A stretch of DNA of 64,000 bases from Paenibacillus lupini (GTDB taxonomy: Bacteria; Bacillota; Bacilli; Paenibacillales; Paenibacillaceae): NCBI RefSeq assembly GCF_011761355.1, contig NZ_JAASRW010000001.1, forward strand, positions 496,001 through 560,000, read 5' to 3'. The position numbers and the translations under genes are program-made. The notes beneath the pieces are model-generated. The model was not told the DNA's origin and did no database searches. It saw only the letters and a program-made list of their open reading frames with translations. Below are positions 1 through 64,000 of this stretch, piece after piece (position 1 is the stretch's first letter; every line of letters begins with the position of its first letter).

Positions 1-1365
1 AACTTTGTTGGCTTTGGTGCGATGGGGCTGCTGACAGGATTATTAACCTTTGTTGGTACGATGATCTTTATGTTATGGATGAACTGGCAGGTAACTCTGA
101 TCAGCACGGTGACAATTCCGCTTATTCTGCTTGTATTGTGGTGGTTCAGTAACAAGGTAGGTCCGGCATGGTCCAGTATTCGGGAACAGACCGGACGACT
201 GACGACTACGCTGCAGGAAAATATCGCAGGCATCCGTGTTGTGAAATCGTTTGCAACGGAAGAAGCCGAACAGAAGAAATTTGCTGAACGGAACAAGCAA
301 AACTTTGATACCAATATGGAACGTGCAAAGCTGGAAGCGAAAGCCTTCCCTTTAATGGGCTTGTTCGGCGGCCTGACATTTGTCCTGATGATCTGGCTGG
401 GAGCTGTCTATGTCGCTCGTGGTGAGATGACACTGGGAACATTCATGGCATTCCAATGGTATACATGGGGCATTATTTGGCCGCTCAATATGTTAGGCTG
501 GCAGATCAATATTATGCAGCAGGCCATTAAGGCGGCACCACGCGTATTCGAAGTGCTGGATACCCCTTGCGATATTGTATCGCCAGAGGCTGGTATAACG
601 ACAGACAATATGCGCGGGAAGGTCTCCTTCCAAGACGTGACTTTTTACTTTAAAGATCAAGATCCCACAAAGGATAATCCTATACTTAACGAGATTAACT
701 TCGAAGTTAAGCAAGGTGAAGTTATCGCCGTACTGGGAGCAACCGGTTCGGGTAAAAGCAGCTTGATCGCCTTGCTCTCGCGATTCTATGAAGTGTCGTC
801 AGGCCGGGTGTTGATCGACGGTGTAGATGTAAGGGAATATGAGCTCGACGGCTTGCGCCGCAGTGTCGGCATCGTGCCGCAGGAGACCTTCTTGTTCTCC
901 GCATCGATCCGAGACAACATCGCATACGGGTATCCGGATTCCACAATGGAGCAAATCGAGCATGCGGCAAGAAAAGCACAAATTCATGATTTTATCGTAA
1001 CGATGCCTCATGGCTACGATACTTTAATTGGTGAGCGTGGCGTTGGACTATCCGGTGGACAAAGACAACGTGTTGCACTTGCTCGGGCGATCTTAATGAA
1101 TCCGCCGATTCTGGTACTAGATGAAGCAACCGCAAGTGTTGATACCGCGACGGAGTCTGCCATACATGAAGCGCTGCTCGAAGTTATGAAGGGCAGAACA
1201 ACCTTTATTATCGCACAGCGTTTATCCTCGATTCAGCATGCTGACCGTATCCTTGTTCTGGAGCAAGGACAGCTAATCGAGCAAGGTACACATAAGGAAT
1301 TAAGCGAGCGGAATGGATTCTTCCGCCAATTATTTGAGCGCCAGAAGCTTGCAGCCGGACGTTAA
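1..1365 (+). CDS. ABC exporter subunit, TMD-NBD half transporter (5' end outside window)
   Basis: Reading frame is open from base 1, so the N-terminus lies to the left of the window. The visible part has the last membrane helices of an ABC exporter transmembrane domain followed by a complete ATPase domain: Walker A GATGSGKSS, signature LSGGQRQR, Walker B LVLDEATASVD. The switch histidine is replaced by Gln (IIAQRLSS), which is typical of one half of asymmetric heterodimeric exporters. It lies 18 bp before a second half transporter, so the pair probably forms one heterodimeric drug, lipid or peptide exporter of the BmrCD/LmrCD/TM287-288 type. The catalytic Glu of Walker B is retained. Substrate cannot be told from sequence. 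Confidence 0.93.
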   Translation, partial: NFVGFGAMGLLTGLLTFVGTMIFMLWMNWQVTLISTVTIPLILLVLWWFSNKVGPAWSSIREQTGRLTTTLQENIAGIRVVKSFATEEAEQKKFAERNKQNFDTNMERAKLEAKAFPLMGLFGGLTFVLMIWLGAVYVARGEMTLGTFMAFQWYTWGIIWPLNMLGWQINIMQQAIKAAPRVFEVLDTPCDIVSPEAGITTDNMRGKVSFQDVTFYFKDQDPTKDNPILNEINFEVKQGEVIAVLGATGSGKSSLIALLSRFYEVSSGRVLIDGVDVREYELDGLRRSVGIVPQETFLFSASIRDNIAYGYPDSTMEQIEHAARKAQIHDFIVTMPHGYDTLIGERGVGLSGGQRQRVALARAILMNPPILVLDEATASVDTATESAIHEALLEVMKGRTTFIIAQRLSSIQHADRILVLEQGQLIEQGTHKELSERNGFFRQLFERQKLAAGR

Positions 1366-1383
1366 GGGACAGGAGGGGAATAC

Positions 1384-3192
1384 ATGAGTCAAGTGGAATG
1401 GGATGACGACAACGAGATTGAGGAGAAACCGTTTAATCTCGTCTATATGCGAAGGCTGCTTGGATATTTGAAGCCATATCGGAGGCTGCTCAGCATCATT
1501 ATAGGCGTTGTCCTTATTAATATGATCTTAAGCCTTGCGGAGCCTTTGCTGCTTGGGTATTTGATCGATGAAGGCATTACAAAAGGGGATTTTACAGCTA
1601 TCCATCTATTTGGTATATCCTTGCTTGGTATCAAGCTGGTCGGCTGGGCCTGCGGCTGGGCGCATACGAAATATATTAACTTTACGGGACAACGTATCTT
1701 GTACGATCTGCGCCAGCAGCTGTTTAATCATTTGCAAAAGCTGTCATTCCGATTCTTCGACGGACGTCCAGCAGGTAAGATCATGTCTCGTATCACGAAC
1801 GATACGAATGCGATCGGCGAGCTTATTAACGGCGGTCTGATCACCACAGTTATGGAAGTCACACATCTTGTGGGGATCGTTGCAATCTTGCTTTGGATGG
1901 ATTGGAAGCTGGCGTTGTTATCCTTTATTATGATGCCGCTGCTGTATCTGATTGTGAATCGGTTACGTCCTCGGATTGAAGGAGCATGGACTCGTTCGCG
2001 TAAGACGATGTCAGCGATTAACGGGCATCTGAACGAAACGATTCAAGGTATTCGTGTTGTGCAAGCGTTCTCTCGCGGGCAAAAGAACAGTATGCGCTTC
2101 GAAGGAATCAACCTCCGCAATAAGCAGGCTTTTATGCGGGCCATTATGCTTGAATCTACCGTATACCCGCTTGTTGAGTTGGTCGGGATGATTGGTACAT
2201 GTATCGTGATCTGGTTTGGAGCGCAACAAGTGATGGATAATGCGCTGACAATTGGTTTCGTCATGGCGTTCATCAACTACTTATGGCGTTTCTGGGGACC
2301 ACTTAGCGCATTGTCCAAGGTATACAGTCAAGTACTCTCGGCAATGGCTTCTGCAGAGCGGATCTTCGAAATTCTGGATACCGAACCAGAGGTGACAGAC
2401 GCGGCAGACGCTCGCCGCCTGCCAGCGATTCGTGGTGAAGTGACATTCGAGAATGTATCATTCCGATACGAAGACACGAAGCCGGATGTGCTTCATGGGG
2501 TAAGCTTCACCGTCCGTCCGGGACAACGAGTGGCATTAGTTGGTCCAACCGGAGCGGGGAAAAGTACAATCGTCAATCTGTTAATGCGATTCTATGACTC
2601 AACCGACGGTAAGGTGAAAATCGACGGGTTAGATGTGAAAGACGTTACGCTGGAATCTTTGCGGAGACAGATGGGTATCGTGCTCCAAGATTCGTTTATT
2701 TTCTCAGGGACGATTGAGGAAAACTTACGTTACGGCAATGACGGGGCTACAAGGGAGCAAATGCTGCAGGCAGCTGAAAGTGTAAGGCTGGACCGGGTTG
2801 TTGCTCATATGAATGAGGGATATGAGACCGAGGTGGAGGAACGTGGTTCGAAGCTATCCGTAGGTCAGCGGCAATTACTTGCCTTCGGCAGGGTGCTCTT
2901 GTCAGATCCTCGAATTCTTATTTTGGATGAAGCCACATCAAGTGTTGATACGGAAACGGAGCAGCATATTCAAGAAGCACTTGAGACTTTGCTGAATGGC
3001 AGAACGGCCTTTATTATCGCGCACCGTCTGTCGACAGTACGCGATGCGGATCTGATCTTAGTTGTTGAAGATGGACGAATTGCTGAGCAGGGCTCGCATA
3101 ATGAATTAATGAGACATGGCGGTATCTATGCAAAGCTTGTGAATACGCAGCTTAACATGCAAGAAGCGGTATTATCACAGGTGCAGGCTTAG
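1384..3192 (+). CDS. ABC exporter subunit, TMD-NBD half transporter
   Basis: 602 residues, normal length for a half exporter. Six membrane helices lie in about residues 35-330 and the ATPase domain in about 365-590. Motifs: Walker A GPTGAGKST, Walker B LILDEATSSVD and the switch histidine (IIAHRLST) are intact, but the signature is LSVGQRQ instead of LSGGQ. The degenerate signature pairs with the ATP site of the upstream subunit, which itself lacks the switch His, so one composite ATP site should be degenerate and the other active. Good ribosome binding site (AGGAGGGG) before ATG. The 3' end overlaps the convergent recombinase gene by 4 bp. Confidence 0.95.
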   Translation: MSQVEWDDDNEIEEKPFNLVYMRRLLGYLKPYRRLLSIIIGVVLINMILSLAEPLLLGYLIDEGITKGDFTAIHLFGISLLGIKLVGWACGWAHTKYINFTGQRILYDLRQQLFNHLQKLSFRFFDGRPAGKIMSRITNDTNAIGELINGGLITTVMEVTHLVGIVAILLWMDWKLALLSFIMMPLLYLIVNRLRPRIEGAWTRSRKTMSAINGHLNETIQGIRVVQAFSRGQKNSMRFEGINLRNKQAFMRAIMLESTVYPLVELVGMIGTCIVIWFGAQQVMDNALTIGFVMAFINYLWRFWGPLSALSKVYSQVLSAMASAERIFEILDTEPEVTDAADARRLPAIRGEVTFENVSFRYEDTKPDVLHGVSFTVRPGQRVALVGPTGAGKSTIVNLLMRFYDSTDGKVKIDGLDVKDVTLESLRRQMGIVLQDSFIFSGTIEENLRYGNDGATREQMLQAAESVRLDRVVAHMNEGYETEVEERGSKLSVGQRQLLAFGRVLLSDPRILILDEATSSVDTETEQHIQEALETLLNGRTAFIIAHRLSTVRDADLILVVEDGRIAEQGSHNELMRHGGIYAKLVNTQLNMQEAVLSQVQA

Positions 3193-4292
3193 TTGGCATT
3201 CGCTGCTTCGCTTGCTTGCTTGATCCGGTCGATCGCTTCAGCCATAGTTTTATCTGTAAGGTGGGCATAGATTTGGGTCGTCTCGGGAGAGGCGTGCCCA
3301 AGCTGCTCCTGCGTCATATAAATATCATTTCGCAAGTAATAATCGGTTGCAAAAGAATGGCGAAGCTTATGTACACTTAAGTAAGGTTTGCCGAATCGTT
3401 TCGCATATTTGATCACCATTTCCTGAATGGCACGTTTCGTCATTCGAGAGCCTTCTTTTTTGCCATTCGCAATGGCAAGGAAGAGGGCTTTTTCGCGTTT
3501 TGGCGCTTTGTAATGAGAATCACGCATTTGCAGATAAGCAGTAAGTGCTTCTACGGCTTCCTGACGGAAATAGACAGGTGTCTTGAAGGTATCATCGTTT
3601 TTACCTTTGCGATAAACGTAGGCGAGCTTCTTTTTCACATCAATATCGTCCGCGTTCAGATTCACAACCTCCGATACCCGAAGACCGGAATGCAGAATTA
3701 AGCTGATAATACAGCAGTCCCTCGTCTGATTCAGCTTGTATGAATAAAGGGCTTGTTTATTAGAAGCAATATCTTTCTCATAGTCAGCATGGATATAAGC
3801 GAGGAACTCGGATATCTCCTCTTCCTGCAGCAGTTTCCCCTCTAACTTGGCTGCTGTATCCTTTGGCTTATGTGTCCGCTTAATTGAAACTTTGGCCATC
3901 ACGTTCCGCTTCAGAAGTGGGTAGAACTCTTCATCCTCCGCAATCTGACTCAAATAATGAAAGAGTGATCGAAGAGAGGAAAGCTTGCGCGTAATGGTTG
4001 TTCTTGTATTGTTGTGATTTGGATTGGTCGCAAGAAACATCCTGAAGCTGTCTATGCTGTCCATATGAAGTCTCTCCAGCTCAATGAGTTGAACATCCTT
4101 CACTTTCTCCGCGTCAGATAATCCCTCTCCAATAAGCCATCCCATAAACGTCTCGTAATCTCTTATATACTCCAGCAAAGAAGAGGGAGACAAGTCCGGA
4201 AGCTTAAAGTTAATAAATTTCTCCACATACCAGGGCATCAATGGAACCCGGCGGTCAAGCTCCTGCCGATCCTTGATTTTGATCACATTCAA
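3189..4292 (-). CDS. xerS: Tyrosine recombinase, XerS-like
   Basis: 367-residue tyrosine recombinase. The N-terminal SAM-like DNA-binding domain covers about residues 15-120 and the catalytic domain about 155-355. Catalytic residues are visible: Arg205 (HSGLRVSEV), a beta-strand Lys near 229-231, His308 and Arg311 (HKLRHSF), His333 (LGHAS) and nucleophile Tyr342. Length and sequence fit XerS, the single-subunit chromosome-dimer resolvase known from streptococci and annotated in many Bacillales; a role as accessory integrase is not excluded. TTG start, chosen because GAGGTGA lies 6 bp upstream. It stands alone between an exporter and a hydrolase, with no phage genes nearby. I could not recognise a dif-type site in the upstream 200 bp. 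Confidence 0.85.
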   Translation of the reverse strand: MNVIKIKDRQELDRRVPLMPWYVEKFINFKLPDLSPSSLLEYIRDYETFMGWLIGEGLSDAEKVKDVQLIELERLHMDSIDSFRMFLATNPNHNNTRTTITRKLSSLRSLFHYLSQIAEDEEFYPLLKRNVMAKVSIKRTHKPKDTAAKLEGKLLQEEEISEFLAYIHADYEKDIASNKQALYSYKLNQTRDCCIISLILHSGLRVSEVVNLNADDIDVKKKLAYVYRKGKNDDTFKTPVYFRQEAVEALTAYLQMRDSHYKAPKREKALFLAIANGKKEGSRMTKRAIQEMVIKYAKRFGKPYLSVHKLRHSFATDYYLRNDIYMTQEQLGHASPETTQIYAHLTDKTMAEAIDRIKQASEAANAN

Positions 4293-4528
4293 TGCTGTTC
4301 ACCTCGCTATCTTTCTTCCTATATTGTACCAATTCAAGCGAAACGGGACAATGCAGGTAAAAGGAAAGCACGGTAAAAGTTAGCTTAGCAAATAAATGTA
4401 ATTAATGTATTCGGGTTACTATTCCTAATTATCTATGTTAAACTCGTTTGAAACCAGCCGTTACACATCAAAATAATACCAATTCATGATTTCATACAAT
4501 TATTAATAAAATGAGAGGGGCATTAATA

Positions 4529-5191
4529 TTGATTAATAATCAAATTTATAAATATAGTATTACCATTATTCTAGCATTTATTATGACGGTAGGGCTTCCG
4601 CTTCAAGCGGCTCAAGCTGCTGCGCCAGCTACTTTAGGCTATGGCAATTCCGGGCCAGATGTACCGGATTTGCAGTTCCGTCTGAAGACGCTTGGTTATT
4701 TCGATAACACAGCGATCACGACATTTTATGGCAAGATGACAGAAGAAGCTGTTCGTAACTTCCAAGCGGATTACGGCTTGCAGCCGGATGGTGTTGCTGG
4801 CAAGAGAACATGGAAGGAACTGAAGAAAGCATCCGTTAACCAGGAAGAGCTAGATTTGCTGGCACGGATTATTTATGCGGAAGCACGTGGTGAATCGTAC
4901 AAAGGCCAAGTGGCTGTTGCCGCCGTTGTGCTTAATCGTCTTGCATCTGACCAATTCCCGAAAACATTAAAAGGTGTTATCGAACAATCTGGAGCTTTCA
5001 CAGCAGTTGATGATGGACAGTATTACATGAAGCCTAATTCAACAGCCTATAAGGCAGCATCAGAAGCGCTTGAGGGCAATGATCCAACGCAAGGCGCGTT
5101 GTATTACTTCAATCCGAAGACGGCCACTTCGAAGTGGATTTGGTCGCGTAAGCAAACCGTTCAGATCGGCAATCACATCTTCGCGGTGTAA
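4529..5191 (+). CDS. sleB: Cell wall hydrolase, SleB-like (spore cortex-lytic type)
   Basis: About 220 residues: signal peptide ending near the AQAAA motif, then a peptidoglycan-binding domain (about residues 40-100, with the FYGKMTEEAVRNFQ and GVAGKRTWKEL hallmarks), then a Hydrolase_2/SleB catalytic domain starting at LLARIIYAEARGES and ending in the YYFNPKTA and WIWSRK motifs. SleB is a lytic transglycosylase that degrades spore cortex during germination; some paralogues act on vegetative wall. The TTG at 4529 is preferred over the in-frame ATG at 4511, since AGAGGGG lies 8 bp before the TTG and nothing lies before the ATG. Monocistronic, closed by a terminator. Confidence 0.85.
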   Translation: MINNQIYKYSITIILAFIMTVGLPLQAAQAAAPATLGYGNSGPDVPDLQFRLKTLGYFDNTAITTFYGKMTEEAVRNFQADYGLQPDGVAGKRTWKELKKASVNQEELDLLARIIYAEARGESYKGQVAVAAVVLNRLASDQFPKTLKGVIEQSGAFTAVDDGQYYMKPNSTAYKAASEALEGNDPTQGALYYFNPKTATSKWIWSRKQTVQIGNHIFAV

Positions 5192-5253
5192 GTAGACAAA
5201 TGTGGGGCTTTGTATGAAGGTTGCCCTAGCTCGGCTTGGTTTATGTGTAAAAT

Positions 5254-5293
5254 AAAGCACATTGCCGCTCTTGGAGTGGTAATGTGCTTTTTG
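5254..5293 (+). terminator. Rho-independent terminator after sleB-like gene
   Basis: Inverted repeat AAAGCACATTGCC / GGTAATGTGCTTT with an 11-nt loop, followed by T residues. It separates the hydrolase gene from rpiA. Confidence 0.85.
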
Positions 5294-5372
5294 TTATTGT
5301 ATTTCCTATTATTCACCGCTTTGTTATACTAAAAATTAAATCATTTAAACAAATTATAAAAGGTGATCTAAT

Positions 5373-6047
5373 ATGGAATCGAAACGTATTGCAGCAGAAA
5401 AAGCAGTTGAGCTTGTGAAGGACGGTATGAAGATCGGATTAGGGACTGGCTCGACCGCCTATTGGGCTATCCAAGCCATTGGCCGTTTAGTGAAAGAACA
5501 AGGGCTTGGCATACAGGCCGTTGCTACATCTGTACAATCGGAGCAGCTTGCGAAGGAATGGGGCATTCCCATGATGCCTTTTGCAGAAGTGGATATGCTA
5601 GATCTGACGATTGATGGCGCGGATGAGGTGGATGCTGAGCTTAACTTGATCAAAGGCGGAGGCGGCGCTCTGCTGCGTGAGAAGATTGTCGCGGCTGCCA
5701 GTAAGCAGCTGATTATTATTGTCGATGAGAGCAAGGACGTTCAGCAACTCGGTAAGTTTCCGCTTCCAGTCGAAATAGTGCCGTTCGCCTATGAACTGAC
5801 GGTCAAGAAATTGCAGCAATTGGGCTGTGAGCTGAAGCTTCGTCACAACGGTGAAGAGTTATTTGTGACGGACAATGGTAATTATATTGCCGACTGTGAA
5901 TTTGGTGATATTAAAGACCCTGCAGCACTGCATGATGATCTGAACCGCATTCCAGGTGTCGTGGATAATGGACTATTTATTGATATGGCTAGTCTTGTCA
6001 TTATAGGTTCCGCTGATGGAGAGATACGGAGCAAAACCCGCCAATAA
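5373..6047 (+). CDS. rpiA: Ribose-5-phosphate isomerase A
   Basis: 224 residues, the usual RpiA length. It interconverts ribose 5-phosphate and ribulose 5-phosphate in the non-oxidative pentose phosphate pathway, in the cytosol. Family motifs are present: GLGTGSTA (phosphate loop), TIDGADEVD and KGGGGALLREK with the catalytic Lys. Ribosome binding site AAAGGTGAT before ATG. The next gene, a phosphoesterase, starts 18 bp after the stop, so the two are probably co-transcribed. The remaining pentose phosphate genes of this window (zwf, tkt, tal) lie 35 kb away. Confidence 0.97.
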   Translation: MESKRIAAEKAVELVKDGMKIGLGTGSTAYWAIQAIGRLVKEQGLGIQAVATSVQSEQLAKEWGIPMMPFAEVDMLDLTIDGADEVDAELNLIKGGGGALLREKIVAAASKQLIIIVDESKDVQQLGKFPLPVEIVPFAYELTVKKLQQLGCELKLRHNGEELFVTDNGNYIADCEFGDIKDPAALHDDLNRIPGVVDNGLFIDMASLVIIGSADGEIRSKTRQ

Positions 6048-6065
6048 GATGGGAGGGTACGATTG

Positions 6066-6815
6066 ATGAGCACAAAGATTGCAATTATAACGGATATTCA
6101 CGGGAATTGGCCTGCGTTAAGAGCTGCTCTCTTTGAAATTGATTCTTTGCATGAGGTCCAGCATATTTACTGTTTGGGGGATATGATCGGTATTGGGCCG
6201 GATACGAACGAGGTATTGCAAGCCTTGTTCTCTCGGGTGGATATGTCCTATGTGTCCGGTAATCATGACGAGGCTGTGCTTGCTCTGATCAAGGGGGAAG
6301 CTTACCCGGAAAGTCATTTTCATTCCAAGCGGCATCATGAATGGATCGCGGAAAGAATGGACAAGTCATTTGTTCCGCTGCTGGATGGGCTGCCTCGCGT
6401 GATCAGAACAGTTGAAGAGGGACAAAGTCAGCTGTTCACCCATTATCATATCGATCGCGATAAGCTTAAGGATCCCATCAGTACCGATCCGTTCAGCCCA
6501 ATCGTTGAACCAAGTTTGCGAAATTTAGAAATGCTCTTTGACGGATGTCAGGAACAATTAATAGCTTTCGGCCATCATCATCCCATTCATTATTTCCGAA
6601 GCGATAAACAGGTGTTTGTGAATCCAGGTTCTTTGGGATGTAATGATAAATCAACCGCAAGATATGCGATTATAACCCTTAGCAATCAGGGGATAGAAGT
6701 ACAACTGAGGGAAGCAGAATATGATAATTCCGCATTTTTGGCATCGTATGCCAAACTCGATGTCCCGGAGCGGGAATTTATATTACGAATCTTTCATGGG
6801 AATCAAGTTCGGTAG
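6066..6815 (+). CDS. Calcineurin-like metallophosphoesterase (YfcE/DevT-type)
   Basis: 249 residues. Metal-binding motifs in order: DIHGN near the N-terminus, GDMIGIGPDTNE, GNHDE, THYH and GHHHP, i.e. the dinuclear-metal phosphoesterase fold of the YfcE/MJ0936 group. Substrate is unknown; members hydrolyse phosphodiesters or nucleotide/protein phosphates. ATG at 6066 is chosen over the adjacent TTG at 6063 because it sits 8 bp after GGAGGG. It follows rpiA closely and is likely translated from the same mRNA. Confidence 0.85.
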   Translation: MSTKIAIITDIHGNWPALRAALFEIDSLHEVQHIYCLGDMIGIGPDTNEVLQALFSRVDMSYVSGNHDEAVLALIKGEAYPESHFHSKRHHEWIAERMDKSFVPLLDGLPRVIRTVEEGQSQLFTHYHIDRDKLKDPISTDPFSPIVEPSLRNLEMLFDGCQEQLIAFGHHHPIHYFRSDKQVFVNPGSLGCNDKSTARYAIITLSNQGIEVQLREAEYDNSAFLASYAKLDVPEREFILRIFHGNQVR

Positions 6816-7008
6816 AGTATAGGGTCGATGGTGGTACTTGGATTGGATTTTTATGGTCGGGGATGCAGTTTGGGGGACCTTACTAGGTCCTAGCTTAATC
6901 GGCTGCTTTCTCTTTTGGCTGTGTGGAATAGTTTTGATCTTAATAGAGATAAAAGAAACGTGGAGTCTCTGTTTTCCTGAGTATGTTTATTTGTTTAGTA
7001 AAATTTGC

Positions 7009-7037
7009 ATGACAAAACAGGAATAATTCGTTATGAT
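7009..7037 (+). promoter_or_regulatory. Putative sigma-A promoter of the cobalamin riboswitch transcript
   Basis: ATGACA (7009-7014), exactly 17 bp, then TATGAT (7032-7037). Transcription would begin near 7044, just before the aptamer. Prediction from sequence only. The stretch 6816-7008 holds nothing else I can support. Confidence 0.55.
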
Positions 7038-7063
7038 GAGCAAGCAAATTGAATACGAGATAA

Positions 7064-7245
7064 GTTTCAGGTGCCAATAATAGCATTCGTCTGATCGATG
7101 ATGCTATTGGATTGGTTAAAAGGGAAGTGGGTGCAAATCCCACGCGGTCCCGCCGCTGTAAGAGACGAGTCTATGCAAATATCCACTGGGTAACCGGGAA
7201 GGGTGCATAGGCGATGACGCTTGAGCCAGAATACCTGCCTGAATC
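7064..7245 (+). ncRNA. Cobalamin (adenosylcobalamin-type) riboswitch aptamer
   Basis: Contains the conserved cobalamin aptamer elements in the right order: TTCAGGTGCC near the 5' end, AAAAGGGAAG and GTGGGTGCAAATCCCACG, CGGTCCCGCCGCTGTAA, and the 3' B12 box as GAGCCAGAATACCTGCC (7223-7239). Binding of cobalamin to this RNA normally turns off downstream expression. Here it is followed by a terminator hairpin (7321-7354) and then the surface protein and ECF transporter genes, so the whole operon is predicted to be expressed when B12 is scarce. Confidence 0.95.
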
Positions 7246-7287
7246 TTTTTACACCACAATTCTACGAGCGATAGGAGGGTGTTCATT

Positions 7288-7317
7288 GTGCATGCTTATT
7301 TTGACATGTTTACATGA
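7288..7317 (+). CDS. Possible 9-residue leader peptide between riboswitch and terminator
   Basis: GTG start with AGGAGGGT at 7273-7280, 7 nt upstream; reads M-H-A-Y-F-D-M-F-T then TGA. The ribosome binding site is among the strongest in the window, yet no longer reading frame uses it. It may be a leader peptide coupled to the terminator, the relic of a lost gene, or chance. No family recognised. Confidence 0.3.
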   Translation: MHAYFDMFT

Positions 7318-7320
7318 TGG

Positions 7321-7354
7321 AACCCTTCAACTGTATTGAGTTGAAGGGTTTTTT
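7321..7354 (+). terminator. Riboswitch-controlled terminator (expression platform)
   Basis: Perfect 12-bp stem AACCCTTCAACT / AGTTGAAGGGTT with a 6-nt loop and a run of six T. It lies between the cobalamin aptamer and the first gene. The left arm (ACCCTTC, 7322-7328) is also complementary to GAAGGGT at 7198-7204 inside the aptamer region, giving a possible antiterminator pairing. Confidence 0.85.
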
Positions 7355-7402
7355 GCGTGTTTTTTTATTGTCAAGTGAGAAGATAGAGAGAGGGAGTTTT
7401 CA

Positions 7403-10400
7403 ATGAGAAAGAATAGAATTGTAATTTGGATGCTCATTGCGGCATTGATGTTATCTGTATTTTCAACACCGTTGCGTGTAAGCTATGCCGGTCCATCAGA
7501 TAACCCTGAGGGATACGTCACGTTGGATGTAGAGAATTTGACACTGGCGCAGGATACAACAGCTCCTACAATTACAGTGACTGGTCTGACGAACAATCAG
7601 GTTGTTACGGAGCAGCAGCTTGCCTTTACTTTGGATGTAGCGGATAACGTTCCCCAGACGATTGTTCCGGAAGTTACTCTGAATGGTAACTTACTGCAGC
7701 CATCAGAAAATCAATATACAGCTGATCTTGTATCGGGTCTGAATACGATCATCATCAAAGCAACAGACAGCTCAGGTAATCTAGCATCTCAAACATATTC
7801 CATTGCCTATAAAACAAGTACGGCCGCAACTATTGAGCAATATGTGGACCGTAATTTGGCTTATATATTGTCCCACGCAACCGAACCGATCTTCGGAACA
7901 CTGAACGGCGAATGGTCTGTTTTGACGTTAGCACGTGGTAATTACCAAGTTCCAGACGGCTATTATGACAGTTATTACAACAAGGTTGTATCTGCCGTAC
8001 AAGATAAACAAAACGTACTTGATGCAAGTAAATATACCGAGCACTCCAGAGTTATTCTTGCTTTGACTTCCATTGCCAAGGATGTGACGGATGTAGGTGG
8101 TTATAACCAATTAGAAAAGCTTGCTGATTTCAATAAGGTTATCGTGCAAGGGATTAACGGTCCAACCTTCGCTCTCTTGGCATTGGACAGCCATGATTAT
8201 GAGATTCCTGTCGTTGAAGGTGTACCGGTTCAATCAACGAGAGAAAATCTGATTCAATATATGCTGGACAAAGAAGTGAAGAAAGACACTGAAAATGCAG
8301 GTGGATGGGGCTTTGGCAATTTTGTTGATGTGGACCTGACCTCGATGGCGCTTCAAGCATTGGCACCTTATTACACCACCAATCCTGATGTCAAATCGGC
8401 GGCTGACCGTGCAGTTGCTTGGCTCTCCAAGTCACAAAGCAGCAATGACGGCGGCTATTCCTCAAGCGAAAGTATCGCTCAGGCTATTGTTGCGCTTAGT
8501 GCACTGGGGATAGATGCTAATACAGATCCGCGTTTTGTGAAAAATGGCAATTCGCTTATTGACGCCTTCCTGTTATATGCCTTACCGGATGGAGGCTTCA
8601 GACATACAAAGACAGGCGGCGTTAATGGGATGGCGACCGATCAAGGCACCTATGCCCTGGTCGCTTATGCTCGCTTCCTGAAACAACAGCATTCGCTGTA
8701 TGACATGACGGATGTAACCCTTTCAATTGATCCTGACCAGCCTGAAAACCCGGGCGATCTGATTTTGCCTGCAGGTGATTCACCGCAAGTAATGGTTCCT
8801 AGTGATTCCACGGATTACCGTATACCGGTTACTGCTGCTGACAGCGGCAAACAAATCAGTATTATAATTCCTAGTGATAAAACATCTGAGGTCAAATTAA
8901 GCCTACCACTCAATACGGCGCTTCCGCAGATTGAAGCGGTAAAAGGAAATGCGTCGTTATTGATTCCACAAGGCGCACAAGTAACAGCCGGAGATTCGGG
9001 CAGCATTCATTTGTTTACTACATTAAATACATCCGATTCAGCACTGCAGAATCAGATCAAAACGATAATCTCGAATGGCAAACAGCTGGATCAAGTATCA
9101 CTAGCCTTCTCGATGGGTGGCAATGCTCGAGTTCAATTCAATCAGTTTGTTACACTGACATTCAAAGGAATGAGCGGGAAAAATGCCGCCTACATCGAAG
9201 GTGGCGTAGCAACAAAGGTCACCCAATATGCAAGCGATGCATTAGGGCTCGCCAGCGGTAAAAGCGAATATGCCTACAATAACGGTTCTGATCTTGTAAT
9301 TAAGACAAATCATTTTACGGACTATGTTGCTTTCGCTGAAAGCACAACAGTTGTGGATGGAGGAGGCAGCAATCCTCCGCCGACAGCAACGAAATACGTC
9401 ACGTTATCCGTTGATAAATTGACGATCAGCAAAGGGTATACCGTTCCAAGTACGAAGATTGAGCTGCGTACAGGTGATAACGCATGGAGCGTACTCAAAC
9501 GGATTTTGGACAGCAAGGGTATTTCATACGATTACACCTTTACTCCTAAATATAACAGTGTCTATGTACAGTCCATTGCTGGTGACGGGGAATTTGATCA
9601 CGGTGAAGGCAGCGGCTGGATGTACAACGTGAATGGGGTTTATCCGGACTTTGGGTCCAGCCTATATGAACTTAAAGACGGAGATAAGCTTCAATGGCGT
9701 TATACAACGGATCTTGGTCTCGATCTAGGTGTTGAACCGGGAGACTGGGAGACGCCAGATGAAGATGGCGGCAACAACAGTGAAGGTAACGGAAATACGG
9801 ATGGCGATGGCGAAACAGGGGGTACTGGAGGTACCGTTACACCTCCAGCCTCGAGCGACTTAGAGAAGCTCTACTCAGATGCTTCCCAAATCTCGGATTG
9901 GGCGAAACAGGAGATTAAACGGGCATCGGAAAAAGGCATCGTACAAGGAAGCAGCGGCAAGTTCTATCCGCAGGCTTCGGTTACAAGAGCGGAATTTGCC
10001 AAAATGCTAGTGTCGGTCCTCACTCTTCCGACGACAGCGCCTGCAGCTGATTTCACAGATGTCACGGCTAAAGACTGGTATTATTCCTATGTGAATGCCG
10101 TTGCGCAAGCCGGCTATATGAGCGGTTATGACAAGCATTTTAATCCGAATGCAAGCATCACCCGTGAAGAGATGGCTGCGACAATTGTCCGTGCACTAGG
10201 CATTAAAGCTTCAAAACCAAATTCGGCGATTAAAGATCTGCAGAACGCATCCGTCTGGGCGCAATCGGATATTGCGACGATTGTAGAAAGTGGCTTGATG
10301 ACGGGAGCAAATGGCAAGTTTGATCCACATGCGAAGGTAACTCGCGAGATTGCTGCTGTTGTGGCTATGCGTTCTTATGACTACAAACAATCCGGAAATG

Positions 10401-11362
10401 GCAGTACTAAGCCGATTGACGCAAAACAGCTCGAAGTACAAGCAAAGATCAAGACGACAGCTGCGTTCCTGCAGCAAGCGGTAACCGACCCTGTCATTGC
10501 GAGTGTTGGAGGGGAGTGGACGGTATTAGGCTTGGCGCGTTCGGGCCTTCCAGTATCGGATGCCTATTATTCCAAGTATTACTCGAATGTCGAGCAAACC
10601 GTGAAAGAGAAGGAAGGCAAGCTTCACTCGGTAAAATATACCGAATATGATCGTGTCATTCTGGCTCTGACCGCAATTGGCAAAGACATTCACAATATTG
10701 CTGGCTATGATTTATTGAAGCCTCTGGCCGATTACGAAACAGTAATCAAGCAAGGGATTAATGGTCCGATCTTTGCACTTATTGCATTAGACAGTAACGG
10801 CTATTCCATCCCAACCGATAGCAGCGTAAAGACTCAGTCAACTAAGGAGCTGTTGGTTGATTTTATTCTAAACCGTGAGATTGCAAGCGGCGGATGGGCG
10901 CTCGGAGAAAATCCTGATGAAGCAGACGCGGATATAACGGCGATGGTCTTTCAGGCATTTGCACCGTATTATTCAACTGATACGAAGGTGAAAGCTGCCG
11001 TTGACCGCGGACTTGCCTGGCTCTCGAAAGCTCAGCAAGCGGATGGAGGTTATGCAAGCGGTGGTGCAGCTAATTCAGAAAGTGCAGCTCAAGTTGTTGT
11101 TGCTCTAACGGCACTCGGCTTGGATCCACAGACCGATGACCGTTTTGTGAAAAATGGTCATTCGCTTCTGAATGCATTGCTCAGCTATGCGGCAGCAGGC
11201 GGCGGATTCTACCATGTGAAATCTGGAAGTGCGAGTAATGGAGGAGCGCAGCCAGGTGAAGTGGATTTAATGGCAACTGATCAGGCCTTTTATGCGCTTG
11301 TCGCTTATGACCGCTTCAAGAGCGGAAATACCCGACTTTATGACATGTCAGACGTACAATAA
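7403..11362 (+). CDS. SLH-anchored surface protein with two terpenoid-cyclase-like barrels and a transcobalamin-like DUF4430 domain
   Basis: 1319 residues. Order: signal peptide (1-29); Ig-like region (about 38-136); alpha6/alpha6 barrel 1 (about 140-437) with GG(W/Y/F)-type repeat motifs such as GGWGFG, GGYSSSES and GGFRH; a beta-rich stretch (about 445-650) not recognised; DUF4430 beta domain (about 664-776) with SGWMYNVNG and ELKDGDKLQW; a Gly/Asp/Asn-rich linker; three SLH motifs (about 826-996), which bind pyruvylated cell wall polymer; then barrel 2 (about 1010-1319), clearly a duplicate of barrel 1 (both have KYTE, RVILALT, GINGP, ALDS). Animal intrinsic factor/transcobalamin pairs the same barrel and beta domain to bind B12. 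Being first behind a cobalamin riboswitch, it is probably a cell-surface cobalamin or corrinoid binder (inference). Good site GAGAGGGAG before ATG. Confidence 0.88.
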   Translation: MRKNRIVIWMLIAALMLSVFSTPLRVSYAGPSDNPEGYVTLDVENLTLAQDTTAPTITVTGLTNNQVVTEQQLAFTLDVADNVPQTIVPEVTLNGNLLQPSENQYTADLVSGLNTIIIKATDSSGNLASQTYSIAYKTSTAATIEQYVDRNLAYILSHATEPIFGTLNGEWSVLTLARGNYQVPDGYYDSYYNKVVSAVQDKQNVLDASKYTEHSRVILALTSIAKDVTDVGGYNQLEKLADFNKVIVQGINGPTFALLALDSHDYEIPVVEGVPVQSTRENLIQYMLDKEVKKDTENAGGWGFGNFVDVDLTSMALQALAPYYTTNPDVKSAADRAVAWLSKSQSSNDGGYSSSESIAQAIVALSALGIDANTDPRFVKNGNSLIDAFLLYALPDGGFRHTKTGGVNGMATDQGTYALVAYARFLKQQHSLYDMTDVTLSIDPDQPENPGDLILPAGDSPQVMVPSDSTDYRIPVTAADSGKQISIIIPSDKTSEVKLSLPLNTALPQIEAVKGNASLLIPQGAQVTAGDSGSIHLFTTLNTSDSALQNQIKTIISNGKQLDQVSLAFSMGGNARVQFNQFVTLTFKGMSGKNAAYIEGGVATKVTQYASDALGLASGKSEYAYNNGSDLVIKTNHFTDYVAFAESTTVVDGGGSNPPPTATKYVTLSVDKLTISKGYTVPSTKIELRTGDNAWSVLKRILDSKGISYDYTFTPKYNSVYVQSIAGDGEFDHGEGSGWMYNVNGVYPDFGSSLYELKDGDKLQWRYTTDLGLDLGVEPGDWETPDEDGGNNSEGNGNTDGDGETGGTGGTVTPPASSDLEKLYSDASQISDWAKQEIKRASEKGIVQGSSGKFYPQASVTRAEFAKMLVSVLTLPTTAPAADFTDVTAKDWYYSYVNAVAQAGYMSGYDKHFNPNASITREEMAATIVRALGIKASKPNSAIKDLQNASVWAQSDIATIVESGLMTGANGKFDPHAKVTREIAAVVAMRSYDYKQSGNGSTKPIDAKQLEVQAKIKTTAAFLQQAVTDPVIASVGGEWTVLGLARSGLPVSDAYYSKYYSNVEQTVKEKEGKLHSVKYTEYDRVILALTAIGKDIHNIAGYDLLKPLADYETVIKQGINGPIFALIALDSNGYSIPTDSSVKTQSTKELLVDFILNREIASGGWALGENPDEADADITAMVFQAFAPYYSTDTKVKAAVDRGLAWLSKAQQADGGYASGGAANSESAAQVVVALTALGLDPQTDDRFVKNGHSLLNALLSYAAAGGGFYHVKSGSASNGGAQPGEVDLMATDQAFYALVAYDRFKSGNTRLYDMSDVQ

Positions 11363-11373
11363 GCTTGATCTTA

Positions 11374-11397
11374 GCAAGGGCATTCATATGCCCTTGC
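11374..11397 (+). other. Intercistronic hairpin
   Basis: Perfect 10-bp inverted repeat GCAAGGGCAT / ATGCCCTTGC with a 4-nt loop, 12 bp after the stop of the surface protein gene. It is followed only by a mixed TTCGTTATTTTC tract, so it may be a partial terminator or 3'-end stabiliser that raises the first gene's message over the transporter genes. Confidence 0.6.
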
Positions 11398-11433
11398 TTC
11401 GTTATTTTCATCAATGAAAAGGTGGGAAATAGG

Positions 11434-12381
11434 TTGACGAAGAAAAAATGGCTGTCCGCCTGGCTCATCATTATCGGAGTTTTGGCGGTTGCTTACTTCT
11501 GGGGAGGGGATTATGCGAAAAACCCTTCATCCGATTCTACTGGTGTTATTGTCTCAAAGGAAGAACCACTCCCTACTTCGACTCCGATCGAAAGTGCTGA
11601 TCCGGAGTTGGATTCTAAAGGCACTCCAAGCGCAATAGAAACTTCAGAGGCAACAGCAACTCTGAATGAGCAGCAAAACGGTAACAAAGAGGAACCAGCA
11701 AATACCAAGCAAGACAGCCATACAGGTAAAGATCCTGTTAAGTCGAACGATGAGACTAAAGCTTCAGCTTCTCCTTCTTCGACGAACACCCCGGCTGACA
11801 GCGGTTCTGGAGCCGTGAAGGAGCCAGATCCGACTTCAACAGCGAAGCCTCCGGCAGCTTCACCAGATGAGAATAAGGATAAATATCAGACGGATCCTGT
11901 GCCCTTAGGCAAACCTAAGCCTGTTGAACCGCAGGATACCATTATCGATAAAAAGAAGGCGTTAACCGTTACTTTATCGGTATCAACGGCAACTATTCTG
12001 AACAATTTGAACAGCTTCAACAAAGATAAGCTGGAGGTACTGCCGAAGGATGGCGTCATTTATAAAGCGCAGAAGGTCACCTTGTATGAAGGGGAATCGG
12101 TCTTTGATGTGCTGCTGCGGGAAATGAAAAAGAACAAGATACATATGGAGTTTGAGATGACGCCTATCTATAACAGCAATTACATAGAAGGCATTAATAA
12201 TATTTACGAATTTGACTGTGGGGAGCTTAGCGGTTGGATGTATAAAGTAAATGGCTGGTTCCCCAACTATGGAGCAAGTCGGTATGCTTTGAAAGATGGA
12301 GATGTAGTGGAATGGGTATACACCTGTGATCTGGGGCGTGACGTAGGCGGTTATGTGGCTGGAGCGGGTGGCAATTCATGA
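11434..12381 (+). CDS. Membrane-anchored DUF4430 (transcobalamin C-terminal-like) protein
   Basis: 315 residues: basic N-terminus and one membrane helix (about residues 6-24, LSAWLIIIGVLAVAYFW), then about 140 residues rich in Ser, Thr, Pro, Glu and Lys that look like a wall-spanning stalk, then a DUF4430 beta domain (about 172-312) with SGWMYKVNG, YALKDGD and YTCDLG. The domain matches that of the preceding surface protein. No Cys lipobox; it looks like an uncleaved anchor. TTG at 11434 is chosen because GGTGGG lies 7-8 bp upstream; the frame extends to a TTG at 11365 without a binding site. Its stop overlaps the ECF T gene start by 4 bp (ATGA), indicating translational coupling. Likely role: handing cobalamin to the ECF importer (inference). 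Confidence 0.8.
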   Translation: MTKKKWLSAWLIIIGVLAVAYFWGGDYAKNPSSDSTGVIVSKEEPLPTSTPIESADPELDSKGTPSAIETSEATATLNEQQNGNKEEPANTKQDSHTGKDPVKSNDETKASASPSSTNTPADSGSGAVKEPDPTSTAKPPAASPDENKDKYQTDPVPLGKPKPVEPQDTIIDKKKALTVTLSVSTATILNNLNSFNKDKLEVLPKDGVIYKAQKVTLYEGESVFDVLLREMKKNKIHMEFEMTPIYNSNYIEGINNIYEFDCGELSGWMYKVNGWFPNYGASRYALKDGDVVEWVYTCDLGRDVGGYVAGAGGNS

Positions 12382-13268
12382 ACAGCGGCTTCGCGACCTT
12401 TCATCCCTTTGTGAATTTGGTTTATTTTATCGCCGTGCTGCTGTTTGGAATGTGGTTCATGCATCCAGACTTTCAAGCAATCGCACTCGTTAGTGCTATC
12501 GTGTATGCCATTGTTCTTCGGGGAAGAGCAGCAGTGAAATTTCAATTGATCTATATGCTGCCACTATTGCTTGTAATGGCGTTAATTAATCCAGCGTTTA
12601 ATCATGCAGGTGTGACGATACTGTTCTACCTGAAGAACGGGAATCCCATCACATTAGAATCCATTCAATACGGGCTCGCATCAGCTTGTATGTTCGTTAC
12701 GGTCATTATTTGGTTCTCGTGTTATAACGCAGTGATGACCTCCGATAAGTTTATTTATTTGTTTGGCAAAATCATTCCGGCCCTATCGCTTATTTTCTCA
12801 ATGGTGCTTCGGTTCGTTCCAAGATACCAGAATCAATTAAAGCGGATTTCATTCGCACAAAGAAGCATCGGCCAAGATATGAGCCAAGGCAACTTGCTGT
12901 ACAGAGCAAAGAACGGTCTAACAATCTTATCGATCATGACGACCTGGGCGCTCGAGAATGCGATCGAAACAGCTGATTCCATGAAATCCAGAGGCTACGG
13001 GCTGCCGGGAAGAACAAGCTATTCCCTATATCGGTTCGATAATCGGGATAAAGGGTGCTTGATTATAATGTTCATTCTTGTCGCAGTTGTCTTGTCAGGA
13101 CAGGTGAAAGGTGAGAATACAATGCGATTTTTTCCTTCTATAAAAGTGGCAGAGGTTACTCCATTTAGTATCCTCGTCTACATCGCTTACTCCGGTCTAT
13201 GTATGCTGCCGGTTATTCATTATATTTTGGAGGGAATAAAGTGGAGATCTATCACATCCAGAATGTAA
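12378..13268 (+). CDS. ecfT: ECF transporter transmembrane T component
   Basis: 296 residues, CbiQ/EcfT family. About six to seven hydrophobic segments, and the coupling region with the SRG motif (DSMKSRGYGLPGRT) that contacts the ATPases. The T component links the substrate-binding S protein to the two ATPases. The start overlaps the preceding stop (ATGA) and the 3' end overlaps the ATPase gene by 28 bp, so stoichiometric expression with its neighbours is expected. A dedicated (group I-like) ECF module is indicated because S, T and A are all in the same operon. Confidence 0.87.
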   Translation: MNSGFATFHPFVNLVYFIAVLLFGMWFMHPDFQAIALVSAIVYAIVLRGRAAVKFQLIYMLPLLLVMALINPAFNHAGVTILFYLKNGNPITLESIQYGLASACMFVTVIIWFSCYNAVMTSDKFIYLFGKIIPALSLIFSMVLRFVPRYQNQLKRISFAQRSIGQDMSQGNLLYRAKNGLTILSIMTTWALENAIETADSMKSRGYGLPGRTSYSLYRFDNRDKGCLIIMFILVAVVLSGQVKGENTMRFFPSIKVAEVTPFSILVYIAYSGLCMLPVIHYILEGIKWRSITSRM

Positions 13269-14920
13269 GCTTTACGTTCCCGATGCAGGAGAAGAAAGCG
13301 CTTGAAGGCATCAATCTTACCATTCAAGGCGGAGAGTTTATTACGATAGGTGGAAAATCCGGAAGCGGCAAAAGCACGCTGCTTCGCCAAGTGAAGCCTA
13401 TTTTGTCCCCGCATGGTAAAAGGGAAGGTACACTAACCTATCGCGGAAGACCGATCGAAGACGTCGACCAGCGAACACAAGCTTCGGATATTGGCTTTGT
13501 CCTGCAAAATCCAGATAACGGAATTGTAACAGATAAGGTATGGCATGAGCTGGCTTTTGGACTCGAAAGCTTAGGTCTTGATCAACAAACCATTCGGCTT
13601 CGTGTAGCGGAGATGGCAAGCTTTTTTGGGATTCAGACCTGGTTCCATAAGTCAGTTACGGAGCTGTCTGGTGGACAGAAGCAGCTGCTCAATCTGGCTT
13701 CGATTATGGCGATGCACCCATCCGTACTTCTGCTTGATGAGCCTACCTCCCAGCTTGATCCGATTGCTGCAGCCGATTTTATTGAGACGCTTCGGAAAAT
13801 CAATCAAGAGCTTGGTACAACCATTATTTTGACCGAGCATCGGCTGGAAGAAGTACTGCCGGTATCCGATAGATTCATCGTCATGGATGAAGGTCGGGTT
13901 ATCGTCGATGGTACCCCAAGGGAAGCGGGAGAAGCCTTATGGTGTATGGGTCATCCGATGTTTACTGCGATGCCCTCGTCCATGCAAATTTATGCTGGAG
14001 TAACGAAGGACACACCATTTCCAGTTACGGTAAAAGAGGGGCGTCAGTGGCTGGATCGGTACTTGGAAGACAAATCGAATGTTCGAGAAGAGGTTACGTT
14101 AAATTCTCAAACTTTGAATAATACCAATCAGCTGCCTGCTCTGAGGTTTAAGGATGTATGGTTCAAGTATGAGAAGAACGGGGTTAACATCATTAAAGAC
14201 CTGTCATTCGAAGTAGCCGAAGGGCAATTGTACTGCTTGGTTGGTGGAAATGGGACGGGCAAGACAACGGCTTTATCACTAGCTGGTGGACTTTATCATC
14301 CATACCGGGGGAAAGTGTTAATCGGCGGGAAAAACATTTTATCCATGCAAGCAAAAGAGCTGTTCACGAACAATATCGCCTATCTCCCGCAAAATCCACA
14401 GCACTTATTCGTCAAGAAGACCGTCGAACAGGATTTATATGAAATCTTGTCTCGATCGTCAATGTCAAAGGAAGAGAAGGCTAGGAAGATTACCGCTATG
14501 GCAGAGTTTCTAGAGCTGGAGCCGCTTTTTGCCATGCATCCGTATGATCTGAGCGGGGGAGAGCAGCAGAGAGCGGCGCTTGCAAAGGTGCTTCTTCTGG
14601 AGCCGCGTATTCTCTTGCTAGATGAGCCTACTAAAGGGCTGGACAGCTTCTTCAAAGCAAAGCTTGCTTCTTATTTGAAACAGCTGAATGCAAACGGCGT
14701 TACCATTCTTATGGTGTCACATGATATTGAATTTTGTGCAAAATACGGGGATGTGTGTGCATTGTTCTTTAATGGGAGCATTACGACAAGTGGTGCGGCG
14801 AAGCCGTTTTTTGCCGGGAATCATTTCTATACAACTGCGGCTAATCGAATGGTACGTCATGTGTGGCGTGAGGGCGTAACGGTGGAGGATGTGATTGCGT
14901 TATGCAAGAACACCAGATAG
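13241..14920 (+). CDS. ECF transporter energy-coupling ATPase, two ABC domains fused (A-A')
   Basis: 559 residues with two ATPase domains in one chain. Domain 1 (about 1-235): Walker A GGKSGSGKST near residue 37, Q-loop VLQNPDN, signature ELSGGQKQ, Walker B LLLDEPTSQLD, His switch ILTEHRLEE. Domain 2 (about 305-540): Walker A GGNGTGKTT near 335, signature LSGGEQQR, Walker B LLLDEPTKGLD, switch VSHD. This is the fused equivalent of EcfA1-EcfA2 (as in YkoD-type proteins). GTG at 13241 is chosen since GGAGGG lies 6 bp upstream; the open frame runs further to 13199 within ecfT. The 3' end overlaps the S-component gene by 19 bp. Confidence 0.93.
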   Translation: MEIYHIQNVSFTFPMQEKKALEGINLTIQGGEFITIGGKSGSGKSTLLRQVKPILSPHGKREGTLTYRGRPIEDVDQRTQASDIGFVLQNPDNGIVTDKVWHELAFGLESLGLDQQTIRLRVAEMASFFGIQTWFHKSVTELSGGQKQLLNLASIMAMHPSVLLLDEPTSQLDPIAAADFIETLRKINQELGTTIILTEHRLEEVLPVSDRFIVMDEGRVIVDGTPREAGEALWCMGHPMFTAMPSSMQIYAGVTKDTPFPVTVKEGRQWLDRYLEDKSNVREEVTLNSQTLNNTNQLPALRFKDVWFKYEKNGVNIIKDLSFEVAEGQLYCLVGGNGTGKTTALSLAGGLYHPYRGKVLIGGKNILSMQAKELFTNNIAYLPQNPQHLFVKKTVEQDLYEILSRSSMSKEEKARKITAMAEFLELEPLFAMHPYDLSGGEQQRAALAKVLLLEPRILLLDEPTKGLDSFFKAKLASYLKQLNANGVTILMVSHDIEFCAKYGDVCALFFNGSITTSGAAKPFFAGNHFYTTAANRMVRHVWREGVTVEDVIALCKNTR

Positions 14921-15639
14921 ATAACCGAAACGGATGGAGGAATAAACGGACACTAATATCCGCGATCCTCATTCTGCTTGTTATTCCGGCAACTATTATG
15001 TTTGGCGTATTTGCTCTTGATGACCGGAAGTATTATTTCATCAGCCTGCTCATCATTCTTTATACGATGCTGCCCTTTACTTTGGTGTTTGAGCGTAGAA
15101 AGCCGCAAGCACGCGAGCTGATTGTAATTGCTGTACTAACGGCTATTGCTGTTGCTGGACGAGCTGCCTTTTTTATGATCCCACAGTTTAAACCTGTTGT
15201 AGCCATTGTTATTATTGCAGGAGTTAGCTTTGGTCCGGAGGCAGGTTTCCTGGTTGGTGCGACTACAGGGTTTGTCTCTAATTTCTTTTTCGGACAAGGT
15301 CCCTGGACGCCTTGGCAGATGTTCTGTTTTGGCATTATTGGATTTCTAGCTGGTATTCTGTTTAGGCGTGGATGGCTAAAAACCAGTAAGCTGGCTTTAT
15401 GTACGTTTGGCGGGTTAGCGACTTTTTTCATCTATGGGGGCATCATCAATATCGGTTCATTACTAATGTTCACACCTGTACTATCGAGAGATGCTTTAAT
15501 CGCTACTTATGCCTCTGGCTTCTGGTTTGATATGGTTCATGCCATAGCAACCGTGATTTTCCTTTATTTTCTCTCTCGGCCGATGATCGAGAAGCTGGAC
15601 CGGATTAAAGCGAAATATGGATTGATTGAATCTAAATGA
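14902..15639 (+). CDS. ECF transporter S (substrate-binding) component, probably for cobalamin
   Basis: 245 residues with about seven hydrophobic segments and a small polar N-terminus. The central part (AGRAAFF...FGPEAGFLVGATTGFVSNFFFGQGPWTPWQMFCFGI) has the usual S-component features: an A-G-R turn in helix 1 and a Gly-rich helix 3/4. It resembles the CbrT-like S components that import cobalamin and cobinamide. The riboswitch at the head of the operon supports B12 as substrate, but sequence alone does not prove it. It begins inside the ATPase gene, so it is translated with it, and a strong terminator closes the operon. Confidence 0.85.
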   Translation: MQEHQIDNRNGWRNKRTLISAILILLVIPATIMFGVFALDDRKYYFISLLIILYTMLPFTLVFERRKPQARELIVIAVLTAIAVAGRAAFFMIPQFKPVVAIVIIAGVSFGPEAGFLVGATTGFVSNFFFGQGPWTPWQMFCFGIIGFLAGILFRRGWLKTSKLALCTFGGLATFFIYGGIINIGSLLMFTPVLSRDALIATYASGFWFDMVHAIATVIFLYFLSRPMIEKLDRIKAKYGLIESK

Positions 15640-15670
15640 TCGAATGTACATGATGTCTGCCGATTACCTG

Positions 15671-15703
15671 AGGCCATTCCTTAAATAAAGGAGTGGCCTT
15701 TTA
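15671..15703 (+). terminator. Terminator of the cobalamin operon
   Basis: Stem AGGCCATTCCTT / AAGGAGTGGCCTTT with a short loop and trailing T residues, 31 bp after the S-component stop. Confidence 0.85.
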
Positions 15704-15729
15704 GCTTTCTTTTATAAACTTCTTAAATC

Positions 15730-15751
15730 TTGTCAACAGTATGATTGACAA
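15730..15751 (+). promoter_or_regulatory. Putative MtlR operator overlapping the mtl promoter -35
   Basis: Inverted repeat TTGTCA - 10 bp - TGACAA. TTGNCA/TGNCAA half sites are the known type of MtlR operator in bacilli. A -35-like TTGACA (15745-15750) overlaps the right half, and no good -10 follows at the standard distance, as expected for an activator-dependent promoter. A weak cre-like sequence (15834-15847, two mismatches to TGWAANCGNTNWCA) lies just before the mtlA ribosome binding site. Confidence 0.5.
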
Positions 15752-15865
15752 AACCTCTTTTTCCTTTTGTTGTTCTGGCAGCACGCTTGTTTTACGATGA
15801 TAGTGGTCAGGCGGCACTGTTGGCCCGACAAAAAGAAAGCGATTTTATAGAGGAGGAACTCCAAT

Positions 15866-17353
15866 ATGCAGCAAGCGCAAAATAACTCTCCAACCGGGGG
15901 CATTCGGGTGGGAGTACAGAAATTTGGACGTTTTCTAAGCGGCATGGTCATGCCCAATATTGGCGCTTTTATAGCATGGGGTATTATAACGGCGTTGTTC
16001 ATTCCTACGGGATGGCTGCCGAATGAAACTCTTGCAAAGCTTGTTGATCCGATTATCAAATATCTGCTGCCGCTCTTGATCGGGTATACCGGCGGCACGA
16101 TGGTTCATAAGCAGCGCGGCGGTGTAATTGGTGCTCTAATGACAATGGGCATTATCGTCGGTACAGATATCCCGATGTTCCTTGGAGCTATGATTTGCGG
16201 ACCACTCGCCGCATGGGTGCTGAAGCAATTCGATAAATCGATCGAGGGGAAAATCAAGTCCGGCTTTGAAATGCTGGTGAACAACTTCTCACTTGGTATT
16301 ATCGGCGCCATACTTACTTTAATTTCTTATTCCGGTGTAGGACCCGTAATCGAACAACTAACCAAAATTTTATCGGACGGCGTGGAATTCCTGGTTAATC
16401 ATAACTTGATTCCGCTGGCCAACATTATTATTGAGCCTGCAAAAATTCTGTTCCTCAACAATGCCATTAACCATGGCGTGCTGAGTCCAATTGCCTTAGA
16501 AGAAGCTTCACGTACAGGCAAGTCCATTCTCTTCATGCTCGAGTCCAATCCAGGCCCGGGTCTTGGCATCCTGCTTGCCTACATGATTGCAGGCCGGGGT
16601 ACAGCGAAGCAATCCGCTTCCGGCGCAGCGATCATTCATTTCTTCGGCGGGATTCATGAGATTTACTTCCCGTATATTCTGATGAACCCGCGTTTGATTT
16701 TGGCTGTAATTGCTGGCGGCGTAACCGGTACCTTGACATTCTCGATGTTTGGCGCGGGTCTTGTCGCACCACCATCGCCGGGCAGTATCTTTGCTTACGT
16801 TGCAATGGCTCCAAAAGGCGGTCTTCTGGCAGCCTTGAGCGGCGTAGTAACAGTTGCCATCGTTTCGTTTATTTTTGCGGCTCTGCTGCTCAAGACATCC
16901 AAGAAAGAAGTTGAGGATGAGGATGGGTTGGAAGAGGCTTCGGCAAAAATGAAGCAAATGAAGGCGGCAGGCAATACAGCTGCAGCAGCAAATGTGGTTG
17001 CCGTAAGTGCACCTTCGGAAGCCGGTGAACAAGACATTCAGCCTACTGAAGCTGCGAATGATACGCACAAAGCCAAAGAAGATGTTCAAAAAATCGTCTT
17101 CTCGTGCGATGCCGGCATGGGCTCGAGCGCAATGGGGGCATCGATTCTTCGCAAGAAGATGAAAGCCGCAGGTTCGGATGTGACTGTCATCAATACGGCT
17201 ATCAGTGATATTCCCGGCGATGCCGACATCGTTATCACTCATAAAACGCTGACAGAGCGGGCTATAATTCAGGCACCAAATGCTGAACATATCTCGATTG
17301 ATAATTTCTTGAAAAGCCCGGAGTACGACAAGCTTGTAGACCGGCTTTCGTAA
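15866..17353 (+). CDS. mtlA: Mannitol PTS transporter, EIICB component
   Basis: 495 residues. The N-terminal membrane EIIC domain covers about residues 1-345, with the conserved GIHEIYFPY motif and NHG. An Ala/Glu-rich linker of about 60 residues follows, then a cytosolic EIIB domain (about 408-495) whose phosphorylated Cys is near residue 414 (VFSCDAGMGSSAMGAS). It imports mannitol and converts it to mannitol 1-phosphate. The EIIA domain is not fused but is encoded by mtlF downstream, as in Bacillus and Geobacillus. Strong ribosome binding site GAGGAGGAAC. Confidence 0.96.
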   Translation: MQQAQNNSPTGGIRVGVQKFGRFLSGMVMPNIGAFIAWGIITALFIPTGWLPNETLAKLVDPIIKYLLPLLIGYTGGTMVHKQRGGVIGALMTMGIIVGTDIPMFLGAMICGPLAAWVLKQFDKSIEGKIKSGFEMLVNNFSLGIIGAILTLISYSGVGPVIEQLTKILSDGVEFLVNHNLIPLANIIIEPAKILFLNNAINHGVLSPIALEEASRTGKSILFMLESNPGPGLGILLAYMIAGRGTAKQSASGAAIIHFFGGIHEIYFPYILMNPRLILAVIAGGVTGTLTFSMFGAGLVAPPSPGSIFAYVAMAPKGGLLAALSGVVTVAIVSFIFAALLLKTSKKEVEDEDGLEEASAKMKQMKAAGNTAAAANVVAVSAPSEAGEQDIQPTEAANDTHKAKEDVQKIVFSCDAGMGSSAMGASILRKKMKAAGSDVTVINTAISDIPGDADIVITHKTLTERAIIQAPNAEHISIDNFLKSPEYDKLVDRLS

Positions 17354-17438
17354 CGGATCCTTTCTCATCAAGGCTGCCTGCGCTGGAGATTATTTTCCGG
17401 CGCCGGGGCCATTCTATCGTTATAGGAAGGTTTTGTGA

Positions 17439-19517
17439 ATGCGTATATCCAGCCGGTCACGCCGTATTCTAGAGCTGCTGCTTCGGAATGATCAAGATCT
17501 GACAGCGGCACAAATTGCGTCAGAGATTCAAGTTAGTTCAAGAACAGTTCATCGTGAATTGGAAGCGGTCGAGGACATTCTGTGCACGCAAGGTGTTGAA
17601 CTGATCAAGAAATCGGGTTCAGGCATTCGGCTGCAGGGTGACAAGGCTGCGCTTAATAGATTAGCTCAACTCGTCACCGTGTCGGAGGATATCGAACTTT
17701 CTCAAGAGGAAAGACAAATTTACCTGCTATGTTTACTTCTCGAGAGCGCCGAGCCGGTCAAACTATTCACATTAGCGCATGAATTGAAGGTGACGATGCC
17801 TACCGTAGCGCATGATCTGGATGATCTTAGCGATTGGGTGCGGAAATTCGAGGTTACCTTGACCCGTAGAAGGGGTTATGGCATAGAGCTTTCCGGCGAG
17901 GAGGAGCAACAGCGAGAGATGATTCGTCAAGTCATCAAGTCACGATTTGATGATACGGAGCTGATCTCAAGCCGTAACGAGCCTCCGGCTCATCCGCTTG
18001 ACCGCAGGTTGTTTGCCATTGCGGGTCAATCGAAAATAGAAGCCGTCGAGAAGATCTTATGGAGCTGGGAAGAGCATGGAGGCAGCCACTTAAGCGAGGA
18101 TGCTTATACAGATTTGCTAATCAGGCTGTCTATTGCCTTGCAGCGAATCCAGACGGGGAAAACCGTTAAAGTATTTTCCGTCGTCTATCAGGGCAATAGC
18201 TTGGTAGTACCTCATGAGTCTGATACGGTGTACCTCACGAATCGGTTAGCGGAGCTTACGGAACAGGATTTTACGCCGGAGGAGACGGCTTATATCGGCA
18301 GACTGCTTCGTTCAGCGCAGACAGAGGATCTCTTGGTGCTGCCGGCGGATGACCTGGCCTTAACCGAGATGGTGCGTTCTCTTATCGAGCACGTCCAGAA
18401 CGCAGTCGGGGCCGAATACAACAAGGATCGTTCTCTACGGGATGGACTAATCCTTCATTTGAAGGATGCCTTGCAGCGGCTCGACGAAGGGACGAATATC
18501 CGCAATCCGCTTCTTGATCAAATAAAGAAGGATTACAAATCGCTGTTTGTCATCGTTCGCGAAGCGGCAAATGATGTTCTCTCGGATGTTGTTGTGCCGG
18601 ATGAGGAAATCGGTTTCCTGGTCATGCATTTCGGAGCATCGCTGGAGCGGCTGAAGCAGCTGCGGCACAATGTTCGTGCCATTCTGGTCTGTTCCAGCGG
18701 AATCGGATCCTCTAAGCTTCTGCAGATCCGTCTGCAGAAGGAACTGCCGGAGATTCATATCGTCGACCGCGTGTCTTGGTATGAAGCTTCACGGACGGAG
18801 AAAGAAAAATACGATCTGATTATTTCTACGGTGGATCTGCCTCTTGCCAGCGAGCAGTATATCAAGGTCAGCCCACTATTGACGCAGGCAGAGGTGGACA
18901 GACTGCGGTCTTTTATCCAAATCGGACTGGGCCATTCGCGAGAAGGTATTCTTGTCAGGGAAGAGAAGATCGGGGCAGAAGCCTCGACCTTCGAACAATT
19001 GGTCAGTCTTAAGACCACGCTGGACGAGATGGTGAGTTTGATCGGGCGCTTTGAGGTTGTGCAAATCAAGAAACAGAGCGGAGATTTGCCCGTTATTCTG
19101 CAAGAAGCCTGCTCACATGAAGAAGCCAAAGGCGTGCTTGCAGATGCTGGCTTGGTAGCTCAGCGGCTTATACAGCGCGAACAAAGCGGTAGTCAGATGA
19201 TACCGGGAACGGCGGTTGCCTTATTTCATACCCGCGGTGAAGAGATTATACGTTCTTCGTTGTCATTATACCGATTGGAAAATTCACTTATCATCGAAAC
19301 GGCATCGCCGTCGCGGTTAAGTCATTTTTTGTTAATGCTGGCACCACGAACCTTATCCAAGGAAGTGCTTGAGGTATTAAGCGAAATAAGCGCCATGCTG
19401 CTTGATACGGTCATGATTGATTTGCTTGAGGCCGGCAATGAAGCAGAAATTCGAGACTATTTAACCATACATCTAAGACAGTTTTTCAATATAAAAGCGG
19501 AAGCGAGTGACGTATAA
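17439..19517 (+). CDS. mtlR: Mannitol operon transcriptional activator MtlR (BglG/PRD family)
   Basis: 692 residues, usual MtlR length. Order: N-terminal helix-turn-helix domains (about 1-150, with AAQIASEIQVSSRTVHREL), two PTS regulation domains (about 180-400; PRD2 includes EEIGFLVMHFGASLERL with a conserved His), an EIIB-gat-like domain (about 403-490, Cys in ILVCSSGIGSSK), and a C-terminal EIIA-like domain (about 540-690, His in ALFHTRGEE). In bacilli it activates mtl transcription when phosphorylated in PRD2 by HPr and dephosphorylated in its EII-like domains, i.e. when mannitol is being imported. The stop overlaps the mtlF start (TAATG). Confidence 0.95.
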   Translation: MRISSRSRRILELLLRNDQDLTAAQIASEIQVSSRTVHRELEAVEDILCTQGVELIKKSGSGIRLQGDKAALNRLAQLVTVSEDIELSQEERQIYLLCLLLESAEPVKLFTLAHELKVTMPTVAHDLDDLSDWVRKFEVTLTRRRGYGIELSGEEEQQREMIRQVIKSRFDDTELISSRNEPPAHPLDRRLFAIAGQSKIEAVEKILWSWEEHGGSHLSEDAYTDLLIRLSIALQRIQTGKTVKVFSVVYQGNSLVVPHESDTVYLTNRLAELTEQDFTPEETAYIGRLLRSAQTEDLLVLPADDLALTEMVRSLIEHVQNAVGAEYNKDRSLRDGLILHLKDALQRLDEGTNIRNPLLDQIKKDYKSLFVIVREAANDVLSDVVVPDEEIGFLVMHFGASLERLKQLRHNVRAILVCSSGIGSSKLLQIRLQKELPEIHIVDRVSWYEASRTEKEKYDLIISTVDLPLASEQYIKVSPLLTQAEVDRLRSFIQIGLGHSREGILVREEKIGAEASTFEQLVSLKTTLDEMVSLIGRFEVVQIKKQSGDLPVILQEACSHEEAKGVLADAGLVAQRLIQREQSGSQMIPGTAVALFHTRGEEIIRSSLSLYRLENSLIIETASPSRLSHFLLMLAPRTLSKEVLEVLSEISAMLLDTVMIDLLEAGNEAEIRDYLTIHLRQFFNIKAEASDV

Positions 19518-19951
19518 TGAGTATTTTATCTACAGATAAAGTGAAATTGAATGCGGCGGTAAAGGACAAATATGAAGCTGTTCGTATAGCCGGTCAATTG
19601 CTGGTCAATGCGGGCCATGCTGATCCAAGCTATGTTGAAAGCATGGTTGTTCGTGAGCAATCTCTCTCCACTTACATGGGCGGCGGCCTTGCTATTCCTC
19701 ACGGGACAAACGAATCGAAGGGCTCGATTAAGTCGACGGGCTTGTCCATCGTTCAAATCCCGGAAGGAGTGGACTTTGGCGAAGGAAACATCGCGCATCT
19801 GATTATTGGAATTGCGGCTTCAGGAGACGATCATCTGGATATTCTTACGAACGTAGCGATGATTTGCTCCGATGATGACAGTCTGGAACGGATTTTGAAA
19901 GCTTCCACAGCTGAAGAAATGATTGAAATCTTCGAAAGCGGGATGGAATAA
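19517..19951 (+). CDS. mtlF: Mannitol PTS EIIA component
   Basis: 144 residues, EIIA of the mannitol/fructose family. The phosphorylated His is residue 62 in GLAIPHGTNESKG. It carries phosphate from HPr to the EIIB domain of MtlA. Start and stop each overlap the neighbouring genes by one base (TAATG), so mtlR, mtlF and mtlD are translationally coupled. Confidence 0.96.
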   Translation: MSILSTDKVKLNAAVKDKYEAVRIAGQLLVNAGHADPSYVESMVVREQSLSTYMGGGLAIPHGTNESKGSIKSTGLSIVQIPEGVDFGEGNIAHLIIGIAASGDDHLDILTNVAMICSDDDSLERILKASTAEEMIEIFESGME

Positions 19952-21102
19952 TGAAAGCATTGCATTTTGGAGCGGGTAACATTGGACGCGGATTTATCGG
20001 ATTGCTTCTGTCGCAGTCGGGATACGAAGTGATCTTCTCCGACGTGAACCAGGCGCTTGTCGCCGAACTTCAGAAGCGCGGAGCTTATACGGTGACGCTC
20101 GCTAATGCTGACAAGGATCAGCTGCAGGTAAAAGGCGTAACGGCCATCGACGGGACAAGAATTGACGAGGTGGCGGCAGCAGTGGCAGAAGCCGATTTGG
20201 TGACCACAGCCGTAGGCGTCAATATCTTAAAGCATATTGCTGCGGGTATTGCCCGTGGTATCGAGAAGCGATTGGAAAGCGGAAAGGGCCCGCTGCATAT
20301 CATCGCATGCGAGAATGCGATAGGCGGCAGCACTCAATTGAAAGAGCATGTATACGGGCATCTGGATGCAGAGACACAAGCAAAAGCGTCCGAATGGATT
20401 GCTTTTCCCGATGCGGCTGTAGACCGGATTGTTCCCATCCAGCATCATGAGGACCTTCTTGCGGTAACGGTTGAGCCGTTCTATGAGTGGGTTGTAGACG
20501 AATCGGCGATGTTCGAAGGGTACAAACCGGTGGAAGGCATCCATTACGTCAGTAATTTGATGCCTTACATCGAGCGCAAATTGTTCACCGTAAACACGGG
20601 ACACTGTGCTGCTGCCTACTTGGGAAGCCTTCAAGGTTATGAGACCATTCAGCAGGCAATGGCCGATGAGGTCATCACAGACGTAGTGAAGGCGACGCTG
20701 AAGGAAACGGGCGCTGTTCTGGTTGCCCAATATGGTTTTGATCAAACTGAGCATGACCAATATATCGAGAAAATTATCGGACGATTCCGTAATGATCAGC
20801 TGACAGACGAGGTTACTCGCGTCGGACGGTCTCCTATCCGTAAGCTGTCGCCCAATGACCGTCTTGTGAGGCCTGCTTTACAGGCCCATGAGAAAGGAAT
20901 GAGGCCTATATATTTGGCAAAAGTAATGGCGGCGGCGCTTTGTTTCCATAACGCCGATGATCCAGAAGCTGTCGAGCTGCAGCAATCGATTAAGGAGAAG
21001 GGTGTCGGGAAAACCGTTTCAGACTATACTTCTATTCCGGAGGGACATCCGGTCTATGAATTGATTATGAAAAGCTACGATGCCCTTGCAGACCAGGCGT
21101 AA
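19951..21102 (+). CDS. mtlD: Mannitol-1-phosphate 5-dehydrogenase
   Basis: 383 residues, normal length. N-terminal Rossmann fold with FGAGNIGRGFIG, and the family's catalytic-domain motif (NTGHCAAAYLG, near residue 210-220). It oxidises mannitol 1-phosphate to fructose 6-phosphate with NAD. Coupled to mtlF upstream by TAATG; the Enzyme I gene follows after 30 bp. Confidence 0.97.
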   Translation: MKALHFGAGNIGRGFIGLLLSQSGYEVIFSDVNQALVAELQKRGAYTVTLANADKDQLQVKGVTAIDGTRIDEVAAAVAEADLVTTAVGVNILKHIAAGIARGIEKRLESGKGPLHIIACENAIGGSTQLKEHVYGHLDAETQAKASEWIAFPDAAVDRIVPIQHHEDLLAVTVEPFYEWVVDESAMFEGYKPVEGIHYVSNLMPYIERKLFTVNTGHCAAAYLGSLQGYETIQQAMADEVITDVVKATLKETGAVLVAQYGFDQTEHDQYIEKIIGRFRNDQLTDEVTRVGRSPIRKLSPNDRLVRPALQAHEKGMRPIYLAKVMAAALCFHNADDPEAVELQQSIKEKGVGKTVSDYTSIPEGHPVYELIMKSYDALADQA

Positions 21103-21132
21103 GAAAAAACAAACAGTAGAGAGGTATATCGT

Positions 21133-22851
21133 ATGGCAAATCTAATTACCGGTGTTGCTGCATCACCCGGAATAGCAATCACTAGGGCATTCCGGTACAC
21201 CAATACACCCTATATCCCGCAACAGCAAACCATAACAGACGCTGATGCAGAAGCGGGCCGCTTCCGGCAGGCGATCGAGAAAGCAAAAAGCGAGATTGAA
21301 GAGATCCGCTCTTTAACTGAGCAAAGATTAGGCGCGCAAAAAGCGGAAATATTTGAAGCCCATCTTTTTCTGCTGGAAGACCCTGACCTTGTGGATTCTG
21401 TACTCGATAAAATTACTGATGAAAAATCGAGCGCGGAATATGCATTATACGAAGTGACAGCAGGTGTTGTGGCGATGCTTCTTGAGCTTGACAATGAGAT
21501 GGTCCGCGAGCGTGCAGCTGATGTAAAAGACGTATCCGGGCGGCTAATGAGTCAGTTGATCGGCAAACCGTATGCCTCGTTGACTGGTATTTCCGAGGAG
21601 ACCATCATTCTGGCTGAGGACTTGACACCATCGGATACCGCGCAGCTGGATCTGAATTATATTCGCGGCTTTGTAACAGAAATCGGAAGCCGAACTTCAC
21701 ATTCCGCTATTATGGCCCGGTCCCTTGAGATCCCAGCGATTGTTGGCGCTGGCGCAGCATCTGCAGCGGTTGCGGATGGAGCCCTGGTCATTATGGATGC
21801 AACGGAAGGGAAAGTGATCGTCGATCCTTCGCAGGAAGTGCTGGCCCAATACCAAAAGAAAAAGCAGCAATATGATGTGCGCAGAGTACAGTTGAAACGT
21901 CTGGCGCAGCAGCCTTCCGTCACGGCGGATGGGGAGCATCTTGAGCTTGCAGCTAACATTGGCAGTATTGAAGACTTGGACAAAGTGCTGGAGAACGGTG
22001 CCGACGGCGTTGGTTTGTTCCGCACTGAGTTTCTCTACATGGGACGAAGCTCCTTCCCGACGGAAGAAGAGCAATTCCAAATTTATAAGCATGTGCTTGA
22101 GAAATTAAACGGCAAACGTGTCGTTATTCGTACGCTTGATATCGGCGGAGACAAGGAGCTTCCTTACCTGGAGCTGCCGAAGGAAAGCAATCCGTTCCTT
22201 GGACTTCGTGCGTTGCGGCTATGCCTCACGCGGGAAGACTTGTTCCGTACTCAGCTTCGGGCATTGCTGAGGGCAAGCGTATTCGGCAAGCTGAATATCA
22301 TGTTCCCGATGATTGCGCTACTTAGCGAGCTTCGCGAAGCGAAACGTATTCTTGAGGAAGAGCGCATGAAACTGGAGCAGGAAGGGGTACAAGTGTCTAA
22401 CTCAATCGAGGTAGGCATGATGATCGAGATTCCGGCCGCTGCAATTGGTGCCGATCATTTCGCGAAGGAAGTGGATTTCTTCAGCATCGGCACAAACGAC
22501 CTGATTCAGTATACGATGGCGGCAGACCGAATGAATGAATCGGTGGCTTACCTGTATCAGCCGTATCATCCTTCCATCTTGAGACTTGTGAATATGGTCA
22601 TTAAAGCAGCTGATCGGGCGGGCATTTGGACTGGCATGTGCGGAGAAATGGCTGGCGAACAAACGGCGATACCGCTTCTACTCGGGATGGGATTAAAAGA
22701 GTTCAGCATGAGTGCCGGTTCCATATTGCCTGCACGCGAGCTCGTGGGTCTTTTGTCCAAGCAGGAATGGGCAATGCTGTCGGAAGAAGCACTCGCCATG
22801 AGCACGCAGGAAGAAGTACAACAATTTGTCAAGCAAAGGAGAACATTATAA
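21133..22851 (+). CDS. ptsI: PTS Enzyme I (phosphoenolpyruvate-protein phosphotransferase)
   Basis: 572 residues, full-length EI. The N-terminal HPr-binding and phosphohistidine domains include active His190 (SRTSHSAIMARSLEIPAIVG); the C-terminal PEP-binding barrel has NIGS, GLFRTEFLYM, FFSIGTNDLIQYTMAADR and the catalytic Cys in GMCGEMAG. It transfers phosphate from PEP to HPr, starting all PTS transport. It sits inside the mannitol operon and before HPr, not in the usual separate ptsHI order. Whether this is the only EI of the cell or a dedicated copy cannot be told from this window. Confidence 0.96.
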   Translation: MANLITGVAASPGIAITRAFRYTNTPYIPQQQTITDADAEAGRFRQAIEKAKSEIEEIRSLTEQRLGAQKAEIFEAHLFLLEDPDLVDSVLDKITDEKSSAEYALYEVTAGVVAMLLELDNEMVRERAADVKDVSGRLMSQLIGKPYASLTGISEETIILAEDLTPSDTAQLDLNYIRGFVTEIGSRTSHSAIMARSLEIPAIVGAGAASAAVADGALVIMDATEGKVIVDPSQEVLAQYQKKKQQYDVRRVQLKRLAQQPSVTADGEHLELAANIGSIEDLDKVLENGADGVGLFRTEFLYMGRSSFPTEEEQFQIYKHVLEKLNGKRVVIRTLDIGGDKELPYLELPKESNPFLGLRALRLCLTREDLFRTQLRALLRASVFGKLNIMFPMIALLSELREAKRILEEERMKLEQEGVQVSNSIEVGMMIEIPAAAIGADHFAKEVDFFSIGTNDLIQYTMAADRMNESVAYLYQPYHPSILRLVNMVIKAADRAGIWTGMCGEMAGEQTAIPLLLGMGLKEFSMSAGSILPARELVGLLSKQEWAMLSEEALAMSTQEEVQQFVKQRRTL

Positions 22852-23114
22852 TGCAATCGCAAACGTATACTGTCATTCATCCGTCCGGGTTCCATGCCCG
22901 TCCGTCGAAGCTTTTTGTTCAAGCTGCAACGGAGTTCCCTTGCAGCGTTAAGCTGATTAAAGGCACAAAAAAAGTGAACGGTAAAAGCTCACTTGGCTTA
23001 TTGACTTTGGGCTTGGCAAAAGGCGATGAGGTTACGCTGGAAGTAGACGGAGAGCGTGAGGAAGAAGCGCTTAGCGTGCTTGGCGCTATGTTGACCAAGA
23101 TTTACGAAGAGTAG
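22851..23114 (+). CDS. ptsH: Phosphocarrier protein HPr
   Basis: 87 residues. Active His15 (PSGFHARPSK) and regulatory Ser46 (NGKSSLGLL) sit at exactly the canonical positions, so both PEP-dependent transfer and HPr-kinase/CcpA signalling should be possible. ATG at 22851 is the last base of the ptsI stop (TAATG) and follows AAAGGAGAAC; an upstream extension of the frame lies wholly inside ptsI and is not real. Last gene of the mannitol operon. Confidence 0.96.
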   Translation: MQSQTYTVIHPSGFHARPSKLFVQAATEFPCSVKLIKGTKKVNGKSSLGLLTLGLAKGDEVTLEVDGEREEEALSVLGAMLTKIYEE

Positions 23115-23127
23115 GGTGAATACTGCA

Positions 23128-23178
23128 GGGGGTGTCTCATAAGTCATTAATATGACGATGGGGCACCCTTTTGTTTTT
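23128..23178 (+). terminator. Terminator of the mannitol PTS operon
   Basis: GGGGTGTCTCAT / ATGGGGCACCC arms enclose an inner GTCAT-TAAT-ATGAC hairpin and are followed by TTTTGTTTTTTGG. Confidence 0.7.
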
Positions 23179-23284
23179 TGGTTAACCAGCAAAAACTACA
23201 CATTTAAATGTTCTTCCGATCGACTAGACAGACCCTTTTTGTATGGGTAGACAAGCTGAAATACGGCGAGCAGCGCTAGAATTC

Positions 23285-23337
23285 TTGACAACCGAATCTA
23301 ATTTAATTAATATCTAATTAGATACTAGTTAAATTAG
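23285..23337 (+). promoter_or_regulatory. Promoter with palindromic operator upstream of DUF2087 gene
   Basis: TTGACA (23285-23290), 17 bp, TAATAT (23308-23313). A perfect 12-bp palindrome ATCTAATTAGAT (23312-23323) overlaps the -10 and start site, and is flanked by a second inverted pair CTAATTTAA (23298-23306) / TTAAATTAG (23329-23337). The arrangement suggests repression by a dimeric regulator, perhaps the product itself. Confidence 0.6.
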
Positions 23338-23353
23338 TTGGAGGGTACATTAA

Positions 23354-23680
23354 ATGTCGGAACAAGTTACAAACGAATGGTCCAAAAATGAGAAGTTGAA
23401 GAACGCCGTCCTGCGGAATTTTTTCACCGAGCAAGGCAGTATAAAGCAGCTTCCATCCCAACTGAAAAAAAGGTTAATTGTACTCGAGCATTTAGCCAAC
23501 CAGCTTAATGCCAATATTAAGTACACTGAAAAAGAAATAAACGAATTCATTAGGCCTTTCAATGAAGACTTCGCTACGATACGCAGGGAACTTTTTATAC
23601 ACAAATTTGTAAACCGAAATAATGATATATACGAAGTAAACGAACCTGGAGAATGGCGGGATTGGAAAACGCTCAAGTAG
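23354..23680 (+). CDS. DUF2087 domain protein, putative DNA-binding regulator
   Basis: 108 residues with the DUF2087 pattern: LRNFFTEQGSIKQLPSQLKKR, LEHLANQ, YTEKEINEFIRPFNEDFATIRRELF. The fold is a small winged-helix-like unit, often found alone or fused to transcriptional regulators; its target is unknown. GGAGGG lies before ATG. Palindromic operator sequences in its promoter fit a self-regulating small repressor (inference). Neighbours do not indicate a pathway. Confidence 0.8.
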   Translation: MSEQVTNEWSKNEKLKNAVLRNFFTEQGSIKQLPSQLKKRLIVLEHLANQLNANIKYTEKEINEFIRPFNEDFATIRRELFIHKFVNRNNDIYEVNEPGEWRDWKTLK

Positions 23681-23745
23681 CTGCGTGTTCTACTGGATTA
23701 ATATGGTATTATGGATTGGAGATGACGATTGGATAGGAGGATTAT

Positions 23746-23901
23746 ATGAGTATCATTCTTATTATTGCGTTCGTTATTATCACTTTAGGCATAATTAGTA
23801 TTGATGGGAAGTTGAAGAAACGTTTAGATAATGATGAGCGAATCATTGAACGGCTTGAAATTATAATTCATAATCAAAAGGAAAAGGAAAAGATGGAGTG
23901 A
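23746..23901 (+). CDS. Small single-pass membrane protein, 51 aa
   Basis: ATG with GGAGG 5 bp upstream. N-terminal hydrophobic segment of about 17 residues (SIILIIAFVIITLGIIS) followed by a highly charged helix (KKRLDNDERIIERLE) likely to form a coiled coil. The shape resembles small membrane or phage-shock-type adaptors common in Bacillales, but no named family is recognised. It is followed by a short hairpin (CTCCATC-type, 23893-23918) with a T run. Confidence 0.65.
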   Translation: MSIILIIAFVIITLGIISIDGKLKKRLDNDERIIERLEIIIHNQKEKEKME

Positions 23902-23925
23902 AATTGCTCCATCGTTTTTTTATTG
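23893..23925 (+). terminator. Short terminator after the 51-aa gene
   Basis: GATGGAG (23892-23898) / CTCCATC (23907-23913) with an 8-nt loop, then GTTTTTTTATT. Confidence 0.75.
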
Positions 23926-23967
23926 GATTAAAAATAAATGAAAAATGACCGAACAGGTTGTGGTGAG

Positions 23968-24672
23968 ATGATCTATATAACGGGAGACATTCATGGAACA
24001 ATCAGTGTTGCCAAACGTTTAAATATTAAAAACTTCCCGAAACAACGTATGTTAACAAAACAGGATTACGTAATTATCACAGGAGATTTCGGTTTAGTAT
24101 GGAAGCTTGACGCTGAAGATAAATTCTGGCTAAAGTGGCTCAATAAACAAAAAACATTCACCACACTTTTCATTGATGGTAATCATGAGAATTTTGATCT
24201 ATTAGAGAGTGCCTATCCTATAGAAGAGTGGAATGGTGGAAAAGTTCATAAGATTAACGACAGTGTTTTTCACCTAATGAGAGGGCAAGTATTTCATATA
24301 GATGGTTTGAAATTCTTCACTTTCGGTGGTGCTGCTTCACATGACAAGGAATATCGTACAGAGGGAAAATCTTGGTGGAGTAGAGAGATGCCTTCAGAGG
24401 CTGAATATGAAGAGGGAATTCAAAATCTTGATAGGCATAACTGGGCCGTTGATTATGTCTTAACACATACATGCTCAGTTGATGCTTTGGAGTGGCTTAC
24501 ACACAGATTTGGTTTAAAATATGAGGTAGATCATATGCATAGTTACTTTCAAGTAATTCAGAAACGCCTCAAATATCGTAAATGGTACTTTGGGCATTTT
24601 CATCAAGATACTGAACTAACGCATAATCAACGTTTAGTCCATAACGATATTATTGAAGTAAATGGAAACTGA
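23968..24672 (+). CDS. Metallophosphoesterase, calcineurin-like
   Basis: About 234 residues. Metal ligands in order: TGDIHG (residues 4-9 from this start), GDFGLVW, DGNHENFD, THTCS and GHFHQD. The family covers phosphodiesterases and protein phosphatases; members of this subgroup often occur in phages and accessory regions, substrate unknown. The start at 23968 (MIYITGDIHG) is chosen from family alignment; the frame continues upstream to ATG 23938, with no clear binding site for either. Codon use is more AT-rich than the pts genes, suggesting accessory DNA. Confidence 0.75.
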   Translation: MIYITGDIHGTISVAKRLNIKNFPKQRMLTKQDYVIITGDFGLVWKLDAEDKFWLKWLNKQKTFTTLFIDGNHENFDLLESAYPIEEWNGGKVHKINDSVFHLMRGQVFHIDGLKFFTFGGAASHDKEYRTEGKSWWSREMPSEAEYEEGIQNLDRHNWAVDYVLTHTCSVDALEWLTHRFGLKYEVDHMHSYFQVIQKRLKYRKWYFGHFHQDTELTHNQRLVHNDIIEVNGN

Positions 24673-24936
24673 ATTTCAAGGAGCAGTCAAAATAAATACT
24701 TTAGAAACAAAACCCTCAAGTAGATCTGATTTTAGGCCTATTGGCGAATCGGAGAAAAACACAAAATTTGCTGATTTAATAGTTGATGGGAAATCGCTTT
24801 GTAGGTTAGCACATTTGGAACTGCAGGAATTCAATAATTAGTAACTCAAGGCGAAAGGAATATTTGGATTGAATAAGTAAAAGAAATAAGTGCTCATAAT
24901 GGTCCCTACATTCGTTTTGAACTAGGACTCGCAAAG
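24662..24936 (+). pseudogene. Degraded coding stretch upstream of DUF3885 gene
   Basis: A 59-codon frame from ATG 24662 (ending TAG 24839) contains RPIGESEKNTKFADLIVDGKSL-like protein sequence that looks like the start of a longer cytosolic protein and then stops. After it, the frame of the next gene runs open from 24877 (VKEISAHNGPYIRFELGLAK) with no start codon, directly behind TAA at 24874. The stretch reads as the remains of one or two genes. Alternative: the first 59 codons are a genuine small gene. Confidence 0.4.
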
Positions 24937-25788
24937 TTGAAGGATGAGGTTTATCGCCGCGAAAGTCTTCGTCGCGCTTATGTTATTTATCGTTCCATTT
25001 TCTCTCCCGAGGATGATGTGATTTTTATTCATCGGACTTACTATAGAATAGACGAAAAACGATTCAGTAAAATACGATTAAAGCGATTTTTCATCACGAG
25101 TTTGGAAAATCTGCGATCGTGCATTTGGCCCTATGAATTTGATGAATCCGATGAGGAGTTTTACACGAAAGAATGGTCAGTTGCAGTAAAAGCGAAAGAA
25201 ATCCGTATGCCATATGTACTTGAATGTATTGTAAATGATGACTTTATGCGTAAACCGAATTCCGGTGGCCGGGTTTACCTTTATAACCAAACAAAAGGCA
25301 TTTTATTTCACATGTATGACGATCGTGGTTGTGATATTTTTAGTGCCAACAAAGATACTCTATTACCTTTCTACCATTTACACCGAAAATGGATACTAGA
25401 TTATAATCGATATCAAATTGATCATCTATTAGATGAAGGGCTTGCCGGTATCAATGAAACAGACGATGAACGGAAGGTTCGATCTGAACTTAACGATAAA
25501 AAAGTCATTGATTCAAGAATCAATTTCGGGCAAAACAATACATGTCACATAATGCATCATTTCGAGGTTCCGTTCGTAAACGCCGATAAGTTTGAAAAAG
25601 AGATCTCTTTTACATCGTTTGTGATTCGGCGTAGTTCCATAATGAATGACATGGTCACTTTTTCAGCGGCCAAAACGGAGGCCCTAGCTCTAATAGATTA
25701 CCAAACACATCTGATGAGCATGTACGGAAAAAAATATGGCACCTATATCGGTTGGAGCTATGAAAGGCTTGATCAAAATAAGGAGTAG
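24937..25788 (+). CDS. DUF3885 domain protein, probably N-terminally truncated
   Basis: 283 residues from TTG 24937. The DUF3885 hallmark lies near residues 125-165: LYNQTKGILFHMYDDRGCDI followed by a WILDYNR motif. N-terminal residues (RRESLRRAYVIYRSIFSPED) match the usual region before it, and homologous-looking sequence continues upstream of the TTG without a start, so the true N-terminus is probably lost. The C-terminal ~85 residues after the DUF3885 part (FEVPFVNADKFEKEISF onward) are not recognised and may be a second domain. Function unknown; such proteins are common beside toxin-immunity genes, but no toxin is visible here. Confidence 0.6.
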   Translation: MKDEVYRRESLRRAYVIYRSIFSPEDDVIFIHRTYYRIDEKRFSKIRLKRFFITSLENLRSCIWPYEFDESDEEFYTKEWSVAVKAKEIRMPYVLECIVNDDFMRKPNSGGRVYLYNQTKGILFHMYDDRGCDIFSANKDTLLPFYHLHRKWILDYNRYQIDHLLDEGLAGINETDDERKVRSELNDKKVIDSRINFGQNNTCHIMHHFEVPFVNADKFEKEISFTSFVIRRSSIMNDMVTFSAAKTEALALIDYQTHLMSMYGKKYGTYIGWSYERLDQNKE

Positions 25789-25816
25789 TTTGCTGCGGCA
25801 GCTGCTCCTTTCTTTA
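25781..25816 (+). terminator. Terminator after DUF3885 gene
   Basis: AAGGAG-AG-GCTGC / GCAGC-CT-CTCCTT stem overlapping the stop codon, followed by TTCTTTATT. Confidence 0.65.
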
Positions 25817-25864
25817 TTCAACTAAACTAGTCGCAGTCATAAATAGAGGATATACTGTTAATAT

Positions 25865-26902
25865 ATGGAGGCGTTTGCGTCGAGAAAGCTAATTCTATTA
25901 ATCGGAATAAGTATTATAGTCATTCTTTCTGCTGGTTTGTATATTCGTCAACAGTATGTATTTAATCCTATTTCATTCAAAAAAGATGATGTTGTTATTC
26001 ATGATTGGTCTGATTATCGGTATCCTCTCGTCATGGAAATCTCCAATGTAGATGAGGGCTGGACATCAACGTCCATATCAAATAGGAAAGATATCAAATT
26101 TGTTTACAATGAGCTGCGTTCAGCGAAAATGTTATCAGCGAATACAGATGATACGTCATCAGGCACTCATTTTGCAATCACCATTAAGAGTTCCGGATCA
26201 AAAGGCCATATTCTCGATCAATTCGATGGTTATATGGATGGAATTACACGCATTAATAATGGGAAAAAGATTGAAGTAACAAAAGAACTACGTAAATACA
26301 TAGAGGATTCCTTTAATTCCAATGAGACTGTAATGAAAGATATAAGCAGAAAGTTATCCGTTGAGGAAGCGGAAAAACTTATAGCAGCAAGTCAAAATAT
26401 CGCTCAGTCGAGCGATAAGAACGCTGAAATTAAAGAAATTACTTCCGCTGATACTTGGGATAAAACAAAGGTTCAGCTGTTTAGGATTGCAGAGGAAACT
26501 TTTATCATAAAAAATCAAAAAGTTATTCATATAGGTAATGGATTTGGTGGGAATGGCGTCACTAGCGCCGTGCCTTACGATGTCAATAAGGATGGGATAA
26601 CGGATATTATTTATGCCTACTCATTTGGTTCAGGTATGCATAGATCTATGATTTCGTGGATAGATTTAAAAAGTTTTGAAGAGCATATGGTAGGAGACAA
26701 GCCTAAGAAAACAGAGTTTAGAATGTATGATTTGATATTAAAAAATGAGAAGGATACAACAGTGGTTTATCGAGTCATGAATCCAAGTGAAATAAATACG
26801 TATCCAACTGAACAGGAGATAAGTCAAATGTCATTACAAAGGGATGGGATTCTGATTTGGGAAAACAACGAATTATACAATAAACAAGATATAAAGGAGT
26901 AG
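25865..26902 (+). CDS. Membrane-anchored extracytoplasmic protein of unknown function
   Basis: 345 residues: one N-terminal membrane helix (about 9-26), then an extracytoplasmic part. No Cys lipobox. Near residues 215-265 there is an FG-GAP/VCBS-like stretch (GNGFGGNG, YDVNKDGITDIIYAYSFGSG) with Asp/Asn spacing typical of a calcium-binding beta-propeller blade. No family recognised. Start ATG at 25865 has only a distant AGAGGA, so the exact N-terminus is uncertain. A GNAT gene starts 6 bp after the stop, likely co-transcribed. Confidence 0.65.
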   Translation: MEAFASRKLILLIGISIIVILSAGLYIRQQYVFNPISFKKDDVVIHDWSDYRYPLVMEISNVDEGWTSTSISNRKDIKFVYNELRSAKMLSANTDDTSSGTHFAITIKSSGSKGHILDQFDGYMDGITRINNGKKIEVTKELRKYIEDSFNSNETVMKDISRKLSVEEAEKLIAASQNIAQSSDKNAEIKEITSADTWDKTKVQLFRIAEETFIIKNQKVIHIGNGFGGNGVTSAVPYDVNKDGITDIIYAYSFGSGMHRSMISWIDLKSFEEHMVGDKPKKTEFRMYDLILKNEKDTTVVYRVMNPSEINTYPTEQEISQMSLQRDGILIWENNELYNKQDIKE

Positions 26903-26908
26903 CATTCA

Positions 26909-27337
26909 ATGATTCGAGTGGCAGAAAGATCGGATAGGGACAAATTATATGTACTCTATAGAATGCTGGTGCCGAACAGTAAGAGAATGACTGTCATAGA
27001 AGATCAAATTGAGGCAATCAGACTAGACTCTAGTAACTTTTTGCTTGTATATGAGGAAAACGGTGAGTTGCTCGGCACCGTCACATTGAATGTATGTATG
27101 CAGGCTCTGTATGGCTTTAATCCTTATGGAGTAGTGGAGAATATCGTTGTGCATGATGATCATAGGGGCAAACATATCGGACAAAAATTGCTGCAGTACA
27201 TTGAGGATTACTGCAGATCAATTGATTGTCATAAGATTATGTTATTAAGCAATTCTACACGTCATAGGGCACATCAATTTTTTGAACGAGAGGGATATAG
27301 TGGTTCAGTCAGTAAAGGATTCAAAAAGTATTTGTGA
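26909..27337 (+). CDS. GNAT family N-acetyltransferase
   Basis: 142 residues covering one GNAT domain. The acetyl-CoA pyrophosphate loop is HRGKHIGQKLL (about residues 88-98), with VVENIVVHDDHRG before it and the family's C-terminal AHQFFEREGY. Substrate unknown. Good ribosome binding site AAAGGAG. The gene ends before a strong bidirectional terminator. Confidence 0.88.
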   Translation: MIRVAERSDRDKLYVLYRMLVPNSKRMTVIEDQIEAIRLDSSNFLLVYEENGELLGTVTLNVCMQALYGFNPYGVVENIVVHDDHRGKHIGQKLLQYIEDYCRSIDCHKIMLLSNSTRHRAHQFFEREGYSGSVSKGFKKYL

Positions 27338-27400
27338 GTGGTTCGTGGAACTTTAGAAGATGGGAAGCTGCCGGCGTTAGTTACTTATATCTATTAGAAA

Positions 27401-27438
27401 TAAAATAAGCCTGTTCCTTTGGAACGGGCTTATTTTAT
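27401..27438. terminator. Bidirectional terminator
   Basis: AAAATAAGCCTGTTCC / GGAACGGGCTTATTTT perfect stem apart from one G-T pair, loop TTT; A-rich on one side and T-rich on the other. Confidence 0.85.
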
Positions 27439-27618
27439 GTTTGTAAGTCAATATGAATGAGTCTATTTGCCATTTTCAGTTTTGATATGGAACCAATGTT
27501 TAAAACTTACAAATTCAATTTAAATTCTCCATGGTTTGTTTGCCGCAAAGCAGATAACATTCTATTGTAAGCGCTGTACTTTAGCCGAGACAGCCAAATT
27601 ATAAGGGGGATGTTACAT

Positions 27619-28998
27619 ATGCGGAATAGTAAATTTCTGCTCCTGTCTTTCGTTCTGATTCTGCTATTTGCTTCAGCATGCAGCAGCAACGGTAGCAGTA
27701 ACAAGAATAACAACACAGGAGTTAACAGTACGCCTTCACCTTCGGAATCGGCGGCCAACGAGGCGGCTCCTGAAGCAACCGAGGAGGAGAGCGGAACCCC
27801 TGAGATGGATTTCGACATGGGCGGGAAAACGATTAAATGGGTTTCCTGGTATGATGAGTCCATTAAGGAAGATAATCCGGACAACATTCAGCGCAAGCAG
27901 AATCTAGATGAACTCATGAAAAAGCATAATTTCAAGATTGAATATGTCACGGTCGATTATGCGGAATACGCGAGTAAGGTTACGGCGTCCCTCCTAGCAG
28001 GAGAGCCAATCGGTGAAATCATTCGCATGGCTAGGCCTTGGATGATCCCATCGCTTGCAAAGCAGGATCTGTTCCACCCAGTAGATGAATATACAAAAAA
28101 TGATAAGGTCTTTATTCAGCAATATACTAACGATTATTCGCAATATGAAGGAAGAGGTTACGGATTCCGCTCTGGAATTAACGGTGCAGCATCAGGAATT
28201 TTCTATAACCGTACTCTGATGAATAAATTAGGCATGAAACCGCTTCAGGATTATGTGAATGATAACGACTGGAACTGGGATACTTTCATCCAGGCAGCCA
28301 AAGAAGCAAACAAAGATACGGACAATAACGGCAAGCTGGATACATGGGGTCTAAGTACCGCTTCTATTTTGGTACAGGCATTAGCTTCTAATGACGCCAA
28401 TCTAGTTGCTGGTGATAAACAGAATCTGGAGGATCCTAAAACAAAGGAAACCTTAGAATTTATAGGTAAGCTAGCAACGGAGAATATTGCAAGACCAACT
28501 GAAGGCGGAGATTGGACAGAACCTGGGCAATTCTTCCGTCAAGGTAATACTTTGATGTACGCGGGCAGTGATTATGAGATGGATTCCTTCAAAAAGGATA
28601 TGCCAGATTTGGACATCGGCTTCGTTCCATTTCCCAAAGGGCCAGATGCTTTGGAATATTATTCTCATCTGACGATTCCGAACTACTTGACCATCCCAAA
28701 AGTGGTCGATCATCCAGAACAACTGGTCTATATTTACGAGAAAATTAATGATATCGATTCTATTTATGATTACCCGAAGCAAGCATCACTGGAAACATTA
28801 TTCAGCAACGAGGATGATATCAATAATGCCAAGACAGCAGGGGAGATTATTAATAGAGTAGATGGTACGGATGGATACCCCAACATGCCTTATTATGAAT
28901 TAGTTGGAGAAATTCTGGACGGTGTATCGGTATCTACCGTAATTGACAAGTACAAAGTGCCATTTCAATCATCTATTGATGAGGTATGGAAGAAATAA
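27619..28998 (+). CDS. Extracellular solute-binding lipoprotein (sugar ABC type)
   Basis: 459 residues. Lipoprotein signal with lipobox ASAC (Cys near residue 21), then a Ser/Asn/Glu-rich linker, then a family-1 solute-binding fold (KTIKWVSWYDE start, GIFYNRTLMNKLG, DWNWDTFIQAAK, WGLST motifs). It would bind a carbohydrate outside the membrane and pass it to an ABC permease. No permease or ATPase gene is next to it. ATG at 27619 is preferred over 27610 because AAGGGGGA lies 8 bp upstream. A convergent AraC regulator and a sugar isomerase follow, suggesting a carbohydrate role. Confidence 0.88.
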   Translation: MRNSKFLLLSFVLILLFASACSSNGSSNKNNNTGVNSTPSPSESAANEAAPEATEEESGTPEMDFDMGGKTIKWVSWYDESIKEDNPDNIQRKQNLDELMKKHNFKIEYVTVDYAEYASKVTASLLAGEPIGEIIRMARPWMIPSLAKQDLFHPVDEYTKNDKVFIQQYTNDYSQYEGRGYGFRSGINGAASGIFYNRTLMNKLGMKPLQDYVNDNDWNWDTFIQAAKEANKDTDNNGKLDTWGLSTASILVQALASNDANLVAGDKQNLEDPKTKETLEFIGKLATENIARPTEGGDWTEPGQFFRQGNTLMYAGSDYEMDSFKKDMPDLDIGFVPFPKGPDALEYYSHLTIPNYLTIPKVVDHPEQLVYIYEKINDIDSIYDYPKQASLETLFSNEDDINNAKTAGEIINRVDGTDGYPNMPYYELVGEILDGVSVSTVIDKYKVPFQSSIDEVWKK

Positions 28999-29026
28999 TG
29001 AACGTTTGGAATGACATAAAAAAAAA

Positions 29027-29058
29027 GCAGGTCCCCTTTACAGATAATGGGGGCCTGC
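29027..29058 (-). terminator. Terminator of the AraC-family gene
   Basis: GCAGGTCCCC / GGGGGCCTGC stem; on the minus strand it is followed by a run of T (plus-strand A run at 29017-29026). It may serve the convergent lipoprotein gene less efficiently. Confidence 0.8.
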
Positions 29059-29059
29059 A

Positions 29060-29866
29060 TTACTGGTAGTTCTCAAGTACAAATTTCATTTTCTTGGCAT
29101 TAGACGGAGAATATCCCTTCAACTCCTTGAATATCTTGCTGAAATAATAGATATCAAGAATTCCGCAGCGCTCTGCGGCTTCCTTTACGGTGAAATCACC
29201 GGAAGATAGCATCATCTCTGCATTATTAATCCGGATGCGATTAACATATTCCTTAAACGACAGTCCGGTATTTTGCTTGAATAACTTGCCAAAGTAGACG
29301 GGATGAAGCCCTAACCCTCCCGCCAGATCATTAATAGCAATATTTTCAGAATAATGCTCCGTTATATAGGTTGTTAGCTTCTTTATCCGAGGATCAATAG
29401 TGTTAGGAATATTTCGGTAAAAATTGCACAATAGACGGTGGAGGATTAATTCAAATATTGCGCGTGCTTGAATTTGATAATAGGGCTGCTTATTCATCCA
29501 AACATGATTAAATTCATGCAAATAGCTTAGAATTTCTTTCGTGACGGCTCTTTTTGTTACTCCCCTGAAGGGGAGCTGAACATGATTATGAGGATCTGCC
29601 CAATAGAAATTAAAGGGATAGGAATGCATTGGAGATTCATTGAACGTATGAGCCTCTCGGATGCTTCCCCCGGGCACATAGATGAGATCTCCTGCTTCAA
29701 CGGTGAATTTCTCTCCGTCTATGTAATAACTAGACTTTCCCTCGACAACAAAGGTAAGATCATGGAAACTAATTCTTGATTTTTGAATGGTCCAATTCGG
29801 AAAACATCTTCTGTCAACAAACAAAAAGATATTGGGAACAAGATAGGGATGATATTCTAGTTCCAT
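29060..29866 (-). CDS. AraC-family transcriptional regulator
   Basis: 268 residues. N-terminal cupin-like sensor domain (about 10-150, with VEAGDLIYVPGG) and C-terminal double helix-turn-helix (about 165-262) with YFGKLFKQNTGLSFKEYVNRIRI and the conserved KEAAERCGILDIYYFSKIFKELKGYSP. This type senses a sugar or sugar derivative. Divergently placed from the isomerase gene with 64 bp between them, so it probably controls that gene and perhaps the binding protein. Confidence 0.9.
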   Translation of the reverse strand: MELEYHPYLVPNIFLFVDRRCFPNWTIQKSRISFHDLTFVVEGKSSYYIDGEKFTVEAGDLIYVPGGSIREAHTFNESPMHSYPFNFYWADPHNHVQLPFRGVTKRAVTKEILSYLHEFNHVWMNKQPYYQIQARAIFELILHRLLCNFYRNIPNTIDPRIKKLTTYITEHYSENIAINDLAGGLGLHPVYFGKLFKQNTGLSFKEYVNRIRINNAEMMLSSGDFTVKEAAERCGILDIYYFSKIFKELKGYSPSNAKKMKFVLENYQ

Positions 29867-29930
29867 CCTGGTTCGCCTCCTATGCAGATGAAGTAAGCAT
29901 ACTGTCTACAATGAAAGGGAGATCATTCGT

Positions 29931-30755
29931 ATGATAACGCTAACAGGTTTTGCTGATGAAATATCAACTGATTTGGAAAAACAGCTAAATGTTCTCGAAT
30001 CGGAACAAATTTGTCATCTTGAGCTTAGAGGAGTATGGGGTAAAAACATTTTGCAGCTTACGGATGAGGAAGCCTTTAAAGTAAAAGCAATATTGCAGAA
30101 GAGGGGATTTAAAGTATCATCTATCGGCTCTCCTATTGGAAAAATCAACATAACGGATAATTTTGAGCCGCATTACGAAGAGGCTAAGAAGGCAATTCGG
30201 CTGGCTGCTTTTTTTAATGCCCCATACATCCGTATTTTTTCTTTCTATATTCCTGCAGGTGAACATGTCCACTATCGATCGGAAGTGATTTCCCGCATGC
30301 AGAGTCTTGTACAACTGGCGGAGAGAGCGGGCATCGTACTGCTGCATGAGAATGAAAGCCATATTTATGGAGATACCGGAGAACGCTGCCGTGACCTGTT
30401 GGAATCCATTGCTTCATCTCATTTGAAAGCAGCGTTTGATCCGGCTAACTTTGTGCAGTGCAAGGTAATGCCCGTATCTGAGGCATATCCGTTATTGGAT
30501 GAATATATTACTTATATTCATATTAAAGATGCTAAACTGAATAATGGTTCCGTTGTCCCATCGGGTGAAGGGGACGGACAGATAAAGCAGCTTCTTCAGG
30601 TGCTGGATCACAAAGGCTACCATGGGTTCATGTCATTGGAGCCGCATTTGCAAGCCAGTGGTAAGTTTACCGGATTTAACAGAGCAGAATTATTCATTGT
30701 TGCAACAAGAGCGATCAAGCAATTATTAAATGAACAGAATATAGCTTGGTCATAA
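29931..30755 (+). CDS. Sugar phosphate isomerase/epimerase (xylose isomerase-like TIM barrel)
   Basis: 274 residues, IolE/IolI-type TIM barrel. Conserved metal-site features: HENESHIYGD, AFDPANFVQC, YIHIKDAK, GEGDGQIKQLL and SLEPHL. These enzymes isomerise or dehydrate inositol derivatives, hydroxypyruvate or ketoses; the exact substrate cannot be set. Paired with a divergent AraC regulator. Confidence 0.85.
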   Translation: MITLTGFADEISTDLEKQLNVLESEQICHLELRGVWGKNILQLTDEEAFKVKAILQKRGFKVSSIGSPIGKINITDNFEPHYEEAKKAIRLAAFFNAPYIRIFSFYIPAGEHVHYRSEVISRMQSLVQLAERAGIVLLHENESHIYGDTGERCRDLLESIASSHLKAAFDPANFVQCKVMPVSEAYPLLDEYITYIHIKDAKLNNGSVVPSGEGDGQIKQLLQVLDHKGYHGFMSLEPHLQASGKFTGFNRAELFIVATRAIKQLLNEQNIAWS

Positions 30756-30759
30756 TGTT

Positions 30760-30806
30760 ATAAAACAACAGGTAATCTGCGTTAGGATGTTTTGTTTTAT
30801 TTCTTT
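30760..30806 (+). terminator. Terminator after sugar isomerase gene
   Basis: ATAAAACAACA (30760-30770) / TGTTTTGTTTTAT (30788-30800) arms with a 17-nt loop, then TTTCTTTTAT. Confidence 0.6.
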
Positions 30807-30852
30807 TATGATATGGTTGCAGTTATAAGATTTCAACATTTTCAGGAAAACC

Positions 30853-30894
30853 CTATAATTGCTGAGGTGAAAAAGCTATAATTCCTCAGGTGAA
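30853..30894. repeat. Two tandem copies of a 19-bp AT-rich motif
   Basis: CTATAATTGCTGAGGTGAA at 30853-30871 and CTATAATTCCTCAGGTGAA at 30876-30894, two substitutions, period 23 bp. Both end in AGGTGAA. Located between the isomerase and the convergent Dabb gene, with no gene start beside it. Confidence 0.8.
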
Positions 30895-30972
30895 TGGCTT
30901 ATTCTAACCCAGGCTATTGATGTTGTTGGGTTCGGAGTCTGGAAGAAAAAGGGTGAAAACTTACTTGCAAAT

Positions 30973-31013
30973 AAAAACAGCGAACGCTTCGTAAAGCGCA
31001 TCGCTGTTTTTGT
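30973..31013. terminator. Terminator for the Dabb gene (minus), possibly bidirectional
   Basis: AAAAACAGCGA / TCGCTGTTTTT outer stem with an inner GCTT/AAGC, 2 bp beyond the Dabb stop; T runs on both strands. Confidence 0.8.
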
Positions 31014-31014
31014 G

Positions 31015-31308
31015 TTACACTTCGATATTGGCAGCAATGCTATCCTCTCGGCCGTACTCACGGATGAGTGCTGCTACCTCTTGGTGGTGCGGGTTCGGGC
31101 CATATGCTTCAAGCGCTGCTTGGTCTTCAAATCTGACACGTAGCACGAGTTGGTAGCCTTTGTTGTTGTCAGAGAAATTAACACCTGCGTTTACTTCTAC
31201 GACACCAGTCAAGTGTTGTTTCAATGCTTTAAAACGCGCAACGATTTCCTCCAATTGTGTGAGGGTTGTTTGCTCGCCGAATTTTACTAAAATAGTGCGA
31301 TCGATCAT
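31015..31308 (-). CDS. Dabb-family (stress-responsive alpha-beta barrel) protein
   Basis: 97 residues, the size of a single dimeric alpha-beta barrel unit. Pattern MIDRTILVKFGEQ near the start, FKALKQHL, NAGVNFSDNNKGYQLVLRVRF and LEAYGPNPHHQEVA is typical of the Dabb family, small cytosolic proteins of stress response or polyketide-like cyclisation. The ATG at 31308 follows AGGAGAGGATC at 5 bp; an upstream in-frame start at 31350 lacks support. Confidence 0.88.
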   Translation of the reverse strand: MIDRTILVKFGEQTTLTQLEEIVARFKALKQHLTGVVEVNAGVNFSDNNKGYQLVLRVRFEDQAALEAYGPNPHHQEVAALIREYGREDSIAANIEV

Positions 31309-31489
31309 ATAAAGATCCTCTCCTTCCTCAAAATCTATAGCCTTAAGCAATATAGCATGAAAAGTGAAAGCTTTTCCAGCTCATTATACGAACATCTAAT
31401 AGGAACGGCTTAATCTTGAAAAATAGAATAACAATTCGTTTGTTGTTATCGACGTATTCGGATTGTGGTCAATTGTGTCTGCATTGGAA

Positions 31490-31678
31490 GTGTAGGTCGT
31501 AATCGCTGCGTTTGATGGAGCCTTTACCGCTGAAGCAGGCTTTCTCATTACCCCAAGGATCTTTGCCCGCACCTTCAAAGGTTACTTGACTTATAATGCA
31601 GCACTGGAAACAAGCGGCGTACTGATTGGTGACGAAGTGAAAATTTCGATCGAAATCGAAGTCGGAAAACAAGCATAA
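31490..31678. pseudogene. Scrambled YceI-family gene remnant
   Basis: On the plus strand from about 31587 the sequence codes for LTYNAALETSGVLIGDEVK and on to a TAA at 31676-31678, the C-terminus of a YceI lipid-binding-like protein. The segment that should precede it, VTFEGAGKDPWGNEKA...GSIKRSDY, is present at about 31500-31586 but on the minus strand. So a block of about 87 bp inside the gene appears inverted. No N-terminal half is recognisable upstream (31351-31490 holds nothing I can assign). The gene cannot be functional. Confidence 0.7.
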
Positions 31679-31698
31679 TTCTGAATAAATGACAAGGG

Positions 31699-31728
31699 GA
31701 TTCACCTTATATAGAGGTGAATCTTTTC
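31699..31728 (+). terminator. Terminator of the former YceI gene
   Basis: GATTCACCT / AGGTGAATC stem with a 7-nt loop, then TTTTCTTTATTT. A second hairpin (CGTAAGCGG / CCGTTTACG then TTTTT) lies at 31741-31785. Confidence 0.75.
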
Positions 31729-31872
31729 TTTATTTAAGGCGTAAGCGGTACCTATTATGAACGGTGCTGCCGTTTACGTTTTTCCTGCGAAGATCCTTTG
31801 ACTTAAGCGCCTTTAAAGTGATATATTTAGCGGAGTTTGTTTTTACGTGTTAAGGAAAGGGATGCAAAACGA

Positions 31873-32091
31873 GTGACCACAAGCGAAGACATCACGAAAC
31901 CGAAATTAATACCTACAAAAATTTTAAAATGTAAAAATCCTGAATGTAAAGCATGGATCAGGGACGAAATGGCAGCGGGAGATGCATTATGCCCGATGTG
32001 CAAAGGTCCTATGGCCCGAAGCATGAAACACTTGCCGGCTCTACAAAAGAAAGCAAAGCCAAAGCCGCGTAAACCAAAATCGGATTTTTAA
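31873..32091 (+). CDS. YdjO-like small zinc-ribbon protein
   Basis: About 72 residues. Two Cys pairs, CKNPEC and CPMC, separated by about 20 residues (AWIRDEMAAGDAL), as in YdjO, a cold-inducible protein of Bacillus. The C-terminus is Lys/Pro-rich. Function unknown. GTG at 31873 is proposed, with AAGGAAAGG 12 bp upstream; the frame runs to a TTG at 31837, so the N-terminus is uncertain. Confidence 0.75.
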   Translation: MTTSEDITKPKLIPTKILKCKNPECKAWIRDEMAAGDALCPMCKGPMARSMKHLPALQKKAKPKPRKPKSDF

Positions 32092-32115
32092 ACTTTCAAC
32101 TATGGGGGAAAAGCC

Positions 32116-32147
32116 GGACGGCTGCGTACGAGACGCAGCCGTTTGTG
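32116..32147 (+). terminator. Terminator after YdjO-like gene
   Basis: GACGGCTGCGT / ACGCAGCCGT perfect stem with a 5-nt loop, followed by TTGTG; lies just before the helicase ribosome binding site. Confidence 0.7.
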
Positions 32148-32166
32148 CGTTATGGAGGGACGATTA

Positions 32167-34128
32167 GTGAGTAGTCATTATCCATTTGAGTTTGATCCGA
32201 AGCTGCCGTTCATTCAGCAGGCAAGTGATTGGATTGCGGACGTCTTTTATGAACAATTGCCTGAAGCGGGATTCGAAGTTCGCGATGAACAGATCTATAT
32301 GGCATTCCAGCTCGAGAGAGCCTATGCCGAGAAACAGACGATCTTCGCAGAAGCTGGAGTAGGCACGGGGAAAACACTTGCTTATTTGCTGTACGCCATC
32401 AGCTATGCCCGTTATACAAGAAAACCGGCCATAATTGCCTGTGCCGATGAATCACTCATTGAGCAGCTTGTGAAGCCCGAAGGGGATATCGCGAAGCTGG
32501 CTCGGTATTTGGACTTTACGATTGATGCAAGGCTTGGAAAATCACCTGATCAATATATTTGTTTAAATAAATTGGATGATGCGAGAGCTGCGTTTGATGA
32601 TGATGTTGAAGCTTTTGATGAAATATTCCGTGGGCTGCCGTCTTTCGTGCATGCCCCGGTAACGATGCAAAGCTTCCATCCTTACGGCAACCGCAAACAA
32701 TATCCGGAGTTAAATGATGGGCAATGGGCCAAGCTGGGTTGGGATGTATTCCAGGATTGTCTCGTCTGCAGCAGAAGACATCGCTGCGGTCAGACGTTGT
32801 CACGTGATCATTACCGCAAAGCTGCCGATCTCATTATTTGCTCGCATGATTTCTATATGGAGCATGTGTGGACTTACGAAGCACGTAAGCGTGAAGGACA
32901 GCTTCCATTGCTGCCTGAACATAGTTCGGTAGTCTTTGACGAAGGACATCTGCTCGAGACGGCTGCTCAGAAGGCACTAACTTATAAGCTGAACCATGGA
33001 GTGTTCGAGAGTATCATTACTCGACTTCTGCAGGACGAGATCCGGGAATCTCTTGCGCTGGCAGTTGAAGAAGCCATTGTACAAAGTGATCATTTATTCG
33101 CATTAATTGCTCGCCAGAGTAAGGCCGTACCGGCTTCTAACCGCAAGGAAGTACTCTGGAATGATGAGTTAGTCCGCGAAGTGAATCGTCTGCAGGACAT
33201 ACTTAGCTCGATCGAAGAGGAGCTTGTCTTTGAGAGTGGTCTGTTCACGATCGATGATTATCAGCTTAAGATTGTTGAAGAGCATATCGAAATGATCCAA
33301 TTCGCTTTGTCTCTGTTCAAGAGAGATGAGAAACCGATTAGCTGGGCTTCGGAGGACAAAGATGGTTTCACACTTGTCATCATGCCAAGATGGGTGAAGG
33401 AAGTGCTGAAGGAGCAGGTCTTTGCGAAGAAAATGCCTATCGTCTTCTCATCGGCTACCTTATCTGTCGGCGGTTCTTTCGATTATATCAAGGACAGTCT
33501 AGGGATTGATCAGGCTATGTCATTCTCTGTTCCATCTCCGTATGAATACGAAGAGCAGATGAAGGTCTTGATGCCAAATGAGTCTGAAGCTGAGATGACA
33601 TGGACGGACAAGATGAGTACGGCAACGAAGCTGCTGGAGCAAAAGGGCGGACGTACCTTGTTCCTATTCCCATCCATGGAGGAGCTGGTGAATTTCCGCG
33701 AGCAAGCGTCTGAGCTTGGTTTGACGAACGGCTACCGATTCTTGTTCGAGGGTTCTGCTGAGATCAGCCATCTGATCGCAGAATTCCAGAACGACGAGAC
33801 CAGCGTACTATGCGCGGTTACCTTGTGGGAGGGACTGGATATTCCAGGTCCATCCTTATCACAAGTCATCATGTGGTCGCTGCCATTCCCGCCGAATGAT
33901 CCGGTCTTCCAAGCTAGACGCAGTGATGCTGCGAATCCGTTCGCAGATGTGGACATGCCATACATGCTGCTGCGCTTAAGACAGGGCATAGGCCGACTCA
34001 TAAGAGCGCGTGAAGATCGTGGCTCGATTGTTATTTTCGGACATGAGCTGAAGGATGAAGCCGTGCGTACGCAGGTGCTGAGTGTATTGCCAGCAGGTGT
34101 TTCAATCGAGGATGTCAATCAAATTTAA
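32167..34128 (+). CDS. DinG/XPD-family ATP-dependent DNA helicase
   Basis: About 653 residues. Superfamily 2 helicase with Walker A AEAGVGTGKTLAY (about residues 60-72), DEGH box, and C-terminal motifs WEGLDIPG and RLRQGIGRLIRA. Between motifs I and II are four cysteines (YICLNK, then CLVCSRRHRC), the iron-sulfur cluster ligands of XPD/DinG helicases. Likely acts 5'-3' on DNA during repair or resolution of unusual structures. GTG at 32167 is chosen because GGAGGG lies 7 bp upstream. Monocistronic with its own terminator. Confidence 0.92.
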   Translation: MSSHYPFEFDPKLPFIQQASDWIADVFYEQLPEAGFEVRDEQIYMAFQLERAYAEKQTIFAEAGVGTGKTLAYLLYAISYARYTRKPAIIACADESLIEQLVKPEGDIAKLARYLDFTIDARLGKSPDQYICLNKLDDARAAFDDDVEAFDEIFRGLPSFVHAPVTMQSFHPYGNRKQYPELNDGQWAKLGWDVFQDCLVCSRRHRCGQTLSRDHYRKAADLIICSHDFYMEHVWTYEARKREGQLPLLPEHSSVVFDEGHLLETAAQKALTYKLNHGVFESIITRLLQDEIRESLALAVEEAIVQSDHLFALIARQSKAVPASNRKEVLWNDELVREVNRLQDILSSIEEELVFESGLFTIDDYQLKIVEEHIEMIQFALSLFKRDEKPISWASEDKDGFTLVIMPRWVKEVLKEQVFAKKMPIVFSSATLSVGGSFDYIKDSLGIDQAMSFSVPSPYEYEEQMKVLMPNESEAEMTWTDKMSTATKLLEQKGGRTLFLFPSMEELVNFREQASELGLTNGYRFLFEGSAEISHLIAEFQNDETSVLCAVTLWEGLDIPGPSLSQVIMWSLPFPPNDPVFQARRSDAANPFADVDMPYMLLRLRQGIGRLIRAREDRGSIVIFGHELKDEAVRTQVLSVLPAGVSIEDVNQI

Positions 34129-34137
34129 CATTAAAGT

Positions 34138-34175
34138 GACCAAGAAGAGCCTTGTGCTGTTCTTGGTTTTTTTGT
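34138..34175 (+). terminator. Terminator after helicase gene
   Basis: ACCAAGAA / TTCTTGGT arms with an internal GC-containing loop, followed by TTTTTTTG. Confidence 0.85.
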
Positions 34176-34272
34176 ATCTACTCAGAGTATATCCGTATTG
34201 GGAGTTATTTGGTAAAATGTAGGAGGCACAAAACAATTGATTAAGAGGTGACATTTTATCCGGATTATAATA

Positions 34273-34803
34273 TTGTTATTGCTTACCCTAACTGTATTGT
34301 CAGGATGCAGTTACTCGACACTAGATGAGGCCATTCAGAAGAAATGGGATGACCGTATTGAAGTGCTTTACGTTGATGAAGAACATCAAAGTGTCATTTT
34401 TCTTGATCCGTCGAAAGATAACCCAAACCATAGTGTGTATGTGTATAGTACATATAAGAAAAGCGGGAATGCTTACCGGTATTCAACGGACCCGGAACAT
34501 GGTACTTCATTCAGTGTTTCAAGCGATCTGATCCCATTTTTATTCAAATGGAACGGTGGAGACAAGAAGACGGATAATGTGATCTGGGGAGCGATACGCT
34601 CCGATATAACGGTGAAAGAAATTGCGGTTACATGCACACCAAGAAATGATGAAAGCAAAGAGATTAAGTTTAAGATTCCTGTTCATAATCAAGTTTTTAT
34701 CTATTATCCAGAATTAGATTTTCAGAATTCCCCATACTCGTGGAGAGTCAAAGCGGAAGCCCTTGATGAGAACGGAAAAGTGATCGCTGATTCGGGGTAT
34801 TAG
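34273..34803 (+). CDS. Lipoprotein of unknown function, start unclear
   Basis: At least 176 residues. Hydrophobic run IILLLLTLTVLSGC with lipobox LSGC, then a soluble part with no recognised family (WDDRIEVLYVDEE, SSDLIPFLFKWNG). The TTG at 34273 lacks a binding site and leaves no basic N-terminus. In the same frame a TTG at 34237 with AGGAGG 10 bp upstream gives MIKR, then TGA at 34249, then HFIRIII. Either the gene has a nonsense mutation or it starts at a rare ATC/ATT codon (34258 or 34264) behind AGAGGTGA. Cell-surface location is expected if it is made. Confidence 0.6.
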   Translation: MLLLTLTVLSGCSYSTLDEAIQKKWDDRIEVLYVDEEHQSVIFLDPSKDNPNHSVYVYSTYKKSGNAYRYSTDPEHGTSFSVSSDLIPFLFKWNGGDKKTDNVIWGAIRSDITVKEIAVTCTPRNDESKEIKFKIPVHNQVFIYYPELDFQNSPYSWRVKAEALDENGKVIADSGY

Positions 34804-34827
34804 GACGGAGAAGAAAGGACGATATAC

Positions 34828-35283
34828 ATGATTCAATTGGAAAGAGTTTCTGCTGACCATACTGATTTTCAAGAATTAATAACACTTCTGGACAAAGACC
34901 TATGGAGCAGATATCCGGATACGCAGCAGTTTTTTGATGTGCATAATAAGGTCAGACTTGATGCAAAAGCGGTTGTTGCCTATGTAGATGGAATACCTGT
35001 AGGCTGCGGCTGTTATCGGGAGATGAGAGATGAACAAACCGTTGAGATCAAGCGGATGTTTGTAAGCGAAACAGCAAGGGGCAAGGGTATAGCTCAATCC
35101 ATTGTTAGAGAGCTTGAAAAGTGGGCGGTAGAGGAAGGAAAGCAGCAGGCACTACTAGAAACAGGGACTAATCAGCCTGAAGCCATATCGCTGTATAAGA
35201 AATTAGGGTATGTACAAATCGCTAACTATGAGCCTTATATTGGCAGTGAAGAAAGTGTTTGTATGGGAAAAGAATTGGCATAA
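34828..35283 (+). CDS. GNAT family N-acetyltransferase
   Basis: 151 residues. Acetyl-CoA loop ETARGKGIAQSIVREL (about residues 76-91), preceded by VEIKRMFV and followed by LETGTNQPEAISLYKKLGY. Similar to small GNAT proteins of unknown substrate. It lies 24 bp after the lipoprotein gene and is followed by a terminator. Start ATG with AGAAAGGACG upstream. Confidence 0.9.
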   Translation: MIQLERVSADHTDFQELITLLDKDLWSRYPDTQQFFDVHNKVRLDAKAVVAYVDGIPVGCGCYREMRDEQTVEIKRMFVSETARGKGIAQSIVRELEKWAVEEGKQQALLETGTNQPEAISLYKKLGYVQIANYEPYIGSEESVCMGKELA

Positions 35284-35304
35284 AGAAAATATCACCATGA
35301 TTAT

Positions 35305-35334
35305 AAAAGAGAAGCCTGAGGGGTTTCTCTTTTA
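35305..35334 (+). terminator. Terminator after GNAT gene
   Basis: AAAAGAGAAGCC / GGGTTTCTCTTTT with a TGAG loop, then TATTTG. Confidence 0.75.
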
Positions 35335-35471
35335 TTTGTGTTTACTACTAAAAATTTTATAATTTAAGATTATTGAAAGTGATTTCAAATGTCAGCACAA
35401 TAAACTTTGGAACTATTGGATATAATACACAACTGGACGCTTGCTTAAACGTTTTGAGGAGGGATATACGC

Positions 35472-37064
35472 GTGCGGTGGATAAGAAGTCGAAAAAAACT
35501 AATTCGTAACAAAAACTCTAACCGGTTTGGATCGACATTTCCTTCCCTTTCTCCCGATCAAAATGCAGAATTAAGCACAAGTCTCACTATAAACGAGATG
35601 ATGCTCAGAGAAATTTTTCTCAATAGTTCCGATATCATTTTTCGTTCAATCAGCAGCAATCCCGAAGTACTTATCATATATATTGATGGTTTAATTGACA
35701 CAACAACGCTGGATAAAGTTATGTTAACGCCAAACCTATTTGAAGAAACACCTAGCGGGTTGAATGCAACTTCTATTTCAGGGCAGATCATTCAAAAGAA
35801 ACTCGTGGCTATCTCCCAGATTAAAACGGTTTCTACAATCAACGAAGTAACGGATGGAATTCTGAAGGCGAATATCGTTCTTCTTGTCGACGGAGAAAAC
35901 AAGGCTATTGTAGCTGATCTTAAAGGATTCGAGAAACGCGGAATTGAGGAGCCGGCCGCCGAAGTTTCTATCCGCGGTCCCAGGGACGGATTTACGGAAA
36001 CGTTACGAATCAATACAAGCTTAATCCGCAGACGAATCCGTAGTCCAAAGCTGAAAATTGAATCCATTACAATTGGTCAGGTTTCCCAGACCGATGTTGC
36101 TATCGTATATATTGATGGAATTGTCTCGAACACGGTCCTGAAGGAAGTCCGTGATAGAATTAGCCGAATCGAGATGGACGGGGTACTGGAATCTGGATTT
36201 ATCGAAGAGTTTATTGAGGATGCCCCTTGGTCTCCTTTCCCGCAAATTCAAAATACCGAGCGGCCCGATATCGTTTGCGCAAGTTTACTTGAAGGGAAAG
36301 TCGCGATCCTTGTCGATAACACCCCGTTTGTGCTGATTGTTCCTATGACTTTTTGGACTGGTTTACAGGCGGTAGAAGATTATTACGAACGATCAATCTA
36401 TACGACATTTATTCGATTCGTCCGATACTCCTTATTTAATATCGCACTGCTTCTTCCGTCTTTGTACGTGGCACTCTCAACCTTTCATCAACAGCTTATC
36501 CCAACGAACCTGCTCATCAGCATTTCTAATTCCAGAGAAGGAGTCCCATTTCCGACGTTTGTCGAGGCATTGTTGATGGAGTTTATGTTTGAGGGGCTTC
36601 GAGAGGCTGGAATTCGCATGCCTAAAGCCGTTGGTTCGGCGGTCAGTATTGTGGGTGCGCTTGTCATTGGACAGGCTGCCGTACAAGCAGGTATTGTATC
36701 CGCCCCTGTTGTTATTGTTGTGGCAACGACCGGGATCGCATCGTTTGCCATCCCACGATATAATTTCGGTACCGCCTATCGACTTCTTCGCTTCCCGATG
36801 TTGATATTAGCGGGAATGCTGGGCTTATATGGCATAATAAGCGGAGTATTTCTGTTGATTATACATCTTCTAGGCTTGCAGTCGTTTGGAGTTCCGTACA
36901 TGAACCCGGTAGTTCCGAGTATACCTCAAGGCTTGAAGGATGTATTATTACGTGCACCAAGGTGGAGTATGACCCGGCGTTCCGCACTTTTCTCAGGGAA
37001 AAATAAAACTCGCATCCCCGAAGGCCAACAACCAATTTCAAAACAAGGGAAGACAGACGAATGA
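35472..37064 (+). CDS. gerA: Spore germination receptor subunit A (GerA family)
   Basis: 530 residues. N-terminal soluble domain of about 270 residues with NSSDIIFRSI and the VAIVYIDGI motif, then membrane segments (about 290-480) with the conserved RFVRYSLFNIALLLPSLYVALSTFHQ-like region, REGVPFP, EGLREAGIRMP and FGTAYRLLRF. GerA-type A subunits work in the spore inner membrane with B and C subunits as nutrient germinant receptors. GTG at 35472 with GAGGAGGG is chosen; the open frame reaches 35373 without support. The stop overlaps the gerC start by 4 bp. Confidence 0.93.
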   Translation: MRWIRSRKKLIRNKNSNRFGSTFPSLSPDQNAELSTSLTINEMMLREIFLNSSDIIFRSISSNPEVLIIYIDGLIDTTTLDKVMLTPNLFEETPSGLNATSISGQIIQKKLVAISQIKTVSTINEVTDGILKANIVLLVDGENKAIVADLKGFEKRGIEEPAAEVSIRGPRDGFTETLRINTSLIRRRIRSPKLKIESITIGQVSQTDVAIVYIDGIVSNTVLKEVRDRISRIEMDGVLESGFIEEFIEDAPWSPFPQIQNTERPDIVCASLLEGKVAILVDNTPFVLIVPMTFWTGLQAVEDYYERSIYTTFIRFVRYSLFNIALLLPSLYVALSTFHQQLIPTNLLISISNSREGVPFPTFVEALLMEFMFEGLREAGIRMPKAVGSAVSIVGALVIGQAAVQAGIVSAPVVIVVATTGIASFAIPRYNFGTAYRLLRFPMLILAGMLGLYGIISGVFLLIIHLLGLQSFGVPYMNPVVPSIPQGLKDVLLRAPRWSMTRRSALFSGKNKTRIPEGQQPISKQGKTDE

Positions 37065-38284
37065 AAAAGTTACGCAGGACCAGCTTGATCTCCCTGATTC
37101 TTTCTCTTACATTTGTTTCTGGCTGCTGGGATAATTCGGAAGTAAATGAGATTGCGATTGAACTTGCGTGGGGGATTGACAAAGCCGAAAATAAGAAAAT
37201 TATGATCAGTGCTCAAGCCATCCTTCCGATGAGAATTAGTGGCGGACAGGAAAGTATAAGCGGAGAAAGCAAGAATAAGCCGTTCTTTGTCGTCTCGGGT
37301 AATGGAATGAATACACTCGATGCAGTACAGCAGATGCAGACTAAGCTGTCCAGGCAAGTGTTTCGCGGTCACCGTCGGGTCATTGTGATAGGCGAATCTA
37401 TGGCAAGACAGGGGGTTAAGGAGGTGTTCGATACCTATACGCGCGATCCGAACCTCAAACTCCGAACCGATATATTTATTGTCAGGGGAGGCACTGCAAA
37501 GAATTTTTTGGAAAAATCATACCCATTAGAAAATATTTCTGCTCTTGGGGTTTTGGGAGAATATGGTCAGATGGGAACACCTGTAGAAATGGGATTGTTG
37601 AACTTTTTACATGCTGCAACCAGTGATGGAGCTTGTCCAGTCGTACCTGCAATTGCCATTGGTATGGACACTAAGTCACAAGATCAAGACAACCAGAATG
37701 AGCAGACGAATTCGGACAAGGAAGGATTCCGGCTTGCAGGAGCAGGGATATTTAATAAAGATTTGAAATTGGTTGGTTATTTGAATGCAGAGGAAAGCCG
37801 GGCGATGCAATGGGTAACCGGGAATTTAAATAAGCTGACGGTTCCTGCAACAATACCTCATGAAGGAGGTAATGTCAGTATTATTCTCTATAGGATGCAC
37901 AGTAAGATTCAGCCGGATATCCAAAGCGGAAAGCTTAAAATTCTTGTTACGTTAACAGGGAAAGGCGCTATTCGTGAGAATAACACTAGGCTTGACTTGA
38001 CACAGACTAATAATATTAGCGTAGTGCAAAACGCATTAGAACATCACGTCGAAGAAGCCGTATTACGGACGATTACCAAAGTGCAAAAAAAGTACGGGAC
38101 AGATGTGTTCGGATTCAGCAGTACTATTAAAAGGAAAAACCTTACATTATGGAAATCGATAAGGAATGATTGGGAAGAAGAGTTCCGGGAAGCAGAAATT
38201 TCTGTAAATGCGAACATAACGGTTCGACGGATTGGTGTAACGGGACCAGCATTGCAATTAAAAGCAAGCGAGATTGAGAAATGA
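37061..38284 (+). CDS. gerC: Spore germination receptor subunit C (Ger(x)C lipoprotein)
   Basis: 407 residues. Lipoprotein signal with lipobox VSGC, followed by WDNSEVNEIAI, the family's N-terminal hallmark (C-W-D/-xx-E). Conserved features such as FRGHRRVIVIGE, DPNLKLRTDIFIV and the C-terminal VQKKYGTDVFGF...W are present. It anchors to the outer face of the spore inner membrane and completes the receptor. Translationally coupled to gerA (ATGA overlap). The partner gerB lies directly after it but on the other strand. Confidence 0.93.
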   Translation: MKKLRRTSLISLILSLTFVSGCWDNSEVNEIAIELAWGIDKAENKKIMISAQAILPMRISGGQESISGESKNKPFFVVSGNGMNTLDAVQQMQTKLSRQVFRGHRRVIVIGESMARQGVKEVFDTYTRDPNLKLRTDIFIVRGGTAKNFLEKSYPLENISALGVLGEYGQMGTPVEMGLLNFLHAATSDGACPVVPAIAIGMDTKSQDQDNQNEQTNSDKEGFRLAGAGIFNKDLKLVGYLNAEESRAMQWVTGNLNKLTVPATIPHEGGNVSIILYRMHSKIQPDIQSGKLKILVTLTGKGAIRENNTRLDLTQTNNISVVQNALEHHVEEAVLRTITKVQKKYGTDVFGFSSTIKRKNLTLWKSIRNDWEEEFREAEISVNANITVRRIGVTGPALQLKASEIEK

Positions 38285-38290
38285 AGATGT

Positions 38291-39376
38291 TCATTTCATT
38301 GATTGCCGCAGCCAAGTAACAATGAGAAGAATCGTAGGCAAGACCAAGTACATGGGCACCCACACATAAGGAACTAGTATTTCAAAGTGTTGACGGTAAA
38401 TGTGCTCCGCAATATTTTTGGACATCGTCATTCCAAGAATGAGGGAGAGCGCGCAGGACGGGATGACTAGTACACGGTAGCCCTTCATATTCGTTAATTG
38501 TTGAATGCCTTTGACCGCTGCGAACATTAAGACAATGCATTTTAAGAGCGCCGTCATTAATAAATAGAGTACACCGAACATTTGTAAGTTTTCAATAAAT
38601 TTTCCGATACTGATCAAACTAAGCAAGGTGTAAAGAGGGTACAGGAAACCCGAGAACATATCTCCAAAAACGGAAATAGCCATCACATCAAATAGAGTAA
38701 CCATAATTCCGGACAGTAAAGTAGCGAGAATCGTAATTTTCATTACTTTATTAGGCTCTTTGGTCTCCGTCCAAAACATAGCAAATATGATGGTTTCTCC
38801 AAAGGATTGAGTGATACCAGATGGGTAAACGGTCTTCAAGACAGGCTCCCACCCATATTCCAAAACAGGAAGTAAATTATGGACATGCATAACTTTAGAG
38901 CCTAAAAGAAGAATGACTTCAATACAAAACATGAGCAATACGATGGGGAGAAACACTTCCCCCAACCGGGAAACGCGTTCAAGTCCGCCATATACGCAAT
39001 AAGCAATAATAAAGACAAAAACTCCTGAGATGATGATAAGCGGTGTATTAAATAAGATGGTTGTTGAAACCATATCCCTGATATCCGCTATAACCCGTCC
39101 AACAATATATATAAACAAAACGGGGTACAGAAAGGCAATTGGCGTTCCGATCCAGCGCCCAAATTGTGCAGGAAACCATTGGACAAGAGTTAGCCCCGGA
39201 TTCATTCGCATTAAGGCGATGTAGATCAGAATCAAAAAAACCCCAAGGAAACAGGATATTAATTCTCCAATCCATGCATCCTTTCCGGCATGACCGCCAA
39301 AACCGAATATAATAGTAGTGCCTAATTGAAAAATAAAAGTGATTGTAAATAACTGATAGACCGTAATTTTACTCAT
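38291..39376 (-). CDS. gerB: Spore germination receptor subunit B (GerAB/ArcD-type permease)
   Basis: 361 residues, about ten membrane helices, endospore germination permease family (APC-like fold). N-terminus MSKITVYQLFTITFIFQLGTT and the internal VPFGETIIF-like stretch (here SFGETIIFAMFW) are typical. B subunits bind the germinant. It ends 6 bp from the gerC stop but runs in the opposite direction, so it is not in the gerA-gerC transcript and needs its own promoter in 39377-39611. Confidence 0.9.
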   Translation of the reverse strand: MSKITVYQLFTITFIFQLGTTIIFGFGGHAGKDAWIGELISCFLGVFLILIYIALMRMNPGLTLVQWFPAQFGRWIGTPIAFLYPVLFIYIVGRVIADIRDMVSTTILFNTPLIIISGVFVFIIAYCVYGGLERVSRLGEVFLPIVLLMFCIEVILLLGSKVMHVHNLLPVLEYGWEPVLKTVYPSGITQSFGETIIFAMFWTETKEPNKVMKITILATLLSGIMVTLFDVMAISVFGDMFSGFLYPLYTLLSLISIGKFIENLQMFGVLYLLMTALLKCIVLMFAAVKGIQQLTNMKGYRVLVIPSCALSLILGMTMSKNIAEHIYRQHFEILVPYVWVPMYLVLPTILLIVTWLRQSMK

Positions 39377-39611
39377 AGGAACCTAGTAATATCTTGAATG
39401 TAACAGCCATTAGTATCAGATAAAGAACAAAATTTAGGATAAGATCAACTCCATAGATGAATTGGTAGGGAATATCATTACTTATTTTACCAATTTCAGC
39501 CTATTTTATTCTGGTCGGTGTAAGTATAATGGGAGTGGAAAGTATGGTTGTATTCAGATGAAGCAGAAGTGGGATTAGAGGCTTTAATTTCATAACAAAG
39601 GAGAATTTCAT

Positions 39612-39731
39612 ATGGGTTTCAGTATCACCGCAGCGATTGCACAATTTGTGTTCGTAGGAATTCCAATCATCCTATTGGTATTATACTTCGTTAGAAAAAG
39701 TCAGAAGAAACGGAACATGAAAGATGCTTAA
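39612..39731 (+). CDS. Small membrane protein, 39 aa
   Basis: ATG with AAGGAG 7 bp upstream. One hydrophobic helix (FVFVGIPIILLVLYFV) followed by the basic tail RKSQKKRNMKDA. Divergent from gerB with 235 bp between. Size and layout match unnamed small membrane proteins often found by germination genes, but no family is recognised. The stop lies inside a terminator stem. Confidence 0.65.
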   Translation: MGFSITAAIAQFVFVGIPIILLVLYFVRKSQKKRNMKDA

Positions 39732-39752
39732 TGATGACGCGCATCGTTAAGC
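39723..39752 (+). terminator. Hairpin overlapping the 39-aa gene stop
   Basis: GATGCTTAATGATG / CATCGTTAAGCATC, one G-T/mismatch pair, loop ACG-type; only a weak T tract (CTGTTGG) follows, so efficiency is uncertain. It may also serve the convergent LysR gene. Confidence 0.6.
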
Positions 39753-39813
39753 ATCCTGTTGGTAATTGTCAATGAGGTCACCAATCGTTCATATTAATGA
39801 CTATGGGATTCCA

Positions 39814-40692
39814 TTACCTGAACTGCTCAATAAACTTCGTGGCTGCACTGGACAGCGGCATATTCCGCATATTCATCATACCGATGTGAGAAGGAGGGAG
39901 CGGGATGTCCAAGTGAATCTCGAACAGGGAGCCTTCCGCAAGCTCCTTCGCTATAAAATCACGCGTTACATACGAAATGCCAAGGCCTCTCCGTGCAAAT
40001 TCGATCAGCAGATCGACGCTTCCGACCTCAATCTCCGGTTTGATCATATATCCATAATGATTAAAAATCTCTGTTATGGCCATCCGAGCCCGGCTGTTAC
40101 GGGAGAACAGGATAATGGGATATTGCAGAAGCGTACTGAGCGACAGCACTTTATTTTTCAAGTCACTGTATACAGCCCCCGCAACAAAACAGTCTTGCAG
40201 CTGGATGCTTTCTTTTACTTCAAGCTGTGGATCGACGATTGGCATACGAACGACCCCTAGATCTATTTTGCCCTCTTTCAGGAAAGTAATTACTTCTGGC
40301 GTAGTGCCATGATTTAGATGGAGCTTAATTCCGGGATATTTCTTGATGAAATCCTCAAGATAAGGCAGCAGATAATGCTTGAACAAGGAGTCACTCCCTC
40401 CAATTCGAAGCTCACCATTGTCCAAATTTTTAAGGGCGATCATTTTTTCCTCAGCGGAATTGATCAGAATATGAGATTGCTCGATGTAGGAGTACAGAAT
40501 GGTCCCTTCCTGAGTAAGGGAGACGCCTTTGGAGGTCCGATAAAACAGCGTCAGCCCAAAGCTTTCCTCGAGCTGTTTAATGGCATGACTAACACTTGGC
40601 TGAGTGAGGTACAGCATCTTGGCGGCCTGAGTCAAACTTCCTGTTTTGGCTGCCCAATAGAACACTTTGTATAGTTCATAGTTATTGGTCAT
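39814..40692 (-). CDS. LysR-family transcriptional regulator
   Basis: 292 residues. N-terminal winged helix (about 5-62) with GSLTQAAKMLYLTQPSVSHAIKQLEE, then a substrate-binding effector domain (about 90-290). It is divergent from zwf with 118 bp between start codons, so it probably regulates the zwf-tkt-tal cluster (inference from position). The sensed ligand is unknown. AGGAGCT lies 10 bp before ATG. Confidence 0.92.
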   Translation of the reverse strand: MTNNYELYKVFYWAAKTGSLTQAAKMLYLTQPSVSHAIKQLEESFGLTLFYRTSKGVSLTQEGTILYSYIEQSHILINSAEEKMIALKNLDNGELRIGGSDSLFKHYLLPYLEDFIKKYPGIKLHLNHGTTPEVITFLKEGKIDLGVVRMPIVDPQLEVKESIQLQDCFVAGAVYSDLKNKVLSLSTLLQYPIILFSRNSRARMAITEIFNHYGYMIKPEIEVGSVDLLIEFARRGLGISYVTRDFIAKELAEGSLFEIHLDIPLPPSHIGMMNMRNMPLSSAATKFIEQFR

Positions 40693-40703
40693 AGACGTGG
40701 TCG

Positions 40704-40743
40704 ATAGCTCCTGTAAAATATATTAATTACTTGTATAGCTCCT
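40704..40743. promoter_or_regulatory. LysR-zwf intergenic region with 9-bp direct repeat
   Basis: ATAGCTCCT occurs at 40704-40712 and 40735-40743, 31 bp apart (about three helical turns). The first copy overlaps the LysR ribosome binding site. A -10-like TATTAT (40749-40754) lies just after the second copy. Candidate regulator site only. Confidence 0.3.
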
Positions 40744-40810
40744 AAACGTATTATAGTGGAATTACAGAAAAAAAACAGAACTTTTCGTTCTGCTGGAGGG
40801 AGAAGAAACG

Positions 40811-42322
40811 ATGGAACCCGTAACGTATGTGTTATTTGGTGCAACTGGCGACTTAGCTAAAAGAAAAATATATCCTGCATTATACAATTTATTCGTTGAT
40901 GGAAAGCTTCCGGATTCTTTTTCTCTAATAGGTCTTGGAAGAAGAGACTGGTCGGATGAGTATTTCCAGACTAGTGTGGAGCAATCACTCCGGAATTTCT
41001 CTAGACGTGAACTTGTAAATCCGGAACTTGTACAATCATTTATCAGTAAATTCCGCTACTCGGTTCTTGATATCGGCCGTACAGAAGACTATAAGAAATT
41101 GCTCGGAATTATTGAAGAACGCGAGAGCACGCTGGGGCTTACGCCAAACCGTCTCTTTTATTTATCAGTAGGTCCAGAATATTTCACAACGATTGCTTCA
41201 AATATTGCCGAGAGTGGCCTTGGCTCCACAGCAGGCTGGAAACGCCTCGTTATTGAAAAACCATTTGGCCACGATTTGCAGTCAGCTCGGGAATTGAATG
41301 AGCAGCTTAGCAAATCGTTCACTGAAGACGAAATATTCCGAATTGATCATTATCTTGGTAAGCCAATGGTTCAGAATCTTGAAGTGTTGGAAAGTGCGAA
41401 CCCGATCATTCAAGCTCTGTGGAGCAATCGATATATAGCTAATGTACAGATTACTGCAAGTGAGACCGTCGGCGTTGAAGAACGGGCAGGCTACTACGAT
41501 CATGTTGGTGCTGTGAGAGACATGTTCCAGAATCACATGCTTCAAATGCTTATGATGCTCGCGATTCACCTGCCACATAACAGCAACGCTCAAGAAGTAC
41601 GGAAGCATAAGAAACAAGTCATGGAGGCACTCATTCCTTTATCGAAATCGGATGTGCGTGCGAATGTCATTCGCGCTCAATACGCAGAAGGTTCCCTTGG
41701 AGGCAATCCGGTGAAAGGATATCGTGCTGAGCCGGGTATTGCAGCTGCCTCTATGAATGACACTTACATCGCGGCTAAGATTCAAATTGATGATTTCTTC
41801 TGGCGGGGAGTACCGTTCTATATCCGGACCGGGAAACGAATGAAGGAGAAATCAACTCGTATTGTGGTGGAATTCAAGGAAGCTTTAAACCAAGCCTCCT
41901 CAGTCATTAACGGCGGAGCACCAAATCTTCTTCATATTGAGATCAGCCCGAACGAAGGTATTATGCTGCAGCTCAATACGAAGGAGAACGGAGAACTGAA
42001 ACCAGTTCAAATCCAGCTGCATGAAAGCAGCAAGGAGATTCCGGAAGCTTATGAAAACCTGATTTACGATGCGCTTGTGGGCAATCCTACGTTCTTTGCG
42101 CATTGGGATGAGGTGGAACTCGCTTGGGCTTGGGTGCAGCCGATCCTGGATGCTTTCCAGGATAACCAGGTTCCGCTTCACTCCTATGAAGCAGGTTCTA
42201 ATGGTCCAGCTGAAGCTGATGCTTTATTAGCAGAGGATGGCTTCCATTGGTGGTTTGATACGAAGGATGAATCGAAGGAAAAGCAACAAACGAAACGGAA
42301 GGATGAAGAATATGCTTACTAA
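40811..42322 (+). CDS. zwf: Glucose-6-phosphate 1-dehydrogenase
   Basis: 503 residues, full length. NADP-binding [19 protein letters not shown] at the N-terminus, the active-site motif [14 protein letters not shown] (about 177-190), and FYIRTGKRM later. It starts the oxidative pentose phosphate pathway, oxidising glucose 6-phosphate to the lactone and making NADPH. Its last 11 bases overlap tkt. No gnd or pgl gene is nearby, so the remaining oxidative steps are encoded elsewhere. Confidence 0.97.
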
Positions 42323-44303
42323 ATTGGACATTGATCAACTATCCGTCGATACGATCCGTACTTTATCGATCGATGCGATTAACGCTGCAAACTCCGGTCA
42401 CCCTGGTCTCCCGATGGGAGCGGCACCGATGGCTTACGCACTGTGGGGCAAATTACTCTCCCACAATCCAGCGAATGCCAAATGGTTCAACCGCGACCGG
42501 TTTGTATTATCTGCAGGTCACGGTTCGGCCTTGCTTTACAGCCTTCTGCACTTGTCGGGCTACCAAGTATCTATTGATGACTTGAAGCAATTCCGTAAGC
42601 TGAACAGCAAGACGCCGGGACATCCGGAATTTGGTCACACAGATGGCGTTGATGCAACAACTGGACCGCTTGGTCAAGGGATTGCGAATGCTGTTGGTAT
42701 GGCGATGGCGGAAGCTCACTTGGCTGCGAAATATAACCAGGAAGGTTTCCCGGTTGTTGACCATTATACGTATGCGCTTGTTGGAGACGGCTGCTTGATG
42801 GAAGGGATCTCTTATGAGGCGATGTCCATGGCTGGACATATGAAGCTTGGCAAATTAGTTGTCCTGTATGATTCGAACGATATTTCGCTCGATGGTGATC
42901 TTAACTTGTCCTTCGGTGAGAATGTAAGGAAGAGAACAGAATCTGCACAATGGGAATACTTACGTGTAGAGGATGGCAATGATCTTGCTGCGATTACGGA
43001 AGCAATCTCTAAAGCGAAGCAAAATCAATCCCAACCTACTCTCATCGAGGTTCGTACGACCATTGGTTACGGCAGCAAGGGAGCAGGCACGCACAAGGTG
43101 CATGGCAATCCACTTGGCAAGGAAGAAGCGATCGCTACGAAAGCCGTTTATGGCTGGCAGTATGAAGAAGAATTTACTGTTCCTGAAGAGGTAAAAGCTC
43201 ATTTTGCTCAATTGAAACAAAATGGCGGAGAGAAAGAAGCAGCATGGAATGACCTGGTTGCTTCGTTCAAAGCACAATATCCTTCGCAAGGCAGTGAATT
43301 CGAGAAGGTGCTGGACGGTTCATTAACCCTTGAAGCAGCAGACATTCTTACCTTTGATACTTCGAAGCAAATCTCGACTCGTGTAGCAAGTGGTGAAGCG
43401 ATTAATCATTTTGTGAAAATTGATCCTTCGATCTTCGGCGGCAGTGCCGATCTCTCGCACTCGACGATGACGGATATCCGTGGAGAAGGCAAATTCGCCG
43501 TTGATTCCTATGCAGGACGTAATGTTTACTTTGGTGTTCGTGAGCATGCAATGGGCGCTGCCGGCAACGGTATGGCACTGCATGGCGGCGTAAAACCTTT
43601 CGTCAGCACGTTCTTCGTATTCAGCGATTACTTACGTCCGTCGATTCGTCTTGCTGCCCTGCAAAAGCTTCCTGTGATTTATGTCTTCACACATGACTCC
43701 ATTGCAGTAGGGGAAGATGGACCTACCCATGAGCCAGTTGAGCAGCTTGCTGCTTTGCGTACGATTCCTGGTCTTACTGTCATTCGTCCATCCGATGCTA
43801 ATGAAACAGCAAGCGCTTGGGCTTATGCGCTGCAGCAGCAGAATGGTCCTGTAGCTTTGGTGCTCAGCAGACAAAATCTTCCGATCTACGAAGAAACAAA
43901 GGCTAACGTTGAGTCCGTTGCAAAAGGCGCCTACGTCTTGACGGAAACAAACAGCCAGCCGGATGTCATTCTGATTGGTACAGGCTCTGAGGTTTCACTC
44001 GCTGTAAACGCGAAAAAAGAGCTCGAGCAAGAGAATATTTCCGTTCGTGTCGTTGCAATGCCAAGCCGAGAGCTGTTCGACCGTCAGTCGGAAGAATACA
44101 AGCAAAGCGTGCTTCCTGATGCAGTAACGAACCGAATTGCGATTGAAGCGGGTATTTCGTTAGGCTGGGAACGCTACACAGGTAAACAAGGCAAAGTGTT
44201 ATCGGTTGAAACCTTTGGTGCTTCGGGTTCAAGTGCAGATGTGCTGGAATACTTTGGATTCACAACGAAAAACGTAGTAAGCTTGGCAAAAGAATTCAAC
44301 TAA
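42312..44303 (+). CDS. tkt: Transketolase
   Basis: 663 residues, full length. Thiamine-diphosphate site [13 protein letters not shown], the N-terminal SGHPGLPMG, and the C-terminal [20 protein letters not shown] motif with its conserved His and Glu. It transfers two-carbon units between sugar phosphates. ATG at 42312 overlaps the zwf end and follows GGAAGGATGA; the longer upstream frame is inside zwf. Followed by tal after 24 bp. Confidence 0.97.
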
Positions 44304-44327
44304 TAATATTATTCGGAGGTTGTTCAT

Positions 44328-44996
44328 ATGAAATTTTTCATCGATACAGCAAACTTGGAAGATATTAAAAAGGCTTATAAAGTCGGCGTTTTGTCTGGTG
44401 TTACAACAAACCCTTCGCTCGTAGCAAAAGAAGGCGTGAAATTCGAAGATCGTATTGAAGAAATTTTGCTTGCAGTACCAGAAGTTGAATCGGTATCTGC
44501 AGAAGTAACACCTGACGCTTTGACAGCAGAAGAGATGATTGCGCAAGCTGATGAATTGATCAAGATCAATAACTACGATAAAAACATTACGATCAAATTG
44601 CCAATGACACTTGCTGGTCTGGAAGCTTGCCGTTACTTGACGCAAAAAGGCGTGAAAACAAACGTAACGCTGATCTTCACTGTTAACCAAGCTCTTCTCG
44701 CTGCTCGTGCTGGCGCAACTTATGTATCGCCATTCCTTGGACGTCTTGATGATATCTCGGAAGACGGCGTTCAATTGGTAGCGAAAGTTGCTGAACTATT
44801 CCGCATTCATAACCTGGATGCTCAAATCATCGCTGCATCTGTTCGCCACCCGGACCATGTTACTCGCGTAGCAATGGCTGGAGCACATATCGCAACGATT
44901 CCATTCTCCGTTATCGAGCAAATCTCCAAACATCCATTGACGGATCAAGGTATGGAGAAATTCGCAGCTGACTGGAAGAAAACAACACAACTGTAA
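44328..44996 (+). CDS. tal: Transaldolase / fructose-6-phosphate aldolase family
   Basis: 222 residues, the short (TalC/FSA, MipB) type. Schiff-base Lys90 lies in ITIKLPMT; also FIDTANL at the start, GVTTNPS, and FLGRLDD. In bacilli this short form is the normal transaldolase of the pentose phosphate pathway, though FSA activity cannot be excluded. Third gene of the zwf-tkt-tal cluster; strong site TCGGAGGTTG before ATG. Confidence 0.95.
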
Positions 44997-45009
44997 TCTT
45001 TATGACTTA

Positions 45010-45044
45010 AAAAAACACGCTGATCATATGATCGGCGTGTTTTT
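45010..45044. terminator. Bidirectional terminator between tal and NUDIX gene
   Basis: AAAAACACGC-TGATCA / TGATC-GGCGTGTTTTT with A and T runs on both sides. Confidence 0.9.
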
Positions 45045-45057
45045 ATATTCTAAGCTA

Positions 45058-45675
45058 TTAATCAACAATGACTTCTTTATTCGGATTATGTAAATATTCA
45101 AACATCAGCTGTACCTGCTCCAAGGTATTTCGTTCAACGGATAGCTCAGGCAGTTCGTCTAATCCGAAAAACCCAACATCACTGGTTTCAACACCAGCTA
45201 TCGCCTTGCCGCCTATGATTTCGCATAGAATAAACATTTTATAGACATGGTAAGGGCTTGGCGGGTGGTTGTGGAACTTCTTGTCCAGTACGGCTAGTAA
45301 GCGTACCGCAGCTGTATCGAAACCGGATTCTTCTTGCGTTTCTTTGACCGCAATCTCTTTCGGAGAGTATCCGATATCGCTCCAACCGCCTGGCATCGAC
45401 CAAGCGCCGTCCACTTTTTCCCGAACAAGAAGGATCTTATTATCTTGAAAAACAACCGCACGAATATCGACCTTTGGGGTTGTGTATCCATTATCACTTG
45501 CGAAGGCAAGGGATATTTTATCATGGCTTACGGAAGTATATTCAGCCAATATTTCAATACTCATCTGCCGTAACGCTTCATAACGCTCGATATCATATAC
45601 ATCTGTCGCATACGTCAGCCCCGTCTGAGCCATCGCTTGCATCTGTTTAGCCCAATCTAACCATTTGAGTTCCAT
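45058..45675 (-). CDS. NUDIX hydrolase with N-terminal NUDIX_N-type region
   Basis: 205 residues. N-terminal MELKWLDWAKQMQAMAQTGL is the helix-forming region seen in this subfamily; the NUDIX box is GGWSDIGYSPKEIAVKETQEESGF (about residues 95-118), with the G(x5)E(x7)REUxEExGU pattern altered to KETQEES at the RE position (R replaced by K). These enzymes cleave nucleoside diphosphate-linked compounds, often ADP-ribose-like. ATG at 45675 follows GAAGGA and fits the family start. Confidence 0.88.
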   Translation of the reverse strand: MELKWLDWAKQMQAMAQTGLTYATDVYDIERYEALRQMSIEILAEYTSVSHDKISLAFASDNGYTTPKVDIRAVVFQDNKILLVREKVDGAWSMPGGWSDIGYSPKEIAVKETQEESGFDTAAVRLLAVLDKKFHNHPPSPYHVYKMFILCEIIGGKAIAGVETSDVGFFGLDELPELSVERNTLEQVQLMFEYLHNPNKEVIVD

Positions 45676-45782
45676 ACTGGATATTCCTTCTTTCATCCTG
45701 GACTTTAAGTAATTGTAAAAGGGATTAACGAGGTACTCGTATATTTATATAATAAGGGAAAAGATAGGGGGGAACAATTCGT

Positions 45783-46949
45783 TTGAAGGCTCTATTTGAA
45801 GTACTTATCGTATCATTTAAACTAGGATGCACATCCTTTGGCGGTCCAATTGCACATCTAGGCTACTTCCATAATGAATATATCAAGCGACGGCGTTGGT
45901 TAGATGAACGAAGTTATGCTGATCTTGTCGCTCTTGCGCAGTTTCTTCCTGGACCTGCAAGCAGCCAAGTCGGGATAGGTATCGGCTTGCTTCGTGCCGG
46001 TTGGCTAGGGGGAGTGGCAGCTTGGATCGGATTTACACTGCCGTCAGTCATTCTATTGCTGTTATTTGCACTATTCATGCAAGGTTTTGATCTAGGAACT
46101 TCCGGCTGGATTCATGGATTGAAGATCGTAGCGGTTGCTATTGTTGCACAAGCTGTACTTAGTATGGGGCAAAAGCTTACGCCTGACCGTAATCGAGTGA
46201 CAATTGCGATACTTGCAGCAGCGGTCACGTTATTGTGGCAGACAGCCGTGAGTCAGCTGTTCGTTCTCGTCGTAGGAGGGGGAATCGGATATTTCTGGTA
46301 TCGGCAGAAATCTGGAGCAACCATCCATTCGTTAACGGTTCCAATAAGCAGAGGTGCTGGTGCTGTCTGTTTAAGCCTGTTTTTTATTTTTCTTGTTGGC
46401 TTGCCAATTCTGCGCCACAGTTATGAGGCTGACTGGCTGGCGTTAATCGAAAGCTTCTATCGGTCGGGATCGCTGGTGTTTGGTGGAGGGCATGTTGTAT
46501 TACCGCTGTTGGAAAGAGAAGTCGTTCCAACTGGCTGGATCAGTAAAGCTGATTTTTTGACAGGTTACGGTGCGGCGCAGGCTGTGCCCGGCCCTCTATT
46601 TACGATAGCAGCCTATCTTGGTGCTATGATTAACGGGGTAAAAGGTGCGATATTGGCAATCGTTGCCATATTTTTGCCAGCATTCCTGCTCATGGCCGGT
46701 ACGCTGCCTTATTGGAATACGCTAAGGCAACATGAGAAAGTACAGGGAGCTCTAATTGGTGTTAATGCGGCAGTTGTTGGCATTTTATTAGCAGCGCTCT
46801 ATAATCCTCTGTGGTTGAGTGCAGTTGATTCATCAAGGGATTTCGTACTGGGCTTATTACTATTCGGCATGCTTGTGTATTGGAAATTACCGCCTTGGAT
46901 CGTTGTGTTGGTTGGGGCAGCAGGCGGAGAATTATTGACTCTCCTATAA
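45783..46949 (+). CDS. chrA: Chromate transporter (CHR family)
   Basis: 388 residues, a bidomain CHR protein. Each half begins with the family hallmark: FKLGCTSFGGPIAHLGYFH near residue 12 and FYRSGSLVFGGGHVVLPLLE near 225, plus LAQFLPGPASSQVG and GYGAAQAVPGPLFT. About ten membrane helices. Homologues export chromate using proton motive force; many environmental bacteria carry it without high chromate tolerance. TTG start with AGGGGGG 10 bp upstream. The stop codon lies inside a terminator stem. Confidence 0.93.
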   Translation: MKALFEVLIVSFKLGCTSFGGPIAHLGYFHNEYIKRRRWLDERSYADLVALAQFLPGPASSQVGIGIGLLRAGWLGGVAAWIGFTLPSVILLLLFALFMQGFDLGTSGWIHGLKIVAVAIVAQAVLSMGQKLTPDRNRVTIAILAAAVTLLWQTAVSQLFVLVVGGGIGYFWYRQKSGATIHSLTVPISRGAGAVCLSLFFIFLVGLPILRHSYEADWLALIESFYRSGSLVFGGGHVVLPLLEREVVPTGWISKADFLTGYGAAQAVPGPLFTIAAYLGAMINGVKGAILAIVAIFLPAFLLMAGTLPYWNTLRQHEKVQGALIGVNAAVVGILLAALYNPLWLSAVDSSRDFVLGLLLFGMLVYWKLPPWIVVLVGAAGGELLTLL

Positions 46950-47002
46950 ACGAAAAAGGCGTGGAAGTGTTCGCATTTCTCACGCCTTTTTCGTTTATAG
47001 GA
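46942..47002. terminator. Long perfect inverted repeat acting as bidirectional terminator
   Basis: 22-bp perfect arms (46942-46963 and 46981-47002), beginning TCCTATAAACG and ending CGTTTATAGGA, with a 17-nt loop. The chrA stop codon is within the left arm. The core AAAAAGGCGTG / CACGCCTTTTT is a classic terminator on both strands. Confidence 0.9.
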
Positions 47003-47008
47003 TAGAGC

Positions 47009-47327
47009 TTAATCATGTGTGATTTCATGACTCTCAAGCTCACCGTTCTTATTGAAATAGAGTCGCAATAAACTGTCATCTACTCCTAACCCTGCACGTC
47101 CTAAGTAGTATACAAACTGAGGGGATGGTTCATCAAGCATTTGTTCGGGTTCTCCTAGTAAATCAATAATCTCTGTATTCGTCATTCCAACTAGTTCATA
47201 TATTAATCAGATTATGCACCATGTTATTTCTTTTCTCAGGTTCCTTTGACCAGGTTTCCTTATCAAATGGAGCACTGCATGAACAGAGAATGAGCAGCAA
47301 AAGGAAGGATAATAGTAACTTCTTCAT
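47009..47327 (-). pseudogene. Frameshifted lipoprotein gene
   Basis: Reading the minus strand from ATG at 47327: a lipoprotein signal (MKKLLLSFLLLLILCSC, lipobox near Cys 15-17), then SAPFDKETWSKEPEKRNNMV and a TGA. After a shift at the AT tract near 47199-47205 the second frame continues with YELVGMTNTEIIDLLGEPEQ and on to a stop at 47009. The two halves together form about 105 residues of a known small lipoprotein type in which a GMT-EI-LLGEP segment (SmpA/BLC-like) follows the signal. Restoring one AT pair would rejoin them. Could be a real pseudogene, a slippage variant or a sequencing error. Confidence 0.75.
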
Positions 47328-47453
47328 TAAAGTATATCACCTATAATATGTAATTTCTTGTTGGAATTAAGTTTTCGGTGCATGGGACCAAGAGATGTGA
47401 TAATCTTGTATTTACTGGAAATAACATGGAATTGATAGAGAAAGGAAGAGTAT

Positions 47454-47852
47454 ATGAGTAGGAAGAGAATAACCATATTGACTGTTGTATCGTTGTTTTT
47501 AATCGTCTATGTATGCTATGGATTTTGGATTGCAAAGGATGTTAAATCTATACTGACTGTTGGGATGCAGCCAGATAGCAGTTACGAGAAGTATATGAGT
47601 GATCAGGCTTACAACCGACTAAATCCGCTGCGCAATCATATGACAGCTTCATCTTATACCTATAAACCTGAGGATCACAGTGTAGGCCCTGTATTCCTGT
47701 TCCACTTCTTCTTTGTTGCAAAATCGTCGACCAAGCAAAGCTTTGAGTTTCATGATGCTTCTCCTACATTCGGCGGAACAGAAGTTGTAAAGATGACAAC
47801 GAAGCTTAAACATGGCAGATGGTATGCAACGAAGGTGTACATCGCAGCTTAA
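47454..47852 (+). CDS. Single-pass membrane protein of unknown function
   Basis: 132 residues: short basic N-terminus, one membrane helix (about 8-28), then about 100 extracytoplasmic residues with no recognised motif. GAAAGGAAGAG precedes ATG. The next gene starts 28 bp later, so the two are likely co-transcribed. No clue to function from neighbours. Confidence 0.7.
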   Translation: MSRKRITILTVVSLFLIVYVCYGFWIAKDVKSILTVGMQPDSSYEKYMSDQAYNRLNPLRNHMTASSYTYKPEDHSVGPVFLFHFFFVAKSSTKQSFEFHDASPTFGGTEVVKMTTKLKHGRWYATKVYIAA

Positions 47853-47880
47853 TTGTTAATCGGAGAGGAAGGGAATCCGT

Positions 47881-48087
47881 TTGAAAATGAGAGGCAGGAT
47901 GGCTATCTTTCTTGGAATCGGATTTGTTATATCAGCGTTCTTAAGTTTGTACCTTGTGCAAGTGGATAAGAAGAATCATTATGTCAGTCCACTGATGACA
48001 TTGACGTTAGTCTTGTTTTGGTTCGCACTAGGTAATGGAATGGTTTATTTGGTGAAGAAGCGAAGGAATAGAGAAAAAACCACTTAA
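47881..48087 (+). CDS. Small membrane protein, two helices
   Basis: 68 residues from TTG 47881 (or 66 from ATG 47887). Two hydrophobic helices (about 8-25 and 38-56), Lys-rich loop and basic C-terminus KKRRNREKTT. GGAGAGGAAGGG lies upstream and favours the TTG. Family not recognised. Confidence 0.65.
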   Translation: MKMRGRMAIFLGIGFVISAFLSLYLVQVDKKNHYVSPLMTLTLVLFWFALGNGMVYLVKKRRNREKTT

Positions 48088-48148
48088 AAGATTCTTTCGC
48101 TTTCCTTTATATGGATGTAATTTCATAATGAAATTATTATTATCCACT

Positions 48149-48187
48149 ATACAAGTCGCATTAGCAAAGTTCTAGTGCGACTTTGTT
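48149..48187 (+). terminator. Terminator before nucleotidyltransferase gene
   Basis: AAGTCGCA / TGCGACTT arms (48156-48184) with a loop containing TTAGCAAAGTTCTAG, then TGTTTTG. Confidence 0.75.
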
Positions 48188-48208
48188 TTGATGCAAAGGA
48201 GGATTTAT

Positions 48209-49324
48209 ATGCTTAATGTTTTTGAGGTTGCTGATACATTAGTGGAGCACATTAAATCCAACTTTCTAGAAGAGATTGCGATTATCGGTTATTACGGCTC
48301 TTATGCACAAGGAACGGCGACCGAGCGGTCGGACCTGGATTTCTTTTTCATTCCTGCAAGTTCAGATGGTTATCGCCACAGTGTGCAATTTATCGTGGAT
48401 AACATCTGCTTTGACTTTTGGCCGATTAGCTGGGAGCGGGCTGAAAGGATGGCTGCCTTTGAAGAATTAAATGTGTCTATTATTGCAGATTGCAAATTAT
48501 TATACGTTCGTTCGGACGAAGACCGGAATCGCTTCATGAAATTGCGAGAGCAAATCGCAGCCGCGCCATCGCAAGGAATGGCATTTCTTAATAAAGCTGA
48601 AGCCCAACTGAAAGATGCTTGTGTCCATCTGAGTAACATGATGAGGGTTCATACCGAGCACAAGTTAACTCAATTCCGTCATGAAGCAAGGGAGATACTA
48701 GTTTACGTGTTGAACAGTGTTTCCTTGATCAATCGGACTTATTTTAAAAAAGGCTGGGGTAAAAATACGGAGCAAATAAGAGAGTTTGTACATAAACCGG
48801 ATCAGCTCGAGGAGTTGATGCAGACCATTATGCAATCTGGTTCAAGTACTGTAGTCGTTGAATCTTGCGAGCAGTTAATTCAGAACACTTCGAGATTGTT
48901 GACTCTGCAGAAGGAATCATATGTCGATGGTCCCAACTATTCGGATCGAATGAAGGGCTTTTACGAAGAGATCAAAGGGATATTCGATAAAGTATTAACG
49001 GCTTGTGAAAGGAACGATTACACTTCAGCCTATTTTTGGGGAATAGGTGTGCAGGCAGAGATAGCACGTACTCTCTATTTTTCGGAAAAGGGATATTGGC
49101 CAATTTCTACCGATTCAGAATTAGAATATATGGATGTTTATAAAAAGTTGGGATTTCCTGACCTAGCCGCACTTCTTGATCCTAGTGACTTACAACCACT
49201 CTTTGAAGCTGTAGAACGTTTGGATACCTTGCTAGAGGAGCATCTAAGACAGCATGGTGTTGCTATTAATCGATTCCGAGATGTAGCAGAATTTAAACAG
49301 TATCTCAATTCATTCATCGTGTAG
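48209..49324 (+). CDS. Nucleotidyltransferase-domain protein
   Basis: 371 residues. N-terminal pol-beta-type nucleotidyltransferase (about 10-105) with the hallmark YGSYAQGTATERSDLDFFFI, i.e. GS then two Asp (D-x-D). The rest is alpha-helical, with a possible HEPN-like or substrate-binding bundle (HEAREILVYVLNSVSLINRTYF). Related proteins include antibiotic adenylyltransferases, but the target here is unknown. ATG at 48209 is chosen since AAAGGAGG lies 6 bp upstream. First of a run of small accessory enzyme genes. Confidence 0.82.
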   Translation: MLNVFEVADTLVEHIKSNFLEEIAIIGYYGSYAQGTATERSDLDFFFIPASSDGYRHSVQFIVDNICFDFWPISWERAERMAAFEELNVSIIADCKLLYVRSDEDRNRFMKLREQIAAAPSQGMAFLNKAEAQLKDACVHLSNMMRVHTEHKLTQFRHEAREILVYVLNSVSLINRTYFKKGWGKNTEQIREFVHKPDQLEELMQTIMQSGSSTVVVESCEQLIQNTSRLLTLQKESYVDGPNYSDRMKGFYEEIKGIFDKVLTACERNDYTSAYFWGIGVQAEIARTLYFSEKGYWPISTDSELEYMDVYKKLGFPDLAALLDPSDLQPLFEAVERLDTLLEEHLRQHGVAINRFRDVAEFKQYLNSFIV

Positions 49325-49338
49325 AGGAGTATGAGACT

Positions 49339-49782
49339 ATGCTCAAACCACTGTTTGGAGTTTTGCCAACGGATAAACGTATCGCAGGAATTCATAGCAT
49401 ACCTGTTACAGATGAAGGATCAATCGTTATGGTTTGGGATAAATACGAGAAGAACCTGACAACGGTTGGAGGCAGACTGGAGAGTGGGGAGAAACTTGAT
49501 GAAGCACTTGACCGCGAGACGGTTGAAGAAGCGGGACTGCTGTTAGAAGCAGAACGGGTTCCTATTGCAGCTTGGTATTGGGAGAACACAGATACGTATA
49601 CCGTATTTGTAATAGCGAAGGTGAAGCAATATGTGGAGATGCCGGATGGCTTCGAGACGACGGGCAGAGTGACGATGAATATCGAAACGGCTCAGCAGCT
49701 GGTGTATAAGCTCGAAGGCGAAGGGCTGCGGACAGAGCTGCTAGGGATTGTAGAGCTGGAGCTTAGAAGTGAATGGCAATAA
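49339..49782 (+). CDS. NUDIX hydrolase
   Basis: 147 residues. NUDIX box GGRLESGEKLDEALDRETVEEAGL (about residues 40-63), close to consensus with RETVEEAG. Expected to hydrolyse a nucleoside diphosphate derivative; exact substrate unknown. It starts 15 bp after the nucleotidyltransferase gene, and a GNAT gene follows after 31 bp. Confidence 0.9.
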   Translation: MLKPLFGVLPTDKRIAGIHSIPVTDEGSIVMVWDKYEKNLTTVGGRLESGEKLDEALDRETVEEAGLLLEAERVPIAAWYWENTDTYTVFVIAKVKQYVEMPDGFETTGRVTMNIETAQQLVYKLEGEGLRTELLGIVELELRSEWQ

Positions 49783-49813
49783 ACCATAAAAAATAGAAAT
49801 AGCAGGAGGTCTC

Positions 49814-50365
49814 ATGATTAATAACTATATTTGGGCAGGCAAAAAGGTTAGGCTGCGACCGGTCCAGGCTTCAGACTGGGACAAGTTTCATCATAATGAT
49901 ATGGATTCAGAAAATGCCAGACTATGCGATGAGATACATTTTCCAAGATCGGAAGAAGGTACGAGACAGTGGGCGGAGCACCAAGCGGCGAATACCTATG
50001 ACGGGGATAATATTTTCCTCGCAATCGAGACATTAGACGGCACGCACATTGGAAGTATCTGTACAAATAACTGTAATCCGAGACACGGAACGTTCAAGTA
50101 TGGAGTATCCATTTTCCGCGAGCATTGGCGTAATGGCTATGCCACCGATGCGGTCATGATCCTGCTGAGATATTATTTTAAAGAATTACGGTATCACAAA
50201 GTTAATGCTCATGTTTATGCTTTTAACGAGGGATCTATTGCTCTACAGGAGCATCTTGGCTTTGTCCAGGAAGGCAAACTTCGGAACATGATTTATACGA
50301 TGGGTAAGCAGCATGATGAATATATTTATGGTCTCACAAAGCTTGAATATGAGAAGTTAAAGTAA
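49814..50365 (+). CDS. GNAT family N-acetyltransferase (RimJ/RimL type)
   Basis: 183 residues. RimL-like pattern: VRLRPVQASDWDKF at the start, FKYGVSIFREHWRNGYATDAVMILLRY (acetyl-CoA loop with R-x-x-G-x-A/T) and YAFNEGSIALQEHLGFVQEGKLR. Family members acetylate protein N-termini, amino acids or antibiotics. GCAGGAGG lies 7 bp before ATG. Confidence 0.92.
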   Translation: MINNYIWAGKKVRLRPVQASDWDKFHHNDMDSENARLCDEIHFPRSEEGTRQWAEHQAANTYDGDNIFLAIETLDGTHIGSICTNNCNPRHGTFKYGVSIFREHWRNGYATDAVMILLRYYFKELRYHKVNAHVYAFNEGSIALQEHLGFVQEGKLRNMIYTMGKQHDEYIYGLTKLEYEKLK

Positions 50366-50443
50366 TGGTTAATAAAGGTAAAGGCCGGAGGCTTGTAGAA
50401 GATATAGAGGCAGCTTAAATTTGTAATTCGAAGGAGATAGGTC

Positions 50444-50914
50444 ATGAGTTTAAAGATTGAGCCTTTGGATTTGCATCAAGCGGATATATCAGGATCGAAG
50501 TGGCAGGAAGTTAAGGCGGAGGAACTCGATATTGATAATGTCAGCTTGGCCAAGACGAGAATTAATAACGTAAACATGCATGCAATGAATTTGAATAATG
50601 TAAATATGAGTGAGATTACAATCTCGGATGCGAATTTGACAGGTGTTAGCATTAAAAGCGCTAACTTAAGCTATGCCGTTATTAACTATGTCAATCTATT
50701 TGGAACAGAATTTCATAATGTTATTCTTCCAATGGAAGGGGATAGACTTCACAAACCTGACGGGCAATATAAGCCAATAAGTTTCCATAATTGCATTTTA
50801 CCTTATACTCAATTCAATGGTTGTGATCTATCCAATGTGGAGTTAACAGACTGTGACATCACGGGCCTTAGAATCAATGGGATCTTAATTTCTGACTTAA
50901 TCAAAGAGAAATAA
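50444..50914 (+). CDS. Pentapeptide-repeat protein
   Basis: 156 residues. About ten loose A(D/N)LXX-type repeats between residues 25 and 145 (for example NVNMSEITISDANLTGVSIK and ANLSYAVINYVNLFG), which fold as a right-handed beta helix. Some such proteins mimic DNA and protect gyrase (Qnr-like); nothing specific supports that here. AAGGAGAT before ATG. A glyoxalase gene follows 12 bp after the stop. Confidence 0.87.
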   Translation: MSLKIEPLDLHQADISGSKWQEVKAEELDIDNVSLAKTRINNVNMHAMNLNNVNMSEITISDANLTGVSIKSANLSYAVINYVNLFGTEFHNVILPMEGDRLHKPDGQYKPISFHNCILPYTQFNGCDLSNVELTDCDITGLRINGILISDLIKEK

Positions 50915-50926
50915 AAGGAGGAACTT

Positions 50927-51391
50927 ATGAGCGAACAGGTGATTGCGCAGAAAGAAAAATCTAGAATTACTCTGGGAAAAGCGATCCAAGTTCGCCTAGT
51001 GTCTGACCTTGAAAGATCGCAGGAGTATTACCGTGACTGCCTTGGATTTTCAGTGGATGGCTGGGGCCATGCCGAGCGTGATGAAGTGTGCTTTATTCTT
51101 CAGCAAGCCGTATCGTTGGACGATGTTAGACCAAATGCTAATTCTGCTAGACGTACGAATTATCCAACAGAATGGGAAGGTCCAGATCGTGGCTGGGATA
51201 CCTTCCTGCATATCGGTTGGGATGAAATAGATATGCTTGTCGATGAAATACGCGCAAGAGGTGCTGTCATTGGACCTGAAGATTTCGAAGGGTCACATGG
51301 CGGCTGGGAATTCAAGAATGTTCATATCCTTGATCCTGATGGCTACAACATTGTTCTAGGTGCGATGCGTAAAGTAGTAAATAACGATTAG
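50927..51391 (+). CDS. VOC-family (glyoxalase/bleomycin resistance) protein
   Basis: 154 residues, single VOC domain. IQVRLVSDLERSQEYYRDCLGF at the start and LDPDGYNIVLG at the end are the two family hallmarks; a central DRGWDTFLHIGWDEID stretch replaces the usual strand pattern. Enzymatic activity unknown. AAAGGAGG precedes ATG. First of three adjacent VOC genes. Confidence 0.9.
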   Translation: MSEQVIAQKEKSRITLGKAIQVRLVSDLERSQEYYRDCLGFSVDGWGHAERDEVCFILQQAVSLDDVRPNANSARRTNYPTEWEGPDRGWDTFLHIGWDEIDMLVDEIRARGAVIGPEDFEGSHGGWEFKNVHILDPDGYNIVLGAMRKVVNND

Positions 51392-51414
51392 CTCAAACTC
51401 AAAGGAGAAAAGTG

Positions 51415-51762
51415 ATGAATCCCATTTCCAATAAAATCAATGGAGTCTTTATTCCCGTTAGCGACATTGAAAATGCCCGGGATTGGTATTCTGACATTTT
51501 AGGCCTGCCTGCAACTGGTGAACTGTTTTTTGGTCACATCTATGTTTTGCCAATGGAAGGACCCGATATTGTATTGGACAGCAAGATATACTCTCCGGAG
51601 AATGTATATACGGTGCCGGCTTTTCAATTTCATACGGATGATATTGATAAGGCCTATGCCTTTATGAAAATGAAGAATGTAGAATTAGTTACAGGAATTG
51701 AAAATGGTCATTGGTTTAATTTTAAAGATCCTGATGGCAATCTGCTTATGGTTTGTAAGTAA
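51415..51762 (+). CDS. VOC-family protein
   Basis: 115 residues: NGVFIPVSDIENARDWYSDIL at the N-terminus, FQFHTDDIDKAYAFM in the middle and FKDPDGNLLMVCK at the end, one complete VOC unit. ATG at 51415 is preferred over the preceding GTG, since AAGGAG is 8 bp upstream. Function unknown. Confidence 0.9.
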   Translation: MNPISNKINGVFIPVSDIENARDWYSDILGLPATGELFFGHIYVLPMEGPDIVLDSKIYSPENVYTVPAFQFHTDDIDKAYAFMKMKNVELVTGIENGHWFNFKDPDGNLLMVCK

Positions 51763-51785
51763 GGTTTAGTTTGGAGGCTAATTGC

Positions 51786-52145
51786 ATGGAGCTTAAGCAG
51801 CTTGTACCGATCCTTCGTATATTTGATGAGGGAAAGGCGAAAGAGTTTTACTTGGACTTTCTTGGGTTTACGCTGGATTGGGAGAATCGGTTCGAACCGG
51901 GCACGCCGGTATATATGCAGATCTCCAAAGGCAATGTAAGGCTGCACTTGAGTGAGCATTATGGCGATTCTAGTCCTGGATCAACGATACGGATCGAAAT
52001 GACGGGTATTAGTGATCTGCATAAGGAACTGATGGAAAAGAAATATAAATACGCAAGACCTGGTCTGGAGAAGACACCATGGGAAAGTGTAGAGTGCAAG
52101 ATTAATGATCCATTTGGTAATCGAATATTATTTTGTGAATTCTAA
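51786..52145 (+). CDS. VOC-family protein, bleomycin-resistance-like
   Basis: 119 residues with the bleomycin-binding-protein type of VOC fold: LKQLVPILRIFDEGKAKEFY, DFLGFTLDWENRF, LHLSEHYGDSSPGS and INDPFGNRILFCEF. The SEH-GD-PG region matches proteins annotated as glyoxalase superfamily/BLMA. Resistance function unproven. ATG at 51786 follows TTGGAGGCTAA; the TTG at 51771 overlaps that binding site and is rejected. Confidence 0.9.
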   Translation: MELKQLVPILRIFDEGKAKEFYLDFLGFTLDWENRFEPGTPVYMQISKGNVRLHLSEHYGDSSPGSTIRIEMTGISDLHKELMEKKYKYARPGLEKTPWESVECKINDPFGNRILFCEF

Positions 52146-52163
52146 TGAACAGAAGAGATACCT

Positions 52164-52202
52164 ATGAAAGAAAGCCGCCCCAGATGGGACGGCTTCTTTC
52201 GT
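52164..52202. terminator. Bidirectional terminator between VOC and DUF4097 genes
   Basis: GAAAGAAAGCCGCCCC / GGGACGGCTTCTTTC, small loop AGAT, with T run on the plus side and an A run read as T on the minus side. Confidence 0.85.
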
Positions 52203-53009
52203 TTATTGTTTTTCCACCGATATACTGCCATTATCGGCCGTTAGTTTAACGACCGTTTTCCCCTCTCCAATAACCGTATCCTCTTTATACTTGTCGAAGA
52301 GATTAACTCTTCCGTTGTCTACATGAGTGAGAAAGGATACGTTATTTGGTTCGGTCTCGGTTTGAAGCGAAATTCTGCCATTGTCCGTTTCAAGCGTGAT
52401 ATTTTGATTAATCTCTTTGGTCAGAACCGTAATAGAACCATTATTGGCTCTCCCATTAAGCACACCAGTGACATGGTTGAGTGTGATTTTTCCGTTGTCG
52501 GTTTTTACTTTCACATCCTGTGCTGTGCTTTCGTTTAACTCAATTCGTCCGTTATCTGTTGTTGCCTGAATGGAAGTCGCTGTAAGCTTCTGAGCCAAAA
52601 TATACCCGTTATTATTTGCGATCTTAAACGCATTATATTGTTTTTCCGGCAAGTAAACTTTAAGGGTTAGCTTGTAATCATGAAAATTAAAGTTAAACCA
52701 TTTGTTCTGATCTTCATCTAAAGTAATAAACAAGGTTGAATCTTCAACGTTAGCAGTGAACAGCGGCTTTACGTTAGTTGCTGTTTTACCGCTTAATTGA
52801 ATATCTACATCCTGTTCCGTAGTTGGCCATATTTCAATACGGGAATTGTCTGAGTTAATATCTAAGGCAGTCACTTGTGAGCCGGTGATAGTCTTTTGTT
52901 CAGAGACCTCATTGAATTCATTTGTAGACTGGTAAGTGATCAGGCTTCCAACAAGGCCAATTACCAATAATCCCGCTGCAATCGCAGATAACTTTTTCTT
53001 ATTAGTCAT
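52203..53009 (-). CDS. DUF4097-family beta-helix cell-envelope protein
   Basis: 268 residues: N-terminal membrane helix or signal (about 8-26), then a DUF4097 adhesin-like beta-repeat domain with regularly spaced D-N-G(R/K)I motifs: SDNSRIEIWP, DNGRIELNE, KTDNGKITL, RANNGSITV, TDNGRISL, VDNGRVNLF, TADNGSISV. Such proteins are partners of HAAS (DUF1700) membrane proteins and PadR regulators in Firmicutes; function unknown, possibly envelope stress sensing. Starts 8 bp inside the HAAS gene end, so it is translationally coupled. Confidence 0.88.
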   Translation of the reverse strand: MTNKKKLSAIAAGLLVIGLVGSLITYQSTNEFNEVSEQKTITGSQVTALDINSDNSRIEIWPTTEQDVDIQLSGKTATNVKPLFTANVEDSTLFITLDEDQNKWFNFNFHDYKLTLKVYLPEKQYNAFKIANNNGYILAQKLTATSIQATTDNGRIELNESTAQDVKVKTDNGKITLNHVTGVLNGRANNGSITVLTKEINQNITLETDNGRISLQTETEPNNVSFLTHVDNGRVNLFDKYKEDTVIGEGKTVVKLTADNGSISVEKQ

Positions 53010-53562
53010 GTTTTAACCCGCCTTTTACCAAAGAAACGTTATATTTCAGATAACTGATCGATGCATTTTTCCCAAGCTTAGAGACGTACAGCATTCCCAT
53101 CCCAAGGAAGATGCCTAAGCCGCAGGTTGCAAGGGAGAAGAAGAGATCAAATAGTAAGAAAGTGCTTGGATGCACAACCGCATTAACGATGACAAGAAGA
53201 GGGGAGAGTACCAATGCTAAGGCTGATGCCCATCCGGCGACTATGACTCCAGCGACTCCAACAGCAGGGCCAAGAACTATCACCAGGTTGAAGAAACTGA
53301 GTCCAATGACAGCCCAAGTTGCCCGAATAATGCTGCCAGCCGATGTGCTTACTGTCGCTCGTTTTACATGATAGTTGGCAAGCAGCTCTTTGGCGATCTG
53401 GGAAGGTGAGCCTAGCGCACTTGCAATTTCTTCTTCTGATTTTCCTGCCTCTATTGCGAACATAAAATGCTCTTCATAATCGTGTATGACATCAGCACGC
53501 TCAACAGCGGGAATTCCTTTCAACTCGTGCTCCAATTGCTGTAAAAATATATGTTTATTCAT
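53002..53562 (-). CDS. HAAS/DUF1700 membrane protein
   Basis: 186 residues. The N-terminal HAAS signature (about 1-60): FLQQLEHELKGIPAVERADV, DYEEHF, GKSEEEIASALGSP. Then about four membrane helices (75-170). HAAS proteins sit with PadR regulators and DUF4097 proteins. It overlaps both neighbours by 8 bp. Confidence 0.9.
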   Translation of the reverse strand: MNKHIFLQQLEHELKGIPAVERADVIHDYEEHFMFAIEAGKSEEEIASALGSPSQIAKELLANYHVKRATVSTSAGSIIRATWAVIGLSFFNLVIVLGPAVGVAGVIVAGWASALALVLSPLLVIVNAVVHPSTFLLFDLFFSLATCGLGIFLGMGMLYVSKLGKNASISYLKYNVSLVKGGLKHD

Positions 53563-53878
53563 TGTTCACACCTTCCTTTATCAATTGATTCACGCCACTT
53601 GCAAACTCATTCCATTCGGTAATAAGTTCATACAGGTAGGTTCTTCCTTTGTCTGTGAGCCTATAGTATTTTCGCGATGGTCCTTCTGTGGACTCTTGCA
53701 GATAAGTCGTAAAATATTCGTCATTCGTTAAACGGCGGAGAATGGGGTAGATGGAGCCTTCAGAGATTTCGATTTGACTGGATATTTTTTGAACTAACTC
53801 ATATCCATATCGATCTTTCTTGTCTAACATGACAAGTACACACAGTTCTAGAACTCCTTTTTTAAATTGAACATTCAA
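53555..53878 (-). CDS. PadR-family transcriptional regulator
   Basis: 107 residues. Winged helix with the PadR pattern GVLELCVLVMLDKKDRYGYEL, EISEGSIYPILRRLTNDEYF and GPSRKYYRLTDKGRTYL. TTG start at 53878 with GAGGTG 8 bp upstream. First gene of an operon padR-HAAS-DUF4097. Two similar operator-like dyads lie in its promoter, so autorepression is expected. Confidence 0.92.
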   Translation of the reverse strand: MNVQFKKGVLELCVLVMLDKKDRYGYELVQKISSQIEISEGSIYPILRRLTNDEYFTTYLQESTEGPSRKYYRLTDKGRTYLYELITEWNEFASGVNQLIKEGVNNE

Positions 53879-53909
53879 ATCGTAAGCACCTCGTTTGGTT
53901 AATGGCTTT

Positions 53910-53932
53910 AGTACTATATATTGAACAGTACC
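53910..53932. promoter_or_regulatory. Putative PadR operator, proximal copy
   Basis: AGTACT - 12 bp - GTACC dyad, located about 30 bp downstream of the predicted transcription start of padR. Matches the distal copy (53973-53995) at 19 of 23 positions. Confidence 0.55.
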
Positions 53933-53960
53933 TGTTTATGAATATTGCTTCGTTGAATAC

Positions 53961-53989
53961 AATATACCATTCAGTACTATTTATTGCAA
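53961..53989 (-). promoter_or_regulatory. Predicted padR promoter
   Basis: On the minus strand TTGCAA (53989-53984), exactly 17 bp, then TATATT (53966-53961). Operator copy 2 overlaps the -35 and spacer. Confidence 0.6.
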
Positions 53990-53995
53990 GGTACC
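53973..53995. promoter_or_regulatory. Putative PadR operator, distal copy
   Basis: AGTACT - 12 bp - GTACC dyad covering the padR -35 element; 63 bp (six turns) from the proximal copy, same orientation. Confidence 0.55.
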
Positions 53996-54135
53996 GTATT
54001 ATAAATGGGCGAATGTCTAGTGCTTTCAATCTGACAATAGTCCATGCCCAGTTAACTTCATGTCATATTCCCCCTTATTTCCAGCATACGAATAGTGAGT
54101 TGATGTAAAGCACTGGGAAAGGGGACCTAACGCGA

Positions 54136-56250
54136 ATGGACTGGATAAACGATCAGATTATTCGATTGGCACAATCTTCGCTGCCTCAAGGTGCAGAGCT
54201 GGTCATGATGGATCATCCTTCGAATGAATATGCCATCTATCCGCAGGATTTGAGCGGGGATGGCGTTCCAGAGCTCACGGTTATCTATCGCTGGGAAAAT
54301 GAGCTTTATGTTCACATTTTGCAATACCGTCATATCGGTTGGATGATTGCAGCAGCGGCAAAAGGGGAAGGTTATGGCGTTGCAGAGCTGACAGCAGCTC
54401 CCGTGACAACCCGCATGGTTAATAATCTTATTATTAATTGGCGTACTGGAGAAGAGCAGACAAAAAGAGCCGTCTATGAATGGAGTCCGCTTGGCTTCCG
54501 TAATGTGGTACCTGATGATCAAGAGCTGGAAACAAGGGCGATATCGCTTTATCCGGGATCGGAGAAAACAACCCGCGGAACAAAATGGGGATACATTAAT
54601 GGGATCGGGACGATGGCCATTCCTGTCCGTTTCAACTATGCGGAGGATTTCCAGACAAATGGGCTAGCCATTGTACAAGAGGATAATGGAAGCGGGTTAA
54701 TTAATACGACTGGGGCATATTTTGTTAGGCCGAAATACAGCTATATTGCTCCTTTCTCGGAAGGAAGAGCGGTTGTGATCGACGAGAAGGGTCATTATCG
54801 ACTAATGAATGATTCAGGTGATATTCTCACGAGCAAAGATTACTCCTATATGGCCGATATACATGACGGAAGAGCAATGGTCAACAACCAGCAGGCAGAT
54901 GGTAAAACGATGTACGGTTATATTGATCGTTCTGGTAAAGAAGTGATTCCACTTCGTTATGAGGATGCCAGCGATTTTGCTAACCACCGCGCTATCGTGA
55001 AGGTAAAAGATAATCAATATGCCTTGATTCGTCATGACGGGTCGACTGAGGCGGAATATCATTTTCCATTCGTTGGGGTGCTTGGAGATGGATTATTGCC
55101 TTTCCAGCAGACGGTTAATGGGAAATACGGGTATATCAATGAGAAGGGCAATGTGCGGATTCAACCGGCATATTCCACCGCTTTTCCATTCCAGAACGGG
55201 CGTGCGATTGTGAATAACGCGGATGATTTTGGCTCGGAATACGGCTTGATTGACACGAGAGGTAATGTCGTTATTCAAACCATCTACAACGATATTCAAG
55301 CTTTAGGCCAGCAGCGTTACGCAGTTGGAAAAGCAATTGACCCGGACCAGCCGTTCCTCGGATCGATGTATGCGATATTTGATGCGGATGGTAAGCGGCT
55401 GACTGAGTTTATTTATACGAATGTCATGGAATACAAGAGAGGACTCGCTTCCGCCAGTAACGGTAAAACAACCTTCTTCATTAATACAAGCGGTAACCCT
55501 GCTCCTGGCTATCCACAATTTGAGGGGAGCGGGACGCTGAAGCTGGAGGATGATCTCATACAGGTCAATATTGACCAACGTATTAAATATGCGGCCCGTA
55601 ATGGGCGGATTATATGGGAACCTAACACGGTTATTCCACTTCGTCTTCCTTATTACGTGAGGGAGCATAAGTATAAACCAAACAAGGATTATGTCGTCTA
55701 TTATCCGGCTGTTGAAGGAATTCCCGATCATGCCGCGCAGGAACGGGTGAACGAAACGCTTAAAGTGCTGTCCCAAGTGAAGCCGATTCCAGGAGATGAG
55801 CAGCTTGGTTATACGTATTCGGGAGATTTTGACGTCACCTTCTTCAAGAAGAACCTGCTTGAAATCGAGATGACAGGTTACAATTATCCTGCCGGAGCAG
55901 CGCATGGCATGCCAACTCAGGTGTATTCACATATCAATGTGACGAATGGTGCGATGTATGCCTTGAAGGACTTGTTTAAGCCGGGCAGTAATTATGTAAA
56001 AGTACTCAGTGATATTGTAGGCGAGCAAATTAAGACAGATCCGCAATATGACTATGTGTTCCCGGATACGTACAAGGGGATAAAGCCGGATCAGCCGTTC
56101 TTCGTTACGCAGGATGCGCTGCATTTGTATTTTCAGCCCTATGATATTGGCCCTTACGCTGCGGGATTCCCGACGTTTAAGATACCGTTCGAAGAGATTA
56201 AGAGCATCATTGATGAGCGGGGTGATTTCTGGCGAGCGTTCCATCCTTAA
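54136..56250 (+). CDS. WG-repeat protein with C-terminal DUF3298-like domain
   Basis: 704 residues. An N-terminal segment (about 1-125) has DLSGDGVPELTVIYRW, an FG-GAP-like motif. Then about eight WG-type beta repeats (145-480) with the pattern (K)WGYINGIG, YGYIDRSGKEVIPLRYEDA, KYGYINEKGNVRIQPAYSTA, EYGLIDTRGNVVIQTIY. The C-terminal 200 residues (about 495-704) resemble DUF3298/RsiV-like domains (YNYPAGAAHG, LKDLFKPG, LHLYFQPYDIGPYAAGFPTFKI). No signal peptide is evident. Function unknown. ATG after AAAGGGGAC; its stop overlaps the convergent small membrane gene. Confidence 0.85.
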   Translation: MDWINDQIIRLAQSSLPQGAELVMMDHPSNEYAIYPQDLSGDGVPELTVIYRWENELYVHILQYRHIGWMIAAAAKGEGYGVAELTAAPVTTRMVNNLIINWRTGEEQTKRAVYEWSPLGFRNVVPDDQELETRAISLYPGSEKTTRGTKWGYINGIGTMAIPVRFNYAEDFQTNGLAIVQEDNGSGLINTTGAYFVRPKYSYIAPFSEGRAVVIDEKGHYRLMNDSGDILTSKDYSYMADIHDGRAMVNNQQADGKTMYGYIDRSGKEVIPLRYEDASDFANHRAIVKVKDNQYALIRHDGSTEAEYHFPFVGVLGDGLLPFQQTVNGKYGYINEKGNVRIQPAYSTAFPFQNGRAIVNNADDFGSEYGLIDTRGNVVIQTIYNDIQALGQQRYAVGKAIDPDQPFLGSMYAIFDADGKRLTEFIYTNVMEYKRGLASASNGKTTFFINTSGNPAPGYPQFEGSGTLKLEDDLIQVNIDQRIKYAARNGRIIWEPNTVIPLRLPYYVREHKYKPNKDYVVYYPAVEGIPDHAAQERVNETLKVLSQVKPIPGDEQLGYTYSGDFDVTFFKKNLLEIEMTGYNYPAGAAHGMPTQVYSHINVTNGAMYALKDLFKPGSNYVKVLSDIVGEQIKTDPQYDYVFPDTYKGIKPDQPFFVTQDALHLYFQPYDIGPYAAGFPTFKIPFEEIKSIIDERGDFWRAFHP

Positions 56251-56573
56251 TGGGCTTGAATGAGGGCTAGTGTGACCCATAACAAATGATACAAGTTCAC
56301 GAATAAGTACAGCAGGAATAAAGCGACAGCTGAGACATGCATCCATTGACGGCTTTTCAATTGGGGAAAGAGCAGGAGAAAGAGAAGCGGCAGGATCAGT
56401 TTAATGCCATAATAAGCTGCAAAATGCCAATCATAGAGCCAAGAAACGAATGGATTCATCTCGGTTATGAGATTTAATCGAATACCAATATCGGTAAAGA
56501 CAGCGTCGGTAAGGCTGAAAAAGAAGAGCCACATGAGCATGGCACGCATCGGCAGCCGATGGATGACAGACAT
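56247..56573 (-). CDS. Small polytopic membrane protein (DUF5658-like)
   Basis: About 108 residues, three to four hydrophobic helices. The pattern SLTDAVFTDIGIRLNLITEMNPFVSWLY (first helix and the E-x-N-P motif) matches the DUF5658 type of unknown function. ATG at 56573 (MSVIHRLPM) is proposed; the frame extends to 56621. Its stop overlaps the stop of the WG-repeat gene by 3 bp. Confidence 0.7.
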   Translation of the reverse strand: MSVIHRLPMRAMLMWLFFFSLTDAVFTDIGIRLNLITEMNPFVSWLYDWHFAAYYGIKLILPLLFLLLFPQLKSRQWMHVSAVALFLLYLFVNLYHLLWVTLALIQAH

Positions 56574-56645
56574 TCCAACACATCCCGTTCTTGTAAATAA
56601 TGTTATACTATAATGATACATTTTGTATCAAACCAAAGCAAGCAA

Positions 56646-56700
56646 GCGCATGGAGATTCCCTACCTATAGGGGATTTCGATGCGCTGTTTTTCATTTTGG
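56646..56700 (+). terminator. Imperfect hairpin upstream of the Lhr-like gene
   Basis: GCGCATGGAGATTCCC / GGGGATTTCGATGCGC arms (three mismatches), followed by TGTTTTTCATTTT. Oriented as a plus-strand terminator; it may stop read-through from the WG-repeat gene. Confidence 0.65.
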
Positions 56701-56776
56701 CGCTGACTAAGTTGTGCTGGTATAATAAGGTGGTAAAAGAAATGTATTCGACACTACTCGGATGGAGCTGAGAAAC

Positions 56777-59700
56777 GTGCAAAGCTCGCCATTATCTTCC
56801 TTTCATCCATCGCTTGCGGAATGGTTCGGAGCTAAATTTGGGGATCCGACCGATGTGCAAAAACAAGCATGGAAAGCGATTGCAGCAGGCGAAAACACGC
56901 TGATTGCCGCTCCAACGGGGTCGGGCAAAACATTGGCGGCTGTCCTTCCATGCCTTGATGCGATCGCACGAATAAAAGCTCAGAAGCATGAGGCCGGAGT
57001 TCGGCTTATTTATATTACGCCACTGAAAGCATTAAACAACGATATTCACGATCATCTGGTTGCCTTTATCGAGCAGATTGATAAGCATGCGGCTTCAGCG
57101 GATAACAGCTGGCCAGGTCTTCGCAGCGGGGTCCGGACAGGAGATACTTCCAGCTCAGTTCGATCCACTATGTATCGGAAACCACCGGATATTCTGGTCA
57201 CGACGCCGGAGTCACTCTACATTCTGCTGACCTCCGAGAAGGGAAGGCAGATGCTGAAGACGGTCTCCTTCGCTATTATTGATGAGATTCATGATCTGGC
57301 AGCAGATAAAAGAGGATCTCATCTTTCTTTATCTCTGGAACGGCTGGAGTTATGGTGCGGCCGGCGTATACAACGGATTGGCGTATCGGCTACGCAAAAG
57401 CCATTGGAACGGGTGGCCCGTTTTTTAGGAGGCTGGCAGGAAGCACCTAACAGCGTGGAAGAAGGAATAGCAGAAGAAGATAACATAGAGCTGTTCCGTC
57501 ATCCGCTTGGATACCATCCTCGCCCGGTGACGATTGTGGAAAGCCATATGGTTAAAAAGCTTGAAGTCACATTAACGATGCCTGATCAATCGCAGCCCAT
57601 GCAGACCCGTGATGCGGTCTGGCTGCCGATACTGGACAGGCTCTTTGCACTGATGACCGATTGCTATTCGGTCATTATCTTCGTCAACAGCCGCCGCCTC
57701 TGTGAGCGGCTATGCCTTCGGCTGAACGACCATGCTGGCTATGAGATGGCGAGGTCCCATCATGGCAGCATTGCGAAGGAGCGCAGGCTGGAAGTTGAGC
57801 GGATGCTGAAGGCTGGCGAGCTTCGCTGCATCGTGGCCACCTCCTCGCTGGAGCTTGGCATCGATGTTGGGCATATCGAGCTGGTTATCCAGCTCGATTC
57901 GCCGATTGAAGCCGCATCCGGCATTCAGCGGATCGGCAGGGCAGGGCATGCCGTCGGCAGCGCCAGCCGCGGCGCCCTTGTTGCCCGGCAGCGAGGAGTG
58001 CTGCCGGAAATGGCCGTGCTCGGCAAACAAATTGCCGAGCGTGACATTGAGCCGATTCGGATCCCAAGGGATCGGCTTGATGTCCTATCACAGCAGACGA
58101 TTTCTATCGTCGCTGCGGAGGACATGGCTGTAGGCGATCTGCATCGGCTGATCGCCCGCAGTGACAGCTACCGCAGCTTCCCGATGGGGAGGCTGCGCGG
58201 AATGCTTCAGGTGCTGGCGGGCTTTTACCCGTTTGCCCGGCCGCGGCTGGATTGGAACCGCGATACGGATACGCTCGTGAAGCGGAAGAATACGATGATT
58301 GGCGCGCTTACTGGCGCAGGAACGATACCCTCCAGCTCGGCTTATCCGGTGCATCATGTGGACAGCCGCGTCCATCTAGGTGAGCTCGATGAAGAGTTCG
58401 TTCAGGAGAGCCGCGTAGGTGATGTGTTCCAGCTTGGCATGAACGGCTGGATGATTCGACGGATTGATAAGGATCGTGTGTATGTGTCTGAGGCGGGCAA
58501 TCGCTTTAGTGAGATACCGTTTTGGCGTAATGAAGGACTTGGACGTTCCTATTCCCTTGGGAAGAAGGTTGGAGCGTTTATTGCTGAGATAGAGCGGCGT
58601 TTGCTTGAAGGGGAAGATGACAAGCTTCTGGCTTGGATCACCGAGAACTACCAGATGGATGACTACACTGGTGAGCAGCTGTTGTCCCTTATTCGTTCCC
58701 AGCAAGCTATCTGTGACCTTCCGACGGATAAGCGGATTGTAATCGAGACTTATCGGGATCTCATGAACCAGACCCATGTCATTATGCATAATCCGTTTGG
58801 CAGAAGGCTAAACCGAACTTGGCTGCTCGCCATTGAGCGGCAGTTCGAGCTGCTTCTGCCCTACCGGCTGTACGGCAATGCGAAGGATAACGGCATCGAG
58901 TTCGTCCTGCCCGAATGGGATTCCTCCTGGCTGCAGACGATCTGGCAGGTTACACCTTCTAATGTAGAGGCACTGTTGACCGAAGCGATTACCGGGTCAC
59001 CGCTGCTAGCCATTGCATTCCGGCATATTGCCGAGACTTCGCTGCTGTTATCACGCAGTTTCGGAAGGACGCCGCTGTGGCAGAAAAGGCTGCGCAGTGA
59101 GGAATTGCTTCGCGAAGCGCTTCCTTATGCCGAGCATTTTCCTTATTTGACGGAAGCGATGAAGGAATGTCTTCATGATTATTTGTCGCTTGAGGATCTT
59201 CGCGCGCTATTAACTTCTATTCAAGATAATGAGATAGAAGTTGTGGTGAAGGAGACGGAATATCCTTCTCCGATGGCAACGCAGTTTCTTGCTGATTATG
59301 TAAATATGCGGATCTATGAAGGTGACGGACTTGATCCCGCCATTCAGATGCAGCTTATGAATGTAAGTAAGGATCTGGCTGGCCGATTGTTTGGTGAAGA
59401 AGCGGTGCGTAACGCCATTCCTCAGCAAGTGCTGGAAGCAGAGCGGGAAAGACTGTCGGAGCCGGAGCTTGAGATACGCGAAGCTCGAGATGTCGTAAGC
59501 CTGCTGAAACGACGTGGTGATTTGGCAGCTGATGAACTTATACAGCTGGCTGGAACAGAAGCTTTGCAATGGGCAGAGCAGCTTCAGCGAGATGGTGAAC
59601 TTACAAGCTACTTGCCCTCTGAGGATATGCCTCAGGAGGAGCAACGGTGGATTTGCAGGGATGAGCAGGAGATCTATTCGAGCTTCCCTGCTACCGATGA

Positions 59701-61192
59701 AGCTTCGGCTTTCATAATTCGCCGGTTTGCCGACAATCGGATCTCATTTACCGAAATAGAGCTGTGTGAACGGTATCCAAAGCTGACTCTTGCAGAGGCG
59801 AGAAGGCTCGTCGATAAGCTGCGAGAAGAAGGCAGCTTGGAGCAGGCGCCATTCGCTGCTTCTCCTGAGGAGCGGATCTGGTCGAGCCGCCGCGCTGCAG
59901 AGCGTATGATCCGCTTGTCCATAGGCGAAGCACGCAAGCAGGTGCAGCCTGCATCGCCTATAAGATGGTGCGTTCAGATTGCCCTTCGCCAGCATGCGCT
60001 GCAGGGGGCTCAGCTTCGCGGAAGCGAGGGGTTAAGGCTTGTGATCGAGCGGCTTCAGGGGATTTATTTGCCGTTATCCCATTGGGAATCCATTATTTTC
60101 CCTTCTCGTGTTGCGGATTACAGGAAGGAAGAACTGGATTTGCTCTGCGCAGCCGGTGAGGTGTTGTGGTTAGGCAAGAAACAGCCGGAAGAGAAGGAAG
60201 GAAAGATCGCTTTCTTCCTTGCAAGCAGCCGTTCGATCTATGAGCCCTATTTGGCAGAAAGTAAAGAGAAGAAGTCTTCACATCCCGAACTCCTGGACAT
60301 GCTGCAACGTAACGGGGCTAGCTTCTTGACACGCCTAGCAAGGGAAACAGGACAACTACCTACTGAATTGTTATCAAGCTTGCTTGATCTGGCTTGGGAG
60401 GGCCAGGCATCCAATGACCAATTCGCGCCGCTTCGATTGTTAACCTTGAAGAAAGGAAAGGATTGGGCAAAGACAGGCTCAGGTCTAGGAAGATGGTATT
60501 GGGCTGCAAGCTTGATTGAAGATTTGCCGCTGCAAGAGGTTCCTGCTCCCGGGAATCACAATTCAGACCCACCGGAAATGTACTGGATTCGCCACTTGCT
60601 GGACACGTACGGAATCGTGACCAAAGAGCTCGCTTCATCGGTTACTCCGTACAGCTGGGATCGTCTCCAGCCCGTACTGCGCAGACTTGAGGAGTGGGGG
60701 ACACTGACACGCGGATTATTTATCGAAGGTGCGGTCACGATGCAGTTTACAACTCCGGATATGGCCGATGCCATTCGCAAGCCGCTTCCTGCAGGAGCAC
60801 GCAGCAATACGGCTCTCACCTTGCTCTCGGCTGTTGATCCAGCAAATCCGTTTGGTCTCATGATGGAATGGCCGGAGCGTCAAGGCTGTACATTTGCACG
60901 CAAGCCGGGACATTTTTTAATTATTCGTGGGGATCAGTGGCTATACTGGATCGAAAACAACGGGAAACGAATTCATTCCATGCAGCCGAATGATTCGGAC
61001 GCCCTTCCTGCTGCAGATGAGTTGAAGTTTATCTTTAAGACACTGCTGCACAGACAGCATCTCACTAAGATTGTGGTTGAACAATGGAACGGCGAAGCCG
61101 TTACATTAACCCAAGAAGGTGCGTTGCTGAAGGAAATAGGAGCAGAAAGCGATAAAAAGTCTCTGGTCTTATGGCAAAGCCAATTGAAATAG
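56777..61192 (+). CDS. lhr: Lhr-like ATP-dependent helicase
   Basis: About 1471 residues, the size of bacterial long Lhr (E. coli 1538). RecA-like domain 1 (about 20-240): Walker A AAPTGSGKTLAAV, TPLKALNNDI, DEIH box IIDEIHDLA, GVSATQKPL. Domain 2 (about 265-440): VATSSLELGIDVG and QRIGRAGH. Then the Lhr winged-helix/core region and a long C-terminal region typical of the family. Lhr is a 3'-5' DNA/RNA helicase of DNA repair. GTG at 56777 (GGAG 9 bp upstream) is preferred; ATG 56762 is the alternative, with no binding site. Confidence 0.92.
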   Translation: MQSSPLSSFHPSLAEWFGAKFGDPTDVQKQAWKAIAAGENTLIAAPTGSGKTLAAVLPCLDAIARIKAQKHEAGVRLIYITPLKALNNDIHDHLVAFIEQIDKHAASADNSWPGLRSGVRTGDTSSSVRSTMYRKPPDILVTTPESLYILLTSEKGRQMLKTVSFAIIDEIHDLAADKRGSHLSLSLERLELWCGRRIQRIGVSATQKPLERVARFLGGWQEAPNSVEEGIAEEDNIELFRHPLGYHPRPVTIVESHMVKKLEVTLTMPDQSQPMQTRDAVWLPILDRLFALMTDCYSVIIFVNSRRLCERLCLRLNDHAGYEMARSHHGSIAKERRLEVERMLKAGELRCIVATSSLELGIDVGHIELVIQLDSPIEAASGIQRIGRAGHAVGSASRGALVARQRGVLPEMAVLGKQIAERDIEPIRIPRDRLDVLSQQTISIVAAEDMAVGDLHRLIARSDSYRSFPMGRLRGMLQVLAGFYPFARPRLDWNRDTDTLVKRKNTMIGALTGAGTIPSSSAYPVHHVDSRVHLGELDEEFVQESRVGDVFQLGMNGWMIRRIDKDRVYVSEAGNRFSEIPFWRNEGLGRSYSLGKKVGAFIAEIERRLLEGEDDKLLAWITENYQMDDYTGEQLLSLIRSQQAICDLPTDKRIVIETYRDLMNQTHVIMHNPFGRRLNRTWLLAIERQFELLLPYRLYGNAKDNGIEFVLPEWDSSWLQTIWQVTPSNVEALLTEAITGSPLLAIAFRHIAETSLLLSRSFGRTPLWQKRLRSEELLREALPYAEHFPYLTEAMKECLHDYLSLEDLRALLTSIQDNEIEVVVKETEYPSPMATQFLADYVNMRIYEGDGLDPAIQMQLMNVSKDLAGRLFGEEAVRNAIPQQVLEAERERLSEPELEIREARDVVSLLKRRGDLAADELIQLAGTEALQWAEQLQRDGELTSYLPSEDMPQEEQRWICRDEQEIYSSFPATDEASAFIIRRFADNRISFTEIELCERYPKLTLAEARRLVDKLREEGSLEQAPFAASPEERIWSSRRAAERMIRLSIGEARKQVQPASPIRWCVQIALRQHALQGAQLRGSEGLRLVIERLQGIYLPLSHWESIIFPSRVADYRKEELDLLCAAGEVLWLGKKQPEEKEGKIAFFLASSRSIYEPYLAESKEKKSSHPELLDMLQRNGASFLTRLARETGQLPTELLSSLLDLAWEGQASNDQFAPLRLLTLKKGKDWAKTGSGLGRWYWAASLIEDLPLQEVPAPGNHNSDPPEMYWIRHLLDTYGIVTKELASSVTPYSWDRLQPVLRRLEEWGTLTRGLFIEGAVTMQFTTPDMADAIRKPLPAGARSNTALTLLSAVDPANPFGLMMEWPERQGCTFARKPGHFLIIRGDQWLYWIENNGKRIHSMQPNDSDALPAADELKFIFKTLLHRQHLTKIVVEQWNGEAVTLTQEGALLKEIGAESDKKSLVLWQSQLK

Positions 61193-61229
61193 AAGCAGTC
61201 GAACTAGTCAGACGAAAGGGGATCATTAC

Positions 61230-63014
61230 GTGCGGCATATGATGAAATATGTCAAAAAATACGGGCTGCTGTTTATTGTTTCCGTATTGTTAGTAAGCAT
61301 CGAAGCGCTTGGTGATTTGCTGCAGCCAACCATGATGTCCCATATCGTGGACGAAGGTGTAGCGAACAAACAGATGGATACGGTGCTGCGATTTGGCGGC
61401 TGGATGCTGCTTATAACACTTGGTGGTGCGCTTGCGGCCTCTGGCCGCAATATCGTTTCGAGCATCGTGTCCCAGCGTTTTGGTGCGGAGCTGCGCCAAG
61501 ATTTATTTGAGAAAATACAAGGACTCAGCTTTGAAAGTGTGGATCGTTATGACCGCGCTTCGCTTGTAACAAGACTGACGAATGATGTGACGCAAGTGCA
61601 GAACTTCGTCAACGGCATGATGCGTATTTTCGTCAAAGCACCTATGCTCTGTATCGGGGGCTTTGTTATGGCCTTCCGCTTAAATCCTTATTTGTCCATT
61701 GTTCTAATGATTGTTATTCCAATTGTCGGCTTAATGATTGTGCTGAATATGAAGGTTGGACTGCCATTATTTCTTAAGGTACAGAACGCTCTTGATCGGC
61801 TTAACGGTGTAATGCGCGAATATTTGTCAGGCGTAAGGGTGGTCAAAGCGTTTAATCGGTTTGATCTGGAAGTCGGCAAATTTAATGGCATCAATAAGCA
61901 ATATGAGTCCCGTGCAATATCCGCACAGCGGGTGATGGCGGTGTTCAGCCCAGGTGTAACGCTAACGATGAATATCGGGATTGTGGCGGTTATCTGGCTG
62001 GGAGGCATTCGAGTCAATAGTGGTCACACACAAGTGGGACATATTATCGCGTTTGTTAACTATATGACACAAATCTTATTCTCGCTGACGACCATGACGA
62101 TGATCTTCAACATGTTTGTACGGGCAAAGGCATCGACAGGCCGTATCGTAGAAGTGCTTGCTGAAGTTAATACGATGGAAAATCATTCGACACCAATGCC
62201 AATGCAGTCAATGCAGTCAATGCAGTCAATGCAGTCAATGCAGTCAATGCAGGGTAAAGGAGCTATTGAATTTGACAATGTCAGCTTTTCTTATGAAGGG
62301 CCGGATGGAGAGCCTGTTCTTAAATCTATTAGTTTCACCTGCCAGCCTGGTGAGACATTAGCCATCATTGGTTCAACAGGTTCAGGCAAAAGCACATTGG
62401 TCAATTTAATTCCACGTTTTTATGATGTTACGGAAGGTTCTGTGAAAATAAACGGCGTTAACATTCGCGATTTGGACACGCATGAGCTTAGGGAGAAGAT
62501 TGGGATTGTACCTCAAAAGTCGATTTTGTTCACCGGACCGGTCATCGATAATCTCCGAATTGGTAAACAAGATGCTTCCGTAGATGAGGTAGTTGAAGCG
62601 GCCAAAATGGCTTCCGCACATTCCTTTATTTCTGAATTGCCGGAGCAGTACAATACGTTGATCGGCCAAGGCGGCGTAAACTTCTCAGGCGGACAGAAGC
62701 AGCGGATCTCGATAGCGAGAGCTCTTATACGGAAGCCAGAAATTCTCATTTTGGACGATTGTACAAGCGCACTGGACAGCGCGACAGAGGCATCTATCAA
62801 ACGTGCCATTAATGAATACGCCAAAGATGTCACTTGTCTGTTAATTGCTCAGCGGATCTCGTCTGTGAAGGATGCCAATACCATCCTTGTTATGGATGAC
62901 GGAGAGATTGTAGGCATGGGAAGCCACGACAGTCTGCTGCAAACTTGTCATGTCTATCAAGAAATTTATCGCTCTCAAATCGGCAAGGAGGTGGACAATC
63001 ATGCCTCAGCCTAA
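61230..63014 (+). CDS. ABC exporter subunit with degenerate ATP site
   Basis: 594 residues, TMD (about 1-320) plus ATPase domain (about 345-585). Walker A GSTGSGKST and signature FSGGQKQR are intact, but Walker B reads LILDDCTSALD (Asp in place of the catalytic Glu) and the switch is LIAQRISS (Gln instead of His). This is the degenerate half of a heterodimeric exporter, partner of the next gene (overlap 14 bp). Between TMD and ATPase lies a run of Met-Gln-Ser repeats encoded by a 9-bp tandem repeat. GTG start with AAAGGGGAT upstream. Confidence 0.95.
   Translation: MRHMMKYVKKYGLLFIVSVLLVSIEALGDLLQPTMMSHIVDEGVANKQMDTVLRFGGWMLLITLGGALAASGRNIVSSIVSQRFGAELRQDLFEKIQGLSFESVDRYDRASLVTRLTNDVTQVQNFVNGMMRIFVKAPMLCIGGFVMAFRLNPYLSIVLMIVIPIVGLMIVLNMKVGLPLFLKVQNALDRLNGVMREYLSGVRVVKAFNRFDLEVGKFNGINKQYESRAISAQRVMAVFSPGVTLTMNIGIVAVIWLGGIRVNSGHTQVGHIIAFVNYMTQILFSLTTMTMIFNMFVRAKASTGRIVEVLAEVNTMENHSTPMPMQSMQSMQSMQSMQSMQGKGAIEFDNVSFSYEGPDGEPVLKSISFTCQPGETLAIIGSTGSGKSTLVNLIPRFYDVTEGSVKINGVNIRDLDTHELREKIGIVPQKSILFTGPVIDNLRIGKQDASVDEVVEAAKMASAHSFISELPEQYNTLIGQGGVNFSGGQKQRISIARALIRKPEILILDDCTSALDSATEASIKRAINEYAKDVTCLLIAQRISSVKDANTILVMDDGEIVGMGSHDSLLQTCHVYQEIYRSQIGKEVDNHASA
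62202..62252 (+). repeat. 9-bp tandem repeat ATGCAGTCA, 5.7 copies, in frame
   Basis: Five perfect copies of ATGCAGTCA followed by ATGCAG. Encodes a Met-Gln-Ser run in the linker between the membrane and ATPase domains of the ABC protein. All copies are identical in sequence, consistent with recent slippage. Confidence 0.97.
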
Positions 63015-64000
63015 TTCAAATCCAGCAGTTAATGGCGGCGGAGCTCCAAGTCAGGAAGTGAACGTCCCGCCAATGGCTGGACGGCCAGGCGGGCCAGGTG
63101 GTCCTGGGTTCGGAGGACGCGGAGGACCTAAGCAAAAACCAAAAAATTTCAAAGGCACCTTGTTTCGGCTTTGGGGTTATCTAAGCGGCGAACGCAAACA
63201 GCTGGGTATTGTATTTGGTTTCATCCTTATTGATTCGGCCATTATGCTGTTAGGTCCATATCTGATTGGTGTAGCAGTTAATGCAATGGTAGGTGGAGAT
63301 AACACAGTTGATTTCAAGCTGCTGCATATCGTTCTCATCGCGTTGGCAGCCGCTTATGTGGCAGATGCTTCCTTGTCCTTCCTGCAAGGATGGATGATGG
63401 CAGGCATCTCCCAGCGGATTGTCAGCCGTCTTCGCCGAACCTTATTCCAGAAGCTGCAACGGTTGCCGCTTGTCTATTTTGACACCCGAAGACATGGGGA
63501 ACTAATGAGCCGGCTGTCCAATGACATCGATAACGTCAGTACTTCTGTCTCACAGACAGCTGCTCAACTCATGAGTGGATCTATCGCCTTGCTTGGCTCA
63601 CTCATTATGATGCTTGTGCTTAGTCCGCTGTTGACGCTTGCCAGCCTGATAACGGTGCCTCTCGTATTTTTACTCGCTAAGACGATTACGAAACGTACGA
63701 GTGCGTTATTTAAGAACCAACAGGCTCAGCTTGGCAGGCTGAATGGTCAAATTGAAGAGACCATTACAGGTTTTCAGGTCGTAAAAGCATTTAACTATGA
63801 AGAGCCGTCCATTGCTGATTTCCGCAAGGATAATGATGAGCTGTGCAAAGTAAGTACGAAAGCTCAAATCTGGTCGGGCTTTATGATGCCGCTGCTCAGC
63901 GTAATTAGTAATATCGGATTTGCTGCGGTGGCGATCGTAGGTGGTGTGATGGCGGTAAAAGGAATGATTACAGTTGGCGTTATTGCCAGCTTCCTCAGCT
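63001..64000 (+). CDS. ABC exporter subunit (3' end outside window)
   Basis: ATG at 63001, overlapping the previous gene by 14 bp, with GGAGGTGG about 6 bp upstream. The visible 333 residues comprise a Gly/Pro-rich cytosolic extension of about 50 residues (GRPGGPGGPGFGGRGGPKQK) and then the first membrane domain of an ABC exporter (QRIVSRLRRTLFQKLQRLP, YFDTRRHGELMSRLSNDIDN). The ATPase domain lies beyond the window. It should supply the canonical ATP site of the heterodimer. Confidence 0.93.
   Translation, partial: MPQPNSNPAVNGGGAPSQEVNVPPMAGRPGGPGGPGFGGRGGPKQKPKNFKGTLFRLWGYLSGERKQLGIVFGFILIDSAIMLLGPYLIGVAVNAMVGGDNTVDFKLLHIVLIALAAAYVADASLSFLQGWMMAGISQRIVSRLRRTLFQKLQRLPLVYFDTRRHGELMSRLSNDIDNVSTSVSQTAAQLMSGSIALLGSLIMMLVLSPLLTLASLITVPLVFLLAKTITKRTSALFKNQQAQLGRLNGQIEETITGFQVVKAFNYEEPSIADFRKDNDELCKVSTKAQIWSGFMMPLLSVISNIGFAAVAIVGGVMAVKGMITVGVIASFLS

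Follow-up and report, generated by a model that had tools for sequence, protein, structure and literature searches.

We consider it likely that an operon of Paenibacillus lupini, located in the 64,000-nucleotide stretch of DNA analysed here (the window), captures vitamin B12, probably along with other corrinoids, at the cell wall and passes it, likely via a membrane stalk carrying a DUF4430 domain, to an importer. As a predicted uptake system it is well supported and widespread. The genes, domains, predicted folds, recurrence, riboswitch linkage, B12-binding proteins and missing CbiC match were computed, and from these we infer ligand binding, the order of transfer and import.

A cobalamin riboswitch precedes two DUF4430 proteins and a CbrT-like ECF transporter

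Downstream of the riboswitch lie five genes in the same direction, tightly spaced or overlapping:

7052..7256, + strand: cobalamin riboswitch aptamer RF00174 (113 bits, full model 1-189)
7319..7355, + strand: terminator-like hairpin with a T run, likely the riboswitch expression platform (-24 kcal/mol, z -6.0)
7403..11362, + strand: ORF1, 1319 aa, SLH protein with two barrels and DUF4430 (Pfam and own profiles)
11373..11398, + strand: terminator-like hairpin in the ORF1/ORF2 gap (-19.1 kcal/mol, z -5.4)
11434..12381, + strand: ORF2, DUF4430 stalk (start inferred)
12378..13268, + strand: EcfT, transmembrane component of the CbiQ family (PF02361, 30.3 bits; cut-off 25)
13241..14920, + strand: fused double ECF ATPase (start inferred; two ABC_tran stretches; TIGR04520 above cut-off)
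14902..15639, + strand: EcfS, CbrT-like substrate component (PF12822 above cut-off; best solved relative 6fnp)
15670..15700, + strand: terminator-like hairpin 3' of the last gene (-21 kcal/mol, z -4.5)

The same gene order recurs elsewhere, therefore the arrangement is not a product of chance. An earlier note on this DNA, made from the letters alone, had placed a cobalamin riboswitch at the head of the operon, and the RF00174 match, which covers the whole aptamer model at 113 bits against a gathering cut-off of 31.5, bears this out. The hairpin at 7319-7355 is strong by folding but was missed by a simple terminator scan; it is likely the switch element of the riboswitch. The terminator-like hairpin at 11373-11398 falls between ORF1 and ORF2, so that expression of the ECF genes may be reduced to a lower level. 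The most likely start of ORF2 is TTG 11434, preceded by a ribosome-binding-like stretch, and not 11365; for the fused ATPase it is GTG 13241.

The ECF importer was also correctly described as complete, since the operon encodes EcfT (PF02361), a fused ATPase with two ABC_tran stretches and EcfS (PF12822). Compared with solved structures, EcfS was closest to 6fnp, the S component of ECF-CbrT (E 3e-11), the next match being 4hzu (E 0.035); on this comparison it is classed as a CbrT-like S component, as had been proposed. CbrT imports both cobalamin and cobinamide according to the available text of PMC5997447. The present transporter resembles this ECF-CbrT of Lactobacillus delbrueckii in its S component and in having T and ATPase components as in ECF transporters, but differs in that T, the fused ATPase and S share one operon, which also encodes predicted extracellular binding proteins.

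In family and phylum samples, the operon class goes with cobalamin riboswitches

The earlier note had suggested looking for the gene order behind cobalamin riboswitches in other genomes, and the family and phylum samples support this linkage. In the window's family, DUF4430 occurs in 64 of 148 genomes and is absent from 84, and the RF00174 riboswitch occurs in 144 of the 148; the presence of DUF4430 is patchy, also within the window's own genus (3 of 14 listed genomes with it, 11 without). DUF4430 places were listed for 61 family genomes, and in every one of these at least one place follows a same-strand riboswitch at a distance of up to 15 kb (33 linked by script from the riboswitch matches listed, 28 by hand check); a rough estimate from riboswitch density puts the number expected by chance at well under one. 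Genomes G018, G044 and G144, with weak DUF4430 matches only and no listed place, are outside the 61. The script used 120 DUF4430 places taken from a longer list, among the matches listed, and omitted further matches inside the same open frame as well as G051:C6:203649 and G072:C9:265852; the former also lies behind a riboswitch, at G051:C6:202962. The linking riboswitch scored only 33.0-40.0 bits in G024, G048, G069 and G106 (cut-off 31.5), and riboswitch matches below the cut-off are found near the DUF4430 places on G072:C9 (26.0 bits) and at G082:C70:125143 (26.2 bits). The place on G041:C9, unlinked by script, does have a riboswitch on later check, and no riboswitch was found near the family places G051:C10, G062:C1:1753854, G092:C65 and G141:C1:5428138. 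The DUF4430 place on G064:C27 sits at a contig start.

The phylum sample comprised 81 evenly drawn genomes that were not chosen by stalk. DUF4430 is present in 26 of them, 24 of which belong to other families than the window's; in counts read by hand, these 24 carry DUF4430 behind a cobalamin riboswitch in 19 cases and stalk, T, ATPase and S together in 18. The five unlinked genomes include G172 and G217, with contigs shorter than 7 kb, and G208, with a riboswitch match of 23.8 bits only. In the other two, G195 and G204, no riboswitch was found genome-wide. Among 14 control genomes the only DUF4430 carriers are Lactococcus lactis and Methanosarcina acetivorans, both without an RF00174 match, indicating that DUF4430 is not riboswitch-linked everywhere.

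To classify gene content, 149 loci were used: 68 from family genomes (L035-L102, chosen by DUF4430), 80 named loci (L103-L182, the best 80 of 260 by ORF2 similarity) and the window. Since this choice biases all class counts towards operons with a stalk, the stalk in 136 of 149 loci, accompanied by T, ATPase and S in 128 of the 136, is to be read accordingly. ATPase and S form one open frame in 27 of the 80 named loci. Sixteen Clostridia-type loci among the named ones were scanned with Rfam; within the 8 kb examined, a riboswitch lies upstream of the stalk in 10 of these, downstream only in 3, and none was seen in 3.

DUF4430 resembles the beta domain of animal B12 carriers

The second product had been read as a DUF4430 domain on a membrane stalk, and ORF2 fits that description: PF14478 is matched at 68.1 bits (cut-off 23.8), and an N-terminal hydrophobic stretch is followed by a long low-complexity S/P/T-rich linker and then by DUF4430. 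With one stalk protein counted per locus, a strongly hydrophobic N-terminal stretch is present in 133 of 136, and a lipobox-like pattern lies in it in 23, some possibly by chance because the pattern was simple and the frames mechanical. Membrane anchoring therefore looks general, likely by a helix, or by lipid in some lineages. The SEED has an annotation that reads 'additional lipoprotein component of predicted cobalamin ECF transporter'; a search of the open-licence literature found no paper on a 'predicted cobalamin ECF transporter'.

In the predicted structure of the ORF2 domain, a helix (51-61) is followed by two strands (66-71 and 76-82) and then a further strand (95-100). The best structural matches of the predicted stalk DUF4430 were the beta domains of animal B12 carriers, and the sequence of human transcobalamin scores just above the PF14478 cut-off. 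On the predicted model, DUF4430 has the transcobalamin beta fold, and the resemblance claimed at the outset is upheld by both observations. Tyr78, in the hairpin of the domain, is invariant among 73 sequences and may be the equivalent aromatic of the transcobalamin-like clade of SLBB beta-grasp domains. When PDB sequences were searched with a profile of the aligned stalk DUF4430 domains, no transcobalamin was returned (best E 0.68), so that the link is made by structure comparison and Pfam. In profile comparisons, where effective sequences were few in both profiles compared (Neff 1.8 and 2.6), the match with the human transcobalamin beta domain was weak (P 0.014) with a plausible register, and that of the barrel with transcobalamin alpha was not significant (P 0.086).

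The barrels share only the general fold of the transcobalamin alpha domain

ORF1 begins with a signal-like stretch, by reading, and matches DUF4430 at 691-768 (PF14478, 64.6 bits; cut-off 23.8), three SLH stretches and alpha/alpha-toroid families, all over their Pfam cut-offs. Our own profiles place barrel 1 at 143-438, DUF4430 at 663-777, SLH at 831-1005 and barrel 2 at 1011-1319, with a linking beta region between barrel 1 and DUF4430. The barrel, DUF4430 and SLH modules named by the earlier note are thus all present, but the second barrel, at 1011-1319, had been missed. The best named relatives of ORF1 belong to Paenibacillus; those in Paenibacillus sp. MMO-58 and JDR-2, for instance, are 83-84% identical to it in the region searched, and the domain combination is common to many Paenibacillus relatives.

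Human transcobalamin matches PF01122 (Cobalamin_bind) at 381 bits, but no match to this family was seen for ORF1 (E limit 0.01) or for 59 second barrels (E limit 1); for this reason ORF1 is not filed as a member of the animal transcobalamin family. The barrel shares the alpha6/alpha6 fold with transcobalamin alpha at fold level only. Its nearest structural neighbours are squalene-hopene and related cyclases, followed by sugar epimerases, and by profile and structure together the best matches are squalene-hopene and drimenyl diphosphate cyclases. A predicted model of ORF1 140-776 (pTM 0.52) did not reproduce the domain arrangement of transcobalamin, the superposition of both domains giving an rmsd of about 31 Å. 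The proposal that ORF1 holds the same two modules as intrinsic factor and transcobalamin is therefore kept for the beta domain, whose fold structure prediction recovered, and reduced to general fold for the barrel, which has no PF01122 match and no significant match to transcobalamin alpha, and ranks structurally closer to squalene-hopene cyclases. Transcobalamin, intrinsic factor and haptocorrin also differ from the bacterial proteins in that the latter are anchored by SLH repeats or in the membrane, carry additional domains and often have the two modules divided between proteins.

These matches raise the question of an enzyme. DxDD is the acid motif of terpene cyclases. At the aligned motif place, D-x-D is present in 57 of 59 barrel rows but the fourth position is D in none, and one of the 59 rows has DxDD somewhere in the barrel. 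A terpene-cyclase enzyme was set aside because the barrels do not keep the full DxDD there. Given also that the operon context is transport, it is very improbable that the barrel is a terpene-cyclase or glycosidase-type enzyme by which the operon would modify or degrade a substrate, despite the cyclases being its best profile and structure matches.

The two modules often lie on separate proteins

Barrel proteins accompany the stalk in 129 of the 136 stalk loci. In 90 of the 136 there is a barrel protein that contains DUF4430 (alone in 74, together with a barrel-only protein in 15, and L177), and in 39 all barrel proteins are without DUF4430. The other 7 have ECF genes and no barrel protein nearby, suggesting that the barrel is dispensable in some. 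L165, L173, L174 and L182 have stalk and barrel with no ECF gene within the locus DNA examined; L040 and L062 have a barrel-DUF4430 protein behind a cobalamin riboswitch, with no ECF genes within the locus DNA examined.

The loci without a barrel, the fold closest to terpene cyclases and then sugar epimerases, and the lack of a significant sequence tie between barrel and transcobalamin alpha would all suit a scheme in which the handling of B12 is left to the stalk DUF4430 and the ECF transporter, and the SLH-barrel protein acts as a scaffold or has another binding partner, such as a polymer of the wall, a glycan or a different surface protein. We regard this as unlikely, because the barrel accompanies the stalk so regularly and because L040 and L062 have such a riboswitch ahead of barrel-DUF4430 proteins, with no ECF genes in the DNA examined.

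We return to capture of B12 by the wall protein. Since barrel and DUF4430 are often on separate proteins (39 of 136), the layout suggests a split transcobalamin. The available text of PMC5599065 describes halves of human transcobalamin that, made separately, join only with cobalamin present, and that of PMC11107200 describes the beta half as the first to bind cobalamin. The bacterial two-protein layout, with a beta half beside the importer, would fit this human beta-first order. Tentatively, the system may be a transcobalamin split across the Gram-positive envelope, with the wall barrel as alpha, the stalk DUF4430 as beta, B12 gluing the halves and hand-over by a beta-domain swap; it would then be the present-day bacterial version of a carrier that animals came to use in fused form, an idea we rate as possible and somewhat short of even.

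The working of the operon can be pictured as follows. Low internal cobalamin would let the riboswitch pass transcription through the 7319-7355 hairpin. SLH repeats would hold ORF1 in the wall, where it would offer barrels (alpha) and DUF4430 (beta). B12 would be bound first by the beta domain and then capped by the barrel, as in transcobalamin, and the stalk-borne beta domain of ORF2 would take the ligand from the wall protein and deliver it to EcfS.

The genome appears to scavenge corrinoids with two importers

The genome encodes three B12-binding proteins, namely MetH, a B12-binding and MeaB-domain protein and a B12-binding radical SAM protein. A search of the genome gave no match to CbiC, hence de novo synthesis through CbiC looks absent. 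A second riboswitch in the genome precedes genes for BtuF, BtuC, BtuD, CobT, CobU, CbiB, CobS, a CobD-like aminotransferase and CbiZ, all names except CbiB being assigned by reading translations. With genes that read as BtuFCD, the operon studied here would not be the sole corrinoid importer; together with the salvage genes and the missing CbiC match, this makes the bacterium look like a corrinoid scavenger with two importers.

The cobinamide-salvage genes behind that other riboswitch (by reading) could mean that the substrate is a corrinoid precursor or analogue such as cobinamide or cobyrate, or cobalt, and not cobalamin. EcfT belongs to the CbiQ 'cobalt transport' family, and available text of PMC11477304 describes a Clostridioides difficile ECF transporter behind a cobalamin riboswitch as a cobalt importer. 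Such a substrate is nonetheless quite improbable, given that EcfS resembles CbrT, described as an importer of cobalamin and cobinamide (PMC5997447, in part), and that DUF4430 folds like a cobalamin-binding domain. Without a CbiC match, cobalt alone would hardly yield B12. Cobalt-only transport was set aside on the missing CbiC match and the CbrT-like S component.

Relation to earlier work and meaning

B12 capture by such systems is not an original idea, as it was foreseen by Burroughs, Balaji, Iyer and Aravind in 2007 (PMC1796856). The available text of that paper describes transcobalamin-like domains in low-GC Gram-positives, fused to alpha/alpha toroids, with a second paralogue in the operon, CbiO/CbiQ neighbours and hosts usually without key B12 synthesis enzymes; it proposes B12 scavenging, and that animals acquired their carrier from such bacteria. 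The present operon shares with those systems the secreted beta-grasp and toroid fusion, often a second extracellular paralogue, a CbiO-like ATPase and a CbiQ-like membrane protein, and so belongs to the predicted kind with added detail and is not a new kind. The words 'riboswitch' and 'S-layer' are absent from the main text of the paper as available. What goes beyond it is the counted riboswitch linkage, the CbrT-type S component, the SLH anchor, the two barrels and the placing of alpha and beta on separate proteins at some loci. No experimental test of such a system was found in the open-licence literature searched, and the available text of PMC2667541, PMC4350170, PMC3766115 and PMC6593275 holds nothing on bacterial DUF4430 in B12 uptake.

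In role, the operon resembles the Bacteroides surface B12-binding lipoproteins (described in part of PMC6143338), which likewise capture B12 at the surface ahead of an importer; theirs is a Gram-negative envelope, and the likeness is one of role. It can also be likened to the Isd haem relay of Gram-positives (described in part of PMC7299338), where wall-anchored proteins and a membrane importer take up a tetrapyrrole cofactor. The Isd ligand is different, and the analogy is one of working, with no shared domain claimed.

With the riboswitch linkage counted, what had been a guess at the level of domains becomes, in this phylum, a specific claim about the substrate of DUF4430. If the reading is true, the 2007 prediction becomes directly testable with small domains, bacteria would have a counterpart to the human B12 carriers, and the system would explain how scarce B12 is collected through a thick wall in many Bacillota.

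Variation in the ECF genes and related proteins

In 27 of the 80 loci from named relatives (L147, L154 and L162, for example), a single open frame holds both the ATPase and the S component, and this arrangement is an ECF fusion.

At three loci from family genomes (L044, L057 and L088), the gene for a barrel-DUF4430-SLH protein has a single ECF gene after it, coding for a small EcfS of 179–180 aa, and the upstream match to the cobalamin riboswitch is weak (33–40 bits). The lone EcfS is maybe an S component that uses a shared ECF module encoded far away. At two further family loci, L040 and L062, barrel-DUF4430 proteins of 854–859 aa are encoded immediately 3' of a strong cobalamin riboswitch; these proteins lack an SLH match and no ECF set was found in their neighbourhood. 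Each is perhaps a secreted corrinoid binder.

The transcobalamin-beta fold is also present in PDB 3u7z from Ruminococcus gnavus, whose title, 'putative metal binding protein', may be misleading. In the Latilactobacillus curvatus plasmid record CP117684.1 (592 kb), a DUF4430 protein at 116200–116463 adjoins an EcfT.

Other genes of the window and genome

Two other features of the window were listed, the names in the first from reading only:

15866–21102, downstream of the operon: mannitol PTS set (EIICB, regulator, EIIA, mannitol-1-phosphate dehydrogenase)
56762–61192: Lhr-type large helicase

Elsewhere in the P. lupini genome (L187, C7:74000–90000), a second cobalamin riboswitch lies upstream of a run of predicted corrinoid genes:

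BtuF, BtuC/D, CobT, CobU, CbiB, CobS, CobD-like aminotransferase, CbiZ

Names other than CbiB were assigned by reading the translations, and the predicted gene set reads as corrinoid salvage.
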